This document shows, piece after piece, positions 1 through 64,000 of a DNA stretch of 64,000 nucleotides. Within the stretch, counting starts at the first letter, position 1; every line of letters begins with the position of its first letter. The position numbers were made by a program, and so were the translations under genes. The stretch is from the NCBI RefSeq assembly GCF_001742225.1, contig NZ_CP017076.1:1534501-1598500 (forward strand). Direction: 5' to 3'. The notes under the pieces are model-generated. The model saw nothing but the letters and a program-made list of their open reading frames with translations, was not told the origin of the DNA and made no database searches. Source of the DNA: Novosphingobium resinovorum. GTDB lineage: Bacteria > Pseudomonadota > Alphaproteobacteria > Sphingomonadales > Sphingomonadaceae.

Positions 1-1
1 C

Positions 2-1438
2 AACTACAACCTCATCGAGCTTGGTCCCAAGGGGACGGGAAAATCTCATATCTATTCCGAGTTCTCACCCCATGGTCAGCTGATCTCGGGCGGTGAAATC
101 ACGGTTCCCAAGCTTTTCGTGAACAATTCCAATGGCCGGATCGGATTGGTCGGCTTTTGGGATGTCGTGGCCTTTGACGAATTTGCCGGCCGCGAGAAGA
201 CGGCCAACAAGGCGCTTGTCGATATCATGAAGAACTACATGGCAAACAAGCAGTTCTCTCGTGGTGTAAATCCGATGGGCGCCGAGGCCAGCTTCGCCTT
301 CGTCGGCAACACGGACCATAACGTGCCTTGGATGCTGAAAAATACGGACCTGTTCGAAGCTCTGCCGCCGCAGTTCCACGACAGCGCCTTTATTGATCGA
401 TTGCATGCCTATCTGCCCGGATGGGAGGTCGACATTATCCGGGGTGAGATGTTCACATCTGGCTATGGGTTCATCGTCGACTATCTGGCCGAAATCCTGC
501 GCCATCTGCGTGCGGAGGATTTCTCACACCGGCCAGATCGCTATTTCACCATTCCGGTTCAGACCCATATCCGGGACCGTGCGGCGATCAACAAGACCAT
601 GTCAGGTCTGCTGAAGCTGATCTTCCCGAATGGAGGCGAGACTGAAGCCGAAGTTGAAGAACTGCTGCGCTTTGCGATTGAATGCCGAAAGCGGGTGAAG
701 GATCAGCTCCTGCGGATCGACAGCACCTTTGAGGCAGCAGATTTCCATTACATCGCATCGGATGGCGCAAAGCGCGCCGTCGCCACGCTGGAGGAAGAGG
801 AGTTCCCCCAGTTCTACCACCGTCGATCAACCGACGATGGAAGTGAAGGTGTGAATCAACGAGAGATTGGGTTGGTAACGGCAGAACCGGTCTCAACGGT
901 GGCTGCTTCCGCAGCACCTGCCGTTGCCGCTGCCCCGCACTCACCCCCAACTCCCGGACATGTCGTTTTCACAGAAAACCGCAAGGGCATCAGTTTCGAC
1001 AAGATCTTTGGTCCTTGGACGGATGGTGCGACGCGGATTATCATCACAGACCCCTATATCCGGAAGTTCCATCAGGCACGCAACGTGATGGAACTGATCG
1101 AGATGCTAATCCGGCGTAAACAGCCTGAAGATCAGATCGCTGTGCATCTTGTCACGGCTCCGGACGATGGGAACATCCAGGAGCAGCGAGAGTGCTTGGA
1201 CGGGATTGCTGAAGCCTGCACAGGCACGGGCGTCGATTTCACATGGGCCTTTGATGGGAGCGGCACTCTCCATGCACGCGACATCACGACGGATAACGGC
1301 TGGAAGATGGTTCTGGATCGCGGATTGGATATTTTCCAGCCAACGCCTCGCAAGATGAACGGTTTCTCGCTCGGAGAACGGATGCAGGAGCACCGGATGG
1401 TCCGTGGTTTCTACGTGACTTATGTCGAGAACCTTTAG
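2..1438 (+). CDS. brxL: BrxL-like AAA+ protein with C-terminal MIT_C/PLD-like domain (5' partial)
   Basis: The gene enters from outside the window, so its N terminus is missing. The visible part opens directly on a Walker A motif (ELGPKGTGKSH) and continues with the block VGFWDVVAFDEFAG (Walker B region), FVGNTDHNV, a sensor-like region and DRLHAYLPGWE. These are hallmarks of BrxL, the Lon-like AAA+ protein of BREX phage-defence systems. After a Pro/Ala-rich linker (about nt 870-960) the C terminus does not look like the usual Lon S16 protease domain. Instead it resembles the MIT_C phospholipase D-like domain (ITDPYIR, then HARDITTDNGWKMVLDRGLDIFQ near nt 1270-1340). It is the first of a co-directional run of defence-type genes; 124 nt separate it from the next start. 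The AAA call is firm, the MIT_C call is recognition by eye, and its role in defence is inferred from context. Confidence 0.85.
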   Translation, partial: NYNLIELGPKGTGKSHIYSEFSPHGQLISGGEITVPKLFVNNSNGRIGLVGFWDVVAFDEFAGREKTANKALVDIMKNYMANKQFSRGVNPMGAEASFAFVGNTDHNVPWMLKNTDLFEALPPQFHDSAFIDRLHAYLPGWEVDIIRGEMFTSGYGFIVDYLAEILRHLRAEDFSHRPDRYFTIPVQTHIRDRAAINKTMSGLLKLIFPNGGETEAEVEELLRFAIECRKRVKDQLLRIDSTFEAADFHYIASDGAKRAVATLEEEEFPQFYHRRSTDDGSEGVNQREIGLVTAEPVSTVAASAAPAVAAAPHSPPTPGHVVFTENRKGISFDKIFGPWTDGATRIIITDPYIRKFHQARNVMELIEMLIRRKQPEDQIAVHLVTAPDDGNIQEQRECLDGIAEACTGTGVDFTWAFDGSGTLHARDITTDNGWKMVLDRGLDIFQPTPRKMNGFSLGERMQEHRMVRGFYVTYVENL

Positions 1439-1562
1439 CTTCGTCGGTCGTGTTGGCGGGGCAGGTCCGGCTACGCGCTCGGCGGGAAGCGAGAAGTCGA
1501 CCTCGATGCCCAAGCCCTCATCCTCGTTACAGTTTTCCTGATCAGCAGATTGCAGGCCATTC

Positions 1563-4109
1563 ATGCACTACCCCTTCCTCGTCATTGATCCGCGCTCCGG
1601 CCTGCAATACCGCCTAACCGATACCGGTCTTGCCGAATTGTCCCTTGCCCCCATTTCTGCCGAATGGGCGCCGGGGCGTGCCATTGCCGAGGCGCCTGAC
1701 CCGGTCTGGGCCGAAAGTCTTGCCAATGCGCCTGTCGAGACGATCTCGGCGGTGACCGCCGCGCTGACGGATCTTGTGCTGGCCACGCCGGATCTGAAGG
1801 TGCCGAACGTCGATCACCTGCCAGACAGCCGCGCCAAGCGGCATCTCTTGGCGCTGGTCGCGTTGTGGCAAAGGTTGGGGGATGCGCTGCCAGAGGGGCT
1901 GGCACCGATTTCCCATGTGCTGGCCCTGCCGCATGGGGCGTTCCTGGGCTCGTTGCCGGTGGTTGAAGGTTCGCTGGATCCTCTAGCTCCTGCGGCGCTG
2001 CAGGCGCTTTTTGCCCGGTTGCGGGACGAGTTCGGCACTGTTCCCGCAAGCGCCTATACGCCCCGGGCCGCAATCGGCAGCCGTCTGCACGCGCTGCAGG
2101 GCGGTGTTTCAGCGCAGGATATCGAGGCCGGGGTTCTGGATGACAGCCTCGCGTTCTATGGTCTGCGCGATCCCGCCGCCTGCGCCGATTTCGCCGCCGC
2201 CCAAGCCCGGGCGCTGATTGAGTCCGGCGTTTCGGCCCGTGAAATCGCCGTGCTGTCGGGCGATGATCTGCGCCAGATCGCGCGCGCTTTCTCAGCCCAG
2301 GGAGTGCCGCTCTCGGGCCTTCCGGGCCAATTACCCGAGCGAGATGTCATTGGCGAGACCGCGCTACATCTGGCGCTGGCCAAGCGACCGCCAACTCCGG
2401 CTATGGTCTTGGCGAGCCTCGCGCTTTCTCCTTTGATGCCCTGGGCGGCACAGACCGGACGCGATCTTGCCGAAAGCCTCATGGGTGGCGATTTCCGAGG
2501 CGCCATCCTCACGGACACGCCCGCACATAAGGAACTGTGGGACGATATCCGCGCCTCGGCCGGCAGCTTGCCGCAGCTGCGATTCCTGCTGGACCGGATC
2601 TGCGAGCGGATCGGAAAAGGCGATCAGGTCCGCGCGCGGCTGACTGTCCCCCCCGGCGAAGGCACGCCGGATTGGGAGATAATCCTGCGTGGCATTCAGA
2701 TCGCGCCGCCCATGGTTGCGGACCCCGACCGCAATCTTGAAGGCGTCAGCCTCTGGTCCGCGCATGAAAGCCCGTGGCGCCCATGCCGCCATCTGATCGT
2801 CAGCGATTTCACCGACGGGCTTTACCCAACTCGCCCGCGTGCCAATCCGCTGTTTCTTGACAGCGAGATCGCTGCGATACACGCGGGAACCGGCGTTCAC
2901 CTTCGCGGTCGGGCCGAGGGGCTGGCGCAAAGCCTCGCGTTACTTGATCAACAGCTTCAGGCGGTTTCCGGCAGCGTCACCTTCCTCATCCCATGGCGCG
3001 ATCTGGCGGGCGGGCGCTTGCAACCTTCGGCCGGGTTGTCGCTGGTGGCGCGGGCGGTGGCGGGCGTTGAGGATGCCAGCGATCTGATCACCGATCTGTC
3101 GCGTCAGAGCCCTGCGGAATGGCCGATTGCGTATCACCATCTGATGCCGGTGTCGGAACCCGCGGAATTGCCTGAGGAGCTTACTTTCCCGGGGCATCAC
3201 CTTCTGTCCCTTCGTCGGCGCGATGACGGCACCGCCAAACCGCAATCGCCCTCACGGCTCGAGACGCTGCTTGTCAGCCCGCTCGCCTGGCTTCTGGCCG
3301 AGGTTGGGGCCGAGGATATGTCTTGGTCGACCGAAGAACTCGACGTGATGGCAAGGGGCAATATCGCCCATGATGTCTTTGAGCATGTCTTCCTGAAGGA
3401 TCAGCCGTTCCCGGAAACCGAGGCGCTGGCAGAACTGATCCCCGAGGCCTATGACCGCGCGCTCACCCGTCACGCGGGCTATCTGCGCAGCCCGTCATGG
3501 GAGATGGAGCGCCGCGGTTTGGAGCGTGAGATCATGGCGGCGGCCCTGCGCTGGCGCGACCACTTGCTGGCGCTCAATGCCAAGATCATCGGCAATGAAA
3601 TCTGGCTGGCCGGTGAGGCGCATGGCATCAATCTGCATGGCAAGGCCGACGCGATCCTTGAACTGCCTGATGGTGCGCTCTTGATCATCGATCACAAGAA
3701 AAGCGGCACCAAGGGCCGGCGGCAGCGGATGGAGGCGGGCTGGGATCTGCAGGCAGGGCTTTACGCCGATATGATAGCGCGGCCCATGCGGCGCGAGGGT
3801 GACGGCATGGACCCGCTGATCGGCCGCAAGGTGGCGGTCGCCTATCACCTGATGAATGATGGCGGGCTGCTGACTTCGGGTCTGGTCTTGCCCGAGGGCT
3901 CGCCCGCTCGCGACATGGGCGATGCGGTGAATGCCGGGGCGGTAGCCAAGCTGGCGGAACGCTTGGCCGAACTTGGTGCAGGCCGGGTCGTGCTGAACAC
4001 CTCTGAGGATGCGGCCTTCTTCAAGAAAGAAGCCGGCTTCACCCCCTATGCGCTGACCGATGGCTCGGCCCTGGTCACCGCCTTCATCCGCACGCTCGAG
4101 GAGGAATGA
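1563..4109 (+). CDS. AddB/RecB-like PD-(D/E)XK nuclease, 848 aa
   Basis: The protein is 848 aa with a RecB/AddB-type nuclease at its C terminus: a GKADAILELPDG strand, then LLIIDHKKSG (the D..DxK core), then QAGLYADM (QxxxY motif), around nt 3640-3775. I see no Walker A motif, so the N-terminal two thirds would be an inactivated helicase-like scaffold as in AddB; that part is inference. The ATG at 1563 follows a long gap after the BrxL-like gene, and the stop overlaps the next gene by 4 nt (ATGA), which implies translational coupling with the AddA-like helicase. An AddAB/RecBCD-like complex of two chains is the natural reading. Because it sits in a defence cassette it is probably a dedicated paralogue rather than the housekeeping repair enzyme. 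Confidence 0.75.
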   Translation: MHYPFLVIDPRSGLQYRLTDTGLAELSLAPISAEWAPGRAIAEAPDPVWAESLANAPVETISAVTAALTDLVLATPDLKVPNVDHLPDSRAKRHLLALVALWQRLGDALPEGLAPISHVLALPHGAFLGSLPVVEGSLDPLAPAALQALFARLRDEFGTVPASAYTPRAAIGSRLHALQGGVSAQDIEAGVLDDSLAFYGLRDPAACADFAAAQARALIESGVSAREIAVLSGDDLRQIARAFSAQGVPLSGLPGQLPERDVIGETALHLALAKRPPTPAMVLASLALSPLMPWAAQTGRDLAESLMGGDFRGAILTDTPAHKELWDDIRASAGSLPQLRFLLDRICERIGKGDQVRARLTVPPGEGTPDWEIILRGIQIAPPMVADPDRNLEGVSLWSAHESPWRPCRHLIVSDFTDGLYPTRPRANPLFLDSEIAAIHAGTGVHLRGRAEGLAQSLALLDQQLQAVSGSVTFLIPWRDLAGGRLQPSAGLSLVARAVAGVEDASDLITDLSRQSPAEWPIAYHHLMPVSEPAELPEELTFPGHHLLSLRRRDDGTAKPQSPSRLETLLVSPLAWLLAEVGAEDMSWSTEELDVMARGNIAHDVFEHVFLKDQPFPETEALAELIPEAYDRALTRHAGYLRSPSWEMERRGLEREIMAAALRWRDHLLALNAKIIGNEIWLAGEAHGINLHGKADAILELPDGALLIIDHKKSGTKGRRQRMEAGWDLQAGLYADMIARPMRREGDGMDPLIGRKVAVAYHLMNDGGLLTSGLVLPEGSPARDMGDAVNAGAVAKLAERLAELGAGRVVLNTSEDAAFFKKEAGFTPYALTDGSALVTAFIRTLEEE

Positions 4110-7100
4110 CCATGGCCCCCGTCAATGCAGATCAAGGTCTGGTCATCGTTCCCGCGGGTGCCGGCGCGGGCAAGACCCACCGCATCAAGACCCAGCTGTC
4201 CGATTGGGTGAAACGCGGCATTGTCCGGCCCGAACGTATCCTTGCCGTCACCTTTACCGAAGCCGCGGCTGGCGAGTTGCGCGAAAGGATCCGTGCCGGC
4301 CTTCTGGCCGATGGACTGGTCGCCGAGGCGATGGCGGTCGAGCGCGCCTATGTCTCGACCATACATGGACTGGGCCTGCGGCTTTTGACCGAACATGCTC
4401 TGGCGGCTGGCGCCTCGCCGCAGCCGCGTCATCTGGGCGATGCCGAGCGGGATCTGCTGATCCGTCAGGCACTGGCACATGCCAAGGCGCTGGACCCGAT
4501 CAAGGCCGCGCCCGAGCGGTTCGGTTACGCCCCGAACTTCGTGAAGGGCGAGACGGTCGAAGACAGTTTGCGCGCCCGGGTGCTATCGATGATCGACCTC
4601 TTGCGCGGCCTTGGGGACAAGGGGCGCGACGCTGGCCTGATCGCTCCGGCACTGACGCGGCTGGATGCGGTTTACGGGCCGGTTCTGGATGACCCTATCG
4701 CCGCGACCACCGCGTTGCAGACGGCCGTGCAGGTCATGATCGCAGCCTTTCCCGAGGGAGGCATGGCCGGGATCACCGCCAAAACCAATGTCGAGAAGCT
4801 GGAGAAAAACCTCGCGCTTTTCAAACGTGTTGATCGCGCGCCCGATCTTCTGGATTGGGATTGGCAGGTCTGGAACGATCTGCGCAGCCTGTTCATCTCT
4901 AACCGCTCCAGCAAGACGCCTGCGGGATATGACGACCTTGCCACGGCGATCATGGCGGCGGCGGATGTGCTGCCCTGCCATCCCGGCCCGCTGGCCGATG
5001 CTAAGCTGCACCTGTCCTGCCTGATCGCCTGCGCGCAAGAGGTGATGGCGGCCTATGAGACCCGCAAGAAGGCGCTCGGCCTGATCGACTTTGCTGACAT
5101 GATCACCGGGGCTGAGCACCTGCTCCGCACCGACCTCGCCGTGCGGCAAGCGGTGCTGGACGAGATCGACTGTGTCATCATCGACGAATTCCAGGACACC
5201 AACCCCGTGCAATTCGCGCTTTTATGGCAGTTGGGCCAGCACGCGCCGCGCACACTGCTGGTGGGCGATGTCAAACAGTCGATCATGGGGTTTCAGGGTG
5301 CCGATCCGCGCCTATCGACAGCGCTGGCGGCGGCAAATCCCGATGCGACCCAGCCTTTGGACCGCAACTGGCGCTCGACCCCAGCCATCATGCAATTCGT
5401 CAATGCGATGGGGGCTGGCCTCTTTGGGCAGGGCTATAACCCGCTGGCGCCGACCCGCGATGCGGTCGCAGCTCCCGCGATCGAGGTTCTGAACGCTACG
5501 CAGGGACGGCGCTCACAAAAGTATTCGCAGCCCCCAGAACACATCGCCGAGCGCATCGCCCGTATCCTGACTGATACTGAGACCATCACCGACCGCCACA
5601 CGAAGGCCGTCCGGCCGGCGCGGCCTTCGGATATCGCGCTCTTGGTCTGCCGCCACACCACCGCCGCCCGCTATGCCGAGGAATTGCGCGCGCGCGGCGT
5701 TCCGGTGCGGATCGCCGAGGATGGCTGGGCGAAAAGCCCGGTGATTGTTGCCGCCCGCGCCGCGCTGGCCTTTGCCGCCAATCCGGCGGATATCCATGCC
5801 GGGCTGCTCTTGCGCACGCTTGGCCCGGACCCGCTGCCCTTGCAGGAGGCGCTATCCGCCCAGATCGAAGGGCGGTTGGTGGATGACCCGGTGCTGATGC
5901 TGCTGGCCGCGCTCTCGGACATTCTGGCCCGCTCGCCAGTGGGGGCGGGGCTTGATCTGGTGCTGGATGCCGCCGACCTGCGTCTCTGGGCCGAACGTCA
6001 GCCCGATGCCGCCCAGTCCCGCGCCGATCTTCTGCGGCTAGAGGCTGAGGCGGGTGAGTTCGAAGCCGCGCATCGCGATCTCAAATCCGCCTCGGGGTTC
6101 CACGGCGAGACTGCCAAGGTCTTTCTCGGCTGGCTCGACGCCCGTGGGGGCGAGCGCGATTTCGACCGTCATCCCGATCCTTCCGCCAACAGCGCCGAGG
6201 CCGTGGAGATCGTCACCTGGCATGCCTCCAAAGGGCGGGAATGGCCGATCACTGTCGTCGCAGAGTTCGACTATGGTATCGAGGAACGTGCGGGGGCCAC
6301 TGCGACCCGTTTCGATGCCTTGGACCGCATCGACGATATGGCGGTGGTGCTGGGGTCCGCGAGCCTGATCCACACGCCCGGCTTTGCCGCGCCCGAGGCG
6401 ACCCGCCGTTTCATCGAAGACCGTCGCGCCGATTTTGAAGCCAATGCGAAAAACCTTCTCTATGTCGCTCTGACCCGTGCCCGTGACCGGCTGGTGCTGG
6501 AATGGCCGGGTTTTCTGAAGGACCGCGAAGAAGACGCGCCCGAGGCTACGAACCTGTTTCATATCCTGTCCGATACTTGCGCGCCGCAGATCGGGGCGGG
6601 CAGCCTGCGCATCAATGGCGTGGATTGCCCGGCGCTGATCACGCAACTGCCTGAAGAGGCGGGATTTACCGAGTACGCAGGCGGTGCGGCAGCGTCAGCG
6701 CTGCGATTCGGTGCCGCTGCGCCGTTGCCCGTGACACCGCTAACGCCCTGGCGGCTGCAGCCCTCGCAAACCCGTAGTGCGGGGGTACCGCCCGTGTCCC
6801 GCCGTATCAACATCGGAGCACCCTGGCCAAAGGCACTGAACGATGCCTACCGCGGCACAGCACTGCATCTGGCGCTGCGCACATACCTGACCCGGCCCGA
6901 TCTGGCCCCGGCTTTGGCTCTCGCGACCGGGCTTGACGACGCCACTCTTGCGCTAGTGGCCGAGCGCGCCACGGCGCTGAAAGCCTGGCTTGCCGATCAG
7001 GGCTATACGGATCTGCGCGCTGAGATTCCGGTGCTTGGCCACACGCCCGAGGGTGCAGAGATCCCCGGTGCCCTCGACCTTCTCGCCATCGGCCCGGCAG

Positions 7101-7312
7101 GCGCGATGCTGATCGACCATAAATCCGGCGGCGGCGGTGACGGGTTTGGCCCCTATTGGCCACAGCTTTCCAGCTATGCCGGACTGTTGGCCGGACTATA
7201 CCCGCAGCATCCGCTGCAGGGCGTGGCGGTGTTCTGGGTCGATCACGGTTGGCTGGAACTGGCAGATGAGGGCGCGTCAGCGGGAGCTTGCGCACAGGCC
7301 AGAGTTAACTGA
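4106..7312 (+). CDS. AddA-like UvrD/RecB helicase-nuclease, 1068 aa
   Basis: All superfamily 1 helicase motifs are visible in order: Walker A PAGAGAGKTHR (about residue 17), Walker B VIIDEFQDTNPVQ (about 355), motif III LLVGDVKQSIMGFQGADPRL, motif IV DRNWRS, motif V VTWHASKGREWP (about 700), and motif VI LYVALTRARDRL (about 790). A RecB-type nuclease follows at the C terminus (GALDLLAIG, MLIDHKSGG, QLSSYAGLL). It therefore looks like a complete AddA-type helicase-nuclease and pairs with the AddB-like protein whose stop it overlaps. The start may be 4106 or the ATG two codons later (4112). The stop overlaps the next start (TGATG at 7310-7314). The likely role is processive unwinding and degradation of DNA ends; the connection to BrxL is inferred from gene order. 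Confidence 0.85.
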   Translation: MTMAPVNADQGLVIVPAGAGAGKTHRIKTQLSDWVKRGIVRPERILAVTFTEAAAGELRERIRAGLLADGLVAEAMAVERAYVSTIHGLGLRLLTEHALAAGASPQPRHLGDAERDLLIRQALAHAKALDPIKAAPERFGYAPNFVKGETVEDSLRARVLSMIDLLRGLGDKGRDAGLIAPALTRLDAVYGPVLDDPIAATTALQTAVQVMIAAFPEGGMAGITAKTNVEKLEKNLALFKRVDRAPDLLDWDWQVWNDLRSLFISNRSSKTPAGYDDLATAIMAAADVLPCHPGPLADAKLHLSCLIACAQEVMAAYETRKKALGLIDFADMITGAEHLLRTDLAVRQAVLDEIDCVIIDEFQDTNPVQFALLWQLGQHAPRTLLVGDVKQSIMGFQGADPRLSTALAAANPDATQPLDRNWRSTPAIMQFVNAMGAGLFGQGYNPLAPTRDAVAAPAIEVLNATQGRRSQKYSQPPEHIAERIARILTDTETITDRHTKAVRPARPSDIALLVCRHTTAARYAEELRARGVPVRIAEDGWAKSPVIVAARAALAFAANPADIHAGLLLRTLGPDPLPLQEALSAQIEGRLVDDPVLMLLAALSDILARSPVGAGLDLVLDAADLRLWAERQPDAAQSRADLLRLEAEAGEFEAAHRDLKSASGFHGETAKVFLGWLDARGGERDFDRHPDPSANSAEAVEIVTWHASKGREWPITVVAEFDYGIEERAGATATRFDALDRIDDMAVVLGSASLIHTPGFAAPEATRRFIEDRRADFEANAKNLLYVALTRARDRLVLEWPGFLKDREEDAPEATNLFHILSDTCAPQIGAGSLRINGVDCPALITQLPEEAGFTEYAGGAAASALRFGAAAPLPVTPLTPWRLQPSQTRSAGVPPVSRRINIGAPWPKALNDAYRGTALHLALRTYLTRPDLAPALALATGLDDATLALVAERATALKAWLADQGYTDLRAEIPVLGHTPEGAEIPGALDLLAIGPAGAMLIDHKSGGGGDGFGPYWPQLSSYAGLLAGLYPQHPLQGVAVFWVDHGWLELADEGASAGACAQARVN

Positions 7313-8526
7313 TGCCCTGGGGAATACTTGCGCCCGATACCGTGGTTTCGCAACGACGCCAGCAGAACCTTGGGCTTGCGGCGGCGGTTCGTCATTTCAA
7401 TGACCGGGCGGTCCCCGGAATCGGCGGCATGTGGTTTCCCATGCCCATCCTTTGGTCGGTTCTGGCGATCTCTATCGCCGAGGAACTTGGTGTGCCGGCA
7501 CTGCCTGTCGGCAACGCGGTCGAAGCGCGCGTCATGCTTGAAGTCATCGCGGGCCCGCAGGATCGCCGCGTGCGAGGGGCGAGGAAGATGCAGGGCTTGA
7601 AGGATAGCAGTTTCCACAATCTCAGGCGTCGCGGAACTTATGTGGTTCAGCCGATCCGCATGGCGATGGTGCAGCCTCTGGTCGCACTCGGGTTCGTGCA
7701 GGGCAGCCGCTACGGCGCGTTCCGCATACATAGCGCTGGCAGAGAGCTGTTGGAGCTGAATGCGATGAAAGAACCGCGCCGTTTGCTTGGTGCCTGGGCG
7801 CATGGCAGACAGCCACATGGCCTGAAGGAGGCCCTAGCAGTGCTTTCCCCGGTTGGGGCTGTCCCGGAAGCGGTGCGTAAACTGATCCTTGCCCGATTGC
7901 TCGACGGAAATGATCCCGGCTCGACCCGGCGCCGGGAGCTGGCGCGCCTCGGCACGGGCCCCAGTTCCACGCATTTGGACCAGGAAACCGCATTGGCGGG
8001 GGTTGCGCCGGATCACTGGTCGGATCTGCGCGCCGGAGCGGCTTTTATGGATATTCGCGATGCCGCGTTGACGGTGTTGGACCAGTTGGAACAGCACCTG
8101 CTGAAGCTTCGCGACGATAATCAGCCTGTGCGCCTGTCAGAAGCGGAGGCAGCCGAAGTCGCCGCCGAGCCGCTGAAACAATTGCGAGATCTGGCCTCGG
8201 CAAAAGGCGCGCTTGTCGATCAGGGCAATGAGGAGACTAGCCGCAGATTTATTGCGGAAATCCGACATCTGTCCGATCAACAGCTGATCCAGAGGCTGGC
8301 CGAGCGCGATTCTACCGTGATTTGTCAGCGCGAAGGCCACATTTTTCTCGGGCCGGCTGCGAGCGAGTTGCGGGGCAGCTCGGAGACCCAGGACGAGAAC
8401 CGGCCCCCTCAGGACGAGGCCTTCGCGCCGCAGCTTTTCCGGCTGCACAATCTTCATTGTCTGGTGACAGAGCTGTCCGGAAAGGTGAACCCGGGCAGCC
8501 GTGACGCGGGATCGGAGGCCGTCTGA
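7312..8526 (+). CDS. Uncharacterised protein of the defence cassette, 404 aa
   Basis: I do not recognise a named family. The start overlaps the stop of the helicase gene, and its own stop overlaps the start of the next gene, so it belongs to one translationally coupled operon. The N-terminal half holds a segment resembling a winged helix (about residues 95-145: basic helix, then VQPIRMAMVQPLVALGFVQG, then a RYGAFRIHSAGRELLEL wing). The C-terminal half is rich in charged helices (about residues 240-330) and could be a coiled or helical bundle region. No signal peptide or membrane segment is visible. The position between nuclease-helicases and a phospholipase D-like gene suggests an adaptor or DNA-recognition role, but that is inference only. 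Confidence 0.7.
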   Translation: MPWGILAPDTVVSQRRQQNLGLAAAVRHFNDRAVPGIGGMWFPMPILWSVLAISIAEELGVPALPVGNAVEARVMLEVIAGPQDRRVRGARKMQGLKDSSFHNLRRRGTYVVQPIRMAMVQPLVALGFVQGSRYGAFRIHSAGRELLELNAMKEPRRLLGAWAHGRQPHGLKEALAVLSPVGAVPEAVRKLILARLLDGNDPGSTRRRELARLGTGPSSTHLDQETALAGVAPDHWSDLRAGAAFMDIRDAALTVLDQLEQHLLKLRDDNQPVRLSEAEAAEVAAEPLKQLRDLASAKGALVDQGNEETSRRFIAEIRHLSDQQLIQRLAERDSTVICQREGHIFLGPAASELRGSSETQDENRPPQDEAFAPQLFRLHNLHCLVTELSGKVNPGSRDAGSEAV

Positions 8527-8892
8527 TGCAGAACACGACGCTCTACTCCCTCTTCATGCCGCCCGAAGATTGTTATGGCGACTTTGGTCTTATGTGCGGC
8601 TTCACCGCGACGCGGCAGGTCCTGGGGCAGATCCGCCGAACATTCACAGGCGAGATGGCGCGCCCGGTGCTGGCCGCCTTCATCCATCCAACCATGAATG
8701 CGATCTCGGACGTTCCGGGACTTGCCTGGATGTGGATGCGCCTCGAGGGACGCGGCTACAACCTTCTCCATGCCAAGGTGGCGTTTCTGGGTTTTCGCAA
8801 GCGCGGCGGAGATGGCTATGTCATTCGCCTCGCTGTCAGCACGGGGAACTGGACACAGGATCCGCTTACTCGCAGCATCGACCTGTTCTGGT
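8526..8892 (+). pseudogene. Phospholipase D-like protein, 5' part, interrupted by IS21-type element
   Basis: The start overlaps the preceding stop (TGATG). The first 122 codons contain a first phospholipase D-like half-motif, HAKVAFLGF followed by STGN (residues about 82-108). At nt 8893 the reading frame runs into the left end of an IS21-family element. In the interrupted state it would read 26 further codons into the IS before a stop at 8972. Joining nt 8892 to nt 11400 (removing the IS and one copy of the 6-bp duplication) restores one open frame to 12835, a 600-aa protein with two HxK motifs. The gene is therefore recently interrupted rather than decayed. Confidence 0.85.
8887..8892. repeat. 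Left target-site duplication of IS21-type insertion
   Basis: TCTGGT directly precedes the IS terminal sequence TGTCAACGG. The same six bases follow the right end at 11394-11399. Six bp lies within the usual 4-8 bp range for the IS21 family. Confidence 0.9.
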
Positions 8893-8951
8893 TGTCAACG
8901 GCGGAGCAAAAGTCGGCCATTCGGCGGCGTAAAACCAGGCCACGGTGTTAC

Positions 8952-9004
8952 ATGCCGGGGGGAGTGGCGTGAGGGCGTAGCCCGAAGGCCACTCCCCCCG
9001 GCAT
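8952..9004. terminator. Strong hairpin downstream of istB, inside the IS
   Basis: A perfect 17-bp inverted repeat (8952-8968 with 8988-9004) encloses a 19-nt loop that itself has a GGGC/GCCC stem. It lies 11 bp beyond the istB stop on the transcribed strand. The position suggests a transcription terminator or insulator for the IS. No long T-run follows, so Rho-independent termination is not certain. Confidence 0.6.
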
Positions 9005-9015
9005 TGGCTTGATTT

Positions 9016-9783
9016 TCAGGGTCTGGTTTTGGCCTTTCGGGCCCGGCTGTGAGCGAGGCGATAGCTTTCGCCGTTCATCTCGAGGATGCTGACGTGATGG
9101 GTCAGACGATCGAGGAGCGCGCCTGTGAGGCGCTCGGATCCGAAGGTTTCAGTCCATTCGTCGAAGGGCAGGTTGCTGGTGATCAAGGTGGAGCCGCGCT
9201 CATAGCGCTGGGAGATCAGCTCGAACAACAGTTCGGCACCGGTCTTGGAGAGCGGTACGAAGCCCAGTTCGTCAATGATGAGCAGCTTGTATCCGGCCAT
9301 CTGCTTCTGGAAGCGCAGGAGACGCCGCTCGTCGCGCGCCTCCATCATCTCGCTGACCAGCGCCGCCGCAGTGGTGAAGCCCACCGACAGTCCTTTCTGG
9401 CATGCTGCCAGCCCGAGCCCCAAAGCTACGTGCGTCTTGCCGGTGCCCGATGGCCCCAGAGCGATGGCGTTCTCACGCCGCTCGATCCACTCGCAGCGCG
9501 CCATCTCGAGCACCTGCATCTTGTTGAGCCTGGGGATAGCGGCGAAGTCGAAGCTGTCGAGGCTTTTGACGGCGGGGAAGCGCGCGGCCTTGATGCGCCG
9601 CTCGACCATACGACGCTCCCTGTCGATCATCTCCATCTCGACGAGACGGGCGAGGAAGCGGATATGATCGACGCCTTCAGCGGCACATTGCCGGGCGAGC
9701 TTGTGATGCTCTCGCAGGCACGTAGGCAGCTTGAGTGCCTTGAGATGGTGAGCGAGAAGAATCTCCGGTGCCTGATCGCTCAT
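9016..9783 (-). CDS. istB: IS21-family helper ATPase IstB
   Basis: The 255-aa AAA+ helper protein of IS21 transposition has Walker A ALGPSGTGKTHVALGLG (about residue 105), Walker B LLIIDELGFVPLS and the conserved ITSNLPFDEW segment. I chose the ATG at 9783 because it overlaps the istA stop (ATGA at 9780-9783), the standard IS21 arrangement. An open frame continues upstream to 9909, but that stretch lies inside istA. Length and motifs are normal for the family. It would assemble on target DNA and activate the IstA transposase. Confidence 0.93.
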   Translation of the reverse strand: MSDQAPEILLAHHLKALKLPTCLREHHKLARQCAAEGVDHIRFLARLVEMEMIDRERRMVERRIKAARFPAVKSLDSFDFAAIPRLNKMQVLEMARCEWIERRENAIALGPSGTGKTHVALGLGLAACQKGLSVGFTTAAALVSEMMEARDERRLLRFQKQMAGYKLLIIDELGFVPLSKTGAELLFELISQRYERGSTLITSNLPFDEWTETFGSERLTGALLDRLTHHVSILEMNGESYRLAHSRARKAKTRP

Positions 9784-11288
9784 GCGGCCTCCTGCCTGTC
9801 GGACAGCAGGCTCATATAGGCTCTGGCAAAGGTCTTCTCGACCGTCGTGCGTGGCAGGAAGGGATAGACGTCCAGGTCCAGCCTGGGCGGCACGCGTTCG
9901 ACCCGGCACAGGACCAGGTGCCTGACGGCATCGAAGCCGATGGCGCCAAGGTCGATGGCCTGTTCCACCGCCGCCTGGAGATCGGCGATGGTGAACGTTT
10001 CCAGCAGGCGCAGCACCTGTACATATTCGCGCCTGCCATGTTTGTGCATGCGCCCTTCCATCAACCGCTGGAGCGTCCCGAACGCTTCGGGCAGGTCCCA
10101 GCCCTGCAAAGGGGCCGCCTGGTCGAATGCGTTGATCTTCTGCTCAATCAGCGGGAGATAATGGAGCGGGTCGAAGATAACCTCCTCGCGGGCATGGCAA
10201 CGCGGGTGACGGGCGATGACCTCGCTGCGGCATCCGATCACCACCGCATCGACATAGGCCCTGATCCAGACTTCCTGATGGCCCCAGGCCACCGGAACCG
10301 AATAATCGTTGGTCCTGTAGCGCACCAGGGATTGCGAGGAGACCCGCCCCCCGGTCTGATCGCAGGCCTCGAAGGGTGTAGCGGGCAGAGGCTGCATCGC
10401 CGCCAAATCGCGCTGCAAGCGCTCACCGATCGTCTCGCTCTCCCCGCGCACCTTGTCCTGCTGGCGCCTGCGGCATTGCTCCTCCAGCCACAGGTTGAAC
10501 GCCTCCCAGGTCGGGAACTTCGGGATCGGCACCATGAAATTGCGGCGGCAGTAACCAACCAGCCCTTCCACATTGCCTTTCTCGTTCCCCTTGCCCGGGC
10601 GGGCATAGCGGTCGCGGATCACGTAATGCGACAGGAAAGCGCTGAACAGCGTGGCACGCTTGCGCGTGCCGTCTGGCAGGATCTTCGCCACCAGGCAGCG
10701 ATCGTTGTCATAGACGATCGAGCGCGGCACCGCGCCGAAGAACGCGAAGGCATGGACATGTCCGTCCACCCAGGCCTCCGCCACCGCCGCCGGATAGGCT
10801 CGCACATAGCAGGCATCACTGTGCGGCAGATCGAGCGCGAAGAAGTAAGCCTTTTGCTCCACCCCGCCGATCTCCACCAGCGCTTCCCCGAAATCGGCCT
10901 GCGCATCTCCCGCCGGGTGCGCCAGCGGCACGAACATCTCCCGGCTGCGTTGCTCGCGCTCCCGGATGTAATCCTTGATGATCGTATAGCCGCCGGTAAA
11001 ACCATGTTCGGTGCGCAAACGGTCGAATACCCGCTTCGCCGTATGGCGCTGCTTGCGCGGGACACCGCGATCCCCCTCAAGCCATCCATCGATGATCCCC
11101 ACAAACCCGTCCAGCTTCGGGCGCTGCGGTGCAGACTGACGCCGGTAACCCGGCGGCGATGAAAACGACAGCATCTTGCGCACCGTATCGCGCGACACAT
11201 TGAAACGCTTCGCCGCCGCCCGTTGGCTCATGCCATCCGCGCAAGCCAAACGGACCTGAAGATAAAGTTCCACGCTGTAGATCCCCAC
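9780..11288 (-). CDS. istA: IS21-family transposase IstA
   Basis: The 502-aa transposase has an N-terminal HTH (QRAAAKRFNVSRDTVRKML, residues about 22-40) followed by an rve-type DDE integrase core. Acidic positions lie in DAQADFGEA (about 125), VYDNDRCL and the region around KGNEKGNVEG. The start is a GTG at 11288, about 105 bp inside the right IS end; no better ATG lies upstream within the element. It is coupled to istB by an ATGA overlap. Full length and apparently intact. Confidence 0.92.
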   Translation of the reverse strand: MGIYSVELYLQVRLACADGMSQRAAAKRFNVSRDTVRKMLSFSSPPGYRRQSAPQRPKLDGFVGIIDGWLEGDRGVPRKQRHTAKRVFDRLRTEHGFTGGYTIIKDYIREREQRSREMFVPLAHPAGDAQADFGEALVEIGGVEQKAYFFALDLPHSDACYVRAYPAAVAEAWVDGHVHAFAFFGAVPRSIVYDNDRCLVAKILPDGTRKRATLFSAFLSHYVIRDRYARPGKGNEKGNVEGLVGYCRRNFMVPIPKFPTWEAFNLWLEEQCRRRQQDKVRGESETIGERLQRDLAAMQPLPATPFEACDQTGGRVSSQSLVRYRTNDYSVPVAWGHQEVWIRAYVDAVVIGCRSEVIARHPRCHAREEVIFDPLHYLPLIEQKINAFDQAAPLQGWDLPEAFGTLQRLMEGRMHKHGRREYVQVLRLLETFTIADLQAAVEQAIDLGAIGFDAVRHLVLCRVERVPPRLDLDVYPFLPRTTVEKTFARAYMSLLSDRQEAA

Positions 11289-11393
11289 ACCTCCCTGACT
11301 TGGCAGAAAGGCTTCAAGGTGGACGACTTTTACGCCGCCCGCAGCAGGACTATCCCGCCGCTAGCGTGGCCGAATATTGCTCCGCCGTTCTCA

Positions 11394-11399
11394 TCTGGT
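11394..11399. repeat. Right target-site duplication of IS21-type insertion
   Basis: Second copy of TCTGGT, immediately after the right IS end at 11393. Together with the copy at 8887-8892 it fixes the insertion boundaries. Confidence 0.9.
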
Positions 11400-12835
11400 C
11401 GATCGATCTGGACTCTGCTGTGCCTGACGCACAGGACATTGCCGATATCCGCGCTGCGCATGAGATGTTTGGATGGCTGCGCGAGCGGGCAGATTGCGCC
11501 CTGATCGAACGCAGTTTTGACGGGCACCGGCCAGACGCCCTGCTGGAGGCCGCGATCACAGCCTTGCCCACGTCATCCGCGCGTCCCCGCTTCATCGACA
11601 GCCGCAATCAGGCGCTGTTTCCTCAGGTGGTCGAGCGCCTGGGTACCAAAAAGAAGGCCGACCGTCTCATCCTCGGGTCTGGCTATTTCGAGAGCGACGG
11701 CGATGGTGCTGCTGGCCTGCCAGAGCGACTGCGCCGCGCATTGGTGCAGGAGAAATCCCTGACGAAAACAGCGGCTCTCGACCTGTTTCTCAACCCGTCC
11801 TCCTGTCAGGGGCTTGCTGCCCGGGCCGGTGCCTTGATTGACGCAGGCTGGAACTTGCGCCCTCCGCGCTCTGTCTTGCATGGAACTGATGGGTGCCTGC
11901 ATGCAAAATTTGTGGTGCTGGCGTCGGGCGAGACCGAGGCCTCGGGACGGGCTTATCTTGGATCCGGCAATCTGAGCATGAACGGGTTTGAGCGTGCCGC
12001 AAGCGCCGGGGGAAACCTTGAGGCAGGTGTGATCGTCGATCTGCCGGGAGGACTGAAATGGCCGCGACGCAGAGACACGCGGAACGGTATCGCCGCTGTT
12101 TTTCCGATCCAGTTCACTGATGTGGTGACGCCCGAGGCCCTGCAGCAAGGGGAAGGCTTTGTGCGCCCCGATGAGCCAGAAACCCAGCCGCCAGTTGCGT
12201 GGTTTATATGGCAAGACGGGGTGCTCTCGGCCCCCGAAGACAAATCGGTGATGGTGATTGGTGTCGATGCGGCTCAGGCCCAGACACCTTGTCCATGGCC
12301 TGCACCGGCTCCAGCGATTGTGACCCTCGCGGAGGGCGGCTGGCGGCTGCCTGTCATTTCTTCCGGCGCACTTGTTGTCGCTCGCCCCTCCGATATGTCG
12401 GTCGAAGATATCCTTGCCAGCCTTGGATCATTTCCCGAGCCTGGTGATGCTGACAGCGAAGATGAGGGTGAGGAAGGCGAAGAGCCGCTCACCGACGCCT
12501 CAGATACCACCGAAGCTCCGCCAGCTGCCTATCCCATTCGCAGGATGATGGAACTTCTGGTGCGTCTTTGTGAGACACAGGCAAGGTTAGACCCGCGGGA
12601 CTGGCAAAGGTGGTGTCGGGAGTTGCAACAGAAACTTTGCGCTATCGCGTCTCGCGAAAAAACGATGCTCGAGTTCTTCCGGAACGCCAGGGCAAATCCT
12701 CTGCCTGCTCTGGCAGATCCGCGTATGCGCCCGGAAGGGGTTTCGCCAGACCTATTGAGAGATGCGCTTTTGGCAGTGTCCGTCGCGTGGGAGCTCAGCG
12801 CTTACCCATCGCTCTGGGAACGGGAGGCCGCGTGA
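11400..12835 (+). pseudogene. Phospholipase D-like protein, 3' part beyond the IS
   Basis: This is the continuation of the gene begun at 8526. The frame is open from inside the IS (from 11300) to the stop at 12835, but the protein resumes at 11400. A second phospholipase D-like half-motif lies near nt 11895-11985 (LHAKFVVLASG followed by LGSGNLSMNGF). With the first half-motif before the IS, the protein had the usual two-HxK active site of this nuclease/phospholipase superfamily. The C-terminal third has a very acidic segment (about nt 12435-12520). The stop overlaps the start of the helicase gene (TGATG), which argues that the two proteins work together. The fragment lacks a native start and the intact enzyme cannot be made while the IS is present. 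Confidence 0.85.
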
Positions 12836-15375
12836 TGGTGGACTGGAACGAAGTCGCGAGCATTCTGGATCGTATCGCAGGGACGTCTGATGATACCGTG
12901 CTAGATCATGGCCAGAAGGCGAGTGTCACAGAACTAGCGTGCCGTATCCGGGCGGGCCAACGCTCGGCCCTGTTGGCTGATGAGGTGGGTATGGGCAAGA
13001 CCCGCATTGCGGCGGCGCTGATCGCAGCGGTGCGGGAGGCGGGCGGGCGCAGCGCCATTGTTCTGCCCGCGGGCCTTGGGGCACAATGGCAACAGGAACT
13101 GAAACGGTTCAACACCGACGACAAGACATTGCTGCCGCTGCGCAGCTATGATGGTTTCATCTCCGGTTTTTTGCACGATACCGATGCGGAGGGGAGCGCA
13201 AGACGGTTACACAGCCATAAGGAGTGGCTTTCGGATCGCCGCAAGCAGCGTGAGTTGCCGGAGAACGGCTGGGCCGCCGAAGAGATCATAATGATATCTC
13301 ATTCCTTCGCGAACATGCAGTTTCCCAATCGTGGAGAAGGCCCCGCTGGAGGCTGGCGCCGGGAACTCTTACCCAACGTCGCCCGCCTGATTGACGGCCG
13401 ACGGCGCAACTTCATGCGCGAAAATTTCCATTCGGGTGAGGTGGGCTATGTATATGCCAGTCGCCGTGCGGCGCGGCACATTGCCCAAACGATTCTGGAC
13501 CACGAACTGCCGCGCGATGCCATTAACGGCGATCAGAAATGGCTTTCGGCGGACGATTACAAGAACAGGATCCTGCCGCTGATCGGCTATGGCCTGGGTC
13601 AGTTTGATCTCATAGTCGTTGACGAAGCCCACAAGGCGCGCGGCGCAGATTCAAGCCTTTCGCGCATTCTCGGCCCGGTAAGCTGGGAAGCGGATGATCC
13701 TTTTCGTCTGGGCATGACCGCAACCCCGGTCGAGCTGGACTCCAGCCAGTGGATCGACACGCTGGAGCGACTCAATGGTCGCGATGATGATCAGGATATT
13801 ACTGCGCTCGCAGAGCTGACGGAATGGATCACCGGCTATGTGGATGTTGTTCGTCGGATTCAAACCGAAGAACTGGACGAGACGCTGACCGGGGAATTCG
13901 AGACCTCCGCCCGGCAGTTCTACGCAGCATTGCGACCACACGTCCTGCGCCGGGACAAACGAAGTGACCCCGAATTCTGCGTCTTCAAAGACAGTCATGG
14001 TGATTATCGTGAGGTCACCGATATCCCGGTTTCACCGGAGGCAGAGGGTTTTACCCGTGACTGGTTGCGCCGCTTTTGTGCGGCTGAGGCGCTGTCGTTA
14101 CTCCCTCAGGATGATCCGCGTGTGAAACGGGTCAGGCTCGCCGTTGCCCAGGGGTATGGGTTCGGCTTTGGAGAGGATGAGGAAGACAGCCATTCTGGCA
14201 TGACAGATGCAAACCTCGTTGGTCCGGCGGGGTTTTGGACGGAAGCTTTTACCGCTGAGAGCAACGACATCTATAGCCACCCTGCGATCCTGGCGGCAGT
14301 GAGACAAATCGAGGCCTATACACGGGCCGGCGAGAAAGTGCTCGTCTTCGGCAGGTTCCTGACGCCGATGAATGTGCTGACCAGACTGCTGGACGCGCGT
14401 GAGATGCTGCGTCGTTTGCGAGACGGACAGCACTGGCCTGCCAGTGGGATCGGGGAAAGCAATATAGCAGCCGTCATTGCGGCGATGAGAGATCCTGATC
14501 TTGCGGTGGCGGGTGGGGTCGACGAAATCGATGTGATGTTGAAAACCCGCTATCAGGAGTGGGCGAGCGAGCGACGGGCTGAACTCGCACGGCTTCATCG
14601 GGAGTTGGAAGACCTTGCGCTGGAGGGAGGAGCTGCTGCATTTCTGTCAGAGATTCTGCGCCATGAGGACGGCAAACAAGACCTTCAATTCGGGGCTTTG
14701 CTCGAGGCACTTGGTGGCAGGCGGGAAGTTGCGGGCGCTTCCTGGACGGGGCGGGAAATGCTCGGGCTGTTCGAAAAACTGCTCCTGGAGCTTGCCGGCG
14801 ATGATGAAGCAGAGAACAACGATACGCAGAAAGCCCGGCTGGATGCCTGGCTGAACGATTATTCCGGGCGCGAGGGCAACTTCGCCAGGATGATGTCAGG
14901 TGCAACCGCACCGCAAACGCGGCGTATGCTGCAATCTGCATTCAACCGGTCGTCCAGTTGGCCGATGGTGCTCCTCGCGCAATCCCGCGTCGGGCGTGAG
15001 GGCCTGAATCTGCATGAGGCCTGTCGCACAGTGATTCTACTGCACGCGGAGTGGAATCCCGGCATTGTCGAGCAGCAGATTGGGCGTGTGGATCGCAAGA
15101 ACAGTCTTTGGCTTCGCGAATGGCGGAAATGGAGGGATCATGGTGATGGTCTCCCGCCCCGCATTCGGGTTCACCCTGTTGTCGTCAGTGGCACATACGA
15201 CGATCACAACTGGCAGGTTCTCAAGGCGCGTTGGCTGGAACTGAGGGCGCAGTTGCATGGCGATGTCCTGCGTCCCGTTCCAGGTCGGTCAGAGGTGATA
15301 GATGACAAACGAACCTGCGCTGACCGCGTTCGGCGCGCAGTGCCGGATTTTTCGCCGGGAAGACGTGGCGGTTGA
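12835..15375 (+). CDS. SNF2/DEAH-type helicase of the defence cassette, 846 aa
   Basis: Superfamily 2 helicase/translocase: motif I LLADEVGMGKTRIAAAL (about residues 42-58), motif II LIVVDEAHKARG, motif III GMTATP, and C-terminal motifs V-VI in SRVGREGLNLHEA and QQIGRVDRKNS. The last motif is typical of SNF2/HepA-like members. The ATG at 12835 overlaps the stop of the phospholipase D-like gene by one base, so I prefer it over the open frame reaching back to 12610. The protein would translocate on DNA and could load or regulate the two-HxK nuclease. Because the IS separates it from the upstream promoter, its expression in this strain may be reduced. Confidence 0.88.
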   Translation: MVDWNEVASILDRIAGTSDDTVLDHGQKASVTELACRIRAGQRSALLADEVGMGKTRIAAALIAAVREAGGRSAIVLPAGLGAQWQQELKRFNTDDKTLLPLRSYDGFISGFLHDTDAEGSARRLHSHKEWLSDRRKQRELPENGWAAEEIIMISHSFANMQFPNRGEGPAGGWRRELLPNVARLIDGRRRNFMRENFHSGEVGYVYASRRAARHIAQTILDHELPRDAINGDQKWLSADDYKNRILPLIGYGLGQFDLIVVDEAHKARGADSSLSRILGPVSWEADDPFRLGMTATPVELDSSQWIDTLERLNGRDDDQDITALAELTEWITGYVDVVRRIQTEELDETLTGEFETSARQFYAALRPHVLRRDKRSDPEFCVFKDSHGDYREVTDIPVSPEAEGFTRDWLRRFCAAEALSLLPQDDPRVKRVRLAVAQGYGFGFGEDEEDSHSGMTDANLVGPAGFWTEAFTAESNDIYSHPAILAAVRQIEAYTRAGEKVLVFGRFLTPMNVLTRLLDAREMLRRLRDGQHWPASGIGESNIAAVIAAMRDPDLAVAGGVDEIDVMLKTRYQEWASERRAELARLHRELEDLALEGGAAAFLSEILRHEDGKQDLQFGALLEALGGRREVAGASWTGREMLGLFEKLLLELAGDDEAENNDTQKARLDAWLNDYSGREGNFARMMSGATAPQTRRMLQSAFNRSSSWPMVLLAQSRVGREGLNLHEACRTVILLHAEWNPGIVEQQIGRVDRKNSLWLREWRKWRDHGDGLPPRIRVHPVVVSGTYDDHNWQVLKARWLELRAQLHGDVLRPVPGRSEVIDDKRTCADRVRRAVPDFSPGRRGG

Positions 15376-15440
15376 ATTGTAGTGTAACCGATACTCACGC
15401 TGCTGTTCGGAATAGGACGGAATGAAAGCTGCTATTTTTA

Positions 15441-15640
15441 GCAACCATTCTCCCCGAGTTGGATTTGGCGTTGATAGGAAAATGGATGTTAGTAGGTCGC
15501 AAGTAATGGTGGTTGCAGCCTCCCGCAACCATCTTTACCGGCGTCGATTGCAAGTTGTGATCGATGCCGGTCCCCGCAACCATCTTTACTTGCTCGGGCA
15601 ACAAGTGAAGATTAGATCCAGCCCCCGCAACCAATAATTA
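15441..15640. repeat. 51-bp direct repeats resembling the 3' end of initiator tRNA
   Basis: The core CCCGCAACCATCTTTAC occurs at 15522 and 15573, and CCCGCAACCA again at 15624, so the spacing is exactly 51 bp twice. A weaker GCAACCA lies at 15441. The third copy reads ATCCAGCCCCCGCAACCA, which matches the T-stem/acceptor/CCA end of a bacterial initiator tRNA (typically ATCCNGCCCCCGCAACCA, from memory). The array sits between the end of the defence cassette and a tyrosine integrase. It may represent stacked attachment sites. No complete tRNA precedes it in the window. The first copy can also fold as GGTTGC/GCAACC. Confidence 0.65.
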
Positions 15641-15781
15641 CAATCAAAACAACAGTTTAGGATCACCGCTGAAATCGGCGACAGGCTCGATGTGCCTAGC
15701 ACAACGCTAGCACATTTGCGCAGCTTTGCGATTTGTGAGACATTCCCACCCAGGCTCCCCTTGCAGCAGTGGCGGTTTGTC

Positions 15782-17101
15782 ATGCAGAGGCACGAGATCT
15801 TAGGTGGAAAGGTCCAGGTTTACCGGCGCATCGACGGCGGCAACTGGCATTGCTCCGCATCGGTTGGTGGCAGGCAGCACCGAGCCACCACCAGGACCGA
15901 CAGCGTATCGCTGGCCAAGCAAGTTGCCGAAGATTGGTATCTCGGTCTGCGCGGCAAATTGCATGCCGGCATCCTCAAGACCGAGAAGACCTTCAAGGAA
16001 GCGTCCGCTCAGTTCCTGCGTGAATACGAGATCATCACCGAGGGCCAGCGCAGCAAACGCTGGACCGAGGGACACGGTATTCGCCTTCGCGTGCATTTGC
16101 TGCCGTTCTTTGGCGACCTTGGTCTTTCCGAGATCACCGGCGGCAAAGTGCAGGAATACCGGGTGCACCGGATGTCGTCGCGGGGCATCGCCAATCCGCA
16201 TTCGAAGAGCAATCGCCCGGTCTCGGACAAGGCGCCTGCCCGAAAAACCCTTCACAACGAAATCGTGACGCTGCGCCAGGTGCTGCGCACCGCCGTGAGC
16301 CATGGCTGGCTGTCGCACCTGCCCGACATCTCCAGTCCTTATCGCGCTTCGAGCAAGGTGGAGCATCGGCCCTGGTTCAGTCCCGCCGAATACAAGCAGC
16401 TCTACAAGGCCACCGGGGCCTATGCGAGGGAGCCGTTCCACGCGCACTTTCAATGGAACGCGCAGCAGGTGCATGACTACGTCCTGTTTATGGCCAACAC
16501 CGGCCTGAGGCCCGATGAAGCCTCCAACCTTGAGCACCGCGATGTTGAGATCGTCATCGACGATGAGACGGGACAGCAGATCCTGGAAATCGAGGTTCGC
16601 GGTAAGCGGGGGGTGGGCTTCTGCAAATCTATGCCCAATGCTGTGCGACCCTATGAGCGGCTGCTCAATCGTCCGAGGCCCGTGCAGGGGGAAAGTCGCC
16701 GCGCGGCGCAGCGAAGGCGCCGGGCTGGAATTGATGAGGCGATTGAAGCGCCTGAGGCTCAGCTTCCGAAGCCGACCGACAAAGTCTTCCCCGGCAATCA
16801 TGTGAAGCTGTTCAACGGCGTGCTTGCGAGGGCGGAGCTGAAATTTGACCGGGATGGCAAGGCCCGAACCGCCTACTCGCTGCGCCACACGTATATCTGT
16901 CTGCGGCTCATGGAAGGCGCCGATGTCTACGCGGTTGCCCGTAACTGCCGCACCAGCGTCGAGATGATCCAGAAGCATTACGCCGCCCACATCAAGAACA
17001 TGATCAGCGCCGCGTCGGTGAATGTACGCAAGGTCAAGCCGAAGCGCCGCCGGCAGCCTGTGCCCGTGGCATTCGAAGATGATGATCTGATCGACGTCTA
17101 G
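15782..17101 (+). CDS. Tyrosine site-specific integrase, 439 aa
   Basis: Phage/island-type tyrosine recombinase. The catalytic domain shows the first Arg in NTGLRPDEASNLEHRDV (about residue 242), the H-x-x-R box region in AYSLRHTYICLRLMEGAD, and the nucleophile region IQKHYAAH near the C terminus. The N-terminal half fits a SAM-like core-binding domain. I chose the ATG at 15782; the frame is open to a GTG at 15692, but no better ribosome site is visible there. It lies next to tRNA-3'-like repeats and at the edge of the defence cassette, so it probably mobilised a genomic island that includes the cassette. Confidence 0.88.
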   Translation: MQRHEILGGKVQVYRRIDGGNWHCSASVGGRQHRATTRTDSVSLAKQVAEDWYLGLRGKLHAGILKTEKTFKEASAQFLREYEIITEGQRSKRWTEGHGIRLRVHLLPFFGDLGLSEITGGKVQEYRVHRMSSRGIANPHSKSNRPVSDKAPARKTLHNEIVTLRQVLRTAVSHGWLSHLPDISSPYRASSKVEHRPWFSPAEYKQLYKATGAYAREPFHAHFQWNAQQVHDYVLFMANTGLRPDEASNLEHRDVEIVIDDETGQQILEIEVRGKRGVGFCKSMPNAVRPYERLLNRPRPVQGESRRAAQRRRRAGIDEAIEAPEAQLPKPTDKVFPGNHVKLFNGVLARAELKFDRDGKARTAYSLRHTYICLRLMEGADVYAVARNCRTSVEMIQKHYAAHIKNMISAASVNVRKVKPKRRRQPVPVAFEDDDLIDV

Positions 17102-17323
17102 TTGCTACTCAGCGCGGCGCTTGCCAACGCGCCAGCGCATCCCCTTGCGGGTGCGCCTCGCAGCAGCGCCCTTGCGGCGCTGATGCGTGCACGAACGTGC
17201 CTCTACGCAAAATTGCAGGGCAAACCGGCCACAGTTACAGTCGCTAATAGACCCCCTTGGTAACGGCGCCAACGTAACTTGATTACTATTCACCAGGCTC
17301 TTTTAAAAGCATTCCCCGGACTT

Positions 17324-17545
17324 TCAGCGCAAGGGCGACGGTTTCGTATCTTGCAACAGCAGAATAGTGTGGCTTGGGCTGCAGGCGGCAGTGCGTGGCG
17401 CGGCCTTAGCGAGCGCGCTCAGCATTCGCCCAAACAGGCGAACAAGGTCCTCATCATCGGCAGGCCAGCCATCTTGGGGGACGTGCGCGAGAGCGCGTGC
17501 GATGTCAGCGTCGCTGACACTTGCAAAAGAAACGGACTGGCCCAT
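17324..17545 (-). CDS. Small hypothetical protein, 73 aa
   Basis: I do not recognise this protein. A perfect-looking ribosome site (GGAGG, 5 nt before the ATG at 17545) supports the start and the reality of the gene. The sequence is acidic in its first half (SVSDADIARALAHVPQDGWP) and ends in a Ser/Thr/Pro-rich tail. No signal peptide, membrane segment or metal motif is apparent. It stands alone between the integrase and the small secreted proteins. The 220 bases between the integrase stop and this gene hold nothing I can identify. Confidence 0.5.
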   Translation of the reverse strand: MGQSVSFASVSDADIARALAHVPQDGWPADDEDLVRLFGRMLSALAKAAPRTAACSPSHTILLLQDTKPSPLR

Positions 17546-17624
17546 GCGCACCTCCAATGAGTACACTTGATGGTGATCGCGATCGGGCCGGTTGGCGAGT
17601 TACAAGGATGAAACCTGGGAAGGT

Positions 17625-17999
17625 TCAATTCCGCCAAGGTCGCGCCAGTCCACGCGCGATCAGATATTCACCGGCGTCCTGATCACCGACATAGATCTGC
17701 GCCAGCGTGCGGCCGTAGCGGTCTTGCCCAAGGCGCTCGATCGTGACGCGACCGTTTGCAAGGAGAGATCGTAGAGCTTCGCGGCTTTGTTCGCCGGCGC
17801 CGTAGTCGCACCATGCCGGGTTCCTGGATCCAGCGAAACGCTGGCGCTGCTGAGGTGCGCATCGCGGCGAATCCCTAAGTTCGGGGGCATCGATGTTGGC
17901 GATACGCACCTTTTCGCGGTTGCAAAGTGTGAGGGTGTCGCCGTCATGAACATTGGCGACGCAGAGACCTGCGGCGGCGGCGAATAGGAGGAGCGACAT
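17625..17999 (-). CDS. Thermonuclease-family (SNase-like) protein, 124 aa
   Basis: Staphylococcal-nuclease fold: VHDGDTLTL, then VRIANIDAPEL (Arg plus Asp of the active site), then GEQSREALRSLLANGRVTIERLGQDRYGRTLA carrying the second catalytic Arg, and GLARPW at the end. The first 15 residues are hydrophobic and may act as a short signal peptide, consistent with an exported nuclease. It starts 11 nt downstream of the SH3-domain gene on the same strand, so the two are probably cotranscribed. Shorter than canonical SNase (about 150 aa), but the core is present. Confidence 0.8.
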   Translation of the reverse strand: MSLLLFAAAAGLCVANVHDGDTLTLCNREKVRIANIDAPELRDSPRCAPQQRQRFAGSRNPAWCDYGAGEQSREALRSLLANGRVTIERLGQDRYGRTLAQIYVGDQDAGEYLIARGLARPWRN

Positions 18000-18010
18000 A
18001 TCTATGGGCC

Positions 18011-18523
18011 TTAAACGCCGTATCGCTTATTGCCACCGCTTGTGATGCAGTAGCGTCCGCCGCGAGGACCAACGCAGACGTTACCGCCGCTGCAGGGGCA
18101 ACTACCGCCGTATGATCCGCTGGATCGGCCGCGTCGAGATGATGACGTTTTCTTCTTGCGTGATGAGAGCGAAGTTTTTCGCGTCGAGCCGTACTTTTTG
18201 GACGAGGAGAAGTAGCTCGGGGTGCCATACGACTGGCGCTGGGCATTGTAGTGCGAGTTGGTGCGCGTCGTCGTATCCGTTAACTGTTCCGATGTAAGGA
18301 AACGGGCGACAACCCAGCAGTTCGGCGAGACGATGTGGGACCACCCGCCGCCTGCCTCGCTAACTTGAACGTGCCGCCCGCGCGCGAGCTTTGCGACAAT
18401 CGGCGCGTTGGCAACTGGCGTGCTCCGGCAGTTCAGCGCATTGGCCGCAACCTGCTCCGCGTCAGCCTGCGCGCTGAAAGCTATAAGAACTAAAAGCAGA
18501 ATTGCGCTGAATACAGCCCGCAT
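18011..18523 (-). CDS. Secreted SH3b-domain protein with C-terminal PBCV basic-adaptor-like motif
   Basis: The 170-aa protein starts with a clear signal peptide (about residues 1-22, ending ADAEQ). A bacterial SH3 domain follows, starting at ALNCRSTPV and running through GWSHIVSPNCWVVARFL. After that comes a low-complexity Ser/Lys/Arg linker (SSRKKKTSSSRRGR). The C terminus, VCVGPRGGRYCITSGGNKRY, matches the small PBCV-specific basic adaptor domain by eye. The ATG at 18523 has a GGGGAG site 5 nt upstream, so it is preferred over the GTG at 18529. It is probably an envelope or cell-wall binding protein cotranscribed with the SNase-like gene. Confidence 0.75.
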   Translation of the reverse strand: MRAVFSAILLLVLIAFSAQADAEQVAANALNCRSTPVANAPIVAKLARGRHVQVSEAGGGWSHIVSPNCWVVARFLTSEQLTDTTTRTNSHYNAQRQSYGTPSYFSSSKKYGSTRKTSLSSRKKKTSSSRRGRSSGSYGGSCPCSGGNVCVGPRGGRYCITSGGNKRYGV

Positions 18524-18743
18524 AGTCACTCCCCATTTTGAAACAGGGCTATGCGAGGTTGCATTAATATTTGTCTAGGATGCGACGGTTAAAATTTCTT
18601 AATCCGCATCAGGCATCGCTTTTCGCGGATGTTTGGCGGCGAAGAACGGGAGGCGCTGCTCGTTTAGGACGCCTTGATCGCTTAAGTCGAACTTGGGGCC
18701 TCGGTTCTGGCTTAATGCCGCGGCATTATGACCGGGGCTGGGT

Positions 18744-18768
18744 GTGGGTTCAACGGGTGGTGGCGACG
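18744..18768 (+). repeat. IS110-associated end motif, solo copy
   Basis: GTGGGTTCAACGGGTGG followed by a near-match occurs here and again at 46674, where it directly precedes an IS110-family transposase remnant. This copy has no transposase beside it and is probably an IS scar. The rest of the 18530-19095 gap otherwise holds only the possible promoter listed separately. Confidence 0.4.
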
Positions 18769-18961
18769 CTTTAATCTCCTACGGTGGATGGAGTGTCGCG
18801 CTGAAGCGTCGTCGAATCTCCTCACATTGATCCCGCTAGAAACGGTGACGGCGAAACTCAGGCGAATGGACGCCGGTTGCCAGCCATCACGTTGCCAATT
18901 GCGGCAAATATCAGGCGGGAGCGAAGGGAGCAGAAAACTCGTCATTTGCGCGTAGGGAGAT

Positions 18962-18989
18962 CTTGAACTGCAAAAATTCCCTTCCCAAG
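18962..18989 (+). promoter_or_regulatory. Possible heat-shock (RpoH-type) promoter before hsp20
   Basis: CTTGAA and CCCAAG are separated by 16 nt, resembling a sigma-32 promoter (CTTGAA then CCCCAT-like). It lies about 105 bp upstream of the hsp20 start. The match to the -10 element is partial, so this is tentative. Confidence 0.3.
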
Positions 18990-19095
18990 TCTCACTTGCC
19001 GGGCGCCGCTGTTCGGGTCCGGTGGACATCGAGGGCGCCAGCTCTCCTGTACTGGCGCAACTCATGTCCAGATCGCTTCTTTGGAGGATTTGGAA

Positions 19096-19569
19096 ATGAG
19101 AACTGCATTCGACTTTACGCCTTATCGGCGTTCGACGGTCGGCTTCGACCGCTTGTTCAACCTGCTCGAGGCAGGCGCACGCGATGAAGATGGCTATCCG
19201 CCCTTCGACATTCTGAAAGAAGGTGACGACAGCTATCGCATTACGCTGGCGGTTGCTGGCTTCCGCCCCGAGGACATCGAGGTGGTGGCTCAGCAGAACC
19301 TGCTCACCGTCACCGGTAAGCGTGCCGAAGACAACGATCAGGGCGAGTATCTGCATCGCGGCATTGCCACACGCGCATTCGAGCGGCGCTTCCAGCTTGC
19401 CGACTTCGTGGAAGCCGGGGATGCCCGTTTCGAGAACGGCCTACTGAGCATCGCGCTCAAGCGCGTTGTCCCCGAGGCAATGAAGCCGCGCCGGATCGAG
19501 ATCAACGGTAGCAACGCTGCCCCGGATCAGATCGAGGCGCCCAGGGATGAGGTCCGCGAAGCGGCCTGA
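19096..19569 (+). CDS. Hsp20/alpha-crystallin small heat-shock protein
   Basis: The 157-aa small chaperone starts with the typical class A N terminus (FDFTPYRRSTVGFDRLFNLL). An alpha-crystallin domain follows, with PPFDILK, YRITLAVAGFRPEDIEV, LTVTGKR and the G-x-L motif in FENGLLSIALKR. The C-terminal RRIEI is the usual I-x-I-type anchor. The ATG at 19096 has GGAGGA 8 nt upstream and is preferred over the TTG at 19081. It would be an ATP-independent holdase. A second, broken hsp20 begins 85 nt downstream. Confidence 0.92.
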   Translation: MRTAFDFTPYRRSTVGFDRLFNLLEAGARDEDGYPPFDILKEGDDSYRITLAVAGFRPEDIEVVAQQNLLTVTGKRAEDNDQGEYLHRGIATRAFERRFQLADFVEAGDARFENGLLSIALKRVVPEAMKPRRIEINGSNAAPDQIEAPRDEVREAA

Positions 19570-19653
19570 TCCCGGTTCAAGAGGTCTGCCGGCGCCGTTT
19601 CAAGCGGGCCGGCAGGCCGTGCCTCTTCCAGCCAGAAAAGGAGATGACCATCA

Positions 19654-20095
19654 TGGCTTTTCGTGATCTCATTCCCTAGAGCCGGCAGGAAAACCGGCTC
19701 CCCGTCCAGGTCAGCGCCGAGCGCGGCCGCGACAATGATACTCACCCATTGCTCTCGCTCCACCGCGAGATGAACCGGCTGTTCGACGACGTCTTCCGAG
19801 GCTTCGGTGTCGATACGCTGGCAAATGCCGTGAAGGTGACGTTGGTCCCAAGGGCCGAAACGTCGTCATCGACAAGAGCTTCGGCGCTCCCCGGATCACC
19901 AAGGACGGCGTCACCGTCGCCAAGGAAATCGAGCTTGCCGACAGGATCGAGAATATGGGCGCGCAGATGTTGCGCGAGGTGACGAACAAGCAGAACGACA
20001 AGGTGGGCGACGGCACTACCACCGCCACCGTGCTGGCCTAGGCGATCGTGCGCGAGGGCTCAAAGGCTGTCGCCGCCGGCATGACCATGCGCTCG
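19654..20095 (+). pseudogene. Hsp20-GroEL chimeric pseudogene
   Basis: A good ribosome site (GGAGATG) precedes an ATG encoding MAFRDLIP, where the usual Trp codon is a TAG stop (19678). Reading through, Hsp20 sequence continues to [17 protein letters not shown] (to about 19808), then switches in frame to GroEL residues of the ATP-binding region ([12 protein letters not shown]). A one-base deletion near 19842 shifts the frame, after which GroEL continues ([22 protein letters not shown], then [12 protein letters not shown]), ending in a TAG and trailing to KAVAAGM. Three lesions make this a dead fusion formed by deletion or recombination. Confidence 0.85.
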
Positions 20096-20131
20096 CACGC
20101 ACCAGTTAAACGTCTGTCACCAGGCCATTTG

Positions 20132-20335
20132 CTAATCCCAAAGCTGCGGCATGCTCTTCAGCCGCGCGGTGGTCGCTCCTCGACCCTGAGCAAGGGCAGC
20201 GATGCGGGACAGCGCGAAGTCACGATCGGCCTTGTCTCCGTGCTGGGCAAGATCGAGCAGACTGGAGGTGTCGCCGTTGGCCTCGAGCAGATCTCTGCTC
20301 CGCAGCCATTCGGTCATTTCCGAATTCGCTTCCAT
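20132..20335 (-). CDS. Small hypothetical protein, 67 aa
   Basis: I do not recognise this protein. The ATG at 20335 follows an AGGTG-like site. The sequence is hydrophilic and helical-looking, with a run of small acidic and Gln-rich segments (SEMTEWLRSRDLLEAN, QHGDKADRDFALSR). No signal peptide or membrane helix. It lies convergent with the chaperone remnants. The 440 bases upstream of it to 20777 contain only short open frames without family resemblance. Confidence 0.4.
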   Translation of the reverse strand: MEANSEMTEWLRSRDLLEANGDTSSLLDLAQHGDKADRDFALSRIAALAQGRGATTARLKSMPQLWD

Positions 20336-20777
20336 GTTACACCTCGCTGCTCCAGCCTCACTGCGAACGTCGAAGTGCGCCAATCGATCCCGGGCAGCCG
20401 GCAATGCTGAAGCGGATGGGCGTGTGCACGGCGATGAGCACTGTCTGAACTGTGATGGGAGGTGCGCGCCTTGCACCGATGCTAGAAGCCTTCATCATGG
20501 CAGATGCAGGAGGAGGCGGTGCCCGTGTCTCCTGTCAATCTCCATCTCAGGTAGATCCTGGGGTGAAGCAGACCTCAACGGGCATTTCAGATCAGCGATC
20601 TTGATGGAAATGCAAATGCGCCAGCGCGGACATTTGGCGGGCGAACTTGAGATTGGAACGAATTCAGTTTCTGCGGCTTGAGCGCATCAGGTGTTCCTGC
20701 ACCTGTGGCCCGGCATGCTCTCTCCCACCGGTATGCGGCCGGGCCACTTCGCCTTTTTACAGTGCGTATTCCCGGAG

Positions 20778-20978
20778 ATGACATTGCCCAACCGCGACCA
20801 GGACACCATCACGCCAGCTGGCGGCCACGAAGGCGGAAAGCCGAACAACCTGCGTTACATCGTCGGCGGATTGATCATCATGTTTCTTCTGGCCATGGCG
20901 ATCATGGGGCTCAGCACAAGGGTGTTGGAACGTCCTGGTCCAGATCAGGGAGCAACCGAGAAGGCACCCGCCGACTGA
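20778..20978 (+). CDS. Small single-span membrane protein, 66 aa
   Basis: The ATG at 20778 has CGGAG close upstream; the frame is open from 20691, so a longer form is possible. A hydrophilic N terminus of about 25 residues is followed by one clear transmembrane helix (YIVGGLIIMFLLAMAIMGL), then a Pro-rich acidic tail. Family unknown. The 413 bases after it (20979-21392) hold nothing I can identify. Confidence 0.45.
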   Translation: MTLPNRDQDTITPAGGHEGGKPNNLRYIVGGLIIMFLLAMAIMGLSTRVLERPGPDQGATEKAPAD

Positions 20979-21392
20979 TGCTGCGAAAAGGCCCGGCGCT
21001 CTGGAGAGGCCGGGCCAAGGTTCGGGTTACAGCAAACCCTCAAGTCGCGAGCGGACGATACAGGATTGCCGGTGGTCCGGAAATGAGAATATCTCATTCC
21101 CTCATGATCATAGCGCCGGGCAATTCATTCCGGCGATCCCCTAAGCAACGAGGTTCCGGAAAATGTTGCCAACAGCTCACCTAATGCGACGCCGCAAGCC
21201 GTGATGCTGGCATCGTAGCGCGCCGACACTGTAAGTCACGCCGCAGCACATAGCCCTAGACAAAGTAACATCCGTTGTTATGCTATCGCGCTCGTCACGG
21301 TCATCAGAGTGAAGGCCGCCGAGAGGGGCAGCGCAATGATCCGCAGGATTTGGTGCCTATTCAACAGCCATTGTCACATAAAGCCGGAATAG

Positions 21393-21494
21393 GATGGCTC
21401 GCACTATGTCGGGAACTGCCGCCACTGCGGTGCTCGAATTAGCGGCTCGCATCGAAGAAATGGTGGCGTACCTCTCGCAGATAGGTACCGCATG
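21393..21494 (+). CDS. Very small open frame coupled to the next gene, 33 aa
   Basis: The ATG at 21393 begins a 33-codon frame of mostly Ala/Glu-rich helical sequence (AATAVLELAARIEEMVAYL), preceded by GGAATAGG. Its stop overlaps the ATG of the following gene (ATGA at 21492-21494). The overlap is the main reason to think it is translated; it could be a leader peptide. No family is recognised. Confidence 0.35.
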
Positions 21495-21759
21495 AAAACT
21501 GTCCTCGAGCGGATCGTCCGCGCGCTCTGCAGCCAGAACGGCTTCCCGGAGAATACAATGTATCAGGGGCGGCCGATGTGGGAGGACTTCCTTCCCAAGG
21601 CGCGCGTGGCTCTGGCCGCGATCCTCTACCCCACCGAGGTAATGGGAGGCGGGAGGAGCCATCGGCGGCTTTTCCGACAGGTATGAAGGCCAGTTTTCCG
21701 AGAAGGCGTCCGAGGTCTGGAAAGCGATGGTTGAAGCGGGCCTCGCCGGACTGCCGTAG
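21492..21759 (+). pseudogene. Frameshifted small protein of a family common in alphaproteobacteria
   Basis: The first 50 codons read like a small conserved type (ERIVRALCSQNGFPEN, then GRPMWEDFLPKARVALAAI). The frame then stops at 21686. A frame change near 21650 continues convincingly as IGGFSDRYEGQFSEKASEVW and KAMVEAGLAGLP, ending at TAG 21757-21759. The simplest explanation is a single indel; a sequencing error cannot be ruled out. The function of this family is unknown to me. Confidence 0.5.
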
Positions 21760-21832
21760 CCGCAGCTCGGGAACAAAGGTAAGCCGAAGAGTTTGAAAAT
21801 CGGTCTTTAAATCATAGTCAGAGGAGATGATC

Positions 21833-22087
21833 GTGTTCCGCAAGTCCGTCCAGCTCCATGACGGTCCCTGCCATGGAATGAGCGTGATCTGGGATGGCAG
21901 CAACGAGGTGCGGATGATTAAGTGCAGGCAAGGCTATGTGCCTTGGCCGAGCAAAGCGGGCCCACCGTTGATTGAAAGCGAGATCTACCGCCCTTCGATC
22001 GATTCTCCATCCATCTTCGTTTGGGCGAAGGGAACTAGCTCAACTGCGGAGAATTGCTCAGCACCTTCTGGCTCCGAAAAGTTCTAA
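21833..22087 (+). CDS. Small hypothetical protein, about 84 aa
   Basis: The open frame begins at ATG 21827, but the ribosome-site spacing (AGAGGAG) fits a GTG at 21833 better. The N terminus (FRKSVQLHDGPCHGMSVIWDGSNEVRM) looks like a short beta-rich fold; the C-terminal third is Ser-rich. No known family and no signal peptide. It lies between a frameshifted gene and the IHF-like gene. Confidence 0.4.
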   Translation: MFRKSVQLHDGPCHGMSVIWDGSNEVRMIKCRQGYVPWPSKAGPPLIESEIYRPSIDSPSIFVWAKGTSSTAENCSAPSGSEKF

Positions 22088-22380
22088 AGCCCAGCCTGAC
22101 CATGGGTCACGGGCGCGGCGGCGGGAGGAAACCCGCCGCGCTCGCCCCGGCGGCCACCCCATTCCGCCGAGCTGCAAACGAATGATATTGATGGACCGGC
22201 CGCATATAGCGGCGCTGCGTTCACAAGTGCGTTGATCCCCGCGCATTCATCGCTACCGAGCCGCCCGGGTGCGGCGGCTTGCAGGGGACCGGCGCACCCA
22301 TCTCCCTTGTGGAAAAATCGTTTACTAGCGGTATGCTATCGATCTGCTGGCGCGTTCTCGTCGCGCCGAAGGAGATCCCC

Positions 22381-22686
22381 GTGCATCAAGAGTACAAGAG
22401 CCTCACTCGTGCCGCGATCGCCGAAGCGATCAAAAAAAACATAGGGATATCTTCCACCAAGGCCAATCACATGGTCGATGCGATCATTGAGGAGATGGCC
22501 GCTGCTCTCGAACGTGGCGAGAACGTGAAGATTGCCGGCTTCGGCACGTTCCTGCTGAACGATAAGGGGCCGCGGGTCGGACGCAACCCGAAGACTGGCA
22601 AGGAGGCGGTTGTAGGCGCGAGGCGCGTCGTCACCTTTAACCCGAGCACCATCCTGCGAGCACGCGTCGCTCCCTTGTTGGACTGA
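22381..22686 (+). CDS. HU/IHF-family DNA-binding protein (IHF-alpha-like)
   Basis: The 101-aa nucleoid protein starts with LTRAAIAEAIKKNIG and a dimerisation helix region (ANHMVDAIIEEMAAALERGENVKI). The diagnostic GFGTF and GRNPKTGKE (DNA-intercalating arm) follow, ending RVVTFNPSTILRARV. The GTG at 22381 has an excellent AAGGAG site about 6 nt upstream and gives the normal family length; the frame is open further upstream but without support. It could act as an accessory copy used by mobile DNA in this region. Confidence 0.88.
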   Translation: MHQEYKSLTRAAIAEAIKKNIGISSTKANHMVDAIIEEMAAALERGENVKIAGFGTFLLNDKGPRVGRNPKTGKEAVVGARRVVTFNPSTILRARVAPLLD

Positions 22687-22842
22687 TCTCAGATCAGCGA
22701 CCTGCTCTGCAACGCGATCGCCATGCTGCGCGGCTTCACACTGCCGCGTGGACGGTTCGCGCGCATTTTTGGCATTTGATCGGGTGCGGCGCTATGGACG
22801 CGGTCGGCGTCGCGGACTCCGGCCGAAAGAGCGGCAGTCTGA

Positions 22843-23430
22843 GCCTGGGCGGATCGGAACGGCTTCTTCATTGACCTTGCCGTCGCTGACGCGGAACCCC
22901 CTGGGCGTTACCTTCTCGGCATTGAATGTGATGGCGCCGCCTATCATGATGCGCGCTCCGCGCGCGAGCGTGACCGCTTGCGTCAATCCGTGCTCGAGAG
23001 CCACGGATGGACGATCCATCGGCTGTGGAGCACCGACTGGTTCTATCGCCCCAACGAGCAGATCGATGCCATCGTCACCAAGATCGAAGCGGCCAAAGCC
23101 GAGCATGACGCCGATGCCGGTGCAGAGGCCAACCGGTCCGCACGGTTCGAGATCTACAGCGTCGAGCGCGAGGACTTAACCGAAATGGGCATCATCTGCG
23201 CGGATGAAGTCGCTGAGGCGGCAAGTGCCAACCTCTATATAGAGGCCGTTATCTCTCGTCCGGCATTCCACGACGGCGAATTGCACGAAACCGCCGTCGG
23301 GGTTCTCGCCGCGCTCGTCGAGGAAGCCGTCCGGATCGAGGGACCTGTCCATATCGACGAGGTGATCGAACGTATCCGATCGGCATGGGGTCTCAAGCGC
23401 GCAGGCGGCAGAATCCAGCAGGCATGCTGC
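22843..23430 (+). pseudogene. C-terminal fragment of a DUF3320/Vsr-type large helicase
   Basis: From about 22861 the frame reads GFFIDLAVADAEPPGRYLLG, then IECDGAAYHDARSARERDRL, then ESHGWTIHRLWSTDWF. This is the Vsr-endonuclease-like segment found at the C terminus of very large DUF4011/DUF3320 helicases, several of which are anti-phage genes. A DUF3320-like stretch follows (PVHIDEVIERIRSAWGLKRA). There is no start codon or helicase core upstream, and near 23430 the frame runs into ParB-like sequence. It is a remnant. Confidence 0.7.
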
Positions 23431-24159
23431 CGTCCGGGCCAAGCTGGTCGAGGATACCGGCCTGTCGCTGCGGGTGATGGTGGCGCATGTCATCATGGGT
23501 TCGGGGCTGTGGACGGTGCGGATCGAACCTCAGAAGTCACCCACTGATGCGGTGGCCGAGAGCGTCGAGGGCTGCCTGTCGGAAGTCTGTTCGATGCCCG
23601 GCGACGCGAGGTTCTGGCCCTGCTTGGCCTGGATGCCGAGACGGCCACAGTCGCCGGCGGCGATGCCGATGGGAAGGGCATTTGCGGTCTGGTTCAGCGG
23701 CTGATCGCCATGGACGATGCCGATGTCATGCGCGTCCTTGCGGTGGTCATGAGCGAAACGCTGGACGTCGGAACAGGCATCATCGAATTGCTGGGCCAGC
23801 ACATGGGCGTTGCCATGCTCGATGCGGTGCGCGATCGTGAGGTGATGGGCCATCTGCTGGTCGAGGTTGCGGGTAATCAGGTCGCTGCGGAAAACGCCAA
23901 GGCGACGAGCAAGGTCCAGCGGGGCATCATCCGTGGCTGCCTGACCGGGACCAATGGCAGGCGGAAGCGCGAGAGCTGGGTGCCGCGCTGGATGGCCTTC
24001 CCGGCGAGCGCCTACACGGCACGGGGCGGGGTCGGCAGCGCCGAACGGGCCGCACGTCTGGCCGCGCTTTGCGATGAGGAGGAAGCCGGGGCCGAGGCGA
24101 CGGAAGGGGCTGAAGCCGCCCCCGCCGAAGCCGAACAGGCGCTGCCTCAGGCGGCTTGA
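23431..24159 (+). pseudogene. ParB-like plasmid partition protein, C-terminal fragment, frameshifted
   Basis: From about 23431 the sequence reads RAKLVEDTGLSLRVMVAHVI, then GSGLWTVRIEPQ, typical of the C-terminal half of plasmid-type ParB-domain proteins in alphaproteobacteria. A frame change between about 23570 and 23581 is followed by GSLFDARRREVLALLGLD and continues intact to SWVPRWMAFPASAYTARGGV and an Ala/Glu-rich end at 24159. The N-terminal nuclease-like ParB domain is missing, replaced by the DUF3320 fragment. This suggests plasmid-derived material. Confidence 0.7.
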
Positions 24160-24457
24160 ACCAGTGAGGCCCGGCGGCGTGATGCTGCCGGGCTTCTCCT
24201 TTCAAGGAGACCATCGGCAGCCGACCAATATACGCTATGCGTCGGCAGTGGTGCGAACAACCGCTTTCTCCAAACCCCTCCGTTCGCCTGCCTTAAAGCT
24301 GCTGAGCAGCAACTAGCCTTATTCTCTGCTGCTCGTTCGCCCCGCCGAATATGCCAGAGGCTGACGTATATTTATTTCCGGCTACCGAGTTCACATGGCC
24401 TGTGGGCCGCTGTCAGGGGGCGATGGGGGGTGATCTCAAACCCCGCCGAAGAGCTGC

Positions 24458-25276
24458 CTATGGCAGCAGGGCTACGATAGCTTCCTGAAGGAGGTGCGCA
24501 ATCGCTGCCGGTTCTGCCAAAATCCCGCGCATCAACGCAGCCTGCCAGCTGTTGACGCCCCTGGACATCAGAGCAACGCGCAGTTCGAGGCCGATCTGAT
24601 CCGTGACGCTCTGGAGACTGAGGATGGGGTCCCGCAGCTTTATCTGGCCGGGGAGGGTCGACCAATCAGTCGCCATCGAGAGGTGAAATTGCGTGCCAAG
24701 CACGTTGTCGAGGTGAAAGGCGACGATCTGATCCCTCGGCGCCGGAAGTCCAGCCATGACGCGAGGCCTGAACGTCGCTGCGTTGTAGGGAGGGACGATC
24801 TCGACGTCCCAGAGAGCATCGGCCGCCCAGGTGTCAAAATACGGATGAATGAAGCGACGCGGATTCCCTCCATGGACAGTCGTGCCCTTCACGCCGGAAT
24901 TGCAATGCCGGCATGCGGGAACAAGGTTGGCCCGCATGATCGAGAACTCGCGATACATGTCGCGGGGCAGATAGTGGTCGAGGTCGCCGGTCACCGGCGA
25001 TCCGCAGACCGGGCATGACTTCAGACCTGCCTTCTGACGCATTCGCTTCAGATCGCCGGAGCCCTTGCGACTGTCATAGAGGTCATATTGTCGCTTGCCG
25101 ACGCCAGGACCAAAATCATGAGCGTTGACGGCGAAGGGGCTGCCGCTGTTCGCGCGGTATGTCTGGTAGGCGGTGAGCCAGTCAGTCTCATGCGGCTTCC
25201 ACTCAGCCTTCTTGGCGAGCTTTCTCACGACCGCTTCGTCCTCGGCTGCGGTGGCCGGCATGGAAAGATGTTGCAT
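24458..25276 (-). CDS. HNH endonuclease (PtuB-like), 272 aa
   Basis: The HNH/treble-clef nuclease core is visible: CPVCGSP, then GDLDHYLPRDMYREF, then NLVPACRHCNSGVKG (residues about 91-135), with two CxxC pairs for zinc and the catalytic DH. The rest is family-specific. The start lies 3 nt after the stop of the upstream AAA ATPase on the same strand, so they form a two-gene operon. ATPase plus HNH is the arrangement of the Septu (PtuAB) defence system and its relatives. The role as nuclease effector is inferred from that pairing. Confidence 0.82.
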   Translation of the reverse strand: MQHLSMPATAAEDEAVVRKLAKKAEWKPHETDWLTAYQTYRANSGSPFAVNAHDFGPGVGKRQYDLYDSRKGSGDLKRMRQKAGLKSCPVCGSPVTGDLDHYLPRDMYREFSIMRANLVPACRHCNSGVKGTTVHGGNPRRFIHPYFDTWAADALWDVEIVPPYNAATFRPRVMAGLPAPRDQIVAFHLDNVLGTQFHLSMATDWSTLPGQIKLRDPILSLQSVTDQIGLELRVALMSRGVNSWQAALMRGILAEPAAIAHLLQEAIVALLP

Positions 25277-25279
25277 CGT

Positions 25280-26998
25280 TCAAAACGCCTGCGGCTCTTC
25301 CGGGGCGGGCTCCGCTGTTGGGGGTTGGGCGAGCCTGCGCGCGATGAAAGACAGACTTTCCGAATTGAGTTCGGCTCCATACTCCTCGATCACGCCGTCA
25401 AGTCCTAGATGCCGGCCAGTGCCGTCGGCCCAGTCCGAGAGCGTCTTCTGGTATCGGTGCGAGATGCTGGTATCGCCAAAAACGAATTGCGAGATGCTGT
25501 CGATCGTCGCGCCGAACGTCTGCATGCGCGGTGTGTCGATTCGAATCTCACGGCCTTCCAGCGTTAGGATGTTCACCCGAACGCGCGGAGTCTCGCGTAC
25601 CACGTACGCTGAGTGCGTAGCGATCAGCGCGATTGATTTCGTCGATTGCAGCAGGTTGTCCAAGATATCCATTAGGTCGGACACGAAGTTTGGATGTAGG
25701 TGGGTCTCAGGTTCATCGAGCAACAGGAGACTGCCCTGTTCGATCGCCGCCGCCGATTGGGCGGCAAAGCGCAGCATTGCGTATTCGCCGCTGCTCAATC
25801 GGCGAGGTTCCATCTGCTCGTCGAGGACGATTGCCGGACGGTTCCAGTCGATCTGCTGAATGAGCCGGATGGTGTTCTGCTCGCTGAGCCGCCTACCGAT
25901 CGGGAAGTAGCTCTGATTTCCCGGTTCGATGACGTGTGGAAGCTCGTCACCCGGGCGCCTGGGGCGTAGCGGAAGGTGCAGCCGGTCCCACAGTCCGATC
26001 GCGTCGAGCGCGGCCTCGACCACGTCCAGACGCGACATGTCCCGGTTCTCGCCGAATCCCTTCCGATCCTCCGACTTCTTGCAGGCTACAAGTGCGACGA
26101 GCAGCGGATCGGCACCTTCCTCGCCGGATGCGTTCACCGCGAAATATTCATAGTCGATGCCGTGCCATGGTCCAATCCAGCGGGGGAACGGGTCGGTAGG
26201 CACAGATGAGAAGACAATAACCCGCGAGGGTCGGAACGCGGGTAGGAAGTGAGGGCGGAGGAAGCCGGCCGCATGGTTCGAATGCAGACCGTCGACGATC
26301 GCCTTGAGCAGTTGGGTTTTGCCGACCCCATTTCTTCCGATGAGGACAGAGGCTCTGTCGCGGAAGATGCCATCTCGGTGGAAACGGAAAGGCAGGGTGT
26401 AAAGGTTGTCAGCGCTGCGCACGTGGGCAGAGAAGACGAAGTTGATCGCAGCATCCTCAACCGGGGCCGGAATGTCTGGCCGGAAGAAGCGGCTCCCCCG
26501 TCGGAGCGAGTCATAGGCTCCTCCGTTCCTCAGCGCTCCGAAGTGAAACTCCTCGCCATCGATCAGGTCGAGGAGCGCTTGATCTACCCCTTCCGTTCGC
26601 GCAACGGTTGCGTCGTGGAGCTTGCGGAGCGCACTAACGCCGACCTCGAAGCCTAGCGCGCCGATCACCTGTTGATAGTGCTCGACGTCGACGAGCAGCG
26701 ACGCGAACGGTGTTTCGACCACATCGATCAGAAACACATCGCCGTGCTCATTGAGCAGCCGGGTAAACTCGAACTCGCTCCGATTTACACCCTCGAACAT
26801 CAGCCGCATGCGAATCTCTATCGGCTCTACACCCTCCGCGCGGATGTGAAGACGCGCGAAGAAGTTTCTCCCGTAATCGTTCCAGTTGTCGTGCACGGGC
26901 ACGATAGCAATGACCGGCGTTGGAAGGTCCGCCACTTGGCCAAGGGCCTTCGCGATGTAGATGTCGACCGGGACGTTAGCCGGAATGATTTCGGGCAT
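25280..26998 (-). CDS. AAA ATPase (PtuA-like), about 572 aa
   Basis: SMC/OLD-type ABC ATPase: Walker A LIGRNGVGKTQLLKAI, signature region RRLSSGEYAMLRFAAQSA, Walker B SLLLLDEPETHLHP, and the H-loop in ALIATHSAYVV. The frame is open to 27199, but those first 67 codons overlap a repeated non-coding sequence, so I place the start at the ATG at 26998; this is uncertain. It is coupled to the HNH gene 3 nt downstream. By analogy with Septu, the ATPase senses infection and controls the nuclease. A different AAA-HNH pair is possible because sequence comparison was not available. Confidence 0.8.
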   Translation of the reverse strand: MPEIIPANVPVDIYIAKALGQVADLPTPVIAIVPVHDNWNDYGRNFFARLHIRAEGVEPIEIRMRLMFEGVNRSEFEFTRLLNEHGDVFLIDVVETPFASLLVDVEHYQQVIGALGFEVGVSALRKLHDATVARTEGVDQALLDLIDGEEFHFGALRNGGAYDSLRRGSRFFRPDIPAPVEDAAINFVFSAHVRSADNLYTLPFRFHRDGIFRDRASVLIGRNGVGKTQLLKAIVDGLHSNHAAGFLRPHFLPAFRPSRVIVFSSVPTDPFPRWIGPWHGIDYEYFAVNASGEEGADPLLVALVACKKSEDRKGFGENRDMSRLDVVEAALDAIGLWDRLHLPLRPRRPGDELPHVIEPGNQSYFPIGRRLSEQNTIRLIQQIDWNRPAIVLDEQMEPRRLSSGEYAMLRFAAQSAAAIEQGSLLLLDEPETHLHPNFVSDLMDILDNLLQSTKSIALIATHSAYVVRETPRVRVNILTLEGREIRIDTPRMQTFGATIDSISQFVFGDTSISHRYQKTLSDWADGTGRHLGLDGVIEEYGAELNSESLSFIARRLAQPPTAEPAPEEPQAF

Positions 26999-27171
26999 TC
27001 TTAAAACCTGCTGTTGAAAATCGATCCAGTAACTCCGGCTCACTTGCCGTTCTAAGGACGCCGTTACCTTCCGCAAGCCAACTCGATTGCCACGGATCCG
27101 CGAACGTCCGCTTAGACCGAAACCCACGGCTTCCGAGTATGCTCGCGAATGGCTGAAATGTCCCAAGCCTT

Positions 27172-27236
27172 CCCATCGCAGCCGACCCTTGTCGGTCATT
27201 TAGCACCCATTTTTACGCTCTCAGGTGCGGACCGGC
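27172..27236 (+). repeat. Shared ~65-bp intergenic sequence, copy A
   Basis: CCCATCGCAGCCGACCCTTG and the bases up to AGGTGCGGAC recur with substitutions at 31829-31891. The two copies are in the same orientation and bracket the transposase-rich stretch between them. The surrounding gap (26999-27393) otherwise contains nothing I can identify. Confidence 0.55.
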
Positions 27237-27393
27237 AGCTTCCTCATTCTGGATGCCTTGGACTGGCCGATTGCGGAATGTCCGGATCGGAAACAAGTGT
27301 GAGGATAGATGACGCTTACGCGGTGTCGGCTCCCGACCCTTAGCAACCAATCCGTCATGTCATGGTCATAACTTTCACCGACACGCTCGCTTC

Positions 27394-28641
27394 ATGGTTC
27401 ACGCCAAATCCGATTCTGTTCCCGCTCTCAACGTAGGCGAGCCTGATCGTCTCAGTTGGAGCAGGCTGGCCATGTCGACGCGGCTAATGGCAGGCCTGCA
27501 CCTGCTCAAGCACATGGAGGGCCTGTCGGACGAAGCCGTCTGCGCCCGCTGGGTCGAGAACCCGTACCACCAATTCTTTTGCGGCGAGCAGCACTTCCGC
27601 CACAAGCTGCCACTGGATCGTTCGTCGATGACGCGCTGGCGGAACCGGATCGGGGCCGACAAGCTGGAACTTCTGCTCGCCGAGACGCTGCGCGTGGCGA
27701 TGGAAACCAGGGCAATGCCGCCGCAGGCCTGCGAGTGGGTGACGGTGGATACGACTGTACAGACCAATGCGATTGCCCATCCCACCGACAGCCACCTGCT
27801 GCTACGAGGCATCGAGTGGCTGAACCGGATTGCCCGCAAGCACGGCATCAAGCTGCGCCAGTCATTCCTGCGGGTGGGCCGCCAGGCTCGGCGCAATGTC
27901 TCCTGGCTGATCAACGGGCGCGGTCACAAGCAGGCGATGCGTTGGGTGCGCAAACTTCGCACCTGTCTGGGCCGGCTCGACCGCGATATCGGCTGCAAAA
28001 TCGCCGGAAATGAGGAACTCGAGGCCGCCTTTGCCGTCGTCCGCGAGCGGGTGGCGAAGATCCTCACCCAGAAGGCTGGCAGCACAGACAAGCTTTATGC
28101 CCTGCACGCGCCCGAGGTGGAATGCATCGCCAAGGGCAAGGCGCGGACCCGCTACGAGTTCGGGGTAAAGACCTCGATCGCGGTGACAAACGCCCGCACC
28201 GCCGGTGGCCAGTTCATCGTCGGCATGCAGGCGTTGCCCGGCAACCCCTATGATGGCCACACCCTGTCCGGGCAGATCGAGCAAGTCGAGCGCCTGACCG
28301 GCGTCACCGTTGAGCGGGCTTATGTCGATCGCGGCTACAAAGGGCACCAGCATGGCGGGCAGGCCAGGGTCTATATCGCCCACACTCGCGGGATCACCTC
28401 ACCCACGATCAAGCGCGAGCTCAGGCGACAAAATGCCATCGAACCGATCATCGGTCACACCAAGTCCGATGGCCTGCTCGAGCGCAATCACCTCGCCGGT
28501 GCCACCGGCGATGCCATCAACGCCATCCTGGTCGCCGCGGGGCACTATCTCAGGTTGCTCGTCGCATGGCTGACTGCGATTTTGCGCGCCCTCATCGCCG
28601 CCTGGCTATCCCCAGCCCTGCCCAAAATGGCCGCTGCCTGA
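27394..28641 (+). mobile_element. IS5-family-type DDE transposase, N terminus probably truncated
   Basis: The 415-aa frame reads RLMAGLHLLKHMEGLSDEAV, then WVENPYHQFFCGEQHF, then WRNRIG, followed by the DDE catalytic strand WVTVDTTVQTNAI, YVDRGYKGH and a C-terminal INAILVAAGHYLRLL. These fit IS5-group transposases of the 'GLSDEAVCxRWVxNPY' type. The first 20 codons do not resemble the family N terminus, and I cannot find convincing terminal inverted repeats, so the element is probably a 5'-truncated remnant. The catalytic part is intact. The 340 bases after it (28642-28981) contain no recognisable gene. Confidence 0.75.
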
Positions 28642-28981
28642 AAGCAGCGTACCAGTTCGATAAACCCCTCACGGCACATCGGACGCAATCTACCCGTCGC
28701 CGAAACGAACATCGCATTGTTCACGACCGACAAGCTATCTACGCCGACTGCATCGAGGCCATGCGCCAGCACGCTCCTCGCCAAGATCGCGCTGGAAATC
28801 CGAATTGGCGACTCGCCTACAGCCGGGTGAAAGACCGCGCGCATTCCATCGCCTCGGTCTACAGAGACCGGACATCGTATGGGTTGCGCGATTGAGAATG
28901 CGGGCTTCTAAATTCGTGCTATTCTCGGCCCGCTTTCGACGACTGGTTTCCCGAAGTCCTGAAAGTTCCGGCCGATTACTT

Positions 28982-29197
28982 TTAGATCAGACCGCCAAAT
29001 ACGACGTGCGCGATCATATGTGCTCGGTTACGCGCCCGCGTTTTCAGCCGGACATTCTCGATATGCCGTTCAACCGTGCACGGCGCGATCTTAAGATTTA
29101 ATGCTGCCTCTTTTGCCGAGTAGCCGTCAGCGACGAGGCGGACGACTTCGGCTTCACGCCTTGTCAGCACCGGTGCATTTTCAGCAAGTCGAATCAT
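28982..29197 (-). CDS. LuxR-type HTH DNA-binding protein, 71 aa
   Basis: The protein is little more than a LuxR/GerE-type HTH domain: LTRREAEVVRLVADGYSAKE, then APCTVERHIENVRLKTRARN. A GGGGGAACCT site precedes the ATG at 29197. There is no receiver or autoinducer-binding domain, so it is either a stand-alone HTH regulator or the remaining end of a larger gene. It faces away from the outer-membrane protein gene at 29714. Targets are unknown. Confidence 0.75.
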   Translation of the reverse strand: MIRLAENAPVLTRREAEVVRLVADGYSAKEAALNLKIAPCTVERHIENVRLKTRARNRAHMIAHVVFGGLI

Positions 29198-29239
29198 AGG
29201 TTCCCCCTTTATTAACCATCATAAGGGAGGTATTCATTT

Positions 29240-29563
29240 TCAAGTGCATATGGAATGGTGATTTTTCCCATGTGAACGATTACAAAGAATGCCTTTTGGG
29301 GCTTGGTACAACTCATCCGATAGTGCAGAAGTGCACATTAGCAGCCAGTTGGCCTTGCCTAACGTATCTCGTGCGTTTGGCGAGAACCGGTATTGACCCT
29401 GCAGGTATTTTTCATCGGTGAGACTATCAATTCGCACACAGCTCACGAATCTCCCGATGTCTTTCAACGCAGGAGCAATCGGTTGTGATACCCGTAAACG
29501 GCTCAGCTTACACGGCGAAATCCTCGCTGGAGTGCGCTCATTGATCATATGATCGAGCGGCAT
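29240..29563 (-). CDS. Hypothetical protein, 107 aa
   Basis: I do not recognise this protein and its reality is doubtful. The frame runs from ATG 29563 to 29240 on the same strand as, and 42 nt before, the LuxR-type gene, so the two could form a unit, with this protein as a regulator partner. It has no signal peptide, no membrane helix and an irregular composition. The DNA here is AT-richer than most of the window. Confidence 0.3.
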   Translation of the reverse strand: MPLDHMINERTPARISPCKLSRLRVSQPIAPALKDIGRFVSCVRIDSLTDEKYLQGQYRFSPNARDTLGKANWLLMCTSALSDELYQAPKGILCNRSHGKNHHSICT

Positions 29564-29713
29564 TTTTTTCCCGTTGATACATCATGAGCGGTCGCATCAG
29601 TGTTGCAATTTGGTCACATGCTTTCGTAGTTTCAACCGATTGCCGCGGTCCTCGGAAACTTGATGGGCTTTTCCATCTTTTGCCATTCGAATGACACTCC
29701 AGAGGATACTTCC

Positions 29714-30358
29714 ATGACTTTCAAGCCGCTCTCCCTTGCAGTCGCTGTTGCTGCGGGAATCGCGTCCACGTCGGCAATGGCTCAGGATGCAGGCGTCGAC
29801 GCTTCGACGAATGCGCCGATCGTGGCCGAAAACGGCACTAGCTTTCGCGGCATCCGCCTTGAAGGTAACTTTGGCGGTGACCGCTTTCAGTCGGAGGGTA
29901 ACCACAACGACAAGTTTGGTTATGGTGGTACAATCGGCTTCGACGGCACTTTGGGTGAGCGCGTCGTGATCGGTGCGGAAGGCAGTTTCTGGAAGCCCGG
30001 TAAGGGCAACGAGAACACCACGGCGCTCGCCAATGGAAACAGTATCGACCATAAGGCGTTTGAAGAATGGGGCGCTGCTGTACGAGCCGGCTTTCTAGCC
30101 ACTCCGGACGTTTTGATCTTTGGTAAGGCCGGCTACGTAAACGGCGAACAACGCAAGCGCATTGAAGGACCCGTAGGCAATACACTCGTGTACGATCACT
30201 ACCGCGCTGACGGCTATCAAGTCGGCGGCGGCGTCGAATTCTCTCTGACGCAAGGACGCCTTCCGGTTTATGCGAGTGCACAGTACGTATATTCAAACTA
30301 TCACGGCAATAGCAGCCGTCAGCGCGTGATGGGCGGCATCGGCATTCGTTTCAAGTAA
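29714..30358 (+). CDS. Outer-membrane beta-barrel protein, 214 aa
   Basis: A clear signal peptide (MTFKPLSLAVAVAAGIASTS to AMAQ, cleavage about residue 23) is followed by alternating amphipathic strands rich in Gly and aromatic residues (GIRLEGNFGGDRF, GYGGTIGFDG, VVIGAEGSFWKPG, GKAGYVNGE). It ends on GGIGIRFK, with the basic-aromatic terminus usual for porin-like eight-stranded barrels. The ATG at 29714 is chosen because the signal peptide begins there. A strong terminator follows the stop. It is a monocistronic gene with no partner. Confidence 0.82.
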   Translation: MTFKPLSLAVAVAAGIASTSAMAQDAGVDASTNAPIVAENGTSFRGIRLEGNFGGDRFQSEGNHNDKFGYGGTIGFDGTLGERVVIGAEGSFWKPGKGNENTTALANGNSIDHKAFEEWGAAVRAGFLATPDVLIFGKAGYVNGEQRKRIEGPVGNTLVYDHYRADGYQVGGGVEFSLTQGRLPVYASAQYVYSNYHGNSSRQRVMGGIGIRFK

Positions 30359-30385
30359 GCGTCGCCGGACCTCGATGACAGCCTC

Positions 30386-30419
30386 AAGGGGCCCGCGCCG
30401 GAAGGTACGGGCCCCTTTT
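30386..30419 (+). terminator. Rho-independent terminator after the beta-barrel gene
   Basis: A 10-bp stem AAGGGGCCCG/CGGGCCCCTT, with a 12-nt loop, ends in a run of four T; it starts 28 bp after the stop codon. Confidence 0.85.
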
Positions 30420-30434
30420 GGTTGTGTGGGAGGT

Positions 30435-30608
30435 ATGGACCGGAAAGTGCGGCAGGCCTTCAAACATGGCCGATCAATGCGCCGGATCACGATTGAGCAT
30501 GGCCGGGCAACCCACAAGTGGCGCTACCGCATCGAGCGCATGTTTGGCGGTTTCAGAATCGGCGGCGCAATCGCGACCGGTGCGATCAATTCGCCGCTAG
30601 TCACCTAG
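30435..30608 (+). pseudogene. IS5-family transposase C-terminal scrap
   Basis: The 57-codon open frame contains HKWRYRIERMFGGFRIGGAI, which matches the conserved C-terminal YRIERMFG(R/H)L block of IS5-type DDE transposases, followed by ATGA-type residues. Nothing else of the transposase is present, and no terminal repeat is visible. Confidence 0.6.
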
Positions 30609-30633
30609 AACCGAAATGAGCTTCGTTAAATAA

Positions 30634-31177
30634 GAGCCTCATCCGAAAGTTGTTGAGCAATACCAGCATGTTGTGATTCACGCCTCTTTGCGAAGAGATG
30701 AAGTGAATGGTGACATGGACTGGTACCGCCCGCCGCAAGCATAGCCGGGAGGGACTGCGATATCCATCGGATTTGACCGATGTTGAGTGGGCGTTGGCAG
30801 CGCCATTCGTGCCTCCAGCAAGGCGCGGAGGCCGACCTCGAACGGCAGACAGGCGCGAAGTCCTCAATGCGATGTTGTATATAGCCGCGAGCAGGTGTGC
30901 GTGGCGACTTCTACCAAAATGCTTTCCTCCGGTGTCGACTGCCCTGCGCGGCGTTGCTCTGGGGCGCCGCAACTGGATGTTCGTCGGGTCCACCAAGGGC
31001 GGGGATGCCTCGGCGCTATTTTACTCGCTTGCCGAAGCGTGCCGCCTGAACGGTGTTGAGCCCGAAGCCTGGTCCACCGACGTCATTGCGCGCATTGGCA
31101 ATCACCCAATCAAACGGATCGATGCACTGCTGCCATGGCGCTGGCAGGACCCACGCGAGACGGCTGAGGCTGCATGA
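30634..31177 (+). pseudogene. Chimeric transposase remnant: IS5-type N terminus joined to IS66-type C terminus
   Basis: The left edge (GAGCCTCATCCGAAAGTTGT at 30634) resembles the terminal repeat of the intact IS5-family element ending at 40656. An open frame from 30707 first reads [20 protein letters not shown] and ends its IS5 part in [11 protein letters not shown]. From about nt 30947 it switches to [20 protein letters not shown], then [20 protein letters not shown] and IDALLPWRW, which is the C terminus of an IS66-family TnpC. The in-frame join is probably an accident of nested insertion and deletion. Confidence 0.7.
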
Positions 31178-31221
31178 ACACGTCACAACCTCACTCCGCT
31201 CTGTTCACACCTCTCGTCTAG

Positions 31222-31518
31222 GATCCCGCTCTCCTCCCGCCACTGGAGATGGACGGCTACCTGACCGGCGTGCTGGTGACACCAGAATTGGAAATCGCCG
31301 ACTTGATCGCCGACTTGCGGACCGCGCTCCCCCCGGTGACGGATCAAGCCAGAATGGAGCAGGCCCTCGCCGCCGTTCTGGCACGGTTCAAGGCGATTGA
31401 AGCGGAGCTTCAAAAGGGATGGCCGAGCTATCAACCCAGCTTCTCTGAAAGGGGGCAGAAGGCTGACCATGGCAGGGTCCGGGGATGGATGAAGGGCATG
31501 AGGCGGTCGTCGAGGTGA
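31222..31518 (+). pseudogene. UPF0149 (YecA-type) protein fragment
   Basis: The sequence LLPPLEMDGYLTGVLVTPEL resembles the start of UPF0149/YecA proteins, and DHGRVRGWMKGMRRS resembles their later conserved segment, but the full protein is about twice as long and the SEC-C-type zinc end is missing. The frame ends at 31518 where IS1182-type sequence begins. It was probably cut by a transposon. Confidence 0.5.
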
Positions 31519-31741
31519 TGGAGCGGCGCTTGATCGTGCGCCAGAGGCAATGCGGATCCGCAGACAGACTTTCGAGCATCCGTTCGGCACATTGAAAGCC
31601 TGGATGGGCTCGACACACTTCCAAATGAAGACACTCAAGGGCGTGAGAACGGAGATCAGCCTTAACATCCTCGCCTATACCTTCAAAAGGCTGATCGCCA
31701 TCCTCGGCGTCCAGCCACTGATCGGCGCAATCCAGACCTAA
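31519..31741 (+). pseudogene. IS1182/IS5-type transposase C-terminal fragment
   Basis: Reads DRAPEAMRIRRQTFEHPFGT, then LKAWMGSTHFQMKTL, then VRTEISLNILAYTFKRLIAI, the standard C-terminal block of IS1182-type transposases. The frame changes near 31535, and the catalytic core upstream is absent. Confidence 0.7.
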
Positions 31742-31828
31742 GCGTCAATGCTCAACCTACAGCGCCCACCTTCAAAATTATGGACCGCTCCCCCGTCTCG
31801 TTTTTACACGGCCTGTCCCAAGGCCCGC

Positions 31829-31891
31829 CCCATCGCACCCGACCCTTATCGGCCGCTTAGCCGTCAATTTTCGATTCCTAGGTGCGGACGG
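31829..31891 (+). repeat. Shared ~65-bp intergenic sequence, copy B
   Basis: Matches copy A at 27172-27236 (CCCATCGCACCCGACCCTTA here) through AGGTGCGGACGG. The rest of the 31742-32238 gap contains no gene I can identify; the promoter of the TonB receptor operon should lie in its last part. Confidence 0.55.
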
Positions 31892-32238
31892 TCCGCAATC
31901 CCGACAGGTGTCGACCACAAGCCTTCTTCCGACGATCGGTGAGAGAATAGCGGATTCGCCCCACTTCAACTCACATGTCGGCGAAGGGCTTTTAGGATGC
32001 TGATTTAGACCCGGAGAAAATCCACATTCAGAGGGGAAGCAACTCATCGAACTGCTCCATATTTTTGTCATTCAGCATTTGCCCTGTCGAACCAAGGTTG
32101 GCGCCACGACGCTACACATCGAAATATATTTCCATAAAATTGCAGAGGTCATCGAACCGTCACGGCTTTGACGGCGAAACGTCATGCGTGGTTTCTAGTG
32201 GGCGCCCAACATAAAAATCACTTCGGGGCACATCTCAC

Positions 32239-34875
32239 ATGCGTATCACCAAGCGGGTCTTGGCGTCGTCGACGTCGGCCATCCTGTTCGCGGCCATCGC
32301 ACTTCCCGCATCCGCCCAAACCGAGCCGGATGCCGAGGCTGGCGTCAACGGCGAGGACATCGTCGTCACCGGCAGCTACGCCCGCAGCCTGCGCGCCGCG
32401 ACAGAGGCGAAGCGCACCGCATCGTACCAGGTCGATTCGATCAACTCGACCGACATCGGCAAGTTCCCCACCCAGAACGTCGCCGAGGCGCTGCAGCTGG
32501 TCACCGGCGTCGCGATCACCCGTCCGCGTGGCGAGGGCCTGAATGTCAGCGTGCGCGGCCTTGGCCCGCAGTTCCAGAACACCCTGCTGAACGGCAGCCC
32601 GGTGGCGGTGAACGAAGTGATCGAGAACGGCGGCGCCGCCGGTCGCCAGTTCCGCTTCGAGATGCTGCCAGCCGAGTTCACCTCCAGCATCGACGTCATC
32701 AAGACGCCCACCGGCGACATGACCGAAGGCGCGCTGGGCGGCAACATCAACGTCAAGACCTTCGAGCCGTTCGACGTCGGCACCAAGACAACGCTCAACG
32801 TGCGCGGCACGTATACCGAGCAGACCGGCAAGGTGAAGCCGAACGCCACCGTGATCACCAGCTGGGTCAACAACGACGACACCTTCGGCATCCTCGTCGG
32901 CGGCCAGTACTGGGCCAAGGACGTGCGCAACGACCGCTGGTACAACGCTGGCTGGTACAAGGACCGCTTCGCCTCGCAGCTGGGCCAGACCGGTCTCTAC
33001 CTGCCCACGCGTACCCGCGCGACGGTCGAGACGGAAAAGCGCGAGCGCATCTCGGGCATGCTGTCGATGCAGTGGCGCCCGAACCCGGAAATGACGACGA
33101 CGCTGAACGTCCTCGCCACCCGCCTCGACGTGGCTTACGACGAATACGGTCTCGACATCTATCCCGACGACAGCAGCGTCGCCGGCCACCGTCCCACCAT
33201 CGTACCGGGCAGCGTCGTACTCGATGGCGATACCGTGGTGAAGGCGACGATCAACGACGTGCGCTTCATGGCCTCACGCGAGTACAGCCTCAACTGCCAC
33301 GACCTGTTCAACGTCGGCCTGCGCCAGACATGGGATCATGATGCCTGGCATGTCGCCGGCACCGTCAACTGGTCCTACGCGCACAGCTATCACCCCAGCT
33401 ACGACGTCGGTACCGTGCGCAGCCGCGCCATGTTCTTCGCCCCGCTGACCTACGATGCAACGCGTGGCTACAAGGAAGTACCGGACTTCAATACCACGGT
33501 CGATCCCACCAATCCGGCCAATTACCAGCTTTACCAGTTCAACATCGCGCCCAAGAACAGCAAGGACTGGAACTTCTACACCCGCGCCGATGTCGCCCAC
33601 GATTTCGAGGGCTTCATCTCCAAGCTGGCGGTCGGCGGCGAGTACCAGTTCCGCAAGCGCGACTATTCGCGCCGCGATTTCATTGTCAACCCGGTGGCCG
33701 GCACCCCGCTGTCGAGCCTAGGTTCGGGTGCCTATGAACAGCTGCCCTTCGACGACTATCTACAGGGCCTGGGCGGCAACATCCCGCGTAACTTCCTGGT
33801 GCCGGTGACGAGCGCCTATCTCGACGCCTTCTTCACCCCCACGGTCGAGAACTCGGCGCTGACCCCGGCGGACCTCGCCGCCTCGTTCCGCACCACCGAG
33901 AAGATCCTGAGCGCCTACGCCCGCGCCGACTACGACTTCTCGCTGGGCTCGGTGCCGGTCACCGGCAATATCGGCGTGCGCTACGTCCACACCGACCAGG
34001 TCGCGGGCGGCAACTTGCGCAGCGGCAACGCGATTACCCCGGTCAAGTATCACAAGACGTTCAACAACGTCCTGCCCAGCTTCAACCTGCGCGCCGAACC
34101 GACGCCGTCTCTCGTCGGTCGCCTCAGCGCCAGCCGCGTGCTGACCCGTCCGAACGTGACCGACAGCGCCCCGCGCATCACCATCTCGACCGACGCGCCG
34201 ACCGCCAGCGGCGGCAACCCGGACCTCGTGCCGTTCCTCGCCACCCAGTTCGACGGGTCGCTGGAGTGGTACTTCAACAAGTCCGGCTCGCTCACCGGCG
34301 CGGTGTTCTACAAGGCGATGGACGACTACATCACCCAGCAGAACGTGCCGATCGACATTCCGGGCCGCGGCACGGTGCAGCTGAGCACGCAGGTCAACGG
34401 CGGCAACGCCAAGGTCTACGGCTTCGAGGCGGCCTACCAGCAGGTATTCACCTTCCTGCCGCAGCCGTTCGACGGTCTGGGCTTCCAGGCGTCGTACACC
34501 CGCACCTCGGTCAAGGCGAACTACACCGCCGGTTCGCGCGTTATCAAGGACGAGATGATCGGCCTGTCGAAGAACAGCTTCAACGTGGTCGGCTTCTTCG
34601 AGAAGGGCCCGATCTCGACCCGCCTGTCCTACGTCTGGCGCGACCGTTATCTGTCGGGCACCGGCAGCACCACGCAGGCACCGACCTACACCGCCTCGTT
34701 CGGCTCGCTCGACGGGTCGATCGCTTATCGCCTGACCAGCAACGTCACGCTCAGCCTCGAGGCAATCAACATCGCCAAGGCACGCCAGTACACCTACAAC
34801 GACCTGCCGATCCGCTACGGCGACATCAACGACTACGGCCGCACGATCCTGTTCGGCGCGCGGGCGGAATTCTGA
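32239..34875 (+). CDS. TonB-dependent receptor, 878 aa, first gene of a phytate/phosphoinositide operon
   Basis: Outer-membrane active transporter. It has a signal peptide (to about ALPASAQ, residue 27), a TonB box-like segment (EDIVVTGSY), then a plug domain (DIGKFPTQNVAEALQLVTGV, RPRGEGLNVSVRGLGPQFQN, GNINVKTF). A 22-stranded barrel follows and ends on the aromatic FGARAEF. The type resembles TonB receptors of the 'IroE/BtuB-like CarbohydrateTBDR' style seen widely in sphingomonads. It overlaps the next start by one base (TGATG), so it is coupled to the phospholipase C and phosphatase genes. The substrate is not readable from sequence; the neighbours point to inositol phosphates or phosphoinositides. 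Confidence 0.9.
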   Translation: MRITKRVLASSTSAILFAAIALPASAQTEPDAEAGVNGEDIVVTGSYARSLRAATEAKRTASYQVDSINSTDIGKFPTQNVAEALQLVTGVAITRPRGEGLNVSVRGLGPQFQNTLLNGSPVAVNEVIENGGAAGRQFRFEMLPAEFTSSIDVIKTPTGDMTEGALGGNINVKTFEPFDVGTKTTLNVRGTYTEQTGKVKPNATVITSWVNNDDTFGILVGGQYWAKDVRNDRWYNAGWYKDRFASQLGQTGLYLPTRTRATVETEKRERISGMLSMQWRPNPEMTTTLNVLATRLDVAYDEYGLDIYPDDSSVAGHRPTIVPGSVVLDGDTVVKATINDVRFMASREYSLNCHDLFNVGLRQTWDHDAWHVAGTVNWSYAHSYHPSYDVGTVRSRAMFFAPLTYDATRGYKEVPDFNTTVDPTNPANYQLYQFNIAPKNSKDWNFYTRADVAHDFEGFISKLAVGGEYQFRKRDYSRRDFIVNPVAGTPLSSLGSGAYEQLPFDDYLQGLGGNIPRNFLVPVTSAYLDAFFTPTVENSALTPADLAASFRTTEKILSAYARADYDFSLGSVPVTGNIGVRYVHTDQVAGGNLRSGNAITPVKYHKTFNNVLPSFNLRAEPTPSLVGRLSASRVLTRPNVTDSAPRITISTDAPTASGGNPDLVPFLATQFDGSLEWYFNKSGSLTGAVFYKAMDDYITQQNVPIDIPGRGTVQLSTQVNGGNAKVYGFEAAYQQVFTFLPQPFDGLGFQASYTRTSVKANYTAGSRVIKDEMIGLSKNSFNVVGFFEKGPISTRLSYVWRDRYLSGTGSTTQAPTYTASFGSLDGSIAYRLTSNVTLSLEAINIAKARQYTYNDLPIRYGDINDYGRTILFGARAEF

Positions 34876-36005
34876 TGCTGCGCGCTGCGGTTCTCGGGGC
34901 GCTGATGCTCGGGGGGGCGATGGCCTCCCCGGTATCGGCGAAGGACGCGGCGGCTCCCGGGCCGCTGCGCATGAACGACATCCAGGTCGTCGGCTCGCAC
35001 AACAGCTTCAAGACACGGATTCCCGCAGCCGTGATGGCGGAACTGCGCCGCCGCGATCCGAAGATGGCCGAGGCGCTGGACTACTACCACCTGCCGCTGT
35101 CCGCCCAACTCGATGCCGGCGTGCGTCAGCTGGAGATCGACATCTTCGCCGATCCCGAGGGCGGCCGCTACGCCGCCCCCAAGGGCGAGGCGCTGCTCTC
35201 CCCGGCCGAGCGGGCCCGCGCAAAGCAGGAGGGCTTCGACGAGGCCGCGATGCGCAAGCCCGGCTACAAGGTGCTGCACATTCCCGACGTCGACTATCGC
35301 GTCGTGTGCCCCACCCTGGTCGTCTGCCTGACCGAAGTGAACGCGTGGTCGCGGGCGCACCCCGGCCACCTGCCGATCATGCTGACTCTCAACGCCGCCG
35401 ATACCGCGAACACGCACGAGATCACGCAGCCGCTGCCGCTCGACGATGCGCGCCTGCTCGATGCGCTGGACGCGGAAATCCGCAAGGCGCTGCCGGACAA
35501 GCGGCTGATCACCCCCGACGAAGTGCGCGGCGACGCTCCCACGCTCGCCGGGGCGGTGAAAACGAAGGGCTGGCCCACGCTGAAGAGGGCGCGCGGGCGG
35601 ATCTACGTGCTGTTCGACGTGCGCAAGGCGGTTTCGGACGTGTACCGCGCCGGCCATCCCTCGCTGCGGGGACGCGCGATGTTCGGATGGTATCCCGATG
35701 GCGAGCCGGAAAGCGCGATCCAGATCGTGCAGGACCCGCTCGTCGATGGCGCGAAGATCCGCGAATGGGTGAAGGCCGGCGTGATCGTGCGCACCCGCAC
35801 CGACGCCAACACCGTCGAAGCGCGCACCCACGATTTCACCAAGACCCGCGCGGCGATCGAAAGCGGCGCGCAGGCGGTCAGCACCGACTATTATCCTGGT
35901 GCGCCCGACCCGCTGGGCCTGCGCTTTACCGTCACCCTGCCGAACGGCGCGATGGCGGGCTGCAGTCCCGTGCGCGTGGCCGGACCGTGCGTCGTAAAGC
36001 CCTGA
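34875..36005 (+). CDS. Secreted phosphatidylinositol-type phospholipase C (PI-PLC-C1-like), 376 aa
   Basis: A signal peptide (MLRAAVLGALMLGGAMASPV to SAK) leads into an X-type PI-PLC fold. The first catalytic His lies in VVGSHNSFK (residues about 37-45). A metal-binding acidic run is in RQLEIDIFADPEGG, and the second His is in KVLHIPDVDYR, followed by CPTLVVCLTEVNAW. Length and motifs fit the calcium-dependent PI-PLC-C1 group (PF16670-like). It would cleave phosphoinositide-type lipids or glycerophospho-head groups in the periplasm. The start overlaps the TonB-receptor stop; the next gene follows at 36007. Substrate specificity is inference. Confidence 0.82.
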   Translation: MLRAAVLGALMLGGAMASPVSAKDAAAPGPLRMNDIQVVGSHNSFKTRIPAAVMAELRRRDPKMAEALDYYHLPLSAQLDAGVRQLEIDIFADPEGGRYAAPKGEALLSPAERARAKQEGFDEAAMRKPGYKVLHIPDVDYRVVCPTLVVCLTEVNAWSRAHPGHLPIMLTLNAADTANTHEITQPLPLDDARLLDALDAEIRKALPDKRLITPDEVRGDAPTLAGAVKTKGWPTLKRARGRIYVLFDVRKAVSDVYRAGHPSLRGRAMFGWYPDGEPESAIQIVQDPLVDGAKIREWVKAGVIVRTRTDANTVEARTHDFTKTRAAIESGAQAVSTDYYPGAPDPLGLRFTVTLPNGAMAGCSPVRVAGPCVVKP

Positions 36006-36006
36006 G

Positions 36007-37191
36007 ATGACCATGCGCGCCCTCCTCGCCGGGCTGGCGCTGCTGATCCCGGCGGCGGCTCACGCTGCGCCCACTACGCCGGGCGATCTGGTGACGGAGC
36101 GAGCGGTACTGGTCATGCGCCACGGCATCCGCGCGCCGCTGAACGGTGAAGTACCCGAAGGCACGCGCACCGATCGGCCCTGGCCGGTCTGGCCCGTCGC
36201 GCAAAGCGTCGTCACGCCGCACGGCAAACGGGCGCTGGAGATCGTCGCCGAAAGCGACCGTCGCCTGCTTGCGTCGCGCGGCCTGCTGGATGCAGCCGGT
36301 TGCCCGAAGGCCGGGTCGGTGTCGATCGTCGCCAACGCCTCGCCGCGCGTGATCGCCAGCGCAGCGGCCTATCTCCGCGGATTTGCGCCGCAGTGCGCCA
36401 TCAAGATCTCGCATCTAGAAGAACCGCAGGCCGATCCGATCTTCGAGCCCTTGCGCGCGAAAGCGACCGCGTTCGATGCCGATGCGGCCGTGGCCGATAT
36501 CAACCGCTCGACCGGCGGCATGGCCCGGCTTGCCGCGCGTGACCGCAAGGAACTCGCCCTGCTCAACCGCGTGCTGGGTTGCGGCGAGGCCGATTGCCTG
36601 CCCCCGGCCGCGCCCGCCATCGCCGCGCGGGATCGCGATATCGCGCTTTCCGGCCCGATCCGCAGCGCCTCGGGCATCGCCCAAGTGCTGCTGCTGCAGT
36701 ATCTGGAAGGCATGCCCGTCCAGCAGGTCGGCTGGGGCCGGATCGATGCGGCAGGATTGCAGCGGCTGGGCCGTCTGCATGCGGACCTGTTCACCGTCTA
36801 CACCCGGCCGCCCTACATGGCGGCCCATCAGGCCAGCGCGCTGGGGCGGCGCATCCTCGACACGCTCGACCACGGCCCCGCTTTCGAACTGTTGATGGGC
36901 CACGACACCAACGTGACCGCGCTGGCCGTTACGCTGGGCGTCGACTTGTGCGGCGAGGGGTGTGCCACGAACGACGTACCCCCCGGCGGTGCGATCCTCA
37001 TCGAGCGCCTGCGCGATGCACGCTCGGGCCTGCGCTACGTGCGCGCATCCTACCGCACCCAATCGCCCCAGGCGCTGCGGGGGCTGGGCGCGCAGGTCTC
37101 GCTCACGCCGCTGCGTTTACCCGGCTGCGCCAAGGACCCCTGCCGCTACGATGCCTTCGCCGCTACATTCGGGCAGCGCTTGGCGAAGTGA
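36007..37191 (+). CDS. Secreted histidine acid phosphatase (phytase/glucose-1-phosphatase type), 394 aa
   Basis: A signal peptide (MRALLAGLALLIPAAAHA, to about residue 20) leads into the histidine-acid-phosphatase signature VMRHGIRAPL (RHGxRxP), with the proton-donor HD pair in LMGHDTNVTAL near the C terminus. Conserved cysteines suggest disulfides. The ATG at 36007 is followed by another two codons later (36013); both fit the short spacing after the PI-PLC stop. Family members hydrolyse phytate, sugar phosphates or other phosphomonoesters in the periplasm. With the upstream receptor and PI-PLC it completes a likely phosphate/inositol scavenging operon. Confidence 0.85.
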   Translation: MTMRALLAGLALLIPAAAHAAPTTPGDLVTERAVLVMRHGIRAPLNGEVPEGTRTDRPWPVWPVAQSVVTPHGKRALEIVAESDRRLLASRGLLDAAGCPKAGSVSIVANASPRVIASAAAYLRGFAPQCAIKISHLEEPQADPIFEPLRAKATAFDADAAVADINRSTGGMARLAARDRKELALLNRVLGCGEADCLPPAAPAIAARDRDIALSGPIRSASGIAQVLLLQYLEGMPVQQVGWGRIDAAGLQRLGRLHADLFTVYTRPPYMAAHQASALGRRILDTLDHGPAFELLMGHDTNVTALAVTLGVDLCGEGCATNDVPPGGAILIERLRDARSGLRYVRASYRTQSPQALRGLGAQVSLTPLRLPGCAKDPCRYDAFAATFGQRLAK

Positions 37192-37269
37192 CCACTTAGA
37201 AGGTGATCGTAAATCGGGGCGACATTGCGGCCGACGCGGCGCAAGGCGTGAGAAGGACGGCGGTCGCCC

Positions 37270-37686
37270 TCAGGAGCGCGGGTCGACGTCGACGATCCAG
37301 GTGATGCCGAACTTGTCGGCCAGCATGCCATACAGCGGCGACCAGGCCGAAGGGCCGATCGGCTGAAGGATCGCCGCGCCCTCGGCCAGCGCCTCCCACC
37401 GCTGCCGGACTGCGTCCGCCGACGTCCCGCGCAACGAGACGTAGAAGGCGTTGGTGCCGGCATCGTGGTCGTGCCCCGCCTGCACGTCGAACGCCATGAT
37501 GCGGAAGCCGTCCTGGGCGGCGACCTGGCCCCAGATGACGTGATCGGGCGACCCGGCAAGCTGGGCCTGCCCCATGGCGCCATAAGTCATCACAGTCTGT
37601 TCCCCGCCGAAGACATGCTGGTAGAAGTCGAGGGCTGCGCGGGCCTGGCCCCGGAAATTGAGATGGGTGGTAACGGCAAAGGTCAT
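37270..37686 (-). CDS. VOC/PhnB-type glyoxalase-like protein, 138 aa
   Basis: Typical PhnB-like VOC protein: THLNFRGQARAALDFYQHVF at the N terminus, QVAAQDGFRIMAFDV in the middle and KFGITWIVDVDPRS at the C terminus. Proteins of this size form dimers with one metal/ligand site per chain, but the exact activity is not predictable. The ATG at 37686 gives the family length; a longer open frame upstream has no family support. It is divergent from a WYL regulator 90 nt away, so that regulator may control it. Confidence 0.85.
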   Translation of the reverse strand: MTFAVTTHLNFRGQARAALDFYQHVFGGEQTVMTYGAMGQAQLAGSPDHVIWGQVAAQDGFRIMAFDVQAGHDHDAGTNAFYVSLRGTSADAVRQRWEALAEGAAILQPIGPSAWSPLYGMLADKFGITWIVDVDPRS

Positions 37687-37776
37687 TGCTTGAACTCCTG
37701 GATCTACGGCGGCACTCGCTTTCGCCGGCCACCTCTTGCATAGCGGGGCCCAACTGCCATTTTCCGTCAGTAGGCC

Positions 37777-38511
37777 ATGCCGCGATCCGATCGTCTCCTT
37801 CGACTGCTCCACGCGATGCGCACCATGGCGGGGCCGCTCACGGCGGCGCGGCTGGCGGAAGAAACGGGCGTATCGCCGCGCTCCCTCTACCGGGACATCG
37901 ATGCGCTGCGCAGTGCCGGTGCACGGATCGAAGGCGCACGCGGCTATGGCTATCGCCTTCTGGAAGATCCGGCGCTGCCACCGCAAATGCTCGACCGGGA
38001 CGAGATCGAAGTGCTCGCGCTAGGGCTCGCCGAAGTGCGCGCCTGGGGCGATCCGGCGCTGGCGCGGGCAGCCGATTCGGTTCTTGCGAAAATCGCCGCG
38101 ACCCTGCCCGACGAGCGCGAACGGCAGTTGCTCCACGCGATCGCGCAAGTTTTCCGCCCGGAGCCGCGCTATGCCGCGCCGCTCGATCTGGCACCGTTGC
38201 GGGCGGCATGCTGGCAGGAGCAGGCGGTCGATATCCGCTATGTCGATGGCGATGGCGCGATGAGCGACAGGACGATCCTGCCGCTTGCGCTGTTCTACAC
38301 CGAAACCTGCGTGACCGCTCTGAGCTGGTGCTGCCTGCGCGAAGATTTCCGGATGTTCCGAACCGATCGGATGGCCGATATCCGGGTGAACGGCACGAGC
38401 TTTCGTCCGCGCCGGGTGCCGCTGCTGCGTGATTATCTGGCACAGTTGCAGGCGCGGCACCGCGCGCGAGATGATCGCGGCAGCAACCCGGCCTCGGTAA
38501 CCGTGAACTGA
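37777..38511 (+). CDS. YafY-type transcriptional regulator (HTH_11 plus WYL), 244 aa
   Basis: A DeoR-like HTH at the N terminus (RLLRLLHAMRTMAGPLTAAR, then SPRSLYRDIDALRSAG, then GARGYGYRL) is followed by the WYL-domain region (IRYVDGDGAMSDRTILPLAL, then ALSWCCLREDFRMFRTDRMA). The signature here is ALSWC and DFRMFR rather than a canonical WYL tripeptide. These regulators commonly repress divergently transcribed small genes; the VOC gene lies opposite with 90 nt between starts. The 335 bases after it (38512-38847) contain no gene I can support. Confidence 0.85.
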   Translation: MPRSDRLLRLLHAMRTMAGPLTAARLAEETGVSPRSLYRDIDALRSAGARIEGARGYGYRLLEDPALPPQMLDRDEIEVLALGLAEVRAWGDPALARAADSVLAKIAATLPDERERQLLHAIAQVFRPEPRYAAPLDLAPLRAACWQEQAVDIRYVDGDGAMSDRTILPLALFYTETCVTALSWCCLREDFRMFRTDRMADIRVNGTSFRPRRVPLLRDYLAQLQARHRARDDRGSNPASVTVN

Positions 38512-38847
38512 GTTAGGCACAGTTTGCGGCCATCTCTCAGTTGAACGGTAGCCCGTTTACATCAACCCCTCCCGGTATAACCGATGTTGCTGCCGCCGCA
38601 GTTCAGCAAGGTGCCTTTGGGTTGGTAGCCGTATCCCACGAAATCGGCCCATCCTTGCCGCTCAAAGTCCTTTCCCAGCTTTCCGAAAGCGGACATAATT
38701 TTGGGCGAGTTCGTAGACCGCATAACGTCAGGAAAGTTGGGCCTCGGCGACGGTCCGGACTTGAAACCTATATCGTGTAAGCGAACCGTCGTTCATTTGA
38801 ACTGCCGCCCCCGACTAACATCTCCTGCCCAGAGCCTACCCGCAAGC

Positions 38848-39702
38848 TCACAGGCTTTCGGCTGGCAGAAATAGAGCTTTTACCTCGGAAATTAGCGTCT
38901 CGACAGATGGTGATAGCTGCCCTCGCTTATGCACGATTGCACAGTGCCAGGCCGGCTCAATTTTGCACAGCTTGACGAGTTTTCCCGAAGCCAGCTCTGC
39001 TTCAGCGAGCATATCCGAGGAGAACCATACTACATCGCTATCCATAGTAATTTTTTTTAGTATGTCAAAATTGCTGCAAACTATCGATCCTGCATTGATC
39101 GGCGGAAAATCCACCCCAGTACCGGATGCCACCTTGTAATGCCAAATATCTTCCAGATTCGTGCAATCGCTTGCAAGCGGATGGCCAGCCCGAACTAATA
39201 CGGATATAGAAAGATCAAACAGAAATTCGATTTCTAAATCATCTATGTTTGGATTTGACTTCGACATCGGCAAGAATGCGACATCGATAAGATCGGATCG
39301 AAGGTCGTTGATCGCCTTGTCCGACACATTTATTGATGGGTGCAACTCTATTCGCGGTGACTTCGCCAACATGGCAGTCGTCAGCGGAGCCAAGGCTATG
39401 CTGGCGACAATCGGGGCCATTGCAAAGCTTACTTGACCCAGTTCACCACGAGCGAACAGGTAAAGGCTATGTTCGAAACTCAGCGCATGCTGCAGCAGTC
39501 GCCGGGCTTCAGCAATGATTGCAGTGCCCGAGGGCGTCGGACTAATCCCATTTCTTCGACGATCGAAAATCTTTACCCCCAATCGCCTTTCACTTTCAGC
39601 CACGCTGCGGCTGAGGGCTGGCTGAGTTAGATTAAGTTTTTGCCCTGCTTTGGAAAAACTTTCCGCATCGGCGACAGCCACGAGATGCTCGAGCATGTTT
39701 AG
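38848..39702 (-). pseudogene. LysR-family regulator, interrupted after its fifth codon by an IS5-family element
   Basis: The body is a normal LysR protein: wHTH (AVADAESFSKAGQKLNLTQP, then ALSRSVAESERRLGVKIFDR) followed by a substrate-binding domain to the stop at 38848. The first codons lie on the other side of the IS: ATG at 40670-40672 encodes MRVD, and removing the IS and one TTAG restores MRVDLNMLEHLVAVADAESF, a textbook LysR start, giving 288 aa. With the IS in place an artificial frame from inside the IS runs into the gene and an internal ATG (39696) remains, so a shortened protein might still be made. It was divergent from the TonB receptor at 40777, its likely target. Confidence 0.85.
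39699..39702. repeat. Left target duplication TTAG of IS5-family insertion
   Basis: TTAG here and at 40657-40660 flank the element; the two copies are the only bases shared at both edges, and deleting one with the IS restores the LysR frame. Confidence 0.8.
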
Positions 39703-40656
39703 TGTCTGATTCAAAATTGCGGGCGTGGCAATCAGGGCCTTGCGATGCGGCGAGCATATAGCTGGATGGATGCGATAAAGAGCCAAGCTGTGGCGGACGC
39801 GATGGTTTCCTCGAAGTCCTTTGCCAGACGCCGGTTGCGGCTCAGCCATGCGAACGTTCTTTCGACGACCCATCGTCGCGGCAAGACCTCGAAGCCCTTG
39901 GCAGTATCGGACCGTTTGATGATTTCGACGGTCCACTTTCCGATCCGGCGCAGGGCCTCCCTGAGCTTGTTTCCGGCATAGCCGCCGTCTGCAAACACGT
40001 GACGCAGCCAGGGGAAGCGCCTGACGATTTCTCCAAGGACCAGCGGTGCCCCGTCCCGGTCCTGAATGTCGGCGGCGTGCACAACGGCATGGACAAGATT
40101 TCCATCGGTGTCGGTCAGGATGTGCCGTTTGCGTCCTTTGATCTTCTTCGCTGCATCGTAACCGCACAGGCCACCGCTTTCGGTCGTCTTGACCGACTGG
40201 CTGTCGATCACGCCAGCGCTGGGAGAAGCCTCTCGCCCATCAGCTTCTCGGGCCATCATCAACAAGGTGTGGTTTATCGTCAGCCACAGCCCGTTGTCTC
40301 GCCACAAGTAGAACCAATGCCGCACGCTCGACACCGGCGGAAAGCAAGGCGGCAGCATCCGCCATGGCAGGCCTCCGCGCAGTAGGTACAGAATTGCCTC
40401 GACGATGCGTCGTAATGGCCATTTGCGGGGCCGTCCGACACGAGACGCAGGTGGAAGCAATGGCTCCAGCAGCGCCCACTCGGCATCCGTCAAATCGCTT
40501 GGCAAAGCTAGCCCTCTTCGCGCATGAAGGGCGCGAGTGGTATCGGTCCACATCGTTGAATCCATGGTAGTTTTTGGCGAAACCCATGAATCAATGACAG
40601 GCCAAAGCGTCAAGCTAACCTGCTGATACCACTCAACTTATTTTCTGATCAGGCTC
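39703..40656 (-). mobile_element. IS5-family (IS427-group-like) element, 954 bp
   Basis: The left end reads TGTCTGATTCAAAAT and the reverse complement of the right end reads GAGCCTGATCAGAAAAT: imperfect inverted repeats beginning with a purine/T step. A single transposase gene fills the element. TTAG is duplicated on both sides. The insertion separates the start codon of the LysR gene from its body. Confidence 0.82.
39732..40565 (-). CDS. IS5-family transposase, 277 aa
   Basis: DDE transposase. The N-terminal part is LALPSDLTDAEWALLEPLLP, then GRPRKWPLRRIVEAILYLLR with WRMLPPCFPPVSSVRHWFYL. The catalytic residues lie in SAGVIDSQSVKTTESGG, FADGGYAGNKL and WVVERTFAWLSRNRRLAKDF. It is full length for the group in a single frame, with no frameshift signal. 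The ATG at 40565 is chosen; another in-frame ATG four codons later (40553) also fits the usual MWTDTTR start. An open frame reaching 40613 lacks support. Apparently active. Confidence 0.9.
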   Translation of the reverse strand: MDSTMWTDTTRALHARRGLALPSDLTDAEWALLEPLLPPASRVGRPRKWPLRRIVEAILYLLRGGLPWRMLPPCFPPVSSVRHWFYLWRDNGLWLTINHTLLMMAREADGREASPSAGVIDSQSVKTTESGGLCGYDAAKKIKGRKRHILTDTDGNLVHAVVHAADIQDRDGAPLVLGEIVRRFPWLRHVFADGGYAGNKLREALRRIGKWTVEIIKRSDTAKGFEVLPRRWVVERTFAWLSRNRRLAKDFEETIASATAWLFIASIQLYARRIARP

Positions 40657-40660
40657 TTAG
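40657..40660. repeat. Right target duplication TTAG of IS5-family insertion
   Basis: Second TTAG copy, right after the element; the LysR start codon lies 10 bp further out at 40670-40672. Confidence 0.8.
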
Positions 40661-40731
40661 ATCAACACGCATTACCATCAGTTATAAAACCCGCATCAAG
40701 AATGCATTGGAAAGACGCTGCCTTCTGCCCA

Positions 40732-40772
40732 TAAACCCCAAACTCTACAAAATCAGTTGAGTTTGGGGTTTA
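40732..40772. promoter_or_regulatory. Perfect 14-bp inverted repeat just before a TonB-receptor start codon
   Basis: TAAACCCCAAACTC and GAGTTTGGGGTTTA are exact complements separated by 13 nt; the second arm ends 4 nt before the ATG at 40777. In mRNA this would sequester the ribosome-binding region; in DNA it could be an operator for a dimeric regulator. No T-run follows, so a terminator is unlikely. Confidence 0.7.
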
Positions 40773-40776
40773 GGCG

Positions 40777-43587
40777 ATGTCTGCGGTCAAAGAAAACTCC
40801 TTAATCGAGAATCTTGAAGGGTTGTCGGGACTATCCGAGTTACCCCGCCGAGCAGGGCACTGCACCGCAATGTCATTAGCGTTGTTGGCCTTCATACCCG
40901 CAGCGGCCGCTCAAACGGCCGGCACGGCAGCGGACGGAGCTTCGGACGAGATCGTGGTTCAGGGTATTCGCTCCAGCCTGGCCAATGCCGTGAGCATCAA
41001 GCGGAATGCCGACACGGTGGTGGATGCCATCAGTGCCGAGGACATCGGCCGATATCCCGACGTTAACATCGCGGAATCCGTGCAGCGCATTTCAGGTGTC
41101 CAAATCAACCGTTCGCGCGGCGAAGGTCAGTCTGTCAACATCCGTGGCCTGCCGGCGGTTTTCACTCAGGTCAATCTCAACGGCCGCAGTGTAGCGAATG
41201 CGCTCGTCGGCGCTGAAGCGACGGCCAGCCGCGCTTTCGATTTTTCGATCCTCGCTCCCGAATTTGTTAGGGCGCTGGAAGTATACAAGGCGCCGACCGC
41301 CGATCTCGAGGAAGGCGGACTTTCCGGCACTGTCAATATTCGCACACCGCATGCGCTCGAAATCGGCAAACGTGTCGTGGCGGGGTCAGTCCAGGCCGAA
41401 TATTCTGACACGTCAGGCAAGGCCGCGCCCCGAGCGTCATTGCTTTACGCAGATACTTTCGGCGGGGATCGCCTGGGGATCACGGCCGGGATTTCATACT
41501 CAAAGCGCCGCCCTGAAACCCACGCGTTCGCTTCAGTCTACAACTATCCGACCGAAGGAACGGGCCTGGGATCGGGCACGCAGCCGACGGATCTCAACGG
41601 CAATGGCGTAATCGAACCACAGCTCGGCGTGCGTATTCCAGGGGTGCCAAATTTTTCGCTGTCACAGGAAAGTCGCGAACGGATCGGCGCCATCGGCTCG
41701 GTGGAATATCGTGTCACGGACGATCTGAAGCTCTATGCGGACGTGCTTTACACACGGCTCAAGGTCCATTCAGAGCGTAGCGAGAACAACTGGTTCGTCG
41801 CCAACTCCCGTGGTCTCTTAAGCTCCGCGACGATAACTTCACCCTATGACGGTATTCCCACCGTCAGCGACATCGAACTCGCGCAACTCGACATCCGAGC
41901 CAATGGGCGGGTGGAAGACAGTATTGGCACGATTTCCGACATCGTTGCCGGCGGCGAGTGGGAAAAGGATCGCATCAGAGTGGAGTTCTCTGGCAGTCGA
42001 TCCTCGTCGCGCCAGACAACGAGCAATATCGCGCTTGCGACCACCTTCATCGGCCAAGGCTACTTCGCCAGTGATCCCGGCGACGAGCTGCCGAGTGCAG
42101 GCTTCGTCGGCAGTAGTCTCGCGGCGTCGCAAGACCCGGCAAACTACCGTATTGCTAGTGTCAACGGGCTGTTCCGCAACGAAAGCACCGACCGCCAGTA
42201 CGATGCCAAGGTCGATATCATCCGGCATTTCGGTGATCGCGGATTGATCCGCCTGGCGATAGGCGGGCGCTATTCCGACAGGAGCCGCTACCAGGGCAAC
42301 CGCCGGCTTACGGTGCTGCCAGCGGGCATATCGGGGCTCTATGGCGGATTGCCTGCGGGGGTACTGCCGGGCTCGTTCAGCGCCGGACCGCTCATGCATA
42401 TCGTATCTGCGGGCAGTGGCCAATTTCTTGGCAGCTATGGAGGGGCGGCGAGTTTTCCGACCCAGTTGCTCGTCTCCGATCCCGACGCCTTCATCCTTAA
42501 ACAGAGCGCCGCCGATCTGATTGCCGCTGGCATCTACACCAACGATCCTACCGGGATCACCGATGTGAAAGAGGAAACGATCGCGGGCTATGCGCGCGCT
42601 GACTTCGCTTTCGGCAAGCTGACCGGCAATATCGGCGCACGCCTGGTGCGCACCAATCAGAACTCGGTCGGCGTCAGCCCAGATCTCAGCGCCATTACGA
42701 TCGATTTCACCGCCGGCTCGGTAACTCGCGTGCCTCCGGCCGCTCCCGTCACGGTGCGGCGTAGCTACACGCAGCTGTTGCCAAGTCTGAACCTTCGCTA
42801 CGAGGCCACTGACAAGTTGCAATTCCGGTTGGCGCTATCGCGCACGCTCGCGCGTCCCAACCTTTCCGACATCGCGCCAACGACGACCGTGAACGGACTC
42901 ACCCTCACGATCACCCGCAAAAATCCGTTCCTCGATCCATTCCTGTCAGATAATGCCGACCTGACGGCGGAATGGTATTTCGGGCGAGGTTCAGTTTTCG
43001 GCGTATCCGGTTTCTACAAGGATCTCGGTTCGCTGATACGCAGCACTTCGACGAGCCAGGTCATTCCCGTGCAGGTAATCGGATCGGACGGATTGTTGTC
43101 CAGCCGCGATCTGCGTTTCACGGTCAACAGTCCGGCCAATGCCAGCGGTGTGAAGCTGAAAGGGTTCGAACTCTATTACCAGCAGGCCTTCACTTTCCTG
43201 CCGAGCCCATTGGATGGGCTCGGCGTGTCTGCCAACTACACCTTCATCGACAACTCCGATCCTCAGAAGCTGACAGCCGCGTCGCGCAACAACTTCAACG
43301 TCACAGGATACTACGAGAAAGGGCCGCTCGGCATCCGCCTGTCCTATGCGTGGCGTGGCAGTTATCTCTCCACAGCATCCGAAGGGCCCACCATGGGCGT
43401 TCGCGCGAAAGCTTTCGGGACGCTTGATGGGAGTGCCTCGGTCAAGCTTACAGATAATGTGTCGCTGGCGGTGGAGGCGGTCAACATACTGGGGGCTGCC
43501 GAGGTCGCGCAGTTCCTGACCGAACTGCCGAGCAGCTATTCCTATTCGGGGCGACGGGTACTGGCCGGCGCCCGCATATCATTCTGA
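40777..43587 (+). CDS. TonB-dependent receptor, 936 aa
   Basis: Receptor with an unusually long cytoplasmic-looking N terminus (about 30 residues) before the signal peptide (MSLALLAFIPAAAAQ). A TonB box-like DEIVVQGIRSS follows, then a plug (EDIGRYPDVNIAESVQRISG, INRSRGEGQSVNIRGLPAVF, GLSGTVNIRTPHALEIGKRV) and a large barrel ending in GARISF. The SSLANAVSIKRNADTVVDAI segment is typical of sphingomonad/caulobacter sugar or sulfated-compound TonB receptors. Its neighbours are a divergent LysR regulator (now interrupted) and a convergent arylsulfatase, so a sulfated organic substrate is a reasonable inference. A perfect hairpin sits in front of the start. Confidence 0.9.
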   Translation: MSAVKENSLIENLEGLSGLSELPRRAGHCTAMSLALLAFIPAAAAQTAGTAADGASDEIVVQGIRSSLANAVSIKRNADTVVDAISAEDIGRYPDVNIAESVQRISGVQINRSRGEGQSVNIRGLPAVFTQVNLNGRSVANALVGAEATASRAFDFSILAPEFVRALEVYKAPTADLEEGGLSGTVNIRTPHALEIGKRVVAGSVQAEYSDTSGKAAPRASLLYADTFGGDRLGITAGISYSKRRPETHAFASVYNYPTEGTGLGSGTQPTDLNGNGVIEPQLGVRIPGVPNFSLSQESRERIGAIGSVEYRVTDDLKLYADVLYTRLKVHSERSENNWFVANSRGLLSSATITSPYDGIPTVSDIELAQLDIRANGRVEDSIGTISDIVAGGEWEKDRIRVEFSGSRSSSRQTTSNIALATTFIGQGYFASDPGDELPSAGFVGSSLAASQDPANYRIASVNGLFRNESTDRQYDAKVDIIRHFGDRGLIRLAIGGRYSDRSRYQGNRRLTVLPAGISGLYGGLPAGVLPGSFSAGPLMHIVSAGSGQFLGSYGGAASFPTQLLVSDPDAFILKQSAADLIAAGIYTNDPTGITDVKEETIAGYARADFAFGKLTGNIGARLVRTNQNSVGVSPDLSAITIDFTAGSVTRVPPAAPVTVRRSYTQLLPSLNLRYEATDKLQFRLALSRTLARPNLSDIAPTTTVNGLTLTITRKNPFLDPFLSDNADLTAEWYFGRGSVFGVSGFYKDLGSLIRSTSTSQVIPVQVIGSDGLLSSRDLRFTVNSPANASGVKLKGFELYYQQAFTFLPSPLDGLGVSANYTFIDNSDPQKLTAASRNNFNVTGYYEKGPLGIRLSYAWRGSYLSTASEGPTMGVRAKAFGTLDGSASVKLTDNVSLAVEAVNILGAAEVAQFLTELPSSYSYSGRRVLAGARISF

Positions 43588-43641
43588 CGATAGAGGCGCT
43601 CCACCCGCGAAACGGAAGCACGTTGGACAGACATCCGGCTA

Positions 43642-43990
43642 TCATCCGGGAAGCGACGTGGAGCCTCTTCGCACGCAACGGAAACCGATGTGCCCCGCCA
43701 ATAGTTCGCCATCATCGCGCCGCCGGAGGATACTCCAGCCCCGCGATGGAACTGCCCGGCCCAAACGGCGCGCGCCAGTCCACGCGATACGAAAGTCCCA
43801 CCAGGTCGGCATCGAGGTATCGACCGGCGCCACGCTCATTTCGAACACGGCGAATCCCGGTAGTGCCAGTTTGGGCCGCATACGCGGATCGCACGCGATC
43901 TGCGCAAATGTGACGTGACCTGTCGCTGCTACGAACGCGGCGAACGTGCCGGACCGGAGCTTCCCCTGGATAGAAACGATCTGAGGCCAT
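43642..43990 (-). pseudogene. Formylglycine-generating enzyme (SUMF1-like), degraded
   Basis: Pieces of the sulfatase-activating enzyme fold appear in two frames. ASDRFYPGEAPVRHV is followed, in another frame, by TFAAFVAATGHVTFAQIACD, LPGFAVFEMSVAPVD and PTWWDFRI. The first frame returns with YRVDWRAPFGPGSSIAGLE, and the second resumes with GHIGFRCVRR, the typical C-terminal end. The middle, including the Cys pair region, is deleted. At least three frame changes make it non-functional. It lies 41 nt downstream of the arylsulfatase gene it would have served. Confidence 0.75.
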
Positions 43991-44031
43991 GGCGAAGACG
44001 CCGTCGGGAGATGGATCATCCTTGGACCGGG

Positions 44032-46353
44032 TCAGTCGAGATCGATGGTGACATGCGGGACATCGCCCTCAATCGCTCCATGCGGCGTGCGGTAGTCCGT
44101 CACCGGCACCCCGAGGTCACGCCCGATATCGAACATTTCGCCCGTGCCGGACGGCATGAGCACGTTCACTGGAACCTGCGCGCGTGGGAGTTCCTGGCCG
44201 CCGGAGCTCAGCACCACTTCGGCGCCCTTGCCCGGGGCCTGCGCGGCAAAGCGCAGGCGCAGGCTGACCTTGCCCTGCGGTAGCTTCGCGCTGGCCCGGA
44301 CATCAGTGATTTCTTTGGGATCGGTCGATCGCGCGAAGACGAAAACCGGATGCCCCTGATCGAGATAGAGACTCCAGCCGCCGAACCGGCTGCCCCAGGC
44401 GACGATCGCGCCGGATGCCGCAGGCCGGTCCAGCACCAAATCAGCATTGATGGTGAACGACCGCGCCGCCAAGCAGGGCGAGCCGCCCAGAGCCGGCATG
44501 CTTATGTTCTTGCCCCAATAGTCGAAATGCTTGCCCGCTGGCCCAACGGTGCCGCGAATGGCGCGTCCTGTGGCGAAACGATGATCGAGTGGGAAGACGT
44601 TGTTGCGCGTCGCCTCCTGTTTCCACAAAGCCATCATCTCGGCCATGCGTTGCGGTTCTTTGGTCGACAGGTCGGTAGATTGGGAGAAGTCCTTCGACAG
44701 ATCGTAGAGCGTCCAGTCCATTTTCGGCCGTTCACCTGTGGGCGGTAGGTTTTCCCACGAAGGCCGGCCGTCTTCGCCGCTGAGGAACCAGCCGTCGTGA
44801 TACAGGCCGATCTTGCCACCGATCTCGAAATACTGGGTGCGAGGCCGGTTGGCTTCGCAACTCGCCAGGCTGGGTAACAGCGTTCTTCCGTCCATCGGCT
44901 TCTGACGAGCGCCCAGGACCACTTCGGGCGCGGGCAAGCTGGCCGCGTCGAGTACCGTGGGCGCGATGTCGACCAGGTGGCCGAACTCGGCGCAGACACT
45001 TCCGGGATGCTGCACATGTCCCGGCCAGGACATGATCATGTCGTTGCGGATGCCGCCGAGCATGGAGGCGAACTGCTTTGTCCAGCGAAGCGGTGAACTC
45101 ATCGCCCAGGCCCAGCCCACAGGATAGCTCTGGTAGGTCATTGGCCCGCCGAGCTTGTCGGTGTTGGCGAGCACCCACATCTCGTCCTCGTCGTGACGGC
45201 CCATGGAGCGCAGCTCATTGATCGTCCCATCGGGCCCTGCCTCGCCGCTGGCGCCATTGTCACCCTGCATGAGCGTTACGAGCGTGTTCTTGAGCTCTCC
45301 CATCCGCTGTAACTCGTCCAGAACTCGGCCGATCTGCTCATCCTGATAGACCAATTGCGCCGCCGCGACTTCCATCGTTCGCGCGGCGAAAGCCTTTTTA
45401 TCCGGCGTCAGCGAATCCCAGGCGGGAATGCCTTCCGGCCGCGGCGTCAGCCGAGTACCTCGCGGAATGATCCCTTCGGCGAGCTGACGGCGGAATGTCT
45501 CTTGGCGTACAACGTCCCAGCCCTTGTCAAAACGGCCCTTGAAGCGCGCTATATATTCGGTGGGTGCTTGATGCGGCGCGTGCATCGATCCTGGAGCATA
45601 ATAGACGAAGAACGGCTTGTCGGGCGCTGCGGCCTTCTGGTTGTGCACCCAGTTGATCATGTCGTCGGCAAGACGACGATCCACCATCCTGCCGTTGCCC
45701 TCGTCAGGTTCGACCATATCCGTCCCTCGATAGATGACCGGATCGAACTGGTCGGTGTCGCCGCCCATGAAGCCGTAGAAGTATTCAAAGCCGAGGCCCG
45801 TCGGCCAGTTGTCGAACGGACCAGCGGCGCTTTTTTCCGGCGAGGTCGTGTTATGGTGCTTGCCGAACATCGCGGTGCTGTAACCGTTAAGACGCAACAC
45901 TTGGGCGATCGTGGCCGTCTCTCGCGAGATCGTCCCGGCATACCCAGGAAAGCCCGCCGACATCTCCGAAAGGTAACCGTTGCCCGCATTATGGTGATTG
46001 CGTCCGGTCAGGAGGGCGGCGCGGCTCGGCGAACAAATTCCGGTGGTATGGAAGCGATTGTAGCGCTGCCCCTGGGCCGCCAGACGATCGATATTTGGAG
46101 TTGGTACTGGGCCACCGAATGCACTGCTCATCGCGAAGCCCGTGTCGTCGCTCATGAACACCAGCACATTGGGTGCATTGTCGGGTGCGAGGACCGGTTC
46201 CGCCGGCGTAGGCGTGGAATCGAGCACACTCTCGCTGATCGTGCCGTTAAACGGGACAGGTGGCACCGGCAATATGGTGCGTACGGGCTCGGCATTCGCG
46301 TGCACCGCCGTCAGAGCGGACAGCGCTAGCAAGCGCTTTAATCTGAGCGGCAT
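44032..46353 (-). CDS. Arylsulfatase, type I (formylglycine-dependent), 773 aa
   Basis: Type I sulfatase with a signal peptide (to about AVHANA). The core motif CSPSRAALLTGRNHH (near nt 46000) holds the Cys to be converted to formylglycine. The N-terminal metal site is in NVLVFMSDDTGFAMS, and others are in GKHHNTT and MQGDNGASGE. The C-terminal extension of about 200 residues carries a beta-sandwich-like region. The ATG at 46353 has a GGGAGATA site. Length is normal for the PAS/AtsA branch. It would hydrolyse sulfate esters in the periplasm; activation requires a formylglycine-generating enzyme, and the neighbouring copy is degraded, so another copy elsewhere would be needed. Confidence 0.9.
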   Translation of the reverse strand: MPLRLKRLLALSALTAVHANAEPVRTILPVPPVPFNGTISESVLDSTPTPAEPVLAPDNAPNVLVFMSDDTGFAMSSAFGGPVPTPNIDRLAAQGQRYNRFHTTGICSPSRAALLTGRNHHNAGNGYLSEMSAGFPGYAGTISRETATIAQVLRLNGYSTAMFGKHHNTTSPEKSAAGPFDNWPTGLGFEYFYGFMGGDTDQFDPVIYRGTDMVEPDEGNGRMVDRRLADDMINWVHNQKAAAPDKPFFVYYAPGSMHAPHQAPTEYIARFKGRFDKGWDVVRQETFRRQLAEGIIPRGTRLTPRPEGIPAWDSLTPDKKAFAARTMEVAAAQLVYQDEQIGRVLDELQRMGELKNTLVTLMQGDNGASGEAGPDGTINELRSMGRHDEDEMWVLANTDKLGGPMTYQSYPVGWAWAMSSPLRWTKQFASMLGGIRNDMIMSWPGHVQHPGSVCAEFGHLVDIAPTVLDAASLPAPEVVLGARQKPMDGRTLLPSLASCEANRPRTQYFEIGGKIGLYHDGWFLSGEDGRPSWENLPPTGERPKMDWTLYDLSKDFSQSTDLSTKEPQRMAEMMALWKQEATRNNVFPLDHRFATGRAIRGTVGPAGKHFDYWGKNISMPALGGSPCLAARSFTINADLVLDRPAASGAIVAWGSRFGGWSLYLDQGHPVFVFARSTDPKEITDVRASAKLPQGKVSLRLRFAAQAPGKGAEVVLSSGGQELPRAQVPVNVLMPSGTGEMFDIGRDLGVPVTDYRTPHGAIEGDVPHVTIDLD

Positions 46354-46673
46354 CTTTATCTCCCTTGTTGCAAAAAAAGGGATACCTGCCACGACTGAAA
46401 GTCGTCCAATGCATATTTTACGTCCGATCCATGCATCCAAGTTATACGACAGTGAAAACTGAACGAAATCCGAGCACGACCCAGCTTTTGGTTCGATAAG
46501 GAACCGGCACGGGCCTATAAGTACCATTGTTAGACCAGGCGACGAACGGCCAACCAGGACTTAGCTATCCCCAGCGCCGGGCCTGAACGAATGGCCGGTT
46601 TCAGGAAGCAATTCGTGCTTCGTTGGCGGCAATCGACATCAGCTACCAGAGCTTGGAATGTCCGGTATATCTG

Positions 46674-46698
46674 GTGGGTTCAACGGGTGGAGGCAACA
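46674..46698 (+). repeat. IS110-type end motif before transposase remnant
   Basis: GTGGGTTCAACGGGTGG followed by AGGCAAC lies 45 bp before the transposase remnant and matches the solo copy at 18744. The remaining gap between 46354 and 46719 has no gene I can identify. Confidence 0.45.
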
Positions 46699-46719
46699 CA
46701 AGCTGAGTAGCGTCCGGCC

Positions 46720-47133
46720 ATGGAGATTAGCACGATCGGCCTGGATTTGGCCAAGAACGCTTTTCAGGTTCACGGTATCAGCGCGAGCGGTGAGGTCGTA
46801 ATTCGCAAGGCGCAGCGGCGATCGCAGATGCTGTCGTTCTTCGAGAAACTGCCGCCGTGCCCGATAGGCGCTGAGGCCTGCGGGACCTCGCATCACTGGG
46901 CGCGCGAACAGAAGGCGGCGCCGTCGCTGCACCGCGTGCGTAACCTTTTGATCAAGCAGCGCACACAACTGGCCAACATGATGTGCAGCGTACTCGCCGA
47001 ACTGGGGGCACCATCCCAGTCGCGATACGAAAGGCGCTGCAGATCGCGCGCGAGATCGTCGAGTCCGAAAAGGGTGGAGATCAGTGGGAGAACCTCATTG
47101 TCGAGAAGCGCAGGTGCTACTGGCCCTTTCTAA
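46720..47133 (+). pseudogene. IS110-family transposase remnant, internally deleted
   Basis: The start is a normal DEDD-type IS110 N terminus: TIGLDLAKNAFQVHGISASG, then LPPCPIGAEACGTSHHWARE. The frame then jumps to RVRNLLIKQRTQLANMMCSV and LAELG, so roughly 60 residues including catalytic positions are missing. A frame change near 47010 leads into short unrelated sequence, and the C-terminal half is absent. Non-functional. Confidence 0.75.
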
Positions 47134-47165
47134 CCAGCAACAGAGCCGGGGCACCTGCGCTGCTA

Positions 47166-48041
47166 TTATGCCAACTGCGTCAATCCAAATGCGCTTGCCG
47201 GGGTGCCAAGCGGCAGCTTCTTGATGCGGGCCACGAGTTCTTCCTCGTCGTCACCGATGTTGTTCGCGGTCGGTGAATCCGCAGCGGGTGCGGGGCGGGC
47301 CACATGAACGATGTCGTCGCCCAGCATCCGCAGTGACAGGCTGCGGCGAGTGGTGCCGGCTGCGGTGTAGCCGCCACCGTGCAGGCAACTGGGATGGAAG
47401 ATCAGCACGTCTCCGCGCCGCATTCCGCAGGTCACGATGTCCCAGGCGTCGCGATTGCCCTCGACGTCTGGGAGGCGTGGCATTTCCTTCTCGTCATAGA
47501 CTGGCAGGGTGTCGTCACTCGGGTCGAAGTACGAGCCATTGTAGAGCGTCTCGTTGTGCGAGCCGCGCACCACCTCGAGCGCGTATTCCGATGCGATGTC
47601 CTGCAGGGGAATCCAGAACACCACGAACTTGCTGCCGTCGATCGGGTGGTAGGGCGTATCCTGGTGCCAGGGCGTGCGACGCACCGGCTTGTCGATGGCG
47701 CCCTGCTTGAAGAAGAGCTGGTCGTGGAAGTACCAGACGCCGCCCGACCCGAACACGTCGCGGGCGATATCGATCACGGGCGTATCGCGGAACATCGCGG
47801 CGAAGGTCGGTTTGGTGCTCGAATCCTCGACCGACTGGATGAACGTGCCGCCGCTCTCTGCATAGAGGTGCTGGGCGAGCGCGCTGGGGTTGTCGAAGTT
47901 GCCCTGCCAGGCTGCCTCGATCAGGGCCATGTCCGCTTCCGAGAAGGCGTTCTCCACGATCAGGACACCGTCGCGGAAGAACCGCTCCGCAAATCCGTCC
48001 CGTTCGGCCAGGCTGGTCTTCACTTCCGAAACATCTGCCAT
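47166..48041 (-). CDS. Phytanoyl-CoA dioxygenase-family (PhyH) protein, 291 aa
   Basis: Iron/2-oxoglutarate dioxygenase of the PhyH family. The metal triad is visible as H-x-D in TPWHQDTPYHP (about residues 122-132) and the distal His in IFHPSCLHGGG, followed by the 2OG-binding Arg region in TTRRSLSLRM. Nothing suggests a signal peptide, so it acts in the cytoplasm. It is the last gene of a co-directional run with a SnoaL-like protein, a GMC oxidoreductase and a TonB receptor, which looks like an uptake-plus-oxidation pathway for a hydrophobic or polyol substrate. The substrate cannot be read from sequence. Confidence 0.85.
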   Translation of the reverse strand: MADVSEVKTSLAERDGFAERFFRDGVLIVENAFSEADMALIEAAWQGNFDNPSALAQHLYAESGGTFIQSVEDSSTKPTFAAMFRDTPVIDIARDVFGSGGVWYFHDQLFFKQGAIDKPVRRTPWHQDTPYHPIDGSKFVVFWIPLQDIASEYALEVVRGSHNETLYNGSYFDPSDDTLPVYDEKEMPRLPDVEGNRDAWDIVTCGMRRGDVLIFHPSCLHGGGYTAAGTTRRSLSLRMLGDDIVHVARPAPAADSPTANNIGDDEEELVARIKKLPLGTPASAFGLTQLA

Positions 48042-48120
48042 CGATCGTCTCCAGGGTTCCTCTGTCGGCCTTGCAAAACGCCATGCCGGGTTACCGGGCA
48101 GGGCGCTTTGCGGCGTTCCT

Positions 48121-48573
48121 TCAGTCCTTCTTGTGAACCTGCGTTACCGATTCCGGCATCAGCAGCTGCGGCGCTTCGTAGAAGCGGCTGATCCGCCAAG
48201 TGCCATTCTCCTTGCGCAGGTCGAGGTCGTAATAGACGTAGACCTGCACATCGATACCGGTCTTCGAGCGCCCCATTCCATTGATGTAGGCGTAGACTTG
48301 CGCATCGTTCCCGCTCAGCTTCACGACGCGGAAGTTGGAGAGGACGTGCATGTGGTGCGACATGTCCTCGAAGACCTGGGCGTAGAAACCCCGGATCTGC
48401 TCGTGCCCCTCGAAGCGCGGCAGATGCAGACCGGTGAGGTCGAGCACGGCGTCCGAGGTGAAGTGGGTCATCATGAAGTCGAGGTCGTCGAGCTTGTCGA
48501 CCGCCACGCAGTAGCCGGTGACGACCTCTTCCAGAGCATTCTTCTCGATCAGGTATTCGATGCCATCAATCAT
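48121..48573 (-). CDS. SnoaL/NTF2-like protein, 150 aa
   Basis: NTF2-fold protein with the typical N-terminal helix pair (EEVVTGYCVAVDKLDDLDFM, then HFTSDAVLDL), the conserved RFEGHEQIRGFYAQVF and the final beta-strands (YVYYDLDLRKENGTWRISRF). Such proteins are often isomerases, dehydratases or hydrolases of ring or sterol substrates, or simple binding proteins. The ATG at 48573 gives the family length. It lies between the PhyH-like and GMC genes, 32 nt downstream of the latter's stop, probably in one transcript. The catalytic residues cannot be assigned with confidence. Confidence 0.78.
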   Translation of the reverse strand: MIDGIEYLIEKNALEEVVTGYCVAVDKLDDLDFMMTHFTSDAVLDLTGLHLPRFEGHEQIRGFYAQVFEDMSHHMHVLSNFRVVKLSGNDAQVYAYINGMGRSKTGIDVQVYVYYDLDLRKENGTWRISRFYEAPQLLMPESVTQVHKKD

Positions 48574-48605
48574 GTCGTCTCTCCGTTGTCCGGCGGGGCG
48601 CCGGG

Positions 48606-50228
48606 TCATTGTGCAAGCAGGATGTCGGCGGCGCGCCAGCCAACCGCCATGGCCGGCGCGTTGGTGTTGCCCGATACGAGCGCGGGCATGATCGAGCAGT
48701 CGGCCACGCGTAGCCCGACGACGCCGCGCACCCGCAACTGCGGGTCCACCACGGAACCGGCGTCGCCGCCCATGTGGCAGGTGCCGGTGCCGTGCAGGCC
48801 GCTGGTGGACAGGCGGCGGAAACTTTCCAGAATGGCGTCGTCGCTCTGGACGTGTTCTCCGGGGAGCAGCTCGGCCCCCATCACACCGGAAAGTGCGGGC
48901 TGGGCCATAAAGCGGCGCATGTAGCGCACGCTCGCGATCGCGGCCTTGCGGTCGTATTCGGTGTCGAGCCAGTTGGCGTGGATCACCGGCCTACCCTGCG
49001 GATTGGGCGAGGCGGCGTGCACGCTGCCTTCGCTGGTCAGCTGAAGAAGCTGCCCATAGACGGAGATCCCCGGCTGGCGATCGACCTTGCCCAGTGGAAC
49101 CGGGTGATTGTCCTCGCTGAGCGCGAACGCATAGCCGCCAAGGTAGAGCTGCAGATCGGTTCGCCCCTGCGGATGCGCGACGTTGCAGAACGCGCCCACT
49201 TCCCACGGCCCGTTGGCCATCACGCCGCTGCGGCTGAAGACGTAGCGCAGCACTGAGCCGACCAGCCCGATACCGTGGTATCGTTGGCTGATCCCGGCCG
49301 GTTTCGTCATCCGGTAAGGCATCGCGTAGGACAAGTGCTCGCGCATCTTCTCGCCCACCGCCGGACTTTCGACGAGCGGGGCAAGGCCGGCGGCTTTCAG
49401 GCGGGCGCCGCTGCCGATGCCCGAGCGTTCGAGCAGCAGCGGGCTTTCGATCGTGCCGCAGCATACGATGACTTCGCCACGGACCTGCTCGACCCAGGGT
49501 GGTCGGCCGTCCCGCTGGAGTTCCACGCCGGTCACGCGGCCGTTCTCGATGATCACCCGCCGGGCCAGCGTGTGCAGCCTGTGCTCGAAGTTCTTGCGCT
49601 TGCGCGCCTGCGACACGAACACCCTCCCGCCGCTTTCGCGCCGGCCCCTGCGGATGTTGTGGCTGTAGTAGCCGATCCGGTCGCCGGGCGTCGCGTTGAG
49701 GTCTTCGGTTTCGGTGAGCCCCATCGCCTTGCCGGCGGCGATGATCGCGTCGGTCAGGGGATAGCGGATGTCGCCCGGCGTAATCCGCACCGGACCGCCT
49801 GCACCCCGCAGATCACTGCCGCCGAGTGCGTGGTCCTCCAGCGCCCGATACGCTTCGGTCATGGTGGCAGCGTTCCAGCCTGTGCAGCCCATGGCGGCCC
49901 AGTCGTCGTAGTCGTGCGCTTCGCCCCGGCTCCAGATCATGCCGTTGATCGCCGACGACCCGCCAAGGCCGCGTCCCCGGATCCACACTTCGGGCACCTG
50001 GCTTTCCGGGTAGCGCCGATCGGCCATCTGGTAAGCCCAGATATGTTCAGGGCTGTTGACCAGCTTGGCGATCCCCTTGGGCATGTCGACCAGCAGCGAG
50101 GCGTTCTCGCCGCCGGCCTCCACCAGAAGCACGCGGTGCGCGGGATTGCGGGACAAGCGCTCGGACAGCACCGAACCTGCCGACCCGGCACCGATGATGA
50201 CATAGTCCCATTGCGCGCACACGGTCAT
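48606..50228 (-). CDS. GMC-family oxidoreductase (choline dehydrogenase-like), 540 aa
   Basis: FAD-dependent GMC oxidoreductase. The N-terminal dinucleotide-binding motif VIIGAGSAGSVLSERLS is followed by the GMC signatures RGRGLGGSSAINGM and VIVCCGTIESPLLLERSGIG. The C terminus has the catalytic His in STSGLHGTGTCHMGG and the FAD/substrate region VSGNTNAPAMAVGWRAADIL. Full length. The ATG at 50228 is preferred; the frame opens three codons earlier. It would oxidise an alcohol group of the substrate imported by the neighbouring TonB receptor, whose stop lies 28 nt upstream. Confidence 0.9.
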   Translation of the reverse strand: MTVCAQWDYVIIGAGSAGSVLSERLSRNPAHRVLLVEAGGENASLLVDMPKGIAKLVNSPEHIWAYQMADRRYPESQVPEVWIRGRGLGGSSAINGMIWSRGEAHDYDDWAAMGCTGWNAATMTEAYRALEDHALGGSDLRGAGGPVRITPGDIRYPLTDAIIAAGKAMGLTETEDLNATPGDRIGYYSHNIRRGRRESGGRVFVSQARKRKNFEHRLHTLARRVIIENGRVTGVELQRDGRPPWVEQVRGEVIVCCGTIESPLLLERSGIGSGARLKAAGLAPLVESPAVGEKMREHLSYAMPYRMTKPAGISQRYHGIGLVGSVLRYVFSRSGVMANGPWEVGAFCNVAHPQGRTDLQLYLGGYAFALSEDNHPVPLGKVDRQPGISVYGQLLQLTSEGSVHAASPNPQGRPVIHANWLDTEYDRKAAIASVRYMRRFMAQPALSGVMGAELLPGEHVQSDDAILESFRRLSTSGLHGTGTCHMGGDAGSVVDPQLRVRGVVGLRVADCSIMPALVSGNTNAPAMAVGWRAADILLAQ

Positions 50229-50256
50229 GTCGCGCACCCCTGCTCCGCGAGACGCT

Positions 50257-52569
50257 TCACAGGTCGAACTTGAAGGTCACGCCGTACTCGCGCGGCGAGG
50301 TGTAGGAGACCTGGTTGAACAGGCCGGGGTTGTTCGTGACCGCTTCGACGTAGTGATTGTTGGCAAGGTTGCGCACCCAGGCTTCCAGCGTCCACCGGCC
50401 GTCATCGGGCGACCAGCCGATGGTCGCATTGACGAAATGCGTGGGCTGGATGTGGACGAGTGGTTGCCCTTGCAGCCCCTGCAGCAGCTTGGTGTCGGTG
50501 TACGTATAAAGAACGTTGGCCCGCGCCTTGCCGCTACCGACGGCGGTTTCATATGTCGCCCCCGCAGATGCCGACCACTTGGGCGAGTTCTGCAGCGGCC
50601 GCCCGCTGAGATCGACGATCGCGCCGCCCGGGTCGAGGAAATCGAACGTCTTGTACTTGGCATCGAGGTAGGCGAGCGAACCGGTGAGAGTCAGTCCATC
50701 GAAGGGCAGGGCGGTCGCTTCAAGTTCAAAGCCCTTGATCTCGGCCTTGGCCGCGTTGAAAATCGAGGTGCCGATCGTCGTGCCGTCGGGCAGGATGTAG
50801 TTCTGCGCCACCTGCATGTCGCGGTAGTTGGTGTAGAAGCCCGCGAGATTGAGGCGCAGGCGGCGGTCGAACAGGTCGGTCTTCACGCCCGCCTCGAAGG
50901 TATCGACCTTTTCCGGGTTGAACGGGCCGATGTCCGACGCCTGGCCCAGACGGCCGACGAAACCGCCCGACTTGAACCCGCGCGCCCACGAGGCGTAAAC
51001 CAGCGTGTCGGGCGTGACCTTGTAGTCGATGCCCAGCTTCCAGCCGATATTGTCCCAAGACTGTTTGCCGCGGGCGCGGAAGCCGCCGAGCAGGACGTCA
51101 CCGCAGCTGCCTTCGTGCGTGCAGTAAAGGCCGATGCCGTCGGGGTTGTAGTAGTTGTCCGTCCCGGCAACCATCTCGGTGGTCTCGTGGGTGTAGCGGA
51201 TGCCGGCCTGCACGCGCAGCTGGTCGGTCAGGTCCACGTAAGTCTGCGCGAACAGCGAGCCCGACCAGTTGTCCTGATCCTGCGGCAGGTTCTGGCGCAG
51301 CCCCGGCGCGAAGGCTTCGAGCCGGACACTGTTGAAGTGGTCGTAGTGCGTCTTCATGTAGAAGCCGCCCGCCTGCAGCTTGATCGCGTCCGTGAGATCG
51401 GCGGCGGTGCGCAGCTCCTGGCTGAACTGCCAGCCCCGGGTGCCGCGGAAGGTGTCGATGCCCAGGCCGACGACGGCGTCGTTGTCGGTAAACTCCTCCA
51501 GATGGAAGCTCTTGTAGCCGGTGATCGCGGTGATATCGCCCAGGGGCGTGTTGCTGATGTTGGCGGTCAGCGTGGCGCGGTAATTGTCCATGTTGCTGAG
51601 GTCGGGGCCGAAGTCCCGCGCGCTGTAGTATTTGCTCGGCGCACGGCAAGGTGTCGCATCGGAAGCGCAGGGCGATGCGTACATCGGCAGGACTTGGTTG
51701 GTCGTCATCGTCCCGGCGGGGACGAAAATCGCGTAGTCCGGCCCGGTCGAGCCGTTGACGATAACCGGCGATCCGTTGCGCGCGCGGCCATATTCGCCGC
51801 TCAGCGTCACGTCGACGTCGTCGGTGGGCGTGTAGCGCAAATAGGCGCGCAGCACGGTGACGTTGCGGTGACCCATGTCGGAGCCGTCTACGATGTTGGT
51901 ATAGAAACCGTCGCGCTGCGTGTGCATCGCGGAAATCTTGCCCGCGAGAATGCCGTCGATGATTGGCGCATCCACGGCGGCCTTGATGTCCATGCGGTTC
52001 CAGTTGCCGTAGGTGACCTCGCCGCGAACGCCGAATTCGCCGGTGGGCTGGCGCGTCATCACGTTGACGACGCCGCCCGTGGTATTGGCCCCGAACAGAG
52101 TGCCCTGCGGGCCGCGCAGCACTTCGATCCGATCAACGTCGAACAGATCGAGCAGCGCGCCCATCGAGAAGTATTGCGGAACGCCGTCCTGTACGATCGA
52201 TACGGTGTTGCCGGCGAACGGATCGGGCTCGACGACACCGATGCCGCGGATGGTGAAGACCGCGCTGTTGGGCGTGTTGGTGAAGTTGTTGATCTGGAGG
52301 TTGGGGATGGTCCCCTGCAGGCCCTTTAGATCGACCGCCTTGAGGTTCTCGATCGCCTCGCCGGTGACGGCGGTGACCGCAATCGGGACCGACTGGATAT
52401 TCTCGGACCGCTTCTGCGCGGTCACGACGATTTCCTGAAGCCCTTCATGGGGCGTGGTGTCGGCGGAACTATCCTGTGCGCGAACCGGCGCAGCGGTGAG
52501 CAGACCGGTGGTGACCAGGCAGGCGGCAATCGCGCACGCGGCCGTGCGGGTATACAAGAAACTGACCAT
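50257..52569 (-). CDS. TonB-dependent receptor, 770 aa
   Basis: Signal peptide (to about APVRAQ, residue 31), TonB box region (GLQEIVVTAQKRSENIQSVP), plug domain (LKGLQGTIPNLQINNF, FTIRGIGVVEPDPFAGNTVS, RIEVLRGPQGTLFGANTTGG) and a barrel ending SPREYGVTFKFDL. This is the widespread FecA/CirA-like sphingomonad type. The ATG at 52569 has a GAGGGGAGAAA site. It heads the cluster with the GMC oxidoreductase, SnoaL-like and PhyH-like genes, so it probably brings their substrate across the outer membrane. A TetR gene lies upstream. Confidence 0.9.
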   Translation of the reverse strand: MVSFLYTRTAACAIAACLVTTGLLTAAPVRAQDSSADTTPHEGLQEIVVTAQKRSENIQSVPIAVTAVTGEAIENLKAVDLKGLQGTIPNLQINNFTNTPNSAVFTIRGIGVVEPDPFAGNTVSIVQDGVPQYFSMGALLDLFDVDRIEVLRGPQGTLFGANTTGGVVNVMTRQPTGEFGVRGEVTYGNWNRMDIKAAVDAPIIDGILAGKISAMHTQRDGFYTNIVDGSDMGHRNVTVLRAYLRYTPTDDVDVTLSGEYGRARNGSPVIVNGSTGPDYAIFVPAGTMTTNQVLPMYASPCASDATPCRAPSKYYSARDFGPDLSNMDNYRATLTANISNTPLGDITAITGYKSFHLEEFTDNDAVVGLGIDTFRGTRGWQFSQELRTAADLTDAIKLQAGGFYMKTHYDHFNSVRLEAFAPGLRQNLPQDQDNWSGSLFAQTYVDLTDQLRVQAGIRYTHETTEMVAGTDNYYNPDGIGLYCTHEGSCGDVLLGGFRARGKQSWDNIGWKLGIDYKVTPDTLVYASWARGFKSGGFVGRLGQASDIGPFNPEKVDTFEAGVKTDLFDRRLRLNLAGFYTNYRDMQVAQNYILPDGTTIGTSIFNAAKAEIKGFELEATALPFDGLTLTGSLAYLDAKYKTFDFLDPGGAIVDLSGRPLQNSPKWSASAGATYETAVGSGKARANVLYTYTDTKLLQGLQGQPLVHIQPTHFVNATIGWSPDDGRWTLEAWVRNLANNHYVEAVTNNPGLFNQVSYTSPREYGVTFKFDL

Positions 52570-52640
52570 TTTCTCCCCTCTCCCAAAGCGCGCTCCCGAT
52601 TTTCGGGTGATTTTGCCGCGCCTCAATTCTCCACGTTTGC

Positions 52641-52685
52641 CTGCCGATACCCGGCAGACATCTTTATGTCGTTTTGTTGTACAAC
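52641..52685. promoter_or_regulatory. Candidate operator upstream of the TonB receptor
   Basis: Two palindromes lie close together in the receptor's upstream region: CTGCCG-N5-CGGCAG at 52641-52657 and GTTGTACAAC at 52676-52685. The upstream TetR-family gene is the obvious candidate to bind one of them. Confidence 0.4.
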
Positions 52686-52790
52686 GAATTTGCATAAAGA
52701 ATCGGCGGCCGCACCTCGCACTTTGGCGAGGCGGCGCACGCCGGTAAGGACGCCGCAGCGGCGCTCAGACGGGAGAGTGGTGAAGCGCCC

Positions 52791-53378
52791 TCAGTGGAGA
52801 GGGAAAACGCTCTGGAGCAGGTCGCGCAGGGTCTGCTTCTGGCGCTCGGGCGGCCAACCGGCCCGATCCTGCGACACGAGCGAAGCTATCCCGTTGACGA
52901 GAATCTGGATGCGGGTCGCGGCCAGAACGCAGTCGACGGCCTCGGGAAATTGCCCCGCGTCCTGGGCGCTCTTGATAAGGCGCAGGAACAAATGGTGCGC
53001 GTTGCTGGTGCCTTCGCGCCATTCGCGTGTCACATCGGGTTCGGCCGGTGCCATGCCCCAGAAGGCGAACCAGGTGTGCCAGTTGCGCCAGCGCTCCTCG
53101 GTGGTCGGCAGCAGCTCTTCCAGCGTCTCAAGCAGGGGGCGGTTGGTGCGGACAGCCTCGTCGATCAGCCCCTCGGCCATCCGGCGCGCGACCTGATGGG
53201 TGAAGACCAGCATTTCCAGCTTGCTGCTGAAATAGTGCGAAACGACCGTTGTGCTGTATCCAACGCGGGAGGCGACTTCGCGGATCGTGACGGCCTGCAC
53301 CCCCTGTTCGTAGACCAACTGGTCCACGACCTGGGCGATCTGCAGTCGGCGCTCGTCATGGTCGACTACGCGCGGCAT
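52791..53378 (-). CDS. TetR/AcrR-family regulator, 195 aa
   Basis: The HTH is clear: LQIAQVVDQLVYEQGVQAVT, then IREVASRVGYSTTVVSHYFS, then SKLEMLVFTH. The ligand-binding part resembles BetI-type members (TTEERWRNWHTWFAFWGMAP, then LVNGIASLVSQDRAGWPPER). It is on the same strand as the TonB receptor cluster and 221 nt upstream of it, with palindromes in between, so it probably represses that cluster until its ligand appears. The 365 bases before it (53379-53744) contain no supported gene. Confidence 0.85.
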   Translation of the reverse strand: MPRVVDHDERRLQIAQVVDQLVYEQGVQAVTIREVASRVGYSTTVVSHYFSSKLEMLVFTHQVARRMAEGLIDEAVRTNRPLLETLEELLPTTEERWRNWHTWFAFWGMAPAEPDVTREWREGTSNAHHLFLRLIKSAQDAGQFPEAVDCVLAATRIQILVNGIASLVSQDRAGWPPERQKQTLRDLLQSVFPLH

Positions 53379-53744
53379 GCCGCCTCAGCCCGATTTTCGG
53401 TGAAAGTGCATGACCCCGCGCATAGACCAGCGCGGGGCCTCGCGGCAATCGGGGACATCGAGATTGTCAGCATGATTTTCGGTCGGAGACCGAAAGGACA
53501 TGTGGTGTAACGTTAACCGCTGCCTTGGCCGCGCCGTCTGGTGACCGCGAGGACAAGCCATTGAACAAGGGCCGCCATGCCTGCCCGGATTAGCACATCC
53601 GTCAAGGATTTGAGCCTGCCGCAGCGCGAATACGATCGACTTCCGCATGAACTTCGACTTCTTCATGCAAAATCTCCAGCTTCCCCTAGCTTCGATTTTG
53701 CGAGATTCCTCTCGGCCCCACCGGTGGTGTTGCCCGGGGCAGGA

Positions 53745-54596
53745 TCAGTTTGGGTAGGCCCGAGTCAGGCTGCTCAGGCGGTCGCGGATGTCTTGGGGCA
53801 CGCGGAATTCGTCGCGGTGGTAGTCATTGCGCCCGGCGACCGATTCCTCGACCAGATCGTCGTGAAGGCTGCCCATCAGCCCATTGATCGCGCTGAGGAA
53901 GCGAGACATGCGGAATATTCTCTCGTCGGGTTCCAGCGTGCGCATGGTGTCGTAGAACGAGACCTGACGGCTGATGATCTTGCGCATGGCGTGGAAGCGG
54001 TGCGCGGTCAGCTTGGCCTCGCCCAGCCCCTCGCCCAGCCCCTCGCCCAGCCATAGCCTGAGGCGGCCGACTTCGGCGCGGCGGAAGCGCAGGAACCCGT
54101 CGGCGCCGTCCAGCCGCACACCCGCGACTTCGCGCTGTACGGCGATCCACACGGAGCGCATCAGCAGCATCCGCAGCAGCAGCGCATAGCCCAGCACCGC
54201 CGTTCGGCGCCCGTTGCGGTAGGAGTCTTGCAGGTGTCCCATCACCGCCACCGTCGCGCGGAACAGCAGCGGGGCGCGGTGGTTCCTGCCGTAGAGGACG
54301 AGGGCGAAGCGCAAGTGCTTGTAGCGTGCGCGGATCAGCTTGTAGCGCCGCCGCGCGTCGGACGGCAGATCGCCGGTCAGCAGCAGCGTGGCGGTCAGCG
54401 CGCGCAAGTCCGCCCGGTTCGCGCCTTCGCGCCAGAATTGTACGCACAAGTCCAGGCAGCGGCGCATGTCAGCCTCTCCGCAAGCGACGGGGATCGGGTC
54501 GGGCAGGCTGACCACGGGGTCGACGACGTCGTCCATCTCTACGGCCTCGAACAGGGCGTCGAGAATTTCGGGGGGGTACGGGGCAAGGGTGCTCAT
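53745..54596 (-). CDS. CHAD-like helical protein, 283 aa
   Basis: No close family is recognised with certainty. Two weakly similar helical halves look like CHAD-domain repeats: RRYKLIRARYKHLRFALVLY then VMGHLQDSYRNGRRTAV, and AHRFHAMRKIISRQVSFYDT then LSAINGLMGSLHDDLVEES. Conserved His/Arg/Lys positions would fit binding of polyphosphate or acidic polymer, as in CHAD proteins, but this is tentative. The middle carries an in-frame duplication (GEGLGEGLGEAK). The ATG at 54596 overlaps the flippase stop (ATGA), so it is the last gene of a four-gene operon. No membrane segment. Confidence 0.6.
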   Translation of the reverse strand: MSTLAPYPPEILDALFEAVEMDDVVDPVVSLPDPIPVACGEADMRRCLDLCVQFWREGANRADLRALTATLLLTGDLPSDARRRYKLIRARYKHLRFALVLYGRNHRAPLLFRATVAVMGHLQDSYRNGRRTAVLGYALLLRMLLMRSVWIAVQREVAGVRLDGADGFLRFRRAEVGRLRLWLGEGLGEGLGEAKLTAHRFHAMRKIISRQVSFYDTMRTLEPDERIFRMSRFLSAINGLMGSLHDDLVEESVAGRNDYHRDEFRVPQDIRDRLSSLTRAYPN

Positions 54597-55927
54597 GCCG
54601 CCGCCTCCGCTTGCCCGCCGTGCGGCAGAGCGTGACGGCCGCGATAGGCCGACAGCGTCGGCACCAGCATGAACGCGGTCTTGAGGCACACCCCGGCAAC
54701 GTAGGCCAGACCCGCGCCCCACAGTCCGAACAGGTGGATCAGCACGACCAGCAGCACCGCATAGCCCAACGCCGCCGTACCTTCCGCCACCAACGCGGAG
54801 CGTTCGCGCCCGGCCATGTAAAGCAGCGATTCCAGTGGGAAAGCCGCCATCGCCACGACCAGCGACGCGGTCATGAGCTGGAGCAGGTCGTAAGCCTCGA
54901 CATAGCGCTTGCCGAACACGAGGTCGATCACCGGTTCGCCGCCGATCGACACGATCAGCAGGACCACCACGGCGATCGCGCCGGAAATCAGCGCGCTGCG
55001 CACGGCCAGCTGCCACGGGTGGCGGCTACTGGGGTCAAGCCGCATGATCTCGGGATAGAAGCTGCGCGAGAGGAGTTCGGCGGGCTTGCTGGCGGAATCG
55101 AAGAACGTCGCGGCGATCTTGAACAGGCCTGCGGCGGCGGGGGTGAGCAGGGCGCCGACGACGAGGTTGCTGACCGGCCCCCATGCCGCCCAGATCGAGT
55201 GCGCGACATTGGTGGTCCACACGAAGCCCCAGGCGCCGGACAGGCGCCGTGCCGGGCCGAACAGGCCGGGCCGCAGTGCGTCGGTCATCCGGCGACGGCG
55301 CAGTTCGCGGATGGAGAGTGCCCACAGGCACAAGTCGCCGGACAAGTCGGCGATGTACCAGGTCAGCACGAAACCGGTGAAGCCGAAGCCGCACAGGTAG
55401 GACAAAGCGGCACCGAACGCGCGCACAAGCGGGGTCACCAACTGTTGCAGCGCGATCTGGTCGAACCTGTCGAACACCCTGAGAATGCCGGTGGGGGTCG
55501 CCGCCGTCATCGTCGGGATCAGCGTGCAGTAGAGCATCGCCATGTTCAGGTTCTCGGCGCCGATGCCGAACCATCCGGCGGCATGGGGCAGCAGCAACAG
55601 GCCCCCCGCAAGGCCGATCAGTCCGCTGGCGAGATCGAGGCCGACCGCAAATCCGGTGACGTCGCGCAAGGTTGCGGTATCGCCGCGCTCGAGCGCGGGC
55701 GCACCATAGCGCACGATGAACTGCCAGGTCTGGAACTTGACCACCGCGCCCACGCCATTGGCGTAGGAGTGGATGAGCACGAGCGTGCCGAACAGCGCGG
55801 GCGTCATGCCGCGCCCTGCGCAGGCGAGCGCGATCAGGCCGAGCAGCGCGCCGCCGATCTTGCCCGAAGCGAGGTAGGACGCATTGCGAACGATGGTGCG
55901 GAACACCCCGTCCGAGAACCAGCGTTT
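54593..55927 (-). CDS. Polysaccharide flippase (Wzx/MurJ-like MATE/MOP superfamily), 444 aa
   Basis: About 12 predicted transmembrane helices are spread through the protein, with the MOP-family feel of repeated GG/A-rich helices (VGLDLASGLIGLAGGLLLLP, then ALISGAIAVVVLLIVSIGG, then LVVAMAAFPLESLLYMAGRE). Charged loops include RELRRRRMTDALRPG. It would flip lipid-linked oligosaccharides across the inner membrane. The ATG chosen is at 55927; the frame is open to 55945. It overlaps the next gene and follows the two thymidylate-kinase-like genes at a short distance, suggesting a capsule/exopolysaccharide or lipid-linked product. Confidence 0.82.
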   Translation of the reverse strand, partial: KRWFSDGVFRTIVRNASYLASGKIGGALLGLIALACAGRGMTPALFGTLVLIHSYANGVGAVVKFQTWQFIVRYGAPALERGDTATLRDVTGFAVGLDLASGLIGLAGGLLLLPHAAGWFGIGAENLNMAMLYCTLIPTMTAATPTGILRVFDRFDQIALQQLVTPLVRAFGAALSYLCGFGFTGFVLTWYIADLSGDLCLWALSIRELRRRRMTDALRPGLFGPARRLSGAWGFVWTTNVAHSIWAAWGPVSNLVVGALLTPAAAGLFKIAATFFDSASKPAELLSRSFYPEIMRLDPSSRHPWQLAVRSALISGAIAVVVLLIVSIGGEPVIDLVFGKRYVEAYDLLQLMTASLVVAMAAFPLESLLYMAGRERSALVAEGTAALGYAVLLVVLIHLFGLWGAGLAYVAGVCLKTAFMLVPTLSAYRGRHALPHGGQAEAAA

Positions 55928-55949
55928 CATGGGTAGGCTTGCCATTGTT

Positions 55950-56663
55950 CTATGCTGCGGCTCCGACGAAAGGGAGGCCGCCTTCGTGTGCGATCAGCAG
56001 CGCGTTCACCGCCACCTTGGCGCGGGAGATCACCTGTTCCAGCGGCGCTTCGGCGTCCAGTTCGACGACCGGCGCGGTGCCGAAGCGCAGGCGCGGCACG
56101 TCGGCGATCTTGCGCGCCAGCGAGGTGAAGCGGTGGTCCGGCTTGCGCGTGGCGGCGACGTCGAGCGAGACGTTGAGCCGGAGCACGAGGTCGGGCGATT
56201 GCTGCGTCATCGTCTCGAACATGCGCCGCTCCGATGCCGCCAGCATGCCGACGAGGCCGCCGGGGCGCGCTGCGGCAAGGCCGGGGCCGTCCATTGGGCC
56301 GGGGATCTCCAGCTGCGGAAAGCGGTCGGCGATGATCGTGCGGCCTTCGCCGCGCAGCCGCATCATCCGGTGGAAGCGGAGCAGGCGGCGCAGCGAGAAG
56401 GCGTAGATCACCAGTGCCGCGCCAAGCCCCGGGCCTTTTTCGCCCTGCGCCTTGCGCGCCTTCGCGTGGATCGACTTGTCGAGCCTGCCGCCCAGCAGCG
56501 GTAGCCGCGCGATCACGCGGCCGATGTTGCCGGACTGCTTGCCTAGGTGGCAAGTCACGGTGGGTTGTCGCTGCCCCAGCCATGCCTGCAGTTCCTGCGT
56601 CAGCGTGGACTTGCCCGAGCCGTCGCAGCCGATCACGGCGATCAGCGGAGGAACCCGGGTCAT
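55950..56663 (-). CDS. Thymidylate-kinase-like P-loop protein (copy 2), 237 aa
   Basis: Walker A AVIGCDGSGKSTLTQELQ (residues about 9-26) and a DRFPQLEIPGP block (the DR-x-P motif of nucleotide kinases) place this in the thymidylate-kinase-like P-loop family. The middle region is unlike TMK itself. It shares its length, overall plan and RRLLRF/FERV basic segment with the adjacent upstream copy, so the two are tandem paralogues. The start overlaps the stop of the first copy (ATGA). Context with a flippase suggests phosphorylation of a sugar, nucleotide or lipid precursor, but the substrate is unknown. Confidence 0.75.
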   Translation of the reverse strand: MTRVPPLIAVIGCDGSGKSTLTQELQAWLGQRQPTVTCHLGKQSGNIGRVIARLPLLGGRLDKSIHAKARKAQGEKGPGLGAALVIYAFSLRRLLRFHRMMRLRGEGRTIIADRFPQLEIPGPMDGPGLAAARPGGLVGMLAASERRMFETMTQQSPDLVLRLNVSLDVAATRKPDHRFTSLARKIADVPRLRFGTAPVVELDAEAPLEQVISRAKVAVNALLIAHEGGLPFVGAAA

Positions 56664-57433
56664 GCCGCCGGTGCCTCGACCTGGATCAGCGCGAGCACGG
56701 TGGCGAGCACTTCGGGATAAGGCCGCGTCGCGTCCACGTCGACGATATGCGCGCCGCCGAACTTGAGCGTCGGCATCACCGCCAGTTTTCGTTCCAGCGG
56801 CGCGCGGGTGTGGTCCGACTTGCGGCCCAGCGCCGTCTCGACATCGATGTTGAGGCGGATCACCAGCGTCGGGCGATAGGCCGCCATGTCCTCGTAGAGC
56901 TGCCGTTCGCGTGCGGCGAGGCGCTCGACCAAAGCCGATCCCCGGCGCGTCCACGCCAGGCCCGGACCGTCGAACCCGCCCGCCAGTTCGGCCTGCGGAT
57001 AGCGGTCGGTCACCACCCGGATGCCGCGCCGCCGGAAGGCGAGCACTCTTTCGAACCGCCGCCTGCGCGCCAGCGAGAAACCGAACATCGCCAGCGCCGT
57101 CGCCAGTCCCGGCAGGCGCTTGTCCGGCGCGGCGTGGGCCTTGTCGGCCTTGCCGGTCAGGAACCTCTCGGCCAGTGCGCCGACGAGCGGGATGCGCCCG
57201 ATCCGGCGGCCGAGGTCGCCGGTGCCGAGCCCGAGGTACATCGAGCGCGTCGGCCCTTCGCGGCCGAGCAGCGCGGTCAGGTCGCGGGCGAGGGTGGACT
57301 TGCCCGACCCGTCGCATCCGATCAGCGCCACGCACGGCGCCAGCGCGCCCCGTCGCTGCGCCGCGCCCCGCCCGAGCGTCGCATCGAAAGGAGAGAAAAT
57401 GGTAATTCGGTCAGGTGAGGTATGGATCGTCAT
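56660..57433 (-). CDS. Thymidylate-kinase-like P-loop protein (copy 1), 257 aa
   Basis: First gene of the operon. Walker A CVALIGCDGSGKSTLARDL (residues about 34-52), then a basic region (SLARRRRFERVLAFRRRGIR), VTDRYPQAELAGG (DRYP motif) and a C-terminal segment with LERKLAVMPTLKFGGAHIVD that parallels copy 2. It is about 20 residues longer at the N terminus. The ATG at 57433 lies in a good position within a GC-rich leader; the open frame reaches further upstream without support. The head-to-tail duplication with ATGA overlap is conserved within the operon. Confidence 0.75.
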   Translation of the reverse strand: MTIHTSPDRITIFSPFDATLGRGAAQRRGALAPCVALIGCDGSGKSTLARDLTALLGREGPTRSMYLGLGTGDLGRRIGRIPLVGALAERFLTGKADKAHAAPDKRLPGLATALAMFGFSLARRRRFERVLAFRRRGIRVVTDRYPQAELAGGFDGPGLAWTRRGSALVERLAARERQLYEDMAAYRPTLVIRLNIDVETALGRKSDHTRAPLERKLAVMPTLKFGGAHIVDVDATRPYPEVLATVLALIQVEAPAA

Positions 57434-57660
57434 AGTTCTGTAGCCATGTTGCGCTAAGTCTGGGGCACCCTCGTGGTCCGGTGCCTGCAACGCGGCCCGG
57501 GATCGGGCCTCTAGTCTCCCAACCTGATGCGAAGCTGATGCGCGCGGCGCGTTGTAATTCGGCTTGCGTGCGATTTGACGAGCCCCGATTCCCGGCGTAG
57601 TCCGGAACCGAATTCGGGCGGTTTCTACGCCTTTCCCTCCTCCCTGCCGGAGCTTTCGCG

Positions 57661-58329
57661 TTGCCCCGCCTGCTGCTTGCGGAAGATGATGCCGACCTTG
57701 GCCCGGCAATCCGGCGGGCGCTGGAGCTGGAAGGCTACGTGGTCGATCTCTTCACGCGCGGGGATGATGTGTTCGCTGCCGCGCGCAGCAACGATTACGA
57801 CGTGATCCTGCTCGACATCGGCCTGCCGCACGGCTCGGGGCTGGAGGTGCTGCGCGATCTGCGCGACGCGCACGACGCGACGCCGGTGATCATCGTCACC
57901 GCGTTCGACCGCACCCAGCAGCGCGTCGCCGGGCTGGACGCGGGCGCGGATGACTACGTGGTCAAGCCGGTGGACCTTGAGGAACTGGCCGCGCGGATCC
58001 GCTCGCAGCTGCGCCGCCGCGACGGGCGGCAGAACGACAGCATCGAGGTCGGCCGTGTTACGCTGGACTTCACTGGCCATGTCGCCGCGCTGGACGGACA
58101 GGACGTGCCGCTGACCGCCAAGGAGTTCCGCGTGCTCGCGCTGCTGATGCGCCGCAGCCGCCGCTTCGTGTCGAAGGCCGATCTCGAGGCCGAGTTGTAC
58201 GATCAGGACAACTGGGCCGAATCGAACACCGTCGAAGTCGCGGTTTCCGCCCTGCGCCGCAAGTTCGGGAAGGACTTCATCCGCACCGCGCGCGGCCTCG
58301 GCTACATGGTGGGCGGGCAGGACGCATGA
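57661..58329 (+). CDS. OmpR-family response regulator (TctD/QseB-like), 222 aa
   Basis: Receiver domain with acidic pocket (LLLAEDDADLG), phospho-acceptor Asp in YDVILLDIGLPHGSGLEVLR (about residue 51) and Lys in DDYVVKPVDLEELAARIR. A winged-helix output domain follows (PLTAKEFRVLALLMRRSRRF, then EVAVSALRRKFGKDFIRTAR). The start is a TTG at 57661, with no ATG nearby; the receiver begins directly there. It overlaps the sensor kinase gene (ATGA), so the pair is a classical two-component system. Confidence 0.9.
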   Translation: MPRLLLAEDDADLGPAIRRALELEGYVVDLFTRGDDVFAAARSNDYDVILLDIGLPHGSGLEVLRDLRDAHDATPVIIVTAFDRTQQRVAGLDAGADDYVVKPVDLEELAARIRSQLRRRDGRQNDSIEVGRVTLDFTGHVAALDGQDVPLTAKEFRVLALLMRRSRRFVSKADLEAELYDQDNWAESNTVEVAVSALRRKFGKDFIRTARGLGYMVGGQDA

Positions 58330-59708
58330 AGAGGCGGCGCTCCTCGCTCTCGATGAAGCTGTACCGGCGGGTGCTGCTGCTGCTGGCGCTGACCGGGCTG
58401 GCGATCGGCGGGGTGCTCTACTCGGTCGCCCTGCGCGAAGTGGAGCGGGCTTCGGACGCCCAGCTGGTGAACGCCTCGCGCCTGCTCTACATGATGATGC
58501 AGGACGATCTGGCTGCGGGCGTTCTGGTGCGGCACGACCGGCTGGTTGGCGTCGACGGCGATCCGCTGCTCTCCACGCAGGAGACGCAGGCGTTCCAGGC
58601 ATCCTACGATTCGTGCATGTTCACCGTCTTCTGGGAAGGCCGGCCGGTCGCGCAGTCGGGTTGGGGAGCGCCGGTCTCGGCGGTGCCGCGTCGGCCCGGC
58701 CTGCACGATTTCCAGGCGCTGGGCGGTGCCTGGCGCAGCTACGGCATGCGCGGCCGCGATCCGCGCCTGCTGATCGTCGTAGCCGAGCGCGGGGCGATGC
58801 GCGAATTCTCGATCGCGCGGCTGAGCGGCGAACTGGCGCTGCCGATGCTGGGGCTGCTGCTGGCGGCGATGCTGGTGCTGTGGTGGACGCTGCGCAAGAG
58901 TCTGTCGCAGGTCGAGCGGCTGGCCTCGACGCTGGGCGCACGCTCGCTGTCGGACCTGCAGCCGCTGGAGCCCGAGGAATGGCCGCGCGATGTGGAGCCG
59001 CTGATCGAGGCGCTCAACAAGCTGTTCGCCCGGCTGGAGAACGCCTATGAACTGGAGCAGGCCTTCACCGACGACGTGGCGCACGAACTGCGCACGCCGC
59101 TGGCCGCGATCCGTGCACAGGCGCAAGTCCTGCGCCGCCTTGCGCCCGCCGCGCTGGGCGAGGACGTGGTGCGTCTGCTGGCGATGGTCGATCGCACCAA
59201 CCACCTGGTCGACGGGATGCTGACGCTGGCGCGGCTCAATGCCACCTCGGTGGCGGCGCGATCGGTGGACGTTCATGCGCTGGTGGCCGAAGTCGTCGCC
59301 GATGCGCTGATCGAACTGCCTGCCGACGCGATCGAGGCGAGCGTGATCCCCGACCATATCGTGCGCTGGCGCTGCGATGCTTCGCTGCTGCAGATCGCGT
59401 TGTCGGCGGTGATCGGCAATGCGCTGCGGCACGCGCGCGGCGGGGGCCATCTCGACATCGCCATCGTGCGCGGCGGAGACCGGCTCATCGTCACCATTGG
59501 GGATCGCGGTCCGGGCGTGCCCGCCGCCGAGCGTGAGCGGCTGCTGCTGCGTTTCGAGCACGGCGGTTCGGCAAGTTCGGGCAGCGGCCTCGGCCTTTCG
59601 ATCGCGAGCAAGGCGATGACGCTGCTCGGCGGCACGATCCGGCTGGAGGACCGCCCGGACGGGCCGGGCCTGCTGGTGGTGCTGACCCTGCCATCCACCC
59701 AAGGCTGA
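58326..59708 (+). CDS. Sensor histidine kinase, 460 aa
   Basis: Two transmembrane helices (LLLLALTGLAIGGVLYSVAL, then LPMLGLLLAAMLVLWWTL) flank a periplasmic sensor of about 130 residues. HAMP-like sequence follows, then the phospho-His box in AFTDDVAHELRTPLAAIRAQ (about residue 258), an N-box around ALSAVIGNALRHARGGG, and G-boxes in IGDRGPGVPAAER and GSGLGLSIASKAM. It is probably a TctE/QseC-like kinase for the adjacent regulator. The periplasmic ligand is unknown. Confidence 0.9.
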   Translation: MKRRRSSLSMKLYRRVLLLLALTGLAIGGVLYSVALREVERASDAQLVNASRLLYMMMQDDLAAGVLVRHDRLVGVDGDPLLSTQETQAFQASYDSCMFTVFWEGRPVAQSGWGAPVSAVPRRPGLHDFQALGGAWRSYGMRGRDPRLLIVVAERGAMREFSIARLSGELALPMLGLLLAAMLVLWWTLRKSLSQVERLASTLGARSLSDLQPLEPEEWPRDVEPLIEALNKLFARLENAYELEQAFTDDVAHELRTPLAAIRAQAQVLRRLAPAALGEDVVRLLAMVDRTNHLVDGMLTLARLNATSVAARSVDVHALVAEVVADALIELPADAIEASVIPDHIVRWRCDASLLQIALSAVIGNALRHARGGGHLDIAIVRGGDRLIVTIGDRGPGVPAAERERLLLRFEHGGSASSGSGLGLSIASKAMTLLGGTIRLEDRPDGPGLLVVLTLPSTQG

Positions 59709-59741
59709 CTTTTCCTCACGCTCACCGGAGCCTCATTGACG

Positions 59742-60782
59742 ATGACCACAAGGCATGTGCTGGCGGCGCTCTGCCTCATTCTCTTCAGCGGTTGCGGCAC
59801 GGCGCCGCCGCTGCGCCACATGACAGCCGCGCAGGCCCCCGCCCCGCGCGTGGAGCTGGCGGCCGACGGGGTGACCCGTACCACCACGCTCTCGGTGCTG
59901 ACCTACAATGTCGAGGGGCTGGGCTGGCCCGCGCGTTCGGGGCGTGAGGGCGACCTGCGGCGCATTGGCGAGCACCTTGCCGCCTTGCGCGCGGCGGGGA
60001 AGGCGCCGGACGTGGTGATGTTCCAGGAGGTGTTCAGCGGCGCCGCCAAGAAGGCGATCCTCGCGACCGGCTATCCCGCCATCGTCCACGGACCCACGCG
60101 CCTCGCCCCGCATGCCACGATGTTCCGCGACAAGCTGCCGGGCCGCGCGGACTGGCGGCGCGGGGAGATCGGCATGCGGATGACGGGGAGCGGACTGGTG
60201 GTGGCATCGTCCTATCCGGTGCTGCTCACGCGGCACCAGGCCTATGGGCGGCGGTCCTGCGCAGGGATCGACTGTCTTGCCAACAAGGGCGTGATGCAGG
60301 CGCGCATCGCGGTGCCCGGCGTGCCGGTGCCGGTGGACCTGTTCGATACCCACATGAATTCGCGCGGAGCCTCGCGCGCGCCGCTGTTCCGCAATCTGGA
60401 GGCGCACGCCCGGCAGGCGAACGAGGCGTCGCACTTCATCGAGCAGAACCACGACGATCGCTTCCCGATCGTCTTCGGCGGCGATTTCAACATGCGCCAT
60501 TCGCAGGGGCGGTGGGAGAACTTCACCCGCTACCAGCCGATGGAACTGGTGCACCGGGCCTGCATGGAGCCGAACTCGGGCTGCGACGTGCGCATGTCCT
60601 GGGATGGCGACGAGCCGTGGGTGGACACGCAGGACCTGCAGTTCTTCGAGAGCGGGCAGGGCGTGGGCATCACCCCGATCCGGGTCGAGGCCCTGTTCGA
60701 CGGTGGCCCCAACGGCCCGGTGTTGTCGGACCACGACGGCTTTCTGGTGACCTATCGCCTGAGTTGGCGCGATCCTTCGTGA
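59742..60782 (+). CDS. Endonuclease/exonuclease/phosphatase-family lipoprotein, 346 aa
   Basis: A lipoprotein-type signal peptide ends in LILFSGCGT (lipobox Cys about residue 19). The EEP fold follows: VLTYNVEGLG (Asn/Glu metal site), VVMFQEVFSG (Glu), FDTHMNSRG (His), VFGGDFNMRHS (Asp/Asn) and VLSDHDGFLVTY (DH active-site pair). These proteins are phosphodiesterases, from nucleases to sphingomyelinase-like enzymes. Start choice: ATG 59742 or TTG 59736, the latter with GGAG at a better spacing. It follows the kinase gene by 33 nt and may be part of the same operon, an exported effector of the two-component system. Confidence 0.8.
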   Translation: MTTRHVLAALCLILFSGCGTAPPLRHMTAAQAPAPRVELAADGVTRTTTLSVLTYNVEGLGWPARSGREGDLRRIGEHLAALRAAGKAPDVVMFQEVFSGAAKKAILATGYPAIVHGPTRLAPHATMFRDKLPGRADWRRGEIGMRMTGSGLVVASSYPVLLTRHQAYGRRSCAGIDCLANKGVMQARIAVPGVPVPVDLFDTHMNSRGASRAPLFRNLEAHARQANEASHFIEQNHDDRFPIVFGGDFNMRHSQGRWENFTRYQPMELVHRACMEPNSGCDVRMSWDGDEPWVDTQDLQFFESGQGVGITPIRVEALFDGGPNGPVLSDHDGFLVTYRLSWRDPS

Positions 60783-60850
60783 GGATCAGCGCAGCCGCGT
60801 CGGGACGCAGCGTCACGCTGCAACTGCGGGGAGCCCCGCAGATCATGCCG

Positions 60851-61093
60851 TCATGGATCGGTTCGGGCAGTAGCGGCTGCTATCCAGCATAGTAGCGTCA
60901 GTTCACTCTGAGTGACATAAGAACTGCCAGCCGGCATGATGTCGAAGCCGACACGTGCCGCGATCTGACGAAGTCGACGGAAGTGTATGTCAAGGTCTCG
61001 GGTCAGACGCGTGTGAGCATGGCCGCGCAGATAGGTGAGCACAGTACGTTCGGCTCGGGTTCTGCGCCGGACGGGCAGGGTCGAAACAATCAT
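60851..61093 (-). CDS. Small hypothetical protein after tonB, 80 aa
   Basis: The ATG at 61093 has a GGGAG site and lies 13 nt after the TonB-gene stop, so it could be translated from the same transcript. The sequence is basic in its first half (VRRRTRAERTVLTYLRGHAH, then RDLDIHFRRLRQIAARVG) and ends in a hydrophobic stretch of about 12 residues (TLLCWIAAATA). Family not recognised. Confidence 0.5.
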   Translation of the reverse strand: MIVSTLPVRRRTRAERTVLTYLRGHAHTRLTRDLDIHFRRLRQIAARVGFDIMPAGSSYVTQSELTLLCWIAAATARTDP

Positions 61094-61106
61094 GGCCTGG
61101 CTCCCG

Positions 61107-61892
61107 TCACTTGATGAAGAACTCGACAGGGACGACCAGTTCGATGCTTTCGCCTTTCACCTCCGCAGGCGGCTTGGGCAGTGGCTGTGCCCGCCCGGGC
61201 AGCGAGACGGCCTCGTCATCAAGCGGACGGAAGCCCGACGAGCGCTCTATCCGGGAGGACAGCACCTTGCCCTCACGGTCCATGACGAAGCGGATATAGG
61301 GTACACCCTGCTGCCGCCGCAGCGAAGCTTCGCGCGGGTAACGCTTTGCCTTGTTGAGCGCGCCGAGGACCAGCCCTTCCCAGGTGGGTTTGGTACTGCT
61401 GGGTTGTGAAGCAGGCGGTTCAGGCTTGGTTTCCGGTGCGCTCGTCTCTTTCACAGGTGGGGCAGGATCAATGACAGGCTTCATGAGCAGAACCGGCAGC
61501 GGGCTGGAATTGGGAATCTGGATTTGCGGCGGCGGGATGATGGGCCGGTCGGGGACCGGCTCGGCTCGATCCTTTTGTACTTTTTCCGGTTCGGGCGACT
61601 TCTCGTTCACAGGTTCGGGCGGTGTTGCGGGCGCTGCCACGTCGAACACGGTAAGATGGGTCGGCTCTTTCGACACATGGAACACCGTCCATGTGAATAG
61701 CGCGCCACCTGCGATTGCCATAGCGACCAGAGCCACCCCGCCCACGCCGAAAAGCCTAGTGCCTAGCGACATTGGCTGATCGGAATAGCGCGAACTGGAG
61801 GGCACCGTGATCGGAGCCTCACTCCCTATCGGCATCCCGCCTTCCATGGGGCGTTCGCGTGCCATCCAGACGACGCCGGCGGTCCTGCTCAT
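61107..61892 (-). CDS. TonB-family energy transducer, 261 aa
   Basis: One N-terminal transmembrane helix (LFGVGGVALVAMAIAGGALF) is followed by a long Pro/Glu/Lys-rich periplasmic spacer, then a C-terminal TonB domain: ALNKAKRYPREASLRRQQGV, then YIRFVMDREGKVLSSRIERS, ending IELVVPVEFFIK. The ATG at 61892 overlaps the stop of the substrate-binding protein gene, so TonB is made with the siderophore importer. It provides energy from the inner membrane to an outer-membrane receptor, presumably outside the window. Confidence 0.9.
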   Translation of the reverse strand: MSRTAGVVWMARERPMEGGMPIGSEAPITVPSSSRYSDQPMSLGTRLFGVGGVALVAMAIAGGALFTWTVFHVSKEPTHLTVFDVAAPATPPEPVNEKSPEPEKVQKDRAEPVPDRPIIPPPQIQIPNSSPLPVLLMKPVIDPAPPVKETSAPETKPEPPASQPSSTKPTWEGLVLGALNKAKRYPREASLRRQQGVPYIRFVMDREGKVLSSRIERSSGFRPLDDEAVSLPGRAQPLPKPPAEVKGESIELVVPVEFFIK

Positions 61893-62857
61893 GGCTTGCC
61901 GTAGCCGCGCAGGACATCCGCCATCATCGTTTTGAGCGAAGTCGGGCTGGCTGCCATGACATACCAAGCCTGCGGATCGACGAAGACGACATGACCATTT
62001 TTCCAGGCCTTTGTCTGCCGCAGCAAGGGATTGTCGACACTGTCGGCATTGATTGCGGAGCGATGTTCCATCACCGCCGTCCTGTCGATGATATAAAGAA
62101 TATCAGGGTCGGCGGCGCGGATGAACTCGCTCGAAACCGGCTGACCGTGCAGTCCCGCCTCGACCGCCGGGCTCGCGGATTTCACACCCAGCGCCTGGAA
62201 TATGAAACCATAGCGGGAATTGACGCCCAGGGATGCGAAGGCGCCCTGATTATGCATCAGGATCAGGGCACGCTCCGGACGCTTTTCCGTGATCGCGCGT
62301 AGTTTCGCGGCGGCTGCACCAAGTTCGGCGGACTTCTGCCGGGCGAGATCCTCCTTGCCGAAGATGCGGCCCAGCGTGGCGAGATGATCCTGCACGACAC
62401 GAATATGGTCGGCCCCGCTATGCTTGAAATTGACATCGAACTGCACAGTCGGCGCGATCTGGGAAAGCTCCGGATAATGGTTGGCTTGCAGCGGGGTGAT
62501 GAGGATCAGGTCGGGGCGCATGGCATGGACCCGTTCCAGATTGGGCTGCACGATGCTGCCGAGATCTTCGACCTTTGCATCATCGGCATGACCGGCCAGA
62601 AAGGGCGGCACGAAATCCTTGGGCATGCCGCTTACCGGGATGCCCAACTGGTCGAGCATGTCGATCTCGTTCATGTCCAGCGCGGCGACCCGAGTCGGAC
62701 GATGCGGGATAATGGTTGTTCCAAGGCCGTGCTTTACGGAAATCGGACCGGCGTCGGTCGCCGCTGCGTCCTGTCCTTTGCTGGCTGCCGTACCGTTGCA
62801 TGACTGGATAAGCAGCGCCATGGCCGCGACCATGGCGTGGCGGTGAATGCGGATCAT
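61889..62857 (-). CDS. Iron-siderophore ABC transporter substrate-binding lipoprotein, 322 aa
   Basis: Cluster A-8-type binding protein of the FecB/CeuE sort. It has a lipoprotein-like signal peptide (MALLIQSCNGT) and HRPTRVAALDMNEIDMLDQL at the N terminus, EDLGSIVQPNLERVHAMRPD in the first lobe, and GHVVFVDPQAWYVMAASPTS near the end. The two-lobe long-helix organisation fits siderophore- or heme-type ligands. It is coupled to TonB downstream and to the ATPase upstream through overlapping starts. Confidence 0.85.
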   Translation of the reverse strand: MIRIHRHAMVAAMALLIQSCNGTAASKGQDAAATDAGPISVKHGLGTTIIPHRPTRVAALDMNEIDMLDQLGIPVSGMPKDFVPPFLAGHADDAKVEDLGSIVQPNLERVHAMRPDLILITPLQANHYPELSQIAPTVQFDVNFKHSGADHIRVVQDHLATLGRIFGKEDLARQKSAELGAAAAKLRAITEKRPERALILMHNQGAFASLGVNSRYGFIFQALGVKSASPAVEAGLHGQPVSSEFIRAADPDILYIIDRTAVMEHRSAINADSVDNPLLRQTKAWKNGHVVFVDPQAWYVMAASPTSLKTMMADVLRGYGKP

Positions 62858-63628
62858 GCCGTGTCTCCCGAGGGGTTGAAATAGTTGCAGAAAATACCGC
62901 GAAGTGTGTGCACGACCTCGAAATCCAAGTCGTAGAGACTGCGTAGATTGGCTGGCGTCACCATGTCCGCGACGGCGCCGGAGGAATGCAGGTGTCCGTT
63001 CCTGATCGCGATCATGTGATCGGCATGGGCGGCGGCGAAGTTGATGTCGTGAATCACCAGCACGATGGTGCGGCCCTGTTCGTCGCAGAGCCGACGCAGG
63101 GCGCGCATGATCGCTACGCTATGTTTCATGTCGAGATTGTTGAGCGGTTCGTCGAGCAGCAGGCATTCGGTCTGCTGCGCGATCGTCATCGCCAGAAAGG
63201 CCATCTGGCGCTGGCCGCCGCTCAGTTCGTCAACATGGGACCCACGGAGGTGCTCAATCGAAAGGAAAGCCAGGGCGTCGCTTACCGCCGCTTGGTCGGT
63301 AGCCGTCATGGCGCCACGGCTGTGGGGGAAACGTCCAAAACCGACCAGTTCCTCGACCGTCAGGCGCAGATTGAAATCTGGCGACTGGCGTAGTGTAGCA
63401 ACGCGCCGGGCATAGTCGCGCACGGGAATGCCTGCGATCGGCCGGCCGTCGATCAGGATGCGTCCCTGCGTTGGGTCCAGCAGGCGTGCGATCAGCATCA
63501 GCAGGCTGGTCTTGCCCGCGCCATTAGGCCCGATCAGCGCCGTCAGTTTTCCGGTGGGGATCGCAATGTCTATGTCGCGCAGCAGGCTTGTCGCCATAGT
63601 CCTTGCGGACATTCTCGACCCGGATCAT
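62854..63628 (-). CDS. Iron-siderophore ABC transporter ATPase, probable N-terminal frameshift
   Basis: ABC ATPase: Walker A LIGPNGAGKTSLLMLIARL, Q-loop LRQSPDFNLRLTV, signature VDELSGGQRQMAFLAM, Walker B TECLLLDEPLNNLD and H-loop VLVIHDINFAAAHADHM. It belongs to the FecE-like importer group. The true start should be the ATG at 63628, which overlaps the permease stop (ATGA) and gives MIRVENVRKDYGD. One extra base near 63585-63590 (GACAAGCCTGCTG) shifts the frame before LLRDIDIAIPTGK. The in-frame ATG at 63612 would produce a protein lacking the first strand. Confidence 0.8.
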
Positions 63629-64000
63629 GCGAGCCTCCGGCGGTGCGCGACCAGGGCCAGAAAACAGCCACCGCACAGGAGGTTGGCGAGAATGCCGACC
63701 GTGGTGCGGTAGTTGAACAGATGTTCGACCGCCATCTGGGCCATCAGGAACAGGCTGATGGCGATGGCGCAGCCCAGCGGCAGGGTGACGCGATGCCGCG
63801 CGCTTCGGGCGATCGTGTAGCTCATGTTGGCGATGAAGATTCCCGTGAAGGCCGATGGTCCGATCAGGCTGGTGGAGACGGCGACCAGCAGTGCCACCAG
63901 TCCCAGGTGCAGCCGCAGATGGCGGCGATAGTCCACGCCGAGCGCGATGGCCTGATCGCGCCCCAACGCGATGACATCGAGAATGGGCGACAGTTTCAGC
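63625..64000 (-). CDS. Iron-siderophore ABC permease (FecCD family), partial
   Basis: The gene continues beyond the window. The visible C-terminal 124 residues include the coupling-type segment LGRDQAIALGVDYRRHLRLH, membrane helices (LVALLVAVSTSLIGPSAFTG, then LPLGCAIAISLFLMAQMAVE, then TVGILANLLCGGCFLALVAH). This is the usual end of BtuC/FecCD permeases. It overlaps the ATPase start. Confidence 0.85.
   Translation of the reverse strand, partial: LKLSPILDVIALGRDQAIALGVDYRRHLRLHLGLVALLVAVSTSLIGPSAFTGIFIANMSYTIARSARHRVTLPLGCAIAISLFLMAQMAVEHLFNYRTTVGILANLLCGGCFLALVAHRRRLA

Follow-up and report, generated by a model that had tools for sequence, protein, structure and literature searches.

Among host enzymes, RecBCD and AddAB are known to act as partners of defence, and in DISARM a DrmA helicase and DrmB occur with a PLD protein, DrmC, and an SNF2 protein, DrmD. 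Azaca, as named, comprises three genes (ZacABC); in the literature searched we found no paper describing Azaca with AddAB and none on a mobile, defence-only AddAB. For BREX type 1, BrxL with an HKD/PLD-type C-terminus has already been published (1030 of 2913 BrxL-bearing type-1 taxa, according to the portions of PMC12839542 available to us), and term counts over the main text of that paper return no AddA, UvrD, RecB, exonuclease or Azaca.

The window, by which we mean the whole 64,000-nucleotide stretch of Novosphingobium resinovorum DNA that was analysed, carries a five-gene unit in the order AddB-like, AddA-like, Unk404, two-HxK PLD protein and SNF2 helicase, all on the + strand. As an earlier note on this DNA had maintained, this order matches none of the named systems that we found. 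The unit and its surroundings are composed as follows:

2..1438, + strand: BrxL, the last 478 of its 695 aa, with AAA+ ATPase domain and MIT_C; a neighbour, outside the five-gene unit
1563..4109, + strand: AddB-like PD-(D/E)XK nuclease, 848 aa (PDDEXK_1 match)
4106..7312, + strand: AddA-like UvrD/RecB-type helicase, 1068 aa (profile matches, motifs)
7312..8526, + strand: Unk404, a 404-aa protein (reading frame, relatives)
8526..8892, + strand: N-terminal part of the PLD-like protein, including the first HxK; gene broken by IS21
8893..11393, no strand assigned: IS21-family element, 2501 bp (blastn against an intact relative)
9016-9909, - strand: istB, in the IS21 element
9780-11288, - strand: istA, in the IS21 element
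11394..12835, + strand: C-terminal part of the PLD-like protein, including the second HxK (motif, relatives)
12832..15375, + strand: SNF2-type helicase, about 847 aa, starting at GTG 12832 or ATG 12835
15692-17101, + strand: tyrosine-recombinase-like ORF, recognised by eye only; outside the five-gene unit

The earlier note had counted BrxL as a member of the cassette. Its description as a BREX-type AAA+ protein with MIT_C holds (Pfam profile search: BrxL_ATPase, E 1.4e-98; MIT_C, E 4e-39), and motif inspection finds the MIT_C PLD-like, with HAR at the expected HxK position. Inspection of the upstream DNA for BREX genes, which the note had advised, revealed a complete BREX type 1 locus of which BrxL, starting 650 bases upstream of the window edge, is the last gene: WYL, BrxA, BrxB, BrxC, PglX, PglZ-A and BrxL (L003, 7627-19348), with PADLOC matches in this one locus for the core set of BrxA, BrxB, BrxC, PglX, PglZ and BrxL, and NCBIfam support for BrxC, PglZ type A and BrxL. 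No BREX core model matched any of the other five genes; the SNF2 protein resembles BrxH weakly, through its helicase (59.5 bits). Because BREX-1 is complete upstream, and because the five-gene unit also exists free of BREX (L012, ~95% DNA identity, matching the window from 1467 to 15381), we excluded BrxL from the new unit. Our scan around the gap between BrxL and AddB found no promoter and no terminator. A VirB10/TrbI type IV secretion gene also lies upstream in the window's genome.

The helicase-nuclease pair that had been proposed was confirmed. In the AddB-like protein H603, D696, D710, K712, Q730 and Y734 are conserved, which we take to be the RecB-family nuclease residues; the AddA-like protein conserves GAGAGKT and DEFQDT and has a DHK nuclease-like motif C-terminally, and the listed catalytic residues are kept in at least 95% of 45 AddB and 46 AddA sequences. 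With the NCBIfam models for the housekeeping enzyme, the window AddA scores 148.3 (addA_alphas, cut-off 860.75) and the window AddB about 21.7-23.1 (addB_alphas, cut-off 486.5). A separate 992-aa AddB of the same genome (C1:513849-516764) passes the latter cut-off with 740.8, which led us to reject the window pair as the genome's own repair enzyme; judged by these scores, it is a paralogue of the genome's housekeeping AddAB. C1, another contig of this genome, also carries a second copy of the window-type AddB-AddA (82% protein identity), with ZacA, ZacB and ZacC next downstream. Among the 385 genomes of a class sample, AddB had no strong matches beyond the two in the window genome itself, and three further ones were weak (E 1.7e-6 to 3.9e-4); a Protein Data Bank sequence search with AddB returned no match.

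The three genes that follow, joined to AddA and to each other through overlapping junctions, form the triad. For Unk404, which the note had listed as an unknown protein, searches with Pfam, NCBIfam and PADLOC at E 0.01 gave no match, and a Protein Data Bank sequence search gave nothing credible (best E 0.12); at least 101 relatives of it were found among 8000 candidates scored. The PLD-like protein, 600 aa when intact in relatives, has no Pfam match, the intact relative included, and nothing credible in the Protein Data Bank (best E 0.15), and was assigned by the HxK motifs seen in its sequence; the SNF2-type helicase was confirmed by profile matches. What had been read as six consecutive + strand genes keeps its strand and its overlapping junctions, but since the IS21 element sits inside the PLD gene, the run of genes is interrupted, and the HxK motifs, both present, are split over two separate ORFs. 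The element has inverted-repeat termini, is flanked by a 6-bp target duplication (TCTGGT at 8887-8892 and 11394-11399, from blastn against an intact relative) and is absent from all 11 close relatives. Because it interrupts the PLD gene, the triad in the window is probably off; the AddAB and BREX reading frames are still open.

An integrase with att-like repeats was also thought to follow the cassette. That claim is reduced to a recombinase likeness seen by eye: the ORF has no Pfam match and no credible Protein Data Bank match (E 0.6), and we rejected it as the cassette's conserved integrase because it has no match above 60 bits in the stretches of 46 relatives. The repeats (15492-15593), a tandem pair of 51-nt copies that are 73% alike, are not evident att sites, because the DNA there is shared with some relatives (3' blast ends from 15357 to 15634). 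The suspicion of a mobile setting within a defence island fared better. Defence-type genes neighbour the pair on one or both sides in most readable loci, and the pair occurs on plasmids (10 records, 6 typed conjugative) and also, in L005 and L047, on contigs of 3.8 Mb and 1.6 Mb, respectively; a scan of viral contigs by exact short peptide patterns found no relative.

The arrangement recurs, as the note had asked one to check. AddB is followed by AddA in 45 of 46 named loci (AddA is missing from L046), and the downstream DNA is readable in 40 of the 46, the other six ending too soon. Cargo classes were assigned with our own HMMs and tblastn, plus Pfam for chosen ORFs. The pair most often precedes a protein-X/PLD/SNF2 triad of two kinds, being followed by Unk404-PLD-SNF2 in 22/40 readable loci and by Azaca in 6/40, hence by one or the other in 28/40, counts in which near-identical mobile copies are not independent. 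Another four carry other nuclease or restriction cargo (two PDDEXK_4, one GmrSD and, in L049, one "McrB-like", a reading of an AAA_5 plus DUF4357 match just below cut-off), and eight have other cargo or none; HipA is also found among the linked cargo. The triad is not obligatory for the pair, because the pair also occurs where no recognised defence cargo lies downstream (for example L032, L041, L097 and L100).

Moreover, the triad proves to have been exchanged repeatedly when placed on the AddA tree, where the three cargo classes would need at least 21 changes; shuffled cargo needs 24.6 on average and was as low as observed in 10 of 200 shuffles. This tree comes from a quick search with a long-branch warning, 3 of its 59 rows lack a cargo label, L099 is scored with the triad loci despite having its triad upstream, and G236 is left out. 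Individual pairs of loci are consistent with such exchange: in L026 and L025 AddA is 96% identical, yet Azaca and Unk404, respectively, lie downstream, and in L019 and L020 AddA is 94% identical but Unk404 only 29%. In L099 the order is permuted, Unk404/PLD and SNF2 preceding AddB-AddA; its joined Unk404-PLD frame, recognised by eye, is a single case that could be an indel. Frames are split for AddA in L010, for Unk404 in L016 and for AddB in L050, L052, L053 and L101, hence some copies are decaying.

Other AddAB lineages stand beside the same systems. A more distant AddAB precedes ZacABC in L080 (AddA at 285 bits, cut-off 860.75) and L081; G839 has a full BREX-1 with AddAB and ZacABC; and in G236, BrxC, PglX (labelled by our own HMM, 126 bits), PglZ and BrxL are followed by AddB-AddA and then a PLD-like protein, the PglZ being of type B, with BrxC confirmed and no match to type A. 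ZacC was confirmed for the C1 copy and six other genomes. AddAB is not obligatory for Azaca, because our own HMMs detect no AddAB in four (L083, L084, L089, L090) of the ten Azaca loci inspected, a count that excludes G499 and G593 (L075, L076), both found through AddB, and two of 12 distinct ZacA matches, G257 (22 bits) and G288 (where the contig starts 522 bases ahead of ZacA). Likewise, AddAB adjoins BrxL in only one of nine other BrxL loci in an even class sample (one contig ends 2 kb after BrxL). In the window's own lineage, the association with BREX has a single origin and was spread by transfer. That BREX-family or Azaca-type systems work with defence-dedicated AddAB recruited from three or more deeply separated lineages, as a shared effector class, is a tentative suggestion that we regard as somewhat doubtful.

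Collectively, an AddAB-kind pair appears to have moved from DNA repair into mobile anti-virus gene clusters. We lean, with reserve, towards an AddAB-type helicase-nuclease pair that is specialised for defence and coupled to a cutting module that can be exchanged, here beside BREX type 1. The mobile AddAB would then most likely degrade DNA opened by interchangeable partner modules. The triad would recognise and open foreign DNA, with SNF2 as the motor, PLD as the nuclease and protein X providing specificity or serving as an adaptor; the AddAB heterodimer would load on the DNA ends and destroy the DNA via its two nuclease domains, and where BREX is present its substrate could be DNA that BREX has opened. 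A precedent is the defence synergy that can need RecBCD, as described in the available part of PMC13192584.

The repeated cargo turnover is likewise expected of plain islands, and it is perceivable that AddAB, the triads and BREX are independent and merely share an integration spot, with the pair as the constant flank of a hotspot. The number of changes on the tree, little below that of shuffled cargo, the varied cargo ranging from GmrSD, McrB-like, PDDEXK_4 and HipA to nothing recognised, and the BREX-free unit of L012 all agree with this. We nevertheless consider it unlikely, given that an X-PLD-SNF2 module recurs in 28/40 readable loci in two kinds, with no detectable relationship between their first genes, that the AddA-to-triad junctions overlap, that the genes of L099 stay together despite their permuted order, and that the Azaca and BREX pairings are repeated by other AddAB lineages.

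Two further explanations seem considerably less probable. A second AddAB might resist phage inhibitors of the host enzyme, or its inhibition might trigger the partner module; yet the pair retains its two nuclease sites and its helicase motifs, which would be needless in a pure decoy, and we know of no phage inhibitor of a window-type pair. What speaks for this improbable scenario is the separate housekeeping AddB and the response of Gabija, OLD and a retron to RecBCD inhibition (as given in the accessible part of PMC12904381). Most improbable of all, if by little, the pair would serve recombination or repair of its carrier plasmid or integrative element, in keeping with the ten plasmids, six of them typed conjugative, and the VirB10/TrbI gene; the defence-type neighbours, the copies on the 3.8-Mb and 1.6-Mb contigs and the viral-contig scan without a relative all argue against it.

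Should the shared-effector suggestion be true, some BREX systems would destroy DNA by means of a dedicated AddAB, with PLD, encoded next door. If AddAB processes ends for BREX or Azaca, the way in which BREX-restricted DNA is destroyed and the needs of Azaca become testable at once, and a module naturally separable, occurring with and without BREX, suits genetic tests.

Azaca is the nearest named system, and not DISARM, which the earlier note had given beside BREX as a partial analogy. Both share a three-gene plan directly after AddAB, with a ~390-aa protein, a PLD-like protein with HPK...RNLT and HAK...GSGN motifs and an SNF2-type helicase. Membership was rejected, since Unk404 and ZacA/DUF6361 share no profile similarity (hhalign probability 0.1; no PADLOC/Pfam match to PDLC03828/DUF6361, unlike the C1 copy, whose ZacA is recognised) and since a ZacC family search of the genome at E 1e-10 lists only the C1 gene and not the window helicase. 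The PLD protein resembles ZacB weakly (PADLOC, C-terminal part, E 2.4e-4 over 45 residues; hhalign probability 21, 214 columns), with both HxK motifs in the same order, and the SNF2 protein matches ZacC at 53 bits, below PDC-M27C, DrmD and BrxH, with the helicase C-domain alone aligning. With DISARM the unit shares PLD and SNF2 proteins together, and DrmD is among the best matches of the window helicase; DISARM was rejected, as DrmD reaches 75.8 bits against a cut-off of 610, and the matches listed (best 25 of 30 families for the helicase, 25 of 52 for AddA) include a weak DrmA (39.3 bits) and no DrmB or DrmC. In the window lineage a complete BREX type 1 with BrxL-HKD/MIT_C lies immediately upstream, and in G839 and G236 AddAB of other lineages have separate BREX-1 neighbours, whereas AddAB, Unk404, PLD and SNF2 do not belong to the BREX core. 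Finally, with the housekeeping AddAB (TIGR02784/TIGR02786) the pair shares the two-subunit design, a nuclease-type motif per subunit and the UvrD-type helicase in AddA; it differs in the length of AddB (848 against 992 aa) and in scores far under the family cut-offs, and the comparisons show it to be a conserved paralogue of that enzyme, horizontally spread and defence-linked.

The earlier note had read BrxL and the five genes that follow it as one possible undescribed defence cassette. All six genes are present in the window (C2:1534501-1598500), but the picture is altered by a complete BREX locus upstream and by an IS21 insertion. The five genes that follow BrxL, with overlapping junctions between them, are:

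Genes of the five-gene unit (window positions)
1563-4109: AddB-like protein with a PDDEXK_1 domain
4106-7312: AddA-like protein with UvrD helicase domains, matched by AddA/RecB models far below their cut-offs
7312-8526: Unk404, a 404-aa protein with no match in Pfam, NCBIfam or PADLOC
8526-8892 and 11394-12835: PLD-like protein with two HxK motifs, the gene split by IS21
12832-15375: SNF2 helicase

When the upstream DNA was checked for BREX genes, a complete BREX type 1 locus was found (WYL regulator, BrxA, BrxB, BrxC, PglX, PglZ type A and BrxL; 7627-19348 of L003, the stretch upstream of the window, and on into the window), of which BrxL (695 aa, starting 650 bases upstream of the window) is the end. 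In a related locus without BREX in its stretch, L012, the DNA match to the window (about 95%) runs from 1467, 29 bases past the BrxL stop, to 15381, six bases past the helicase. These limits fit the edges of the unit: the five genes move alone, and BrxL, which closes a locus of its own, drops out of the proposed cassette. With its C-terminal MIT_C domain and HAR in place of the expected HxK, this BrxL agrees with the BrxL-HKD variant, counted in 1030 of 2913 type-1 taxa in PMC12839542. Elsewhere in the BREX locus, residues ~400-900 of PglX (L003 13321-16848) are 31-75% identical to the homologue in the relative L008, with flanks at 95-100%, and roughly the corresponding DNA (window -5270 to -4187) has no match in 9 of 9 BREX-lineage relatives; the specificity part of PglX looks as if it had been exchanged.

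Nor are the genes consecutive, as had been thought, because an IS21-family element splits the PLD gene. IstB and IstA of the element are encoded on the minus strand between 9016 and 11288. Aligned with L008, the inserted DNA spans 8893-11393 and is accompanied by a duplicated 6-bp sequence, TCTGGT (element ends TGTCAACGGCGGAGCAA and TGAGAACGGCGGAGCAA). The insert is absent from all 11 close relatives compared, each matching the window on both flanks; in the window the element thus breaks the PLD gene, leaving one HxK motif on either side (the protein has 600 aa in intact relatives). Two tandem 51-nt repeats, 73% alike, lie 3' of the helicase (15492-15593), within DNA common to some relatives.

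Among the residues kept by at least 95% of 45 AddB sequences are H603, D696, D710, K712, Q730 and Y734; at least 95% of 46 AddA sequences likewise keep GAGAGKT, DEFQDT and a C-terminal DHK. We take these to be helicase and RecB-nuclease motifs. The window's genome (6.9 Mb, five contigs) keeps a separate housekeeping AddB on contig C1 (513849-516764) that scores 740.8 bits, a neighbour in frame included, against a cut-off of 486.5 and 23.1 bits for the window copy, so the window pair is a paralogue of the housekeeping enzyme. On C1, the three genes of Azaca, ZacA, ZacB (PLD-like) and ZacC (SNF2-type helicase), are preceded by a second AddB-AddA copy (82% identity).

The gene order recurs: an alignment of 17 AddB sequences, run against a named genome collection, found 46 loci. 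AddA follows AddB in 45 (L046 has no AddA), and PglZ-BrxL directly precedes AddB in nine (L008, L009, L010, L013, L014, L033, L044, L045, L051); many others have a WYL regulator and an AAA+ ATPase upstream, frequently together with an ADP-ribosylglycohydrolase. Downstream genes could be counted in 40 loci, contigs ending too soon in L015, L018, L036, L043, L044 and L053. Unk404-PLD-SNF2 was found in 22 of these 40, whose Unk404 proteins share between 28% and 100% identity with that of the window, and ZacA-ZacB-ZacC in six (L017, L026, L031, L039, L047, L050); the others carry PDDEXK_4 nucleases (L021, L030), GmrSD (L048), a McrB-like gene (L049), or other or no recognised cargo (L011, L032, L034, L035, L038, L041, L046, L052). 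Frames are split in AddA of L010, Unk404 of L016 and AddB of L050 and L052. L049 keeps, between AddA and the McrB-like gene, the N-terminal 40 residues of Unk404 (11140-11259, 72% identity), possibly a scar of cargo replacement.

Cargo is exchanged downstream of AddAB: similar AddA genes precede different cargo (L026 with Azaca and L025 with the Unk404 triad, AddA 96% identical) or a divergent Unk404 (L019 and L020, AddA 94%, Unk404 29%). On an AddA tree of 59 rows, made by a quick method and with long-branch warnings, three cargo classes take at least 21 changes against a shuffled mean of 24.6 (10 of 200 shuffles reach so low a value). For Unk404 alone the figures are 13 and 19.0 (5 of 500 shuffles that low), so there is some clustering of cargo, near-copies contributing. 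The BREX neighbourhood takes two changes when rows whose upstream DNA is unreadable are left out; the window lineage's BREX link thus has one recent origin, with spread by transfer among relatives that we take to belong to several alphaproteobacterial families. The pair was matched on ten plasmids, six typed conjugative; among the eight of these examined, one, from Haematobacter massiliensis, has full-length annotated genes of BREX, AddAB and the triad following one another. The pair is uncommon: in the family sample, 6 of 298 genomes (the window's own and five distant ones) match with E no higher than 1e-50, and among 385 class-sample genomes strong matches occur only in the window's own; a scan of viral contigs found no AddAB relatives.

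Other genes lie around the pair. Adjoining the second copy, L005 10649-12217 encodes a protein whose N-part resembles dual-specificity phosphatases and whose C-part is an ADP-ribosylglycohydrolase; many relatives have it as well, placed between WYL and AddB. A 671-aa, weakly IetA-like protein with two AAA+ regions (L005 13351-15366), which recurs beside WYL and AddAB and is also seen in distant relatives, is a possible core partner of AddAB. TIR-domain genes lie near AddAB on Agrobacterium (L097 9775-10485) and Komagataeibacter (L101 17859-20441) plasmids, and a HEPN-domain gene lies between ADP-ribosylglycohydrolase and AddB on a Fuscovulum blasticum plasmid (L095 11170-11958).

Deeper AddAB lineages show similar arrangements. 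AddB-AddA-ZacA-ZacB-ZacC occurs in L075 and L076 (AddB 36-37% identical to the window's), WYL-AddB-AddA-ZacABC in L091, and the Unk404 triad in L078 (AddB 36%). L099 has an Unk404/PLD frame and SNF2 upstream of AddB-AddA. Another lineage, with PDDEXK_1 on its AddB ORFs, precedes ZacABC in L080 and L081 (L080 AddA scores 285, cut-off 860.75). In genome G839 a pair of this lineage stands divergent beside a full BREX-1 whose BrxL has MIT_C; another helicase of ResIII/SNF2 type and ZacABC in convergent orientation accompany them. About 44 kb from this full ZacABC, a second and partial match to ZacC (C6:288124-288735, 291.9 bits) covers the model's last fifth. The order in G236 is BrxC, PglX, PglZ type B, BrxL (Lon type), AddB, AddA and a PLD-like protein with one HxK (PLDc_2 27.7 bits, cut-off 27). 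In G175 the AddAB-ZacABC unit is divergent from an adjoining DUF499/DUF1156/helicase system, of a kind called BREX-related in PMC12839542. The PADLOC ZacC model matched in 7 of 7 genomes (G000, G175, G271, G839, G952, G499, G593).

Together with Unk404 or ZacA, the PLD nuclease and the SNF2 motor would open foreign DNA, and AddAB would degrade the opened DNA from its ends; BREX, whose type-1 PglZ is implicated as a nuclease according to PMC12839542, could supply DNA to the same AddAB enzyme. A precedent is the Druantia III-Zorya II synergy, dependent on RecBCD according to a section heading of PMC13192584 and, in that paper, abolished by the RecBCD inhibitor Gam. Alternatively, AddAB might hitch-hike with its neighbours, be a guarded spare, or serve maintenance of the element. 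In a context sample of ten Azaca loci, out of 12 distinct matches, AddAB-type genes lay near six (G000, G175, G271, G952, G839 and G025, whose contig shows just an AddA-like end); as counter-evidence, there was no AddAB beside the other four (G060, G065, G535, G809), and of another nine BrxL loci, sampled evenly across the class, one had AddAB.

Azaca is listed as a named system of unknown mechanism in the review PMC12926258, and its helicase is named ZacC in PMC12278908. In the literature searched, with most subscription papers and supplements outside its scope, we found no paper joining two of DUF6361, ZacA, Azaca and AddAB, and in the three papers with both AddAB and BREX among the 20 listed of 465 from another search, AddAB figures only as a repair enzyme of the host or in the title of a reference. 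We rate the unit as known enzyme classes in a combination undescribed in that literature, with one protein family, Unk404, matched by none of the three databases. The two HxK motifs, common to 22 unit PLD proteins at a 95% threshold, form the same pattern in seven ZacB sequences of Azaca.
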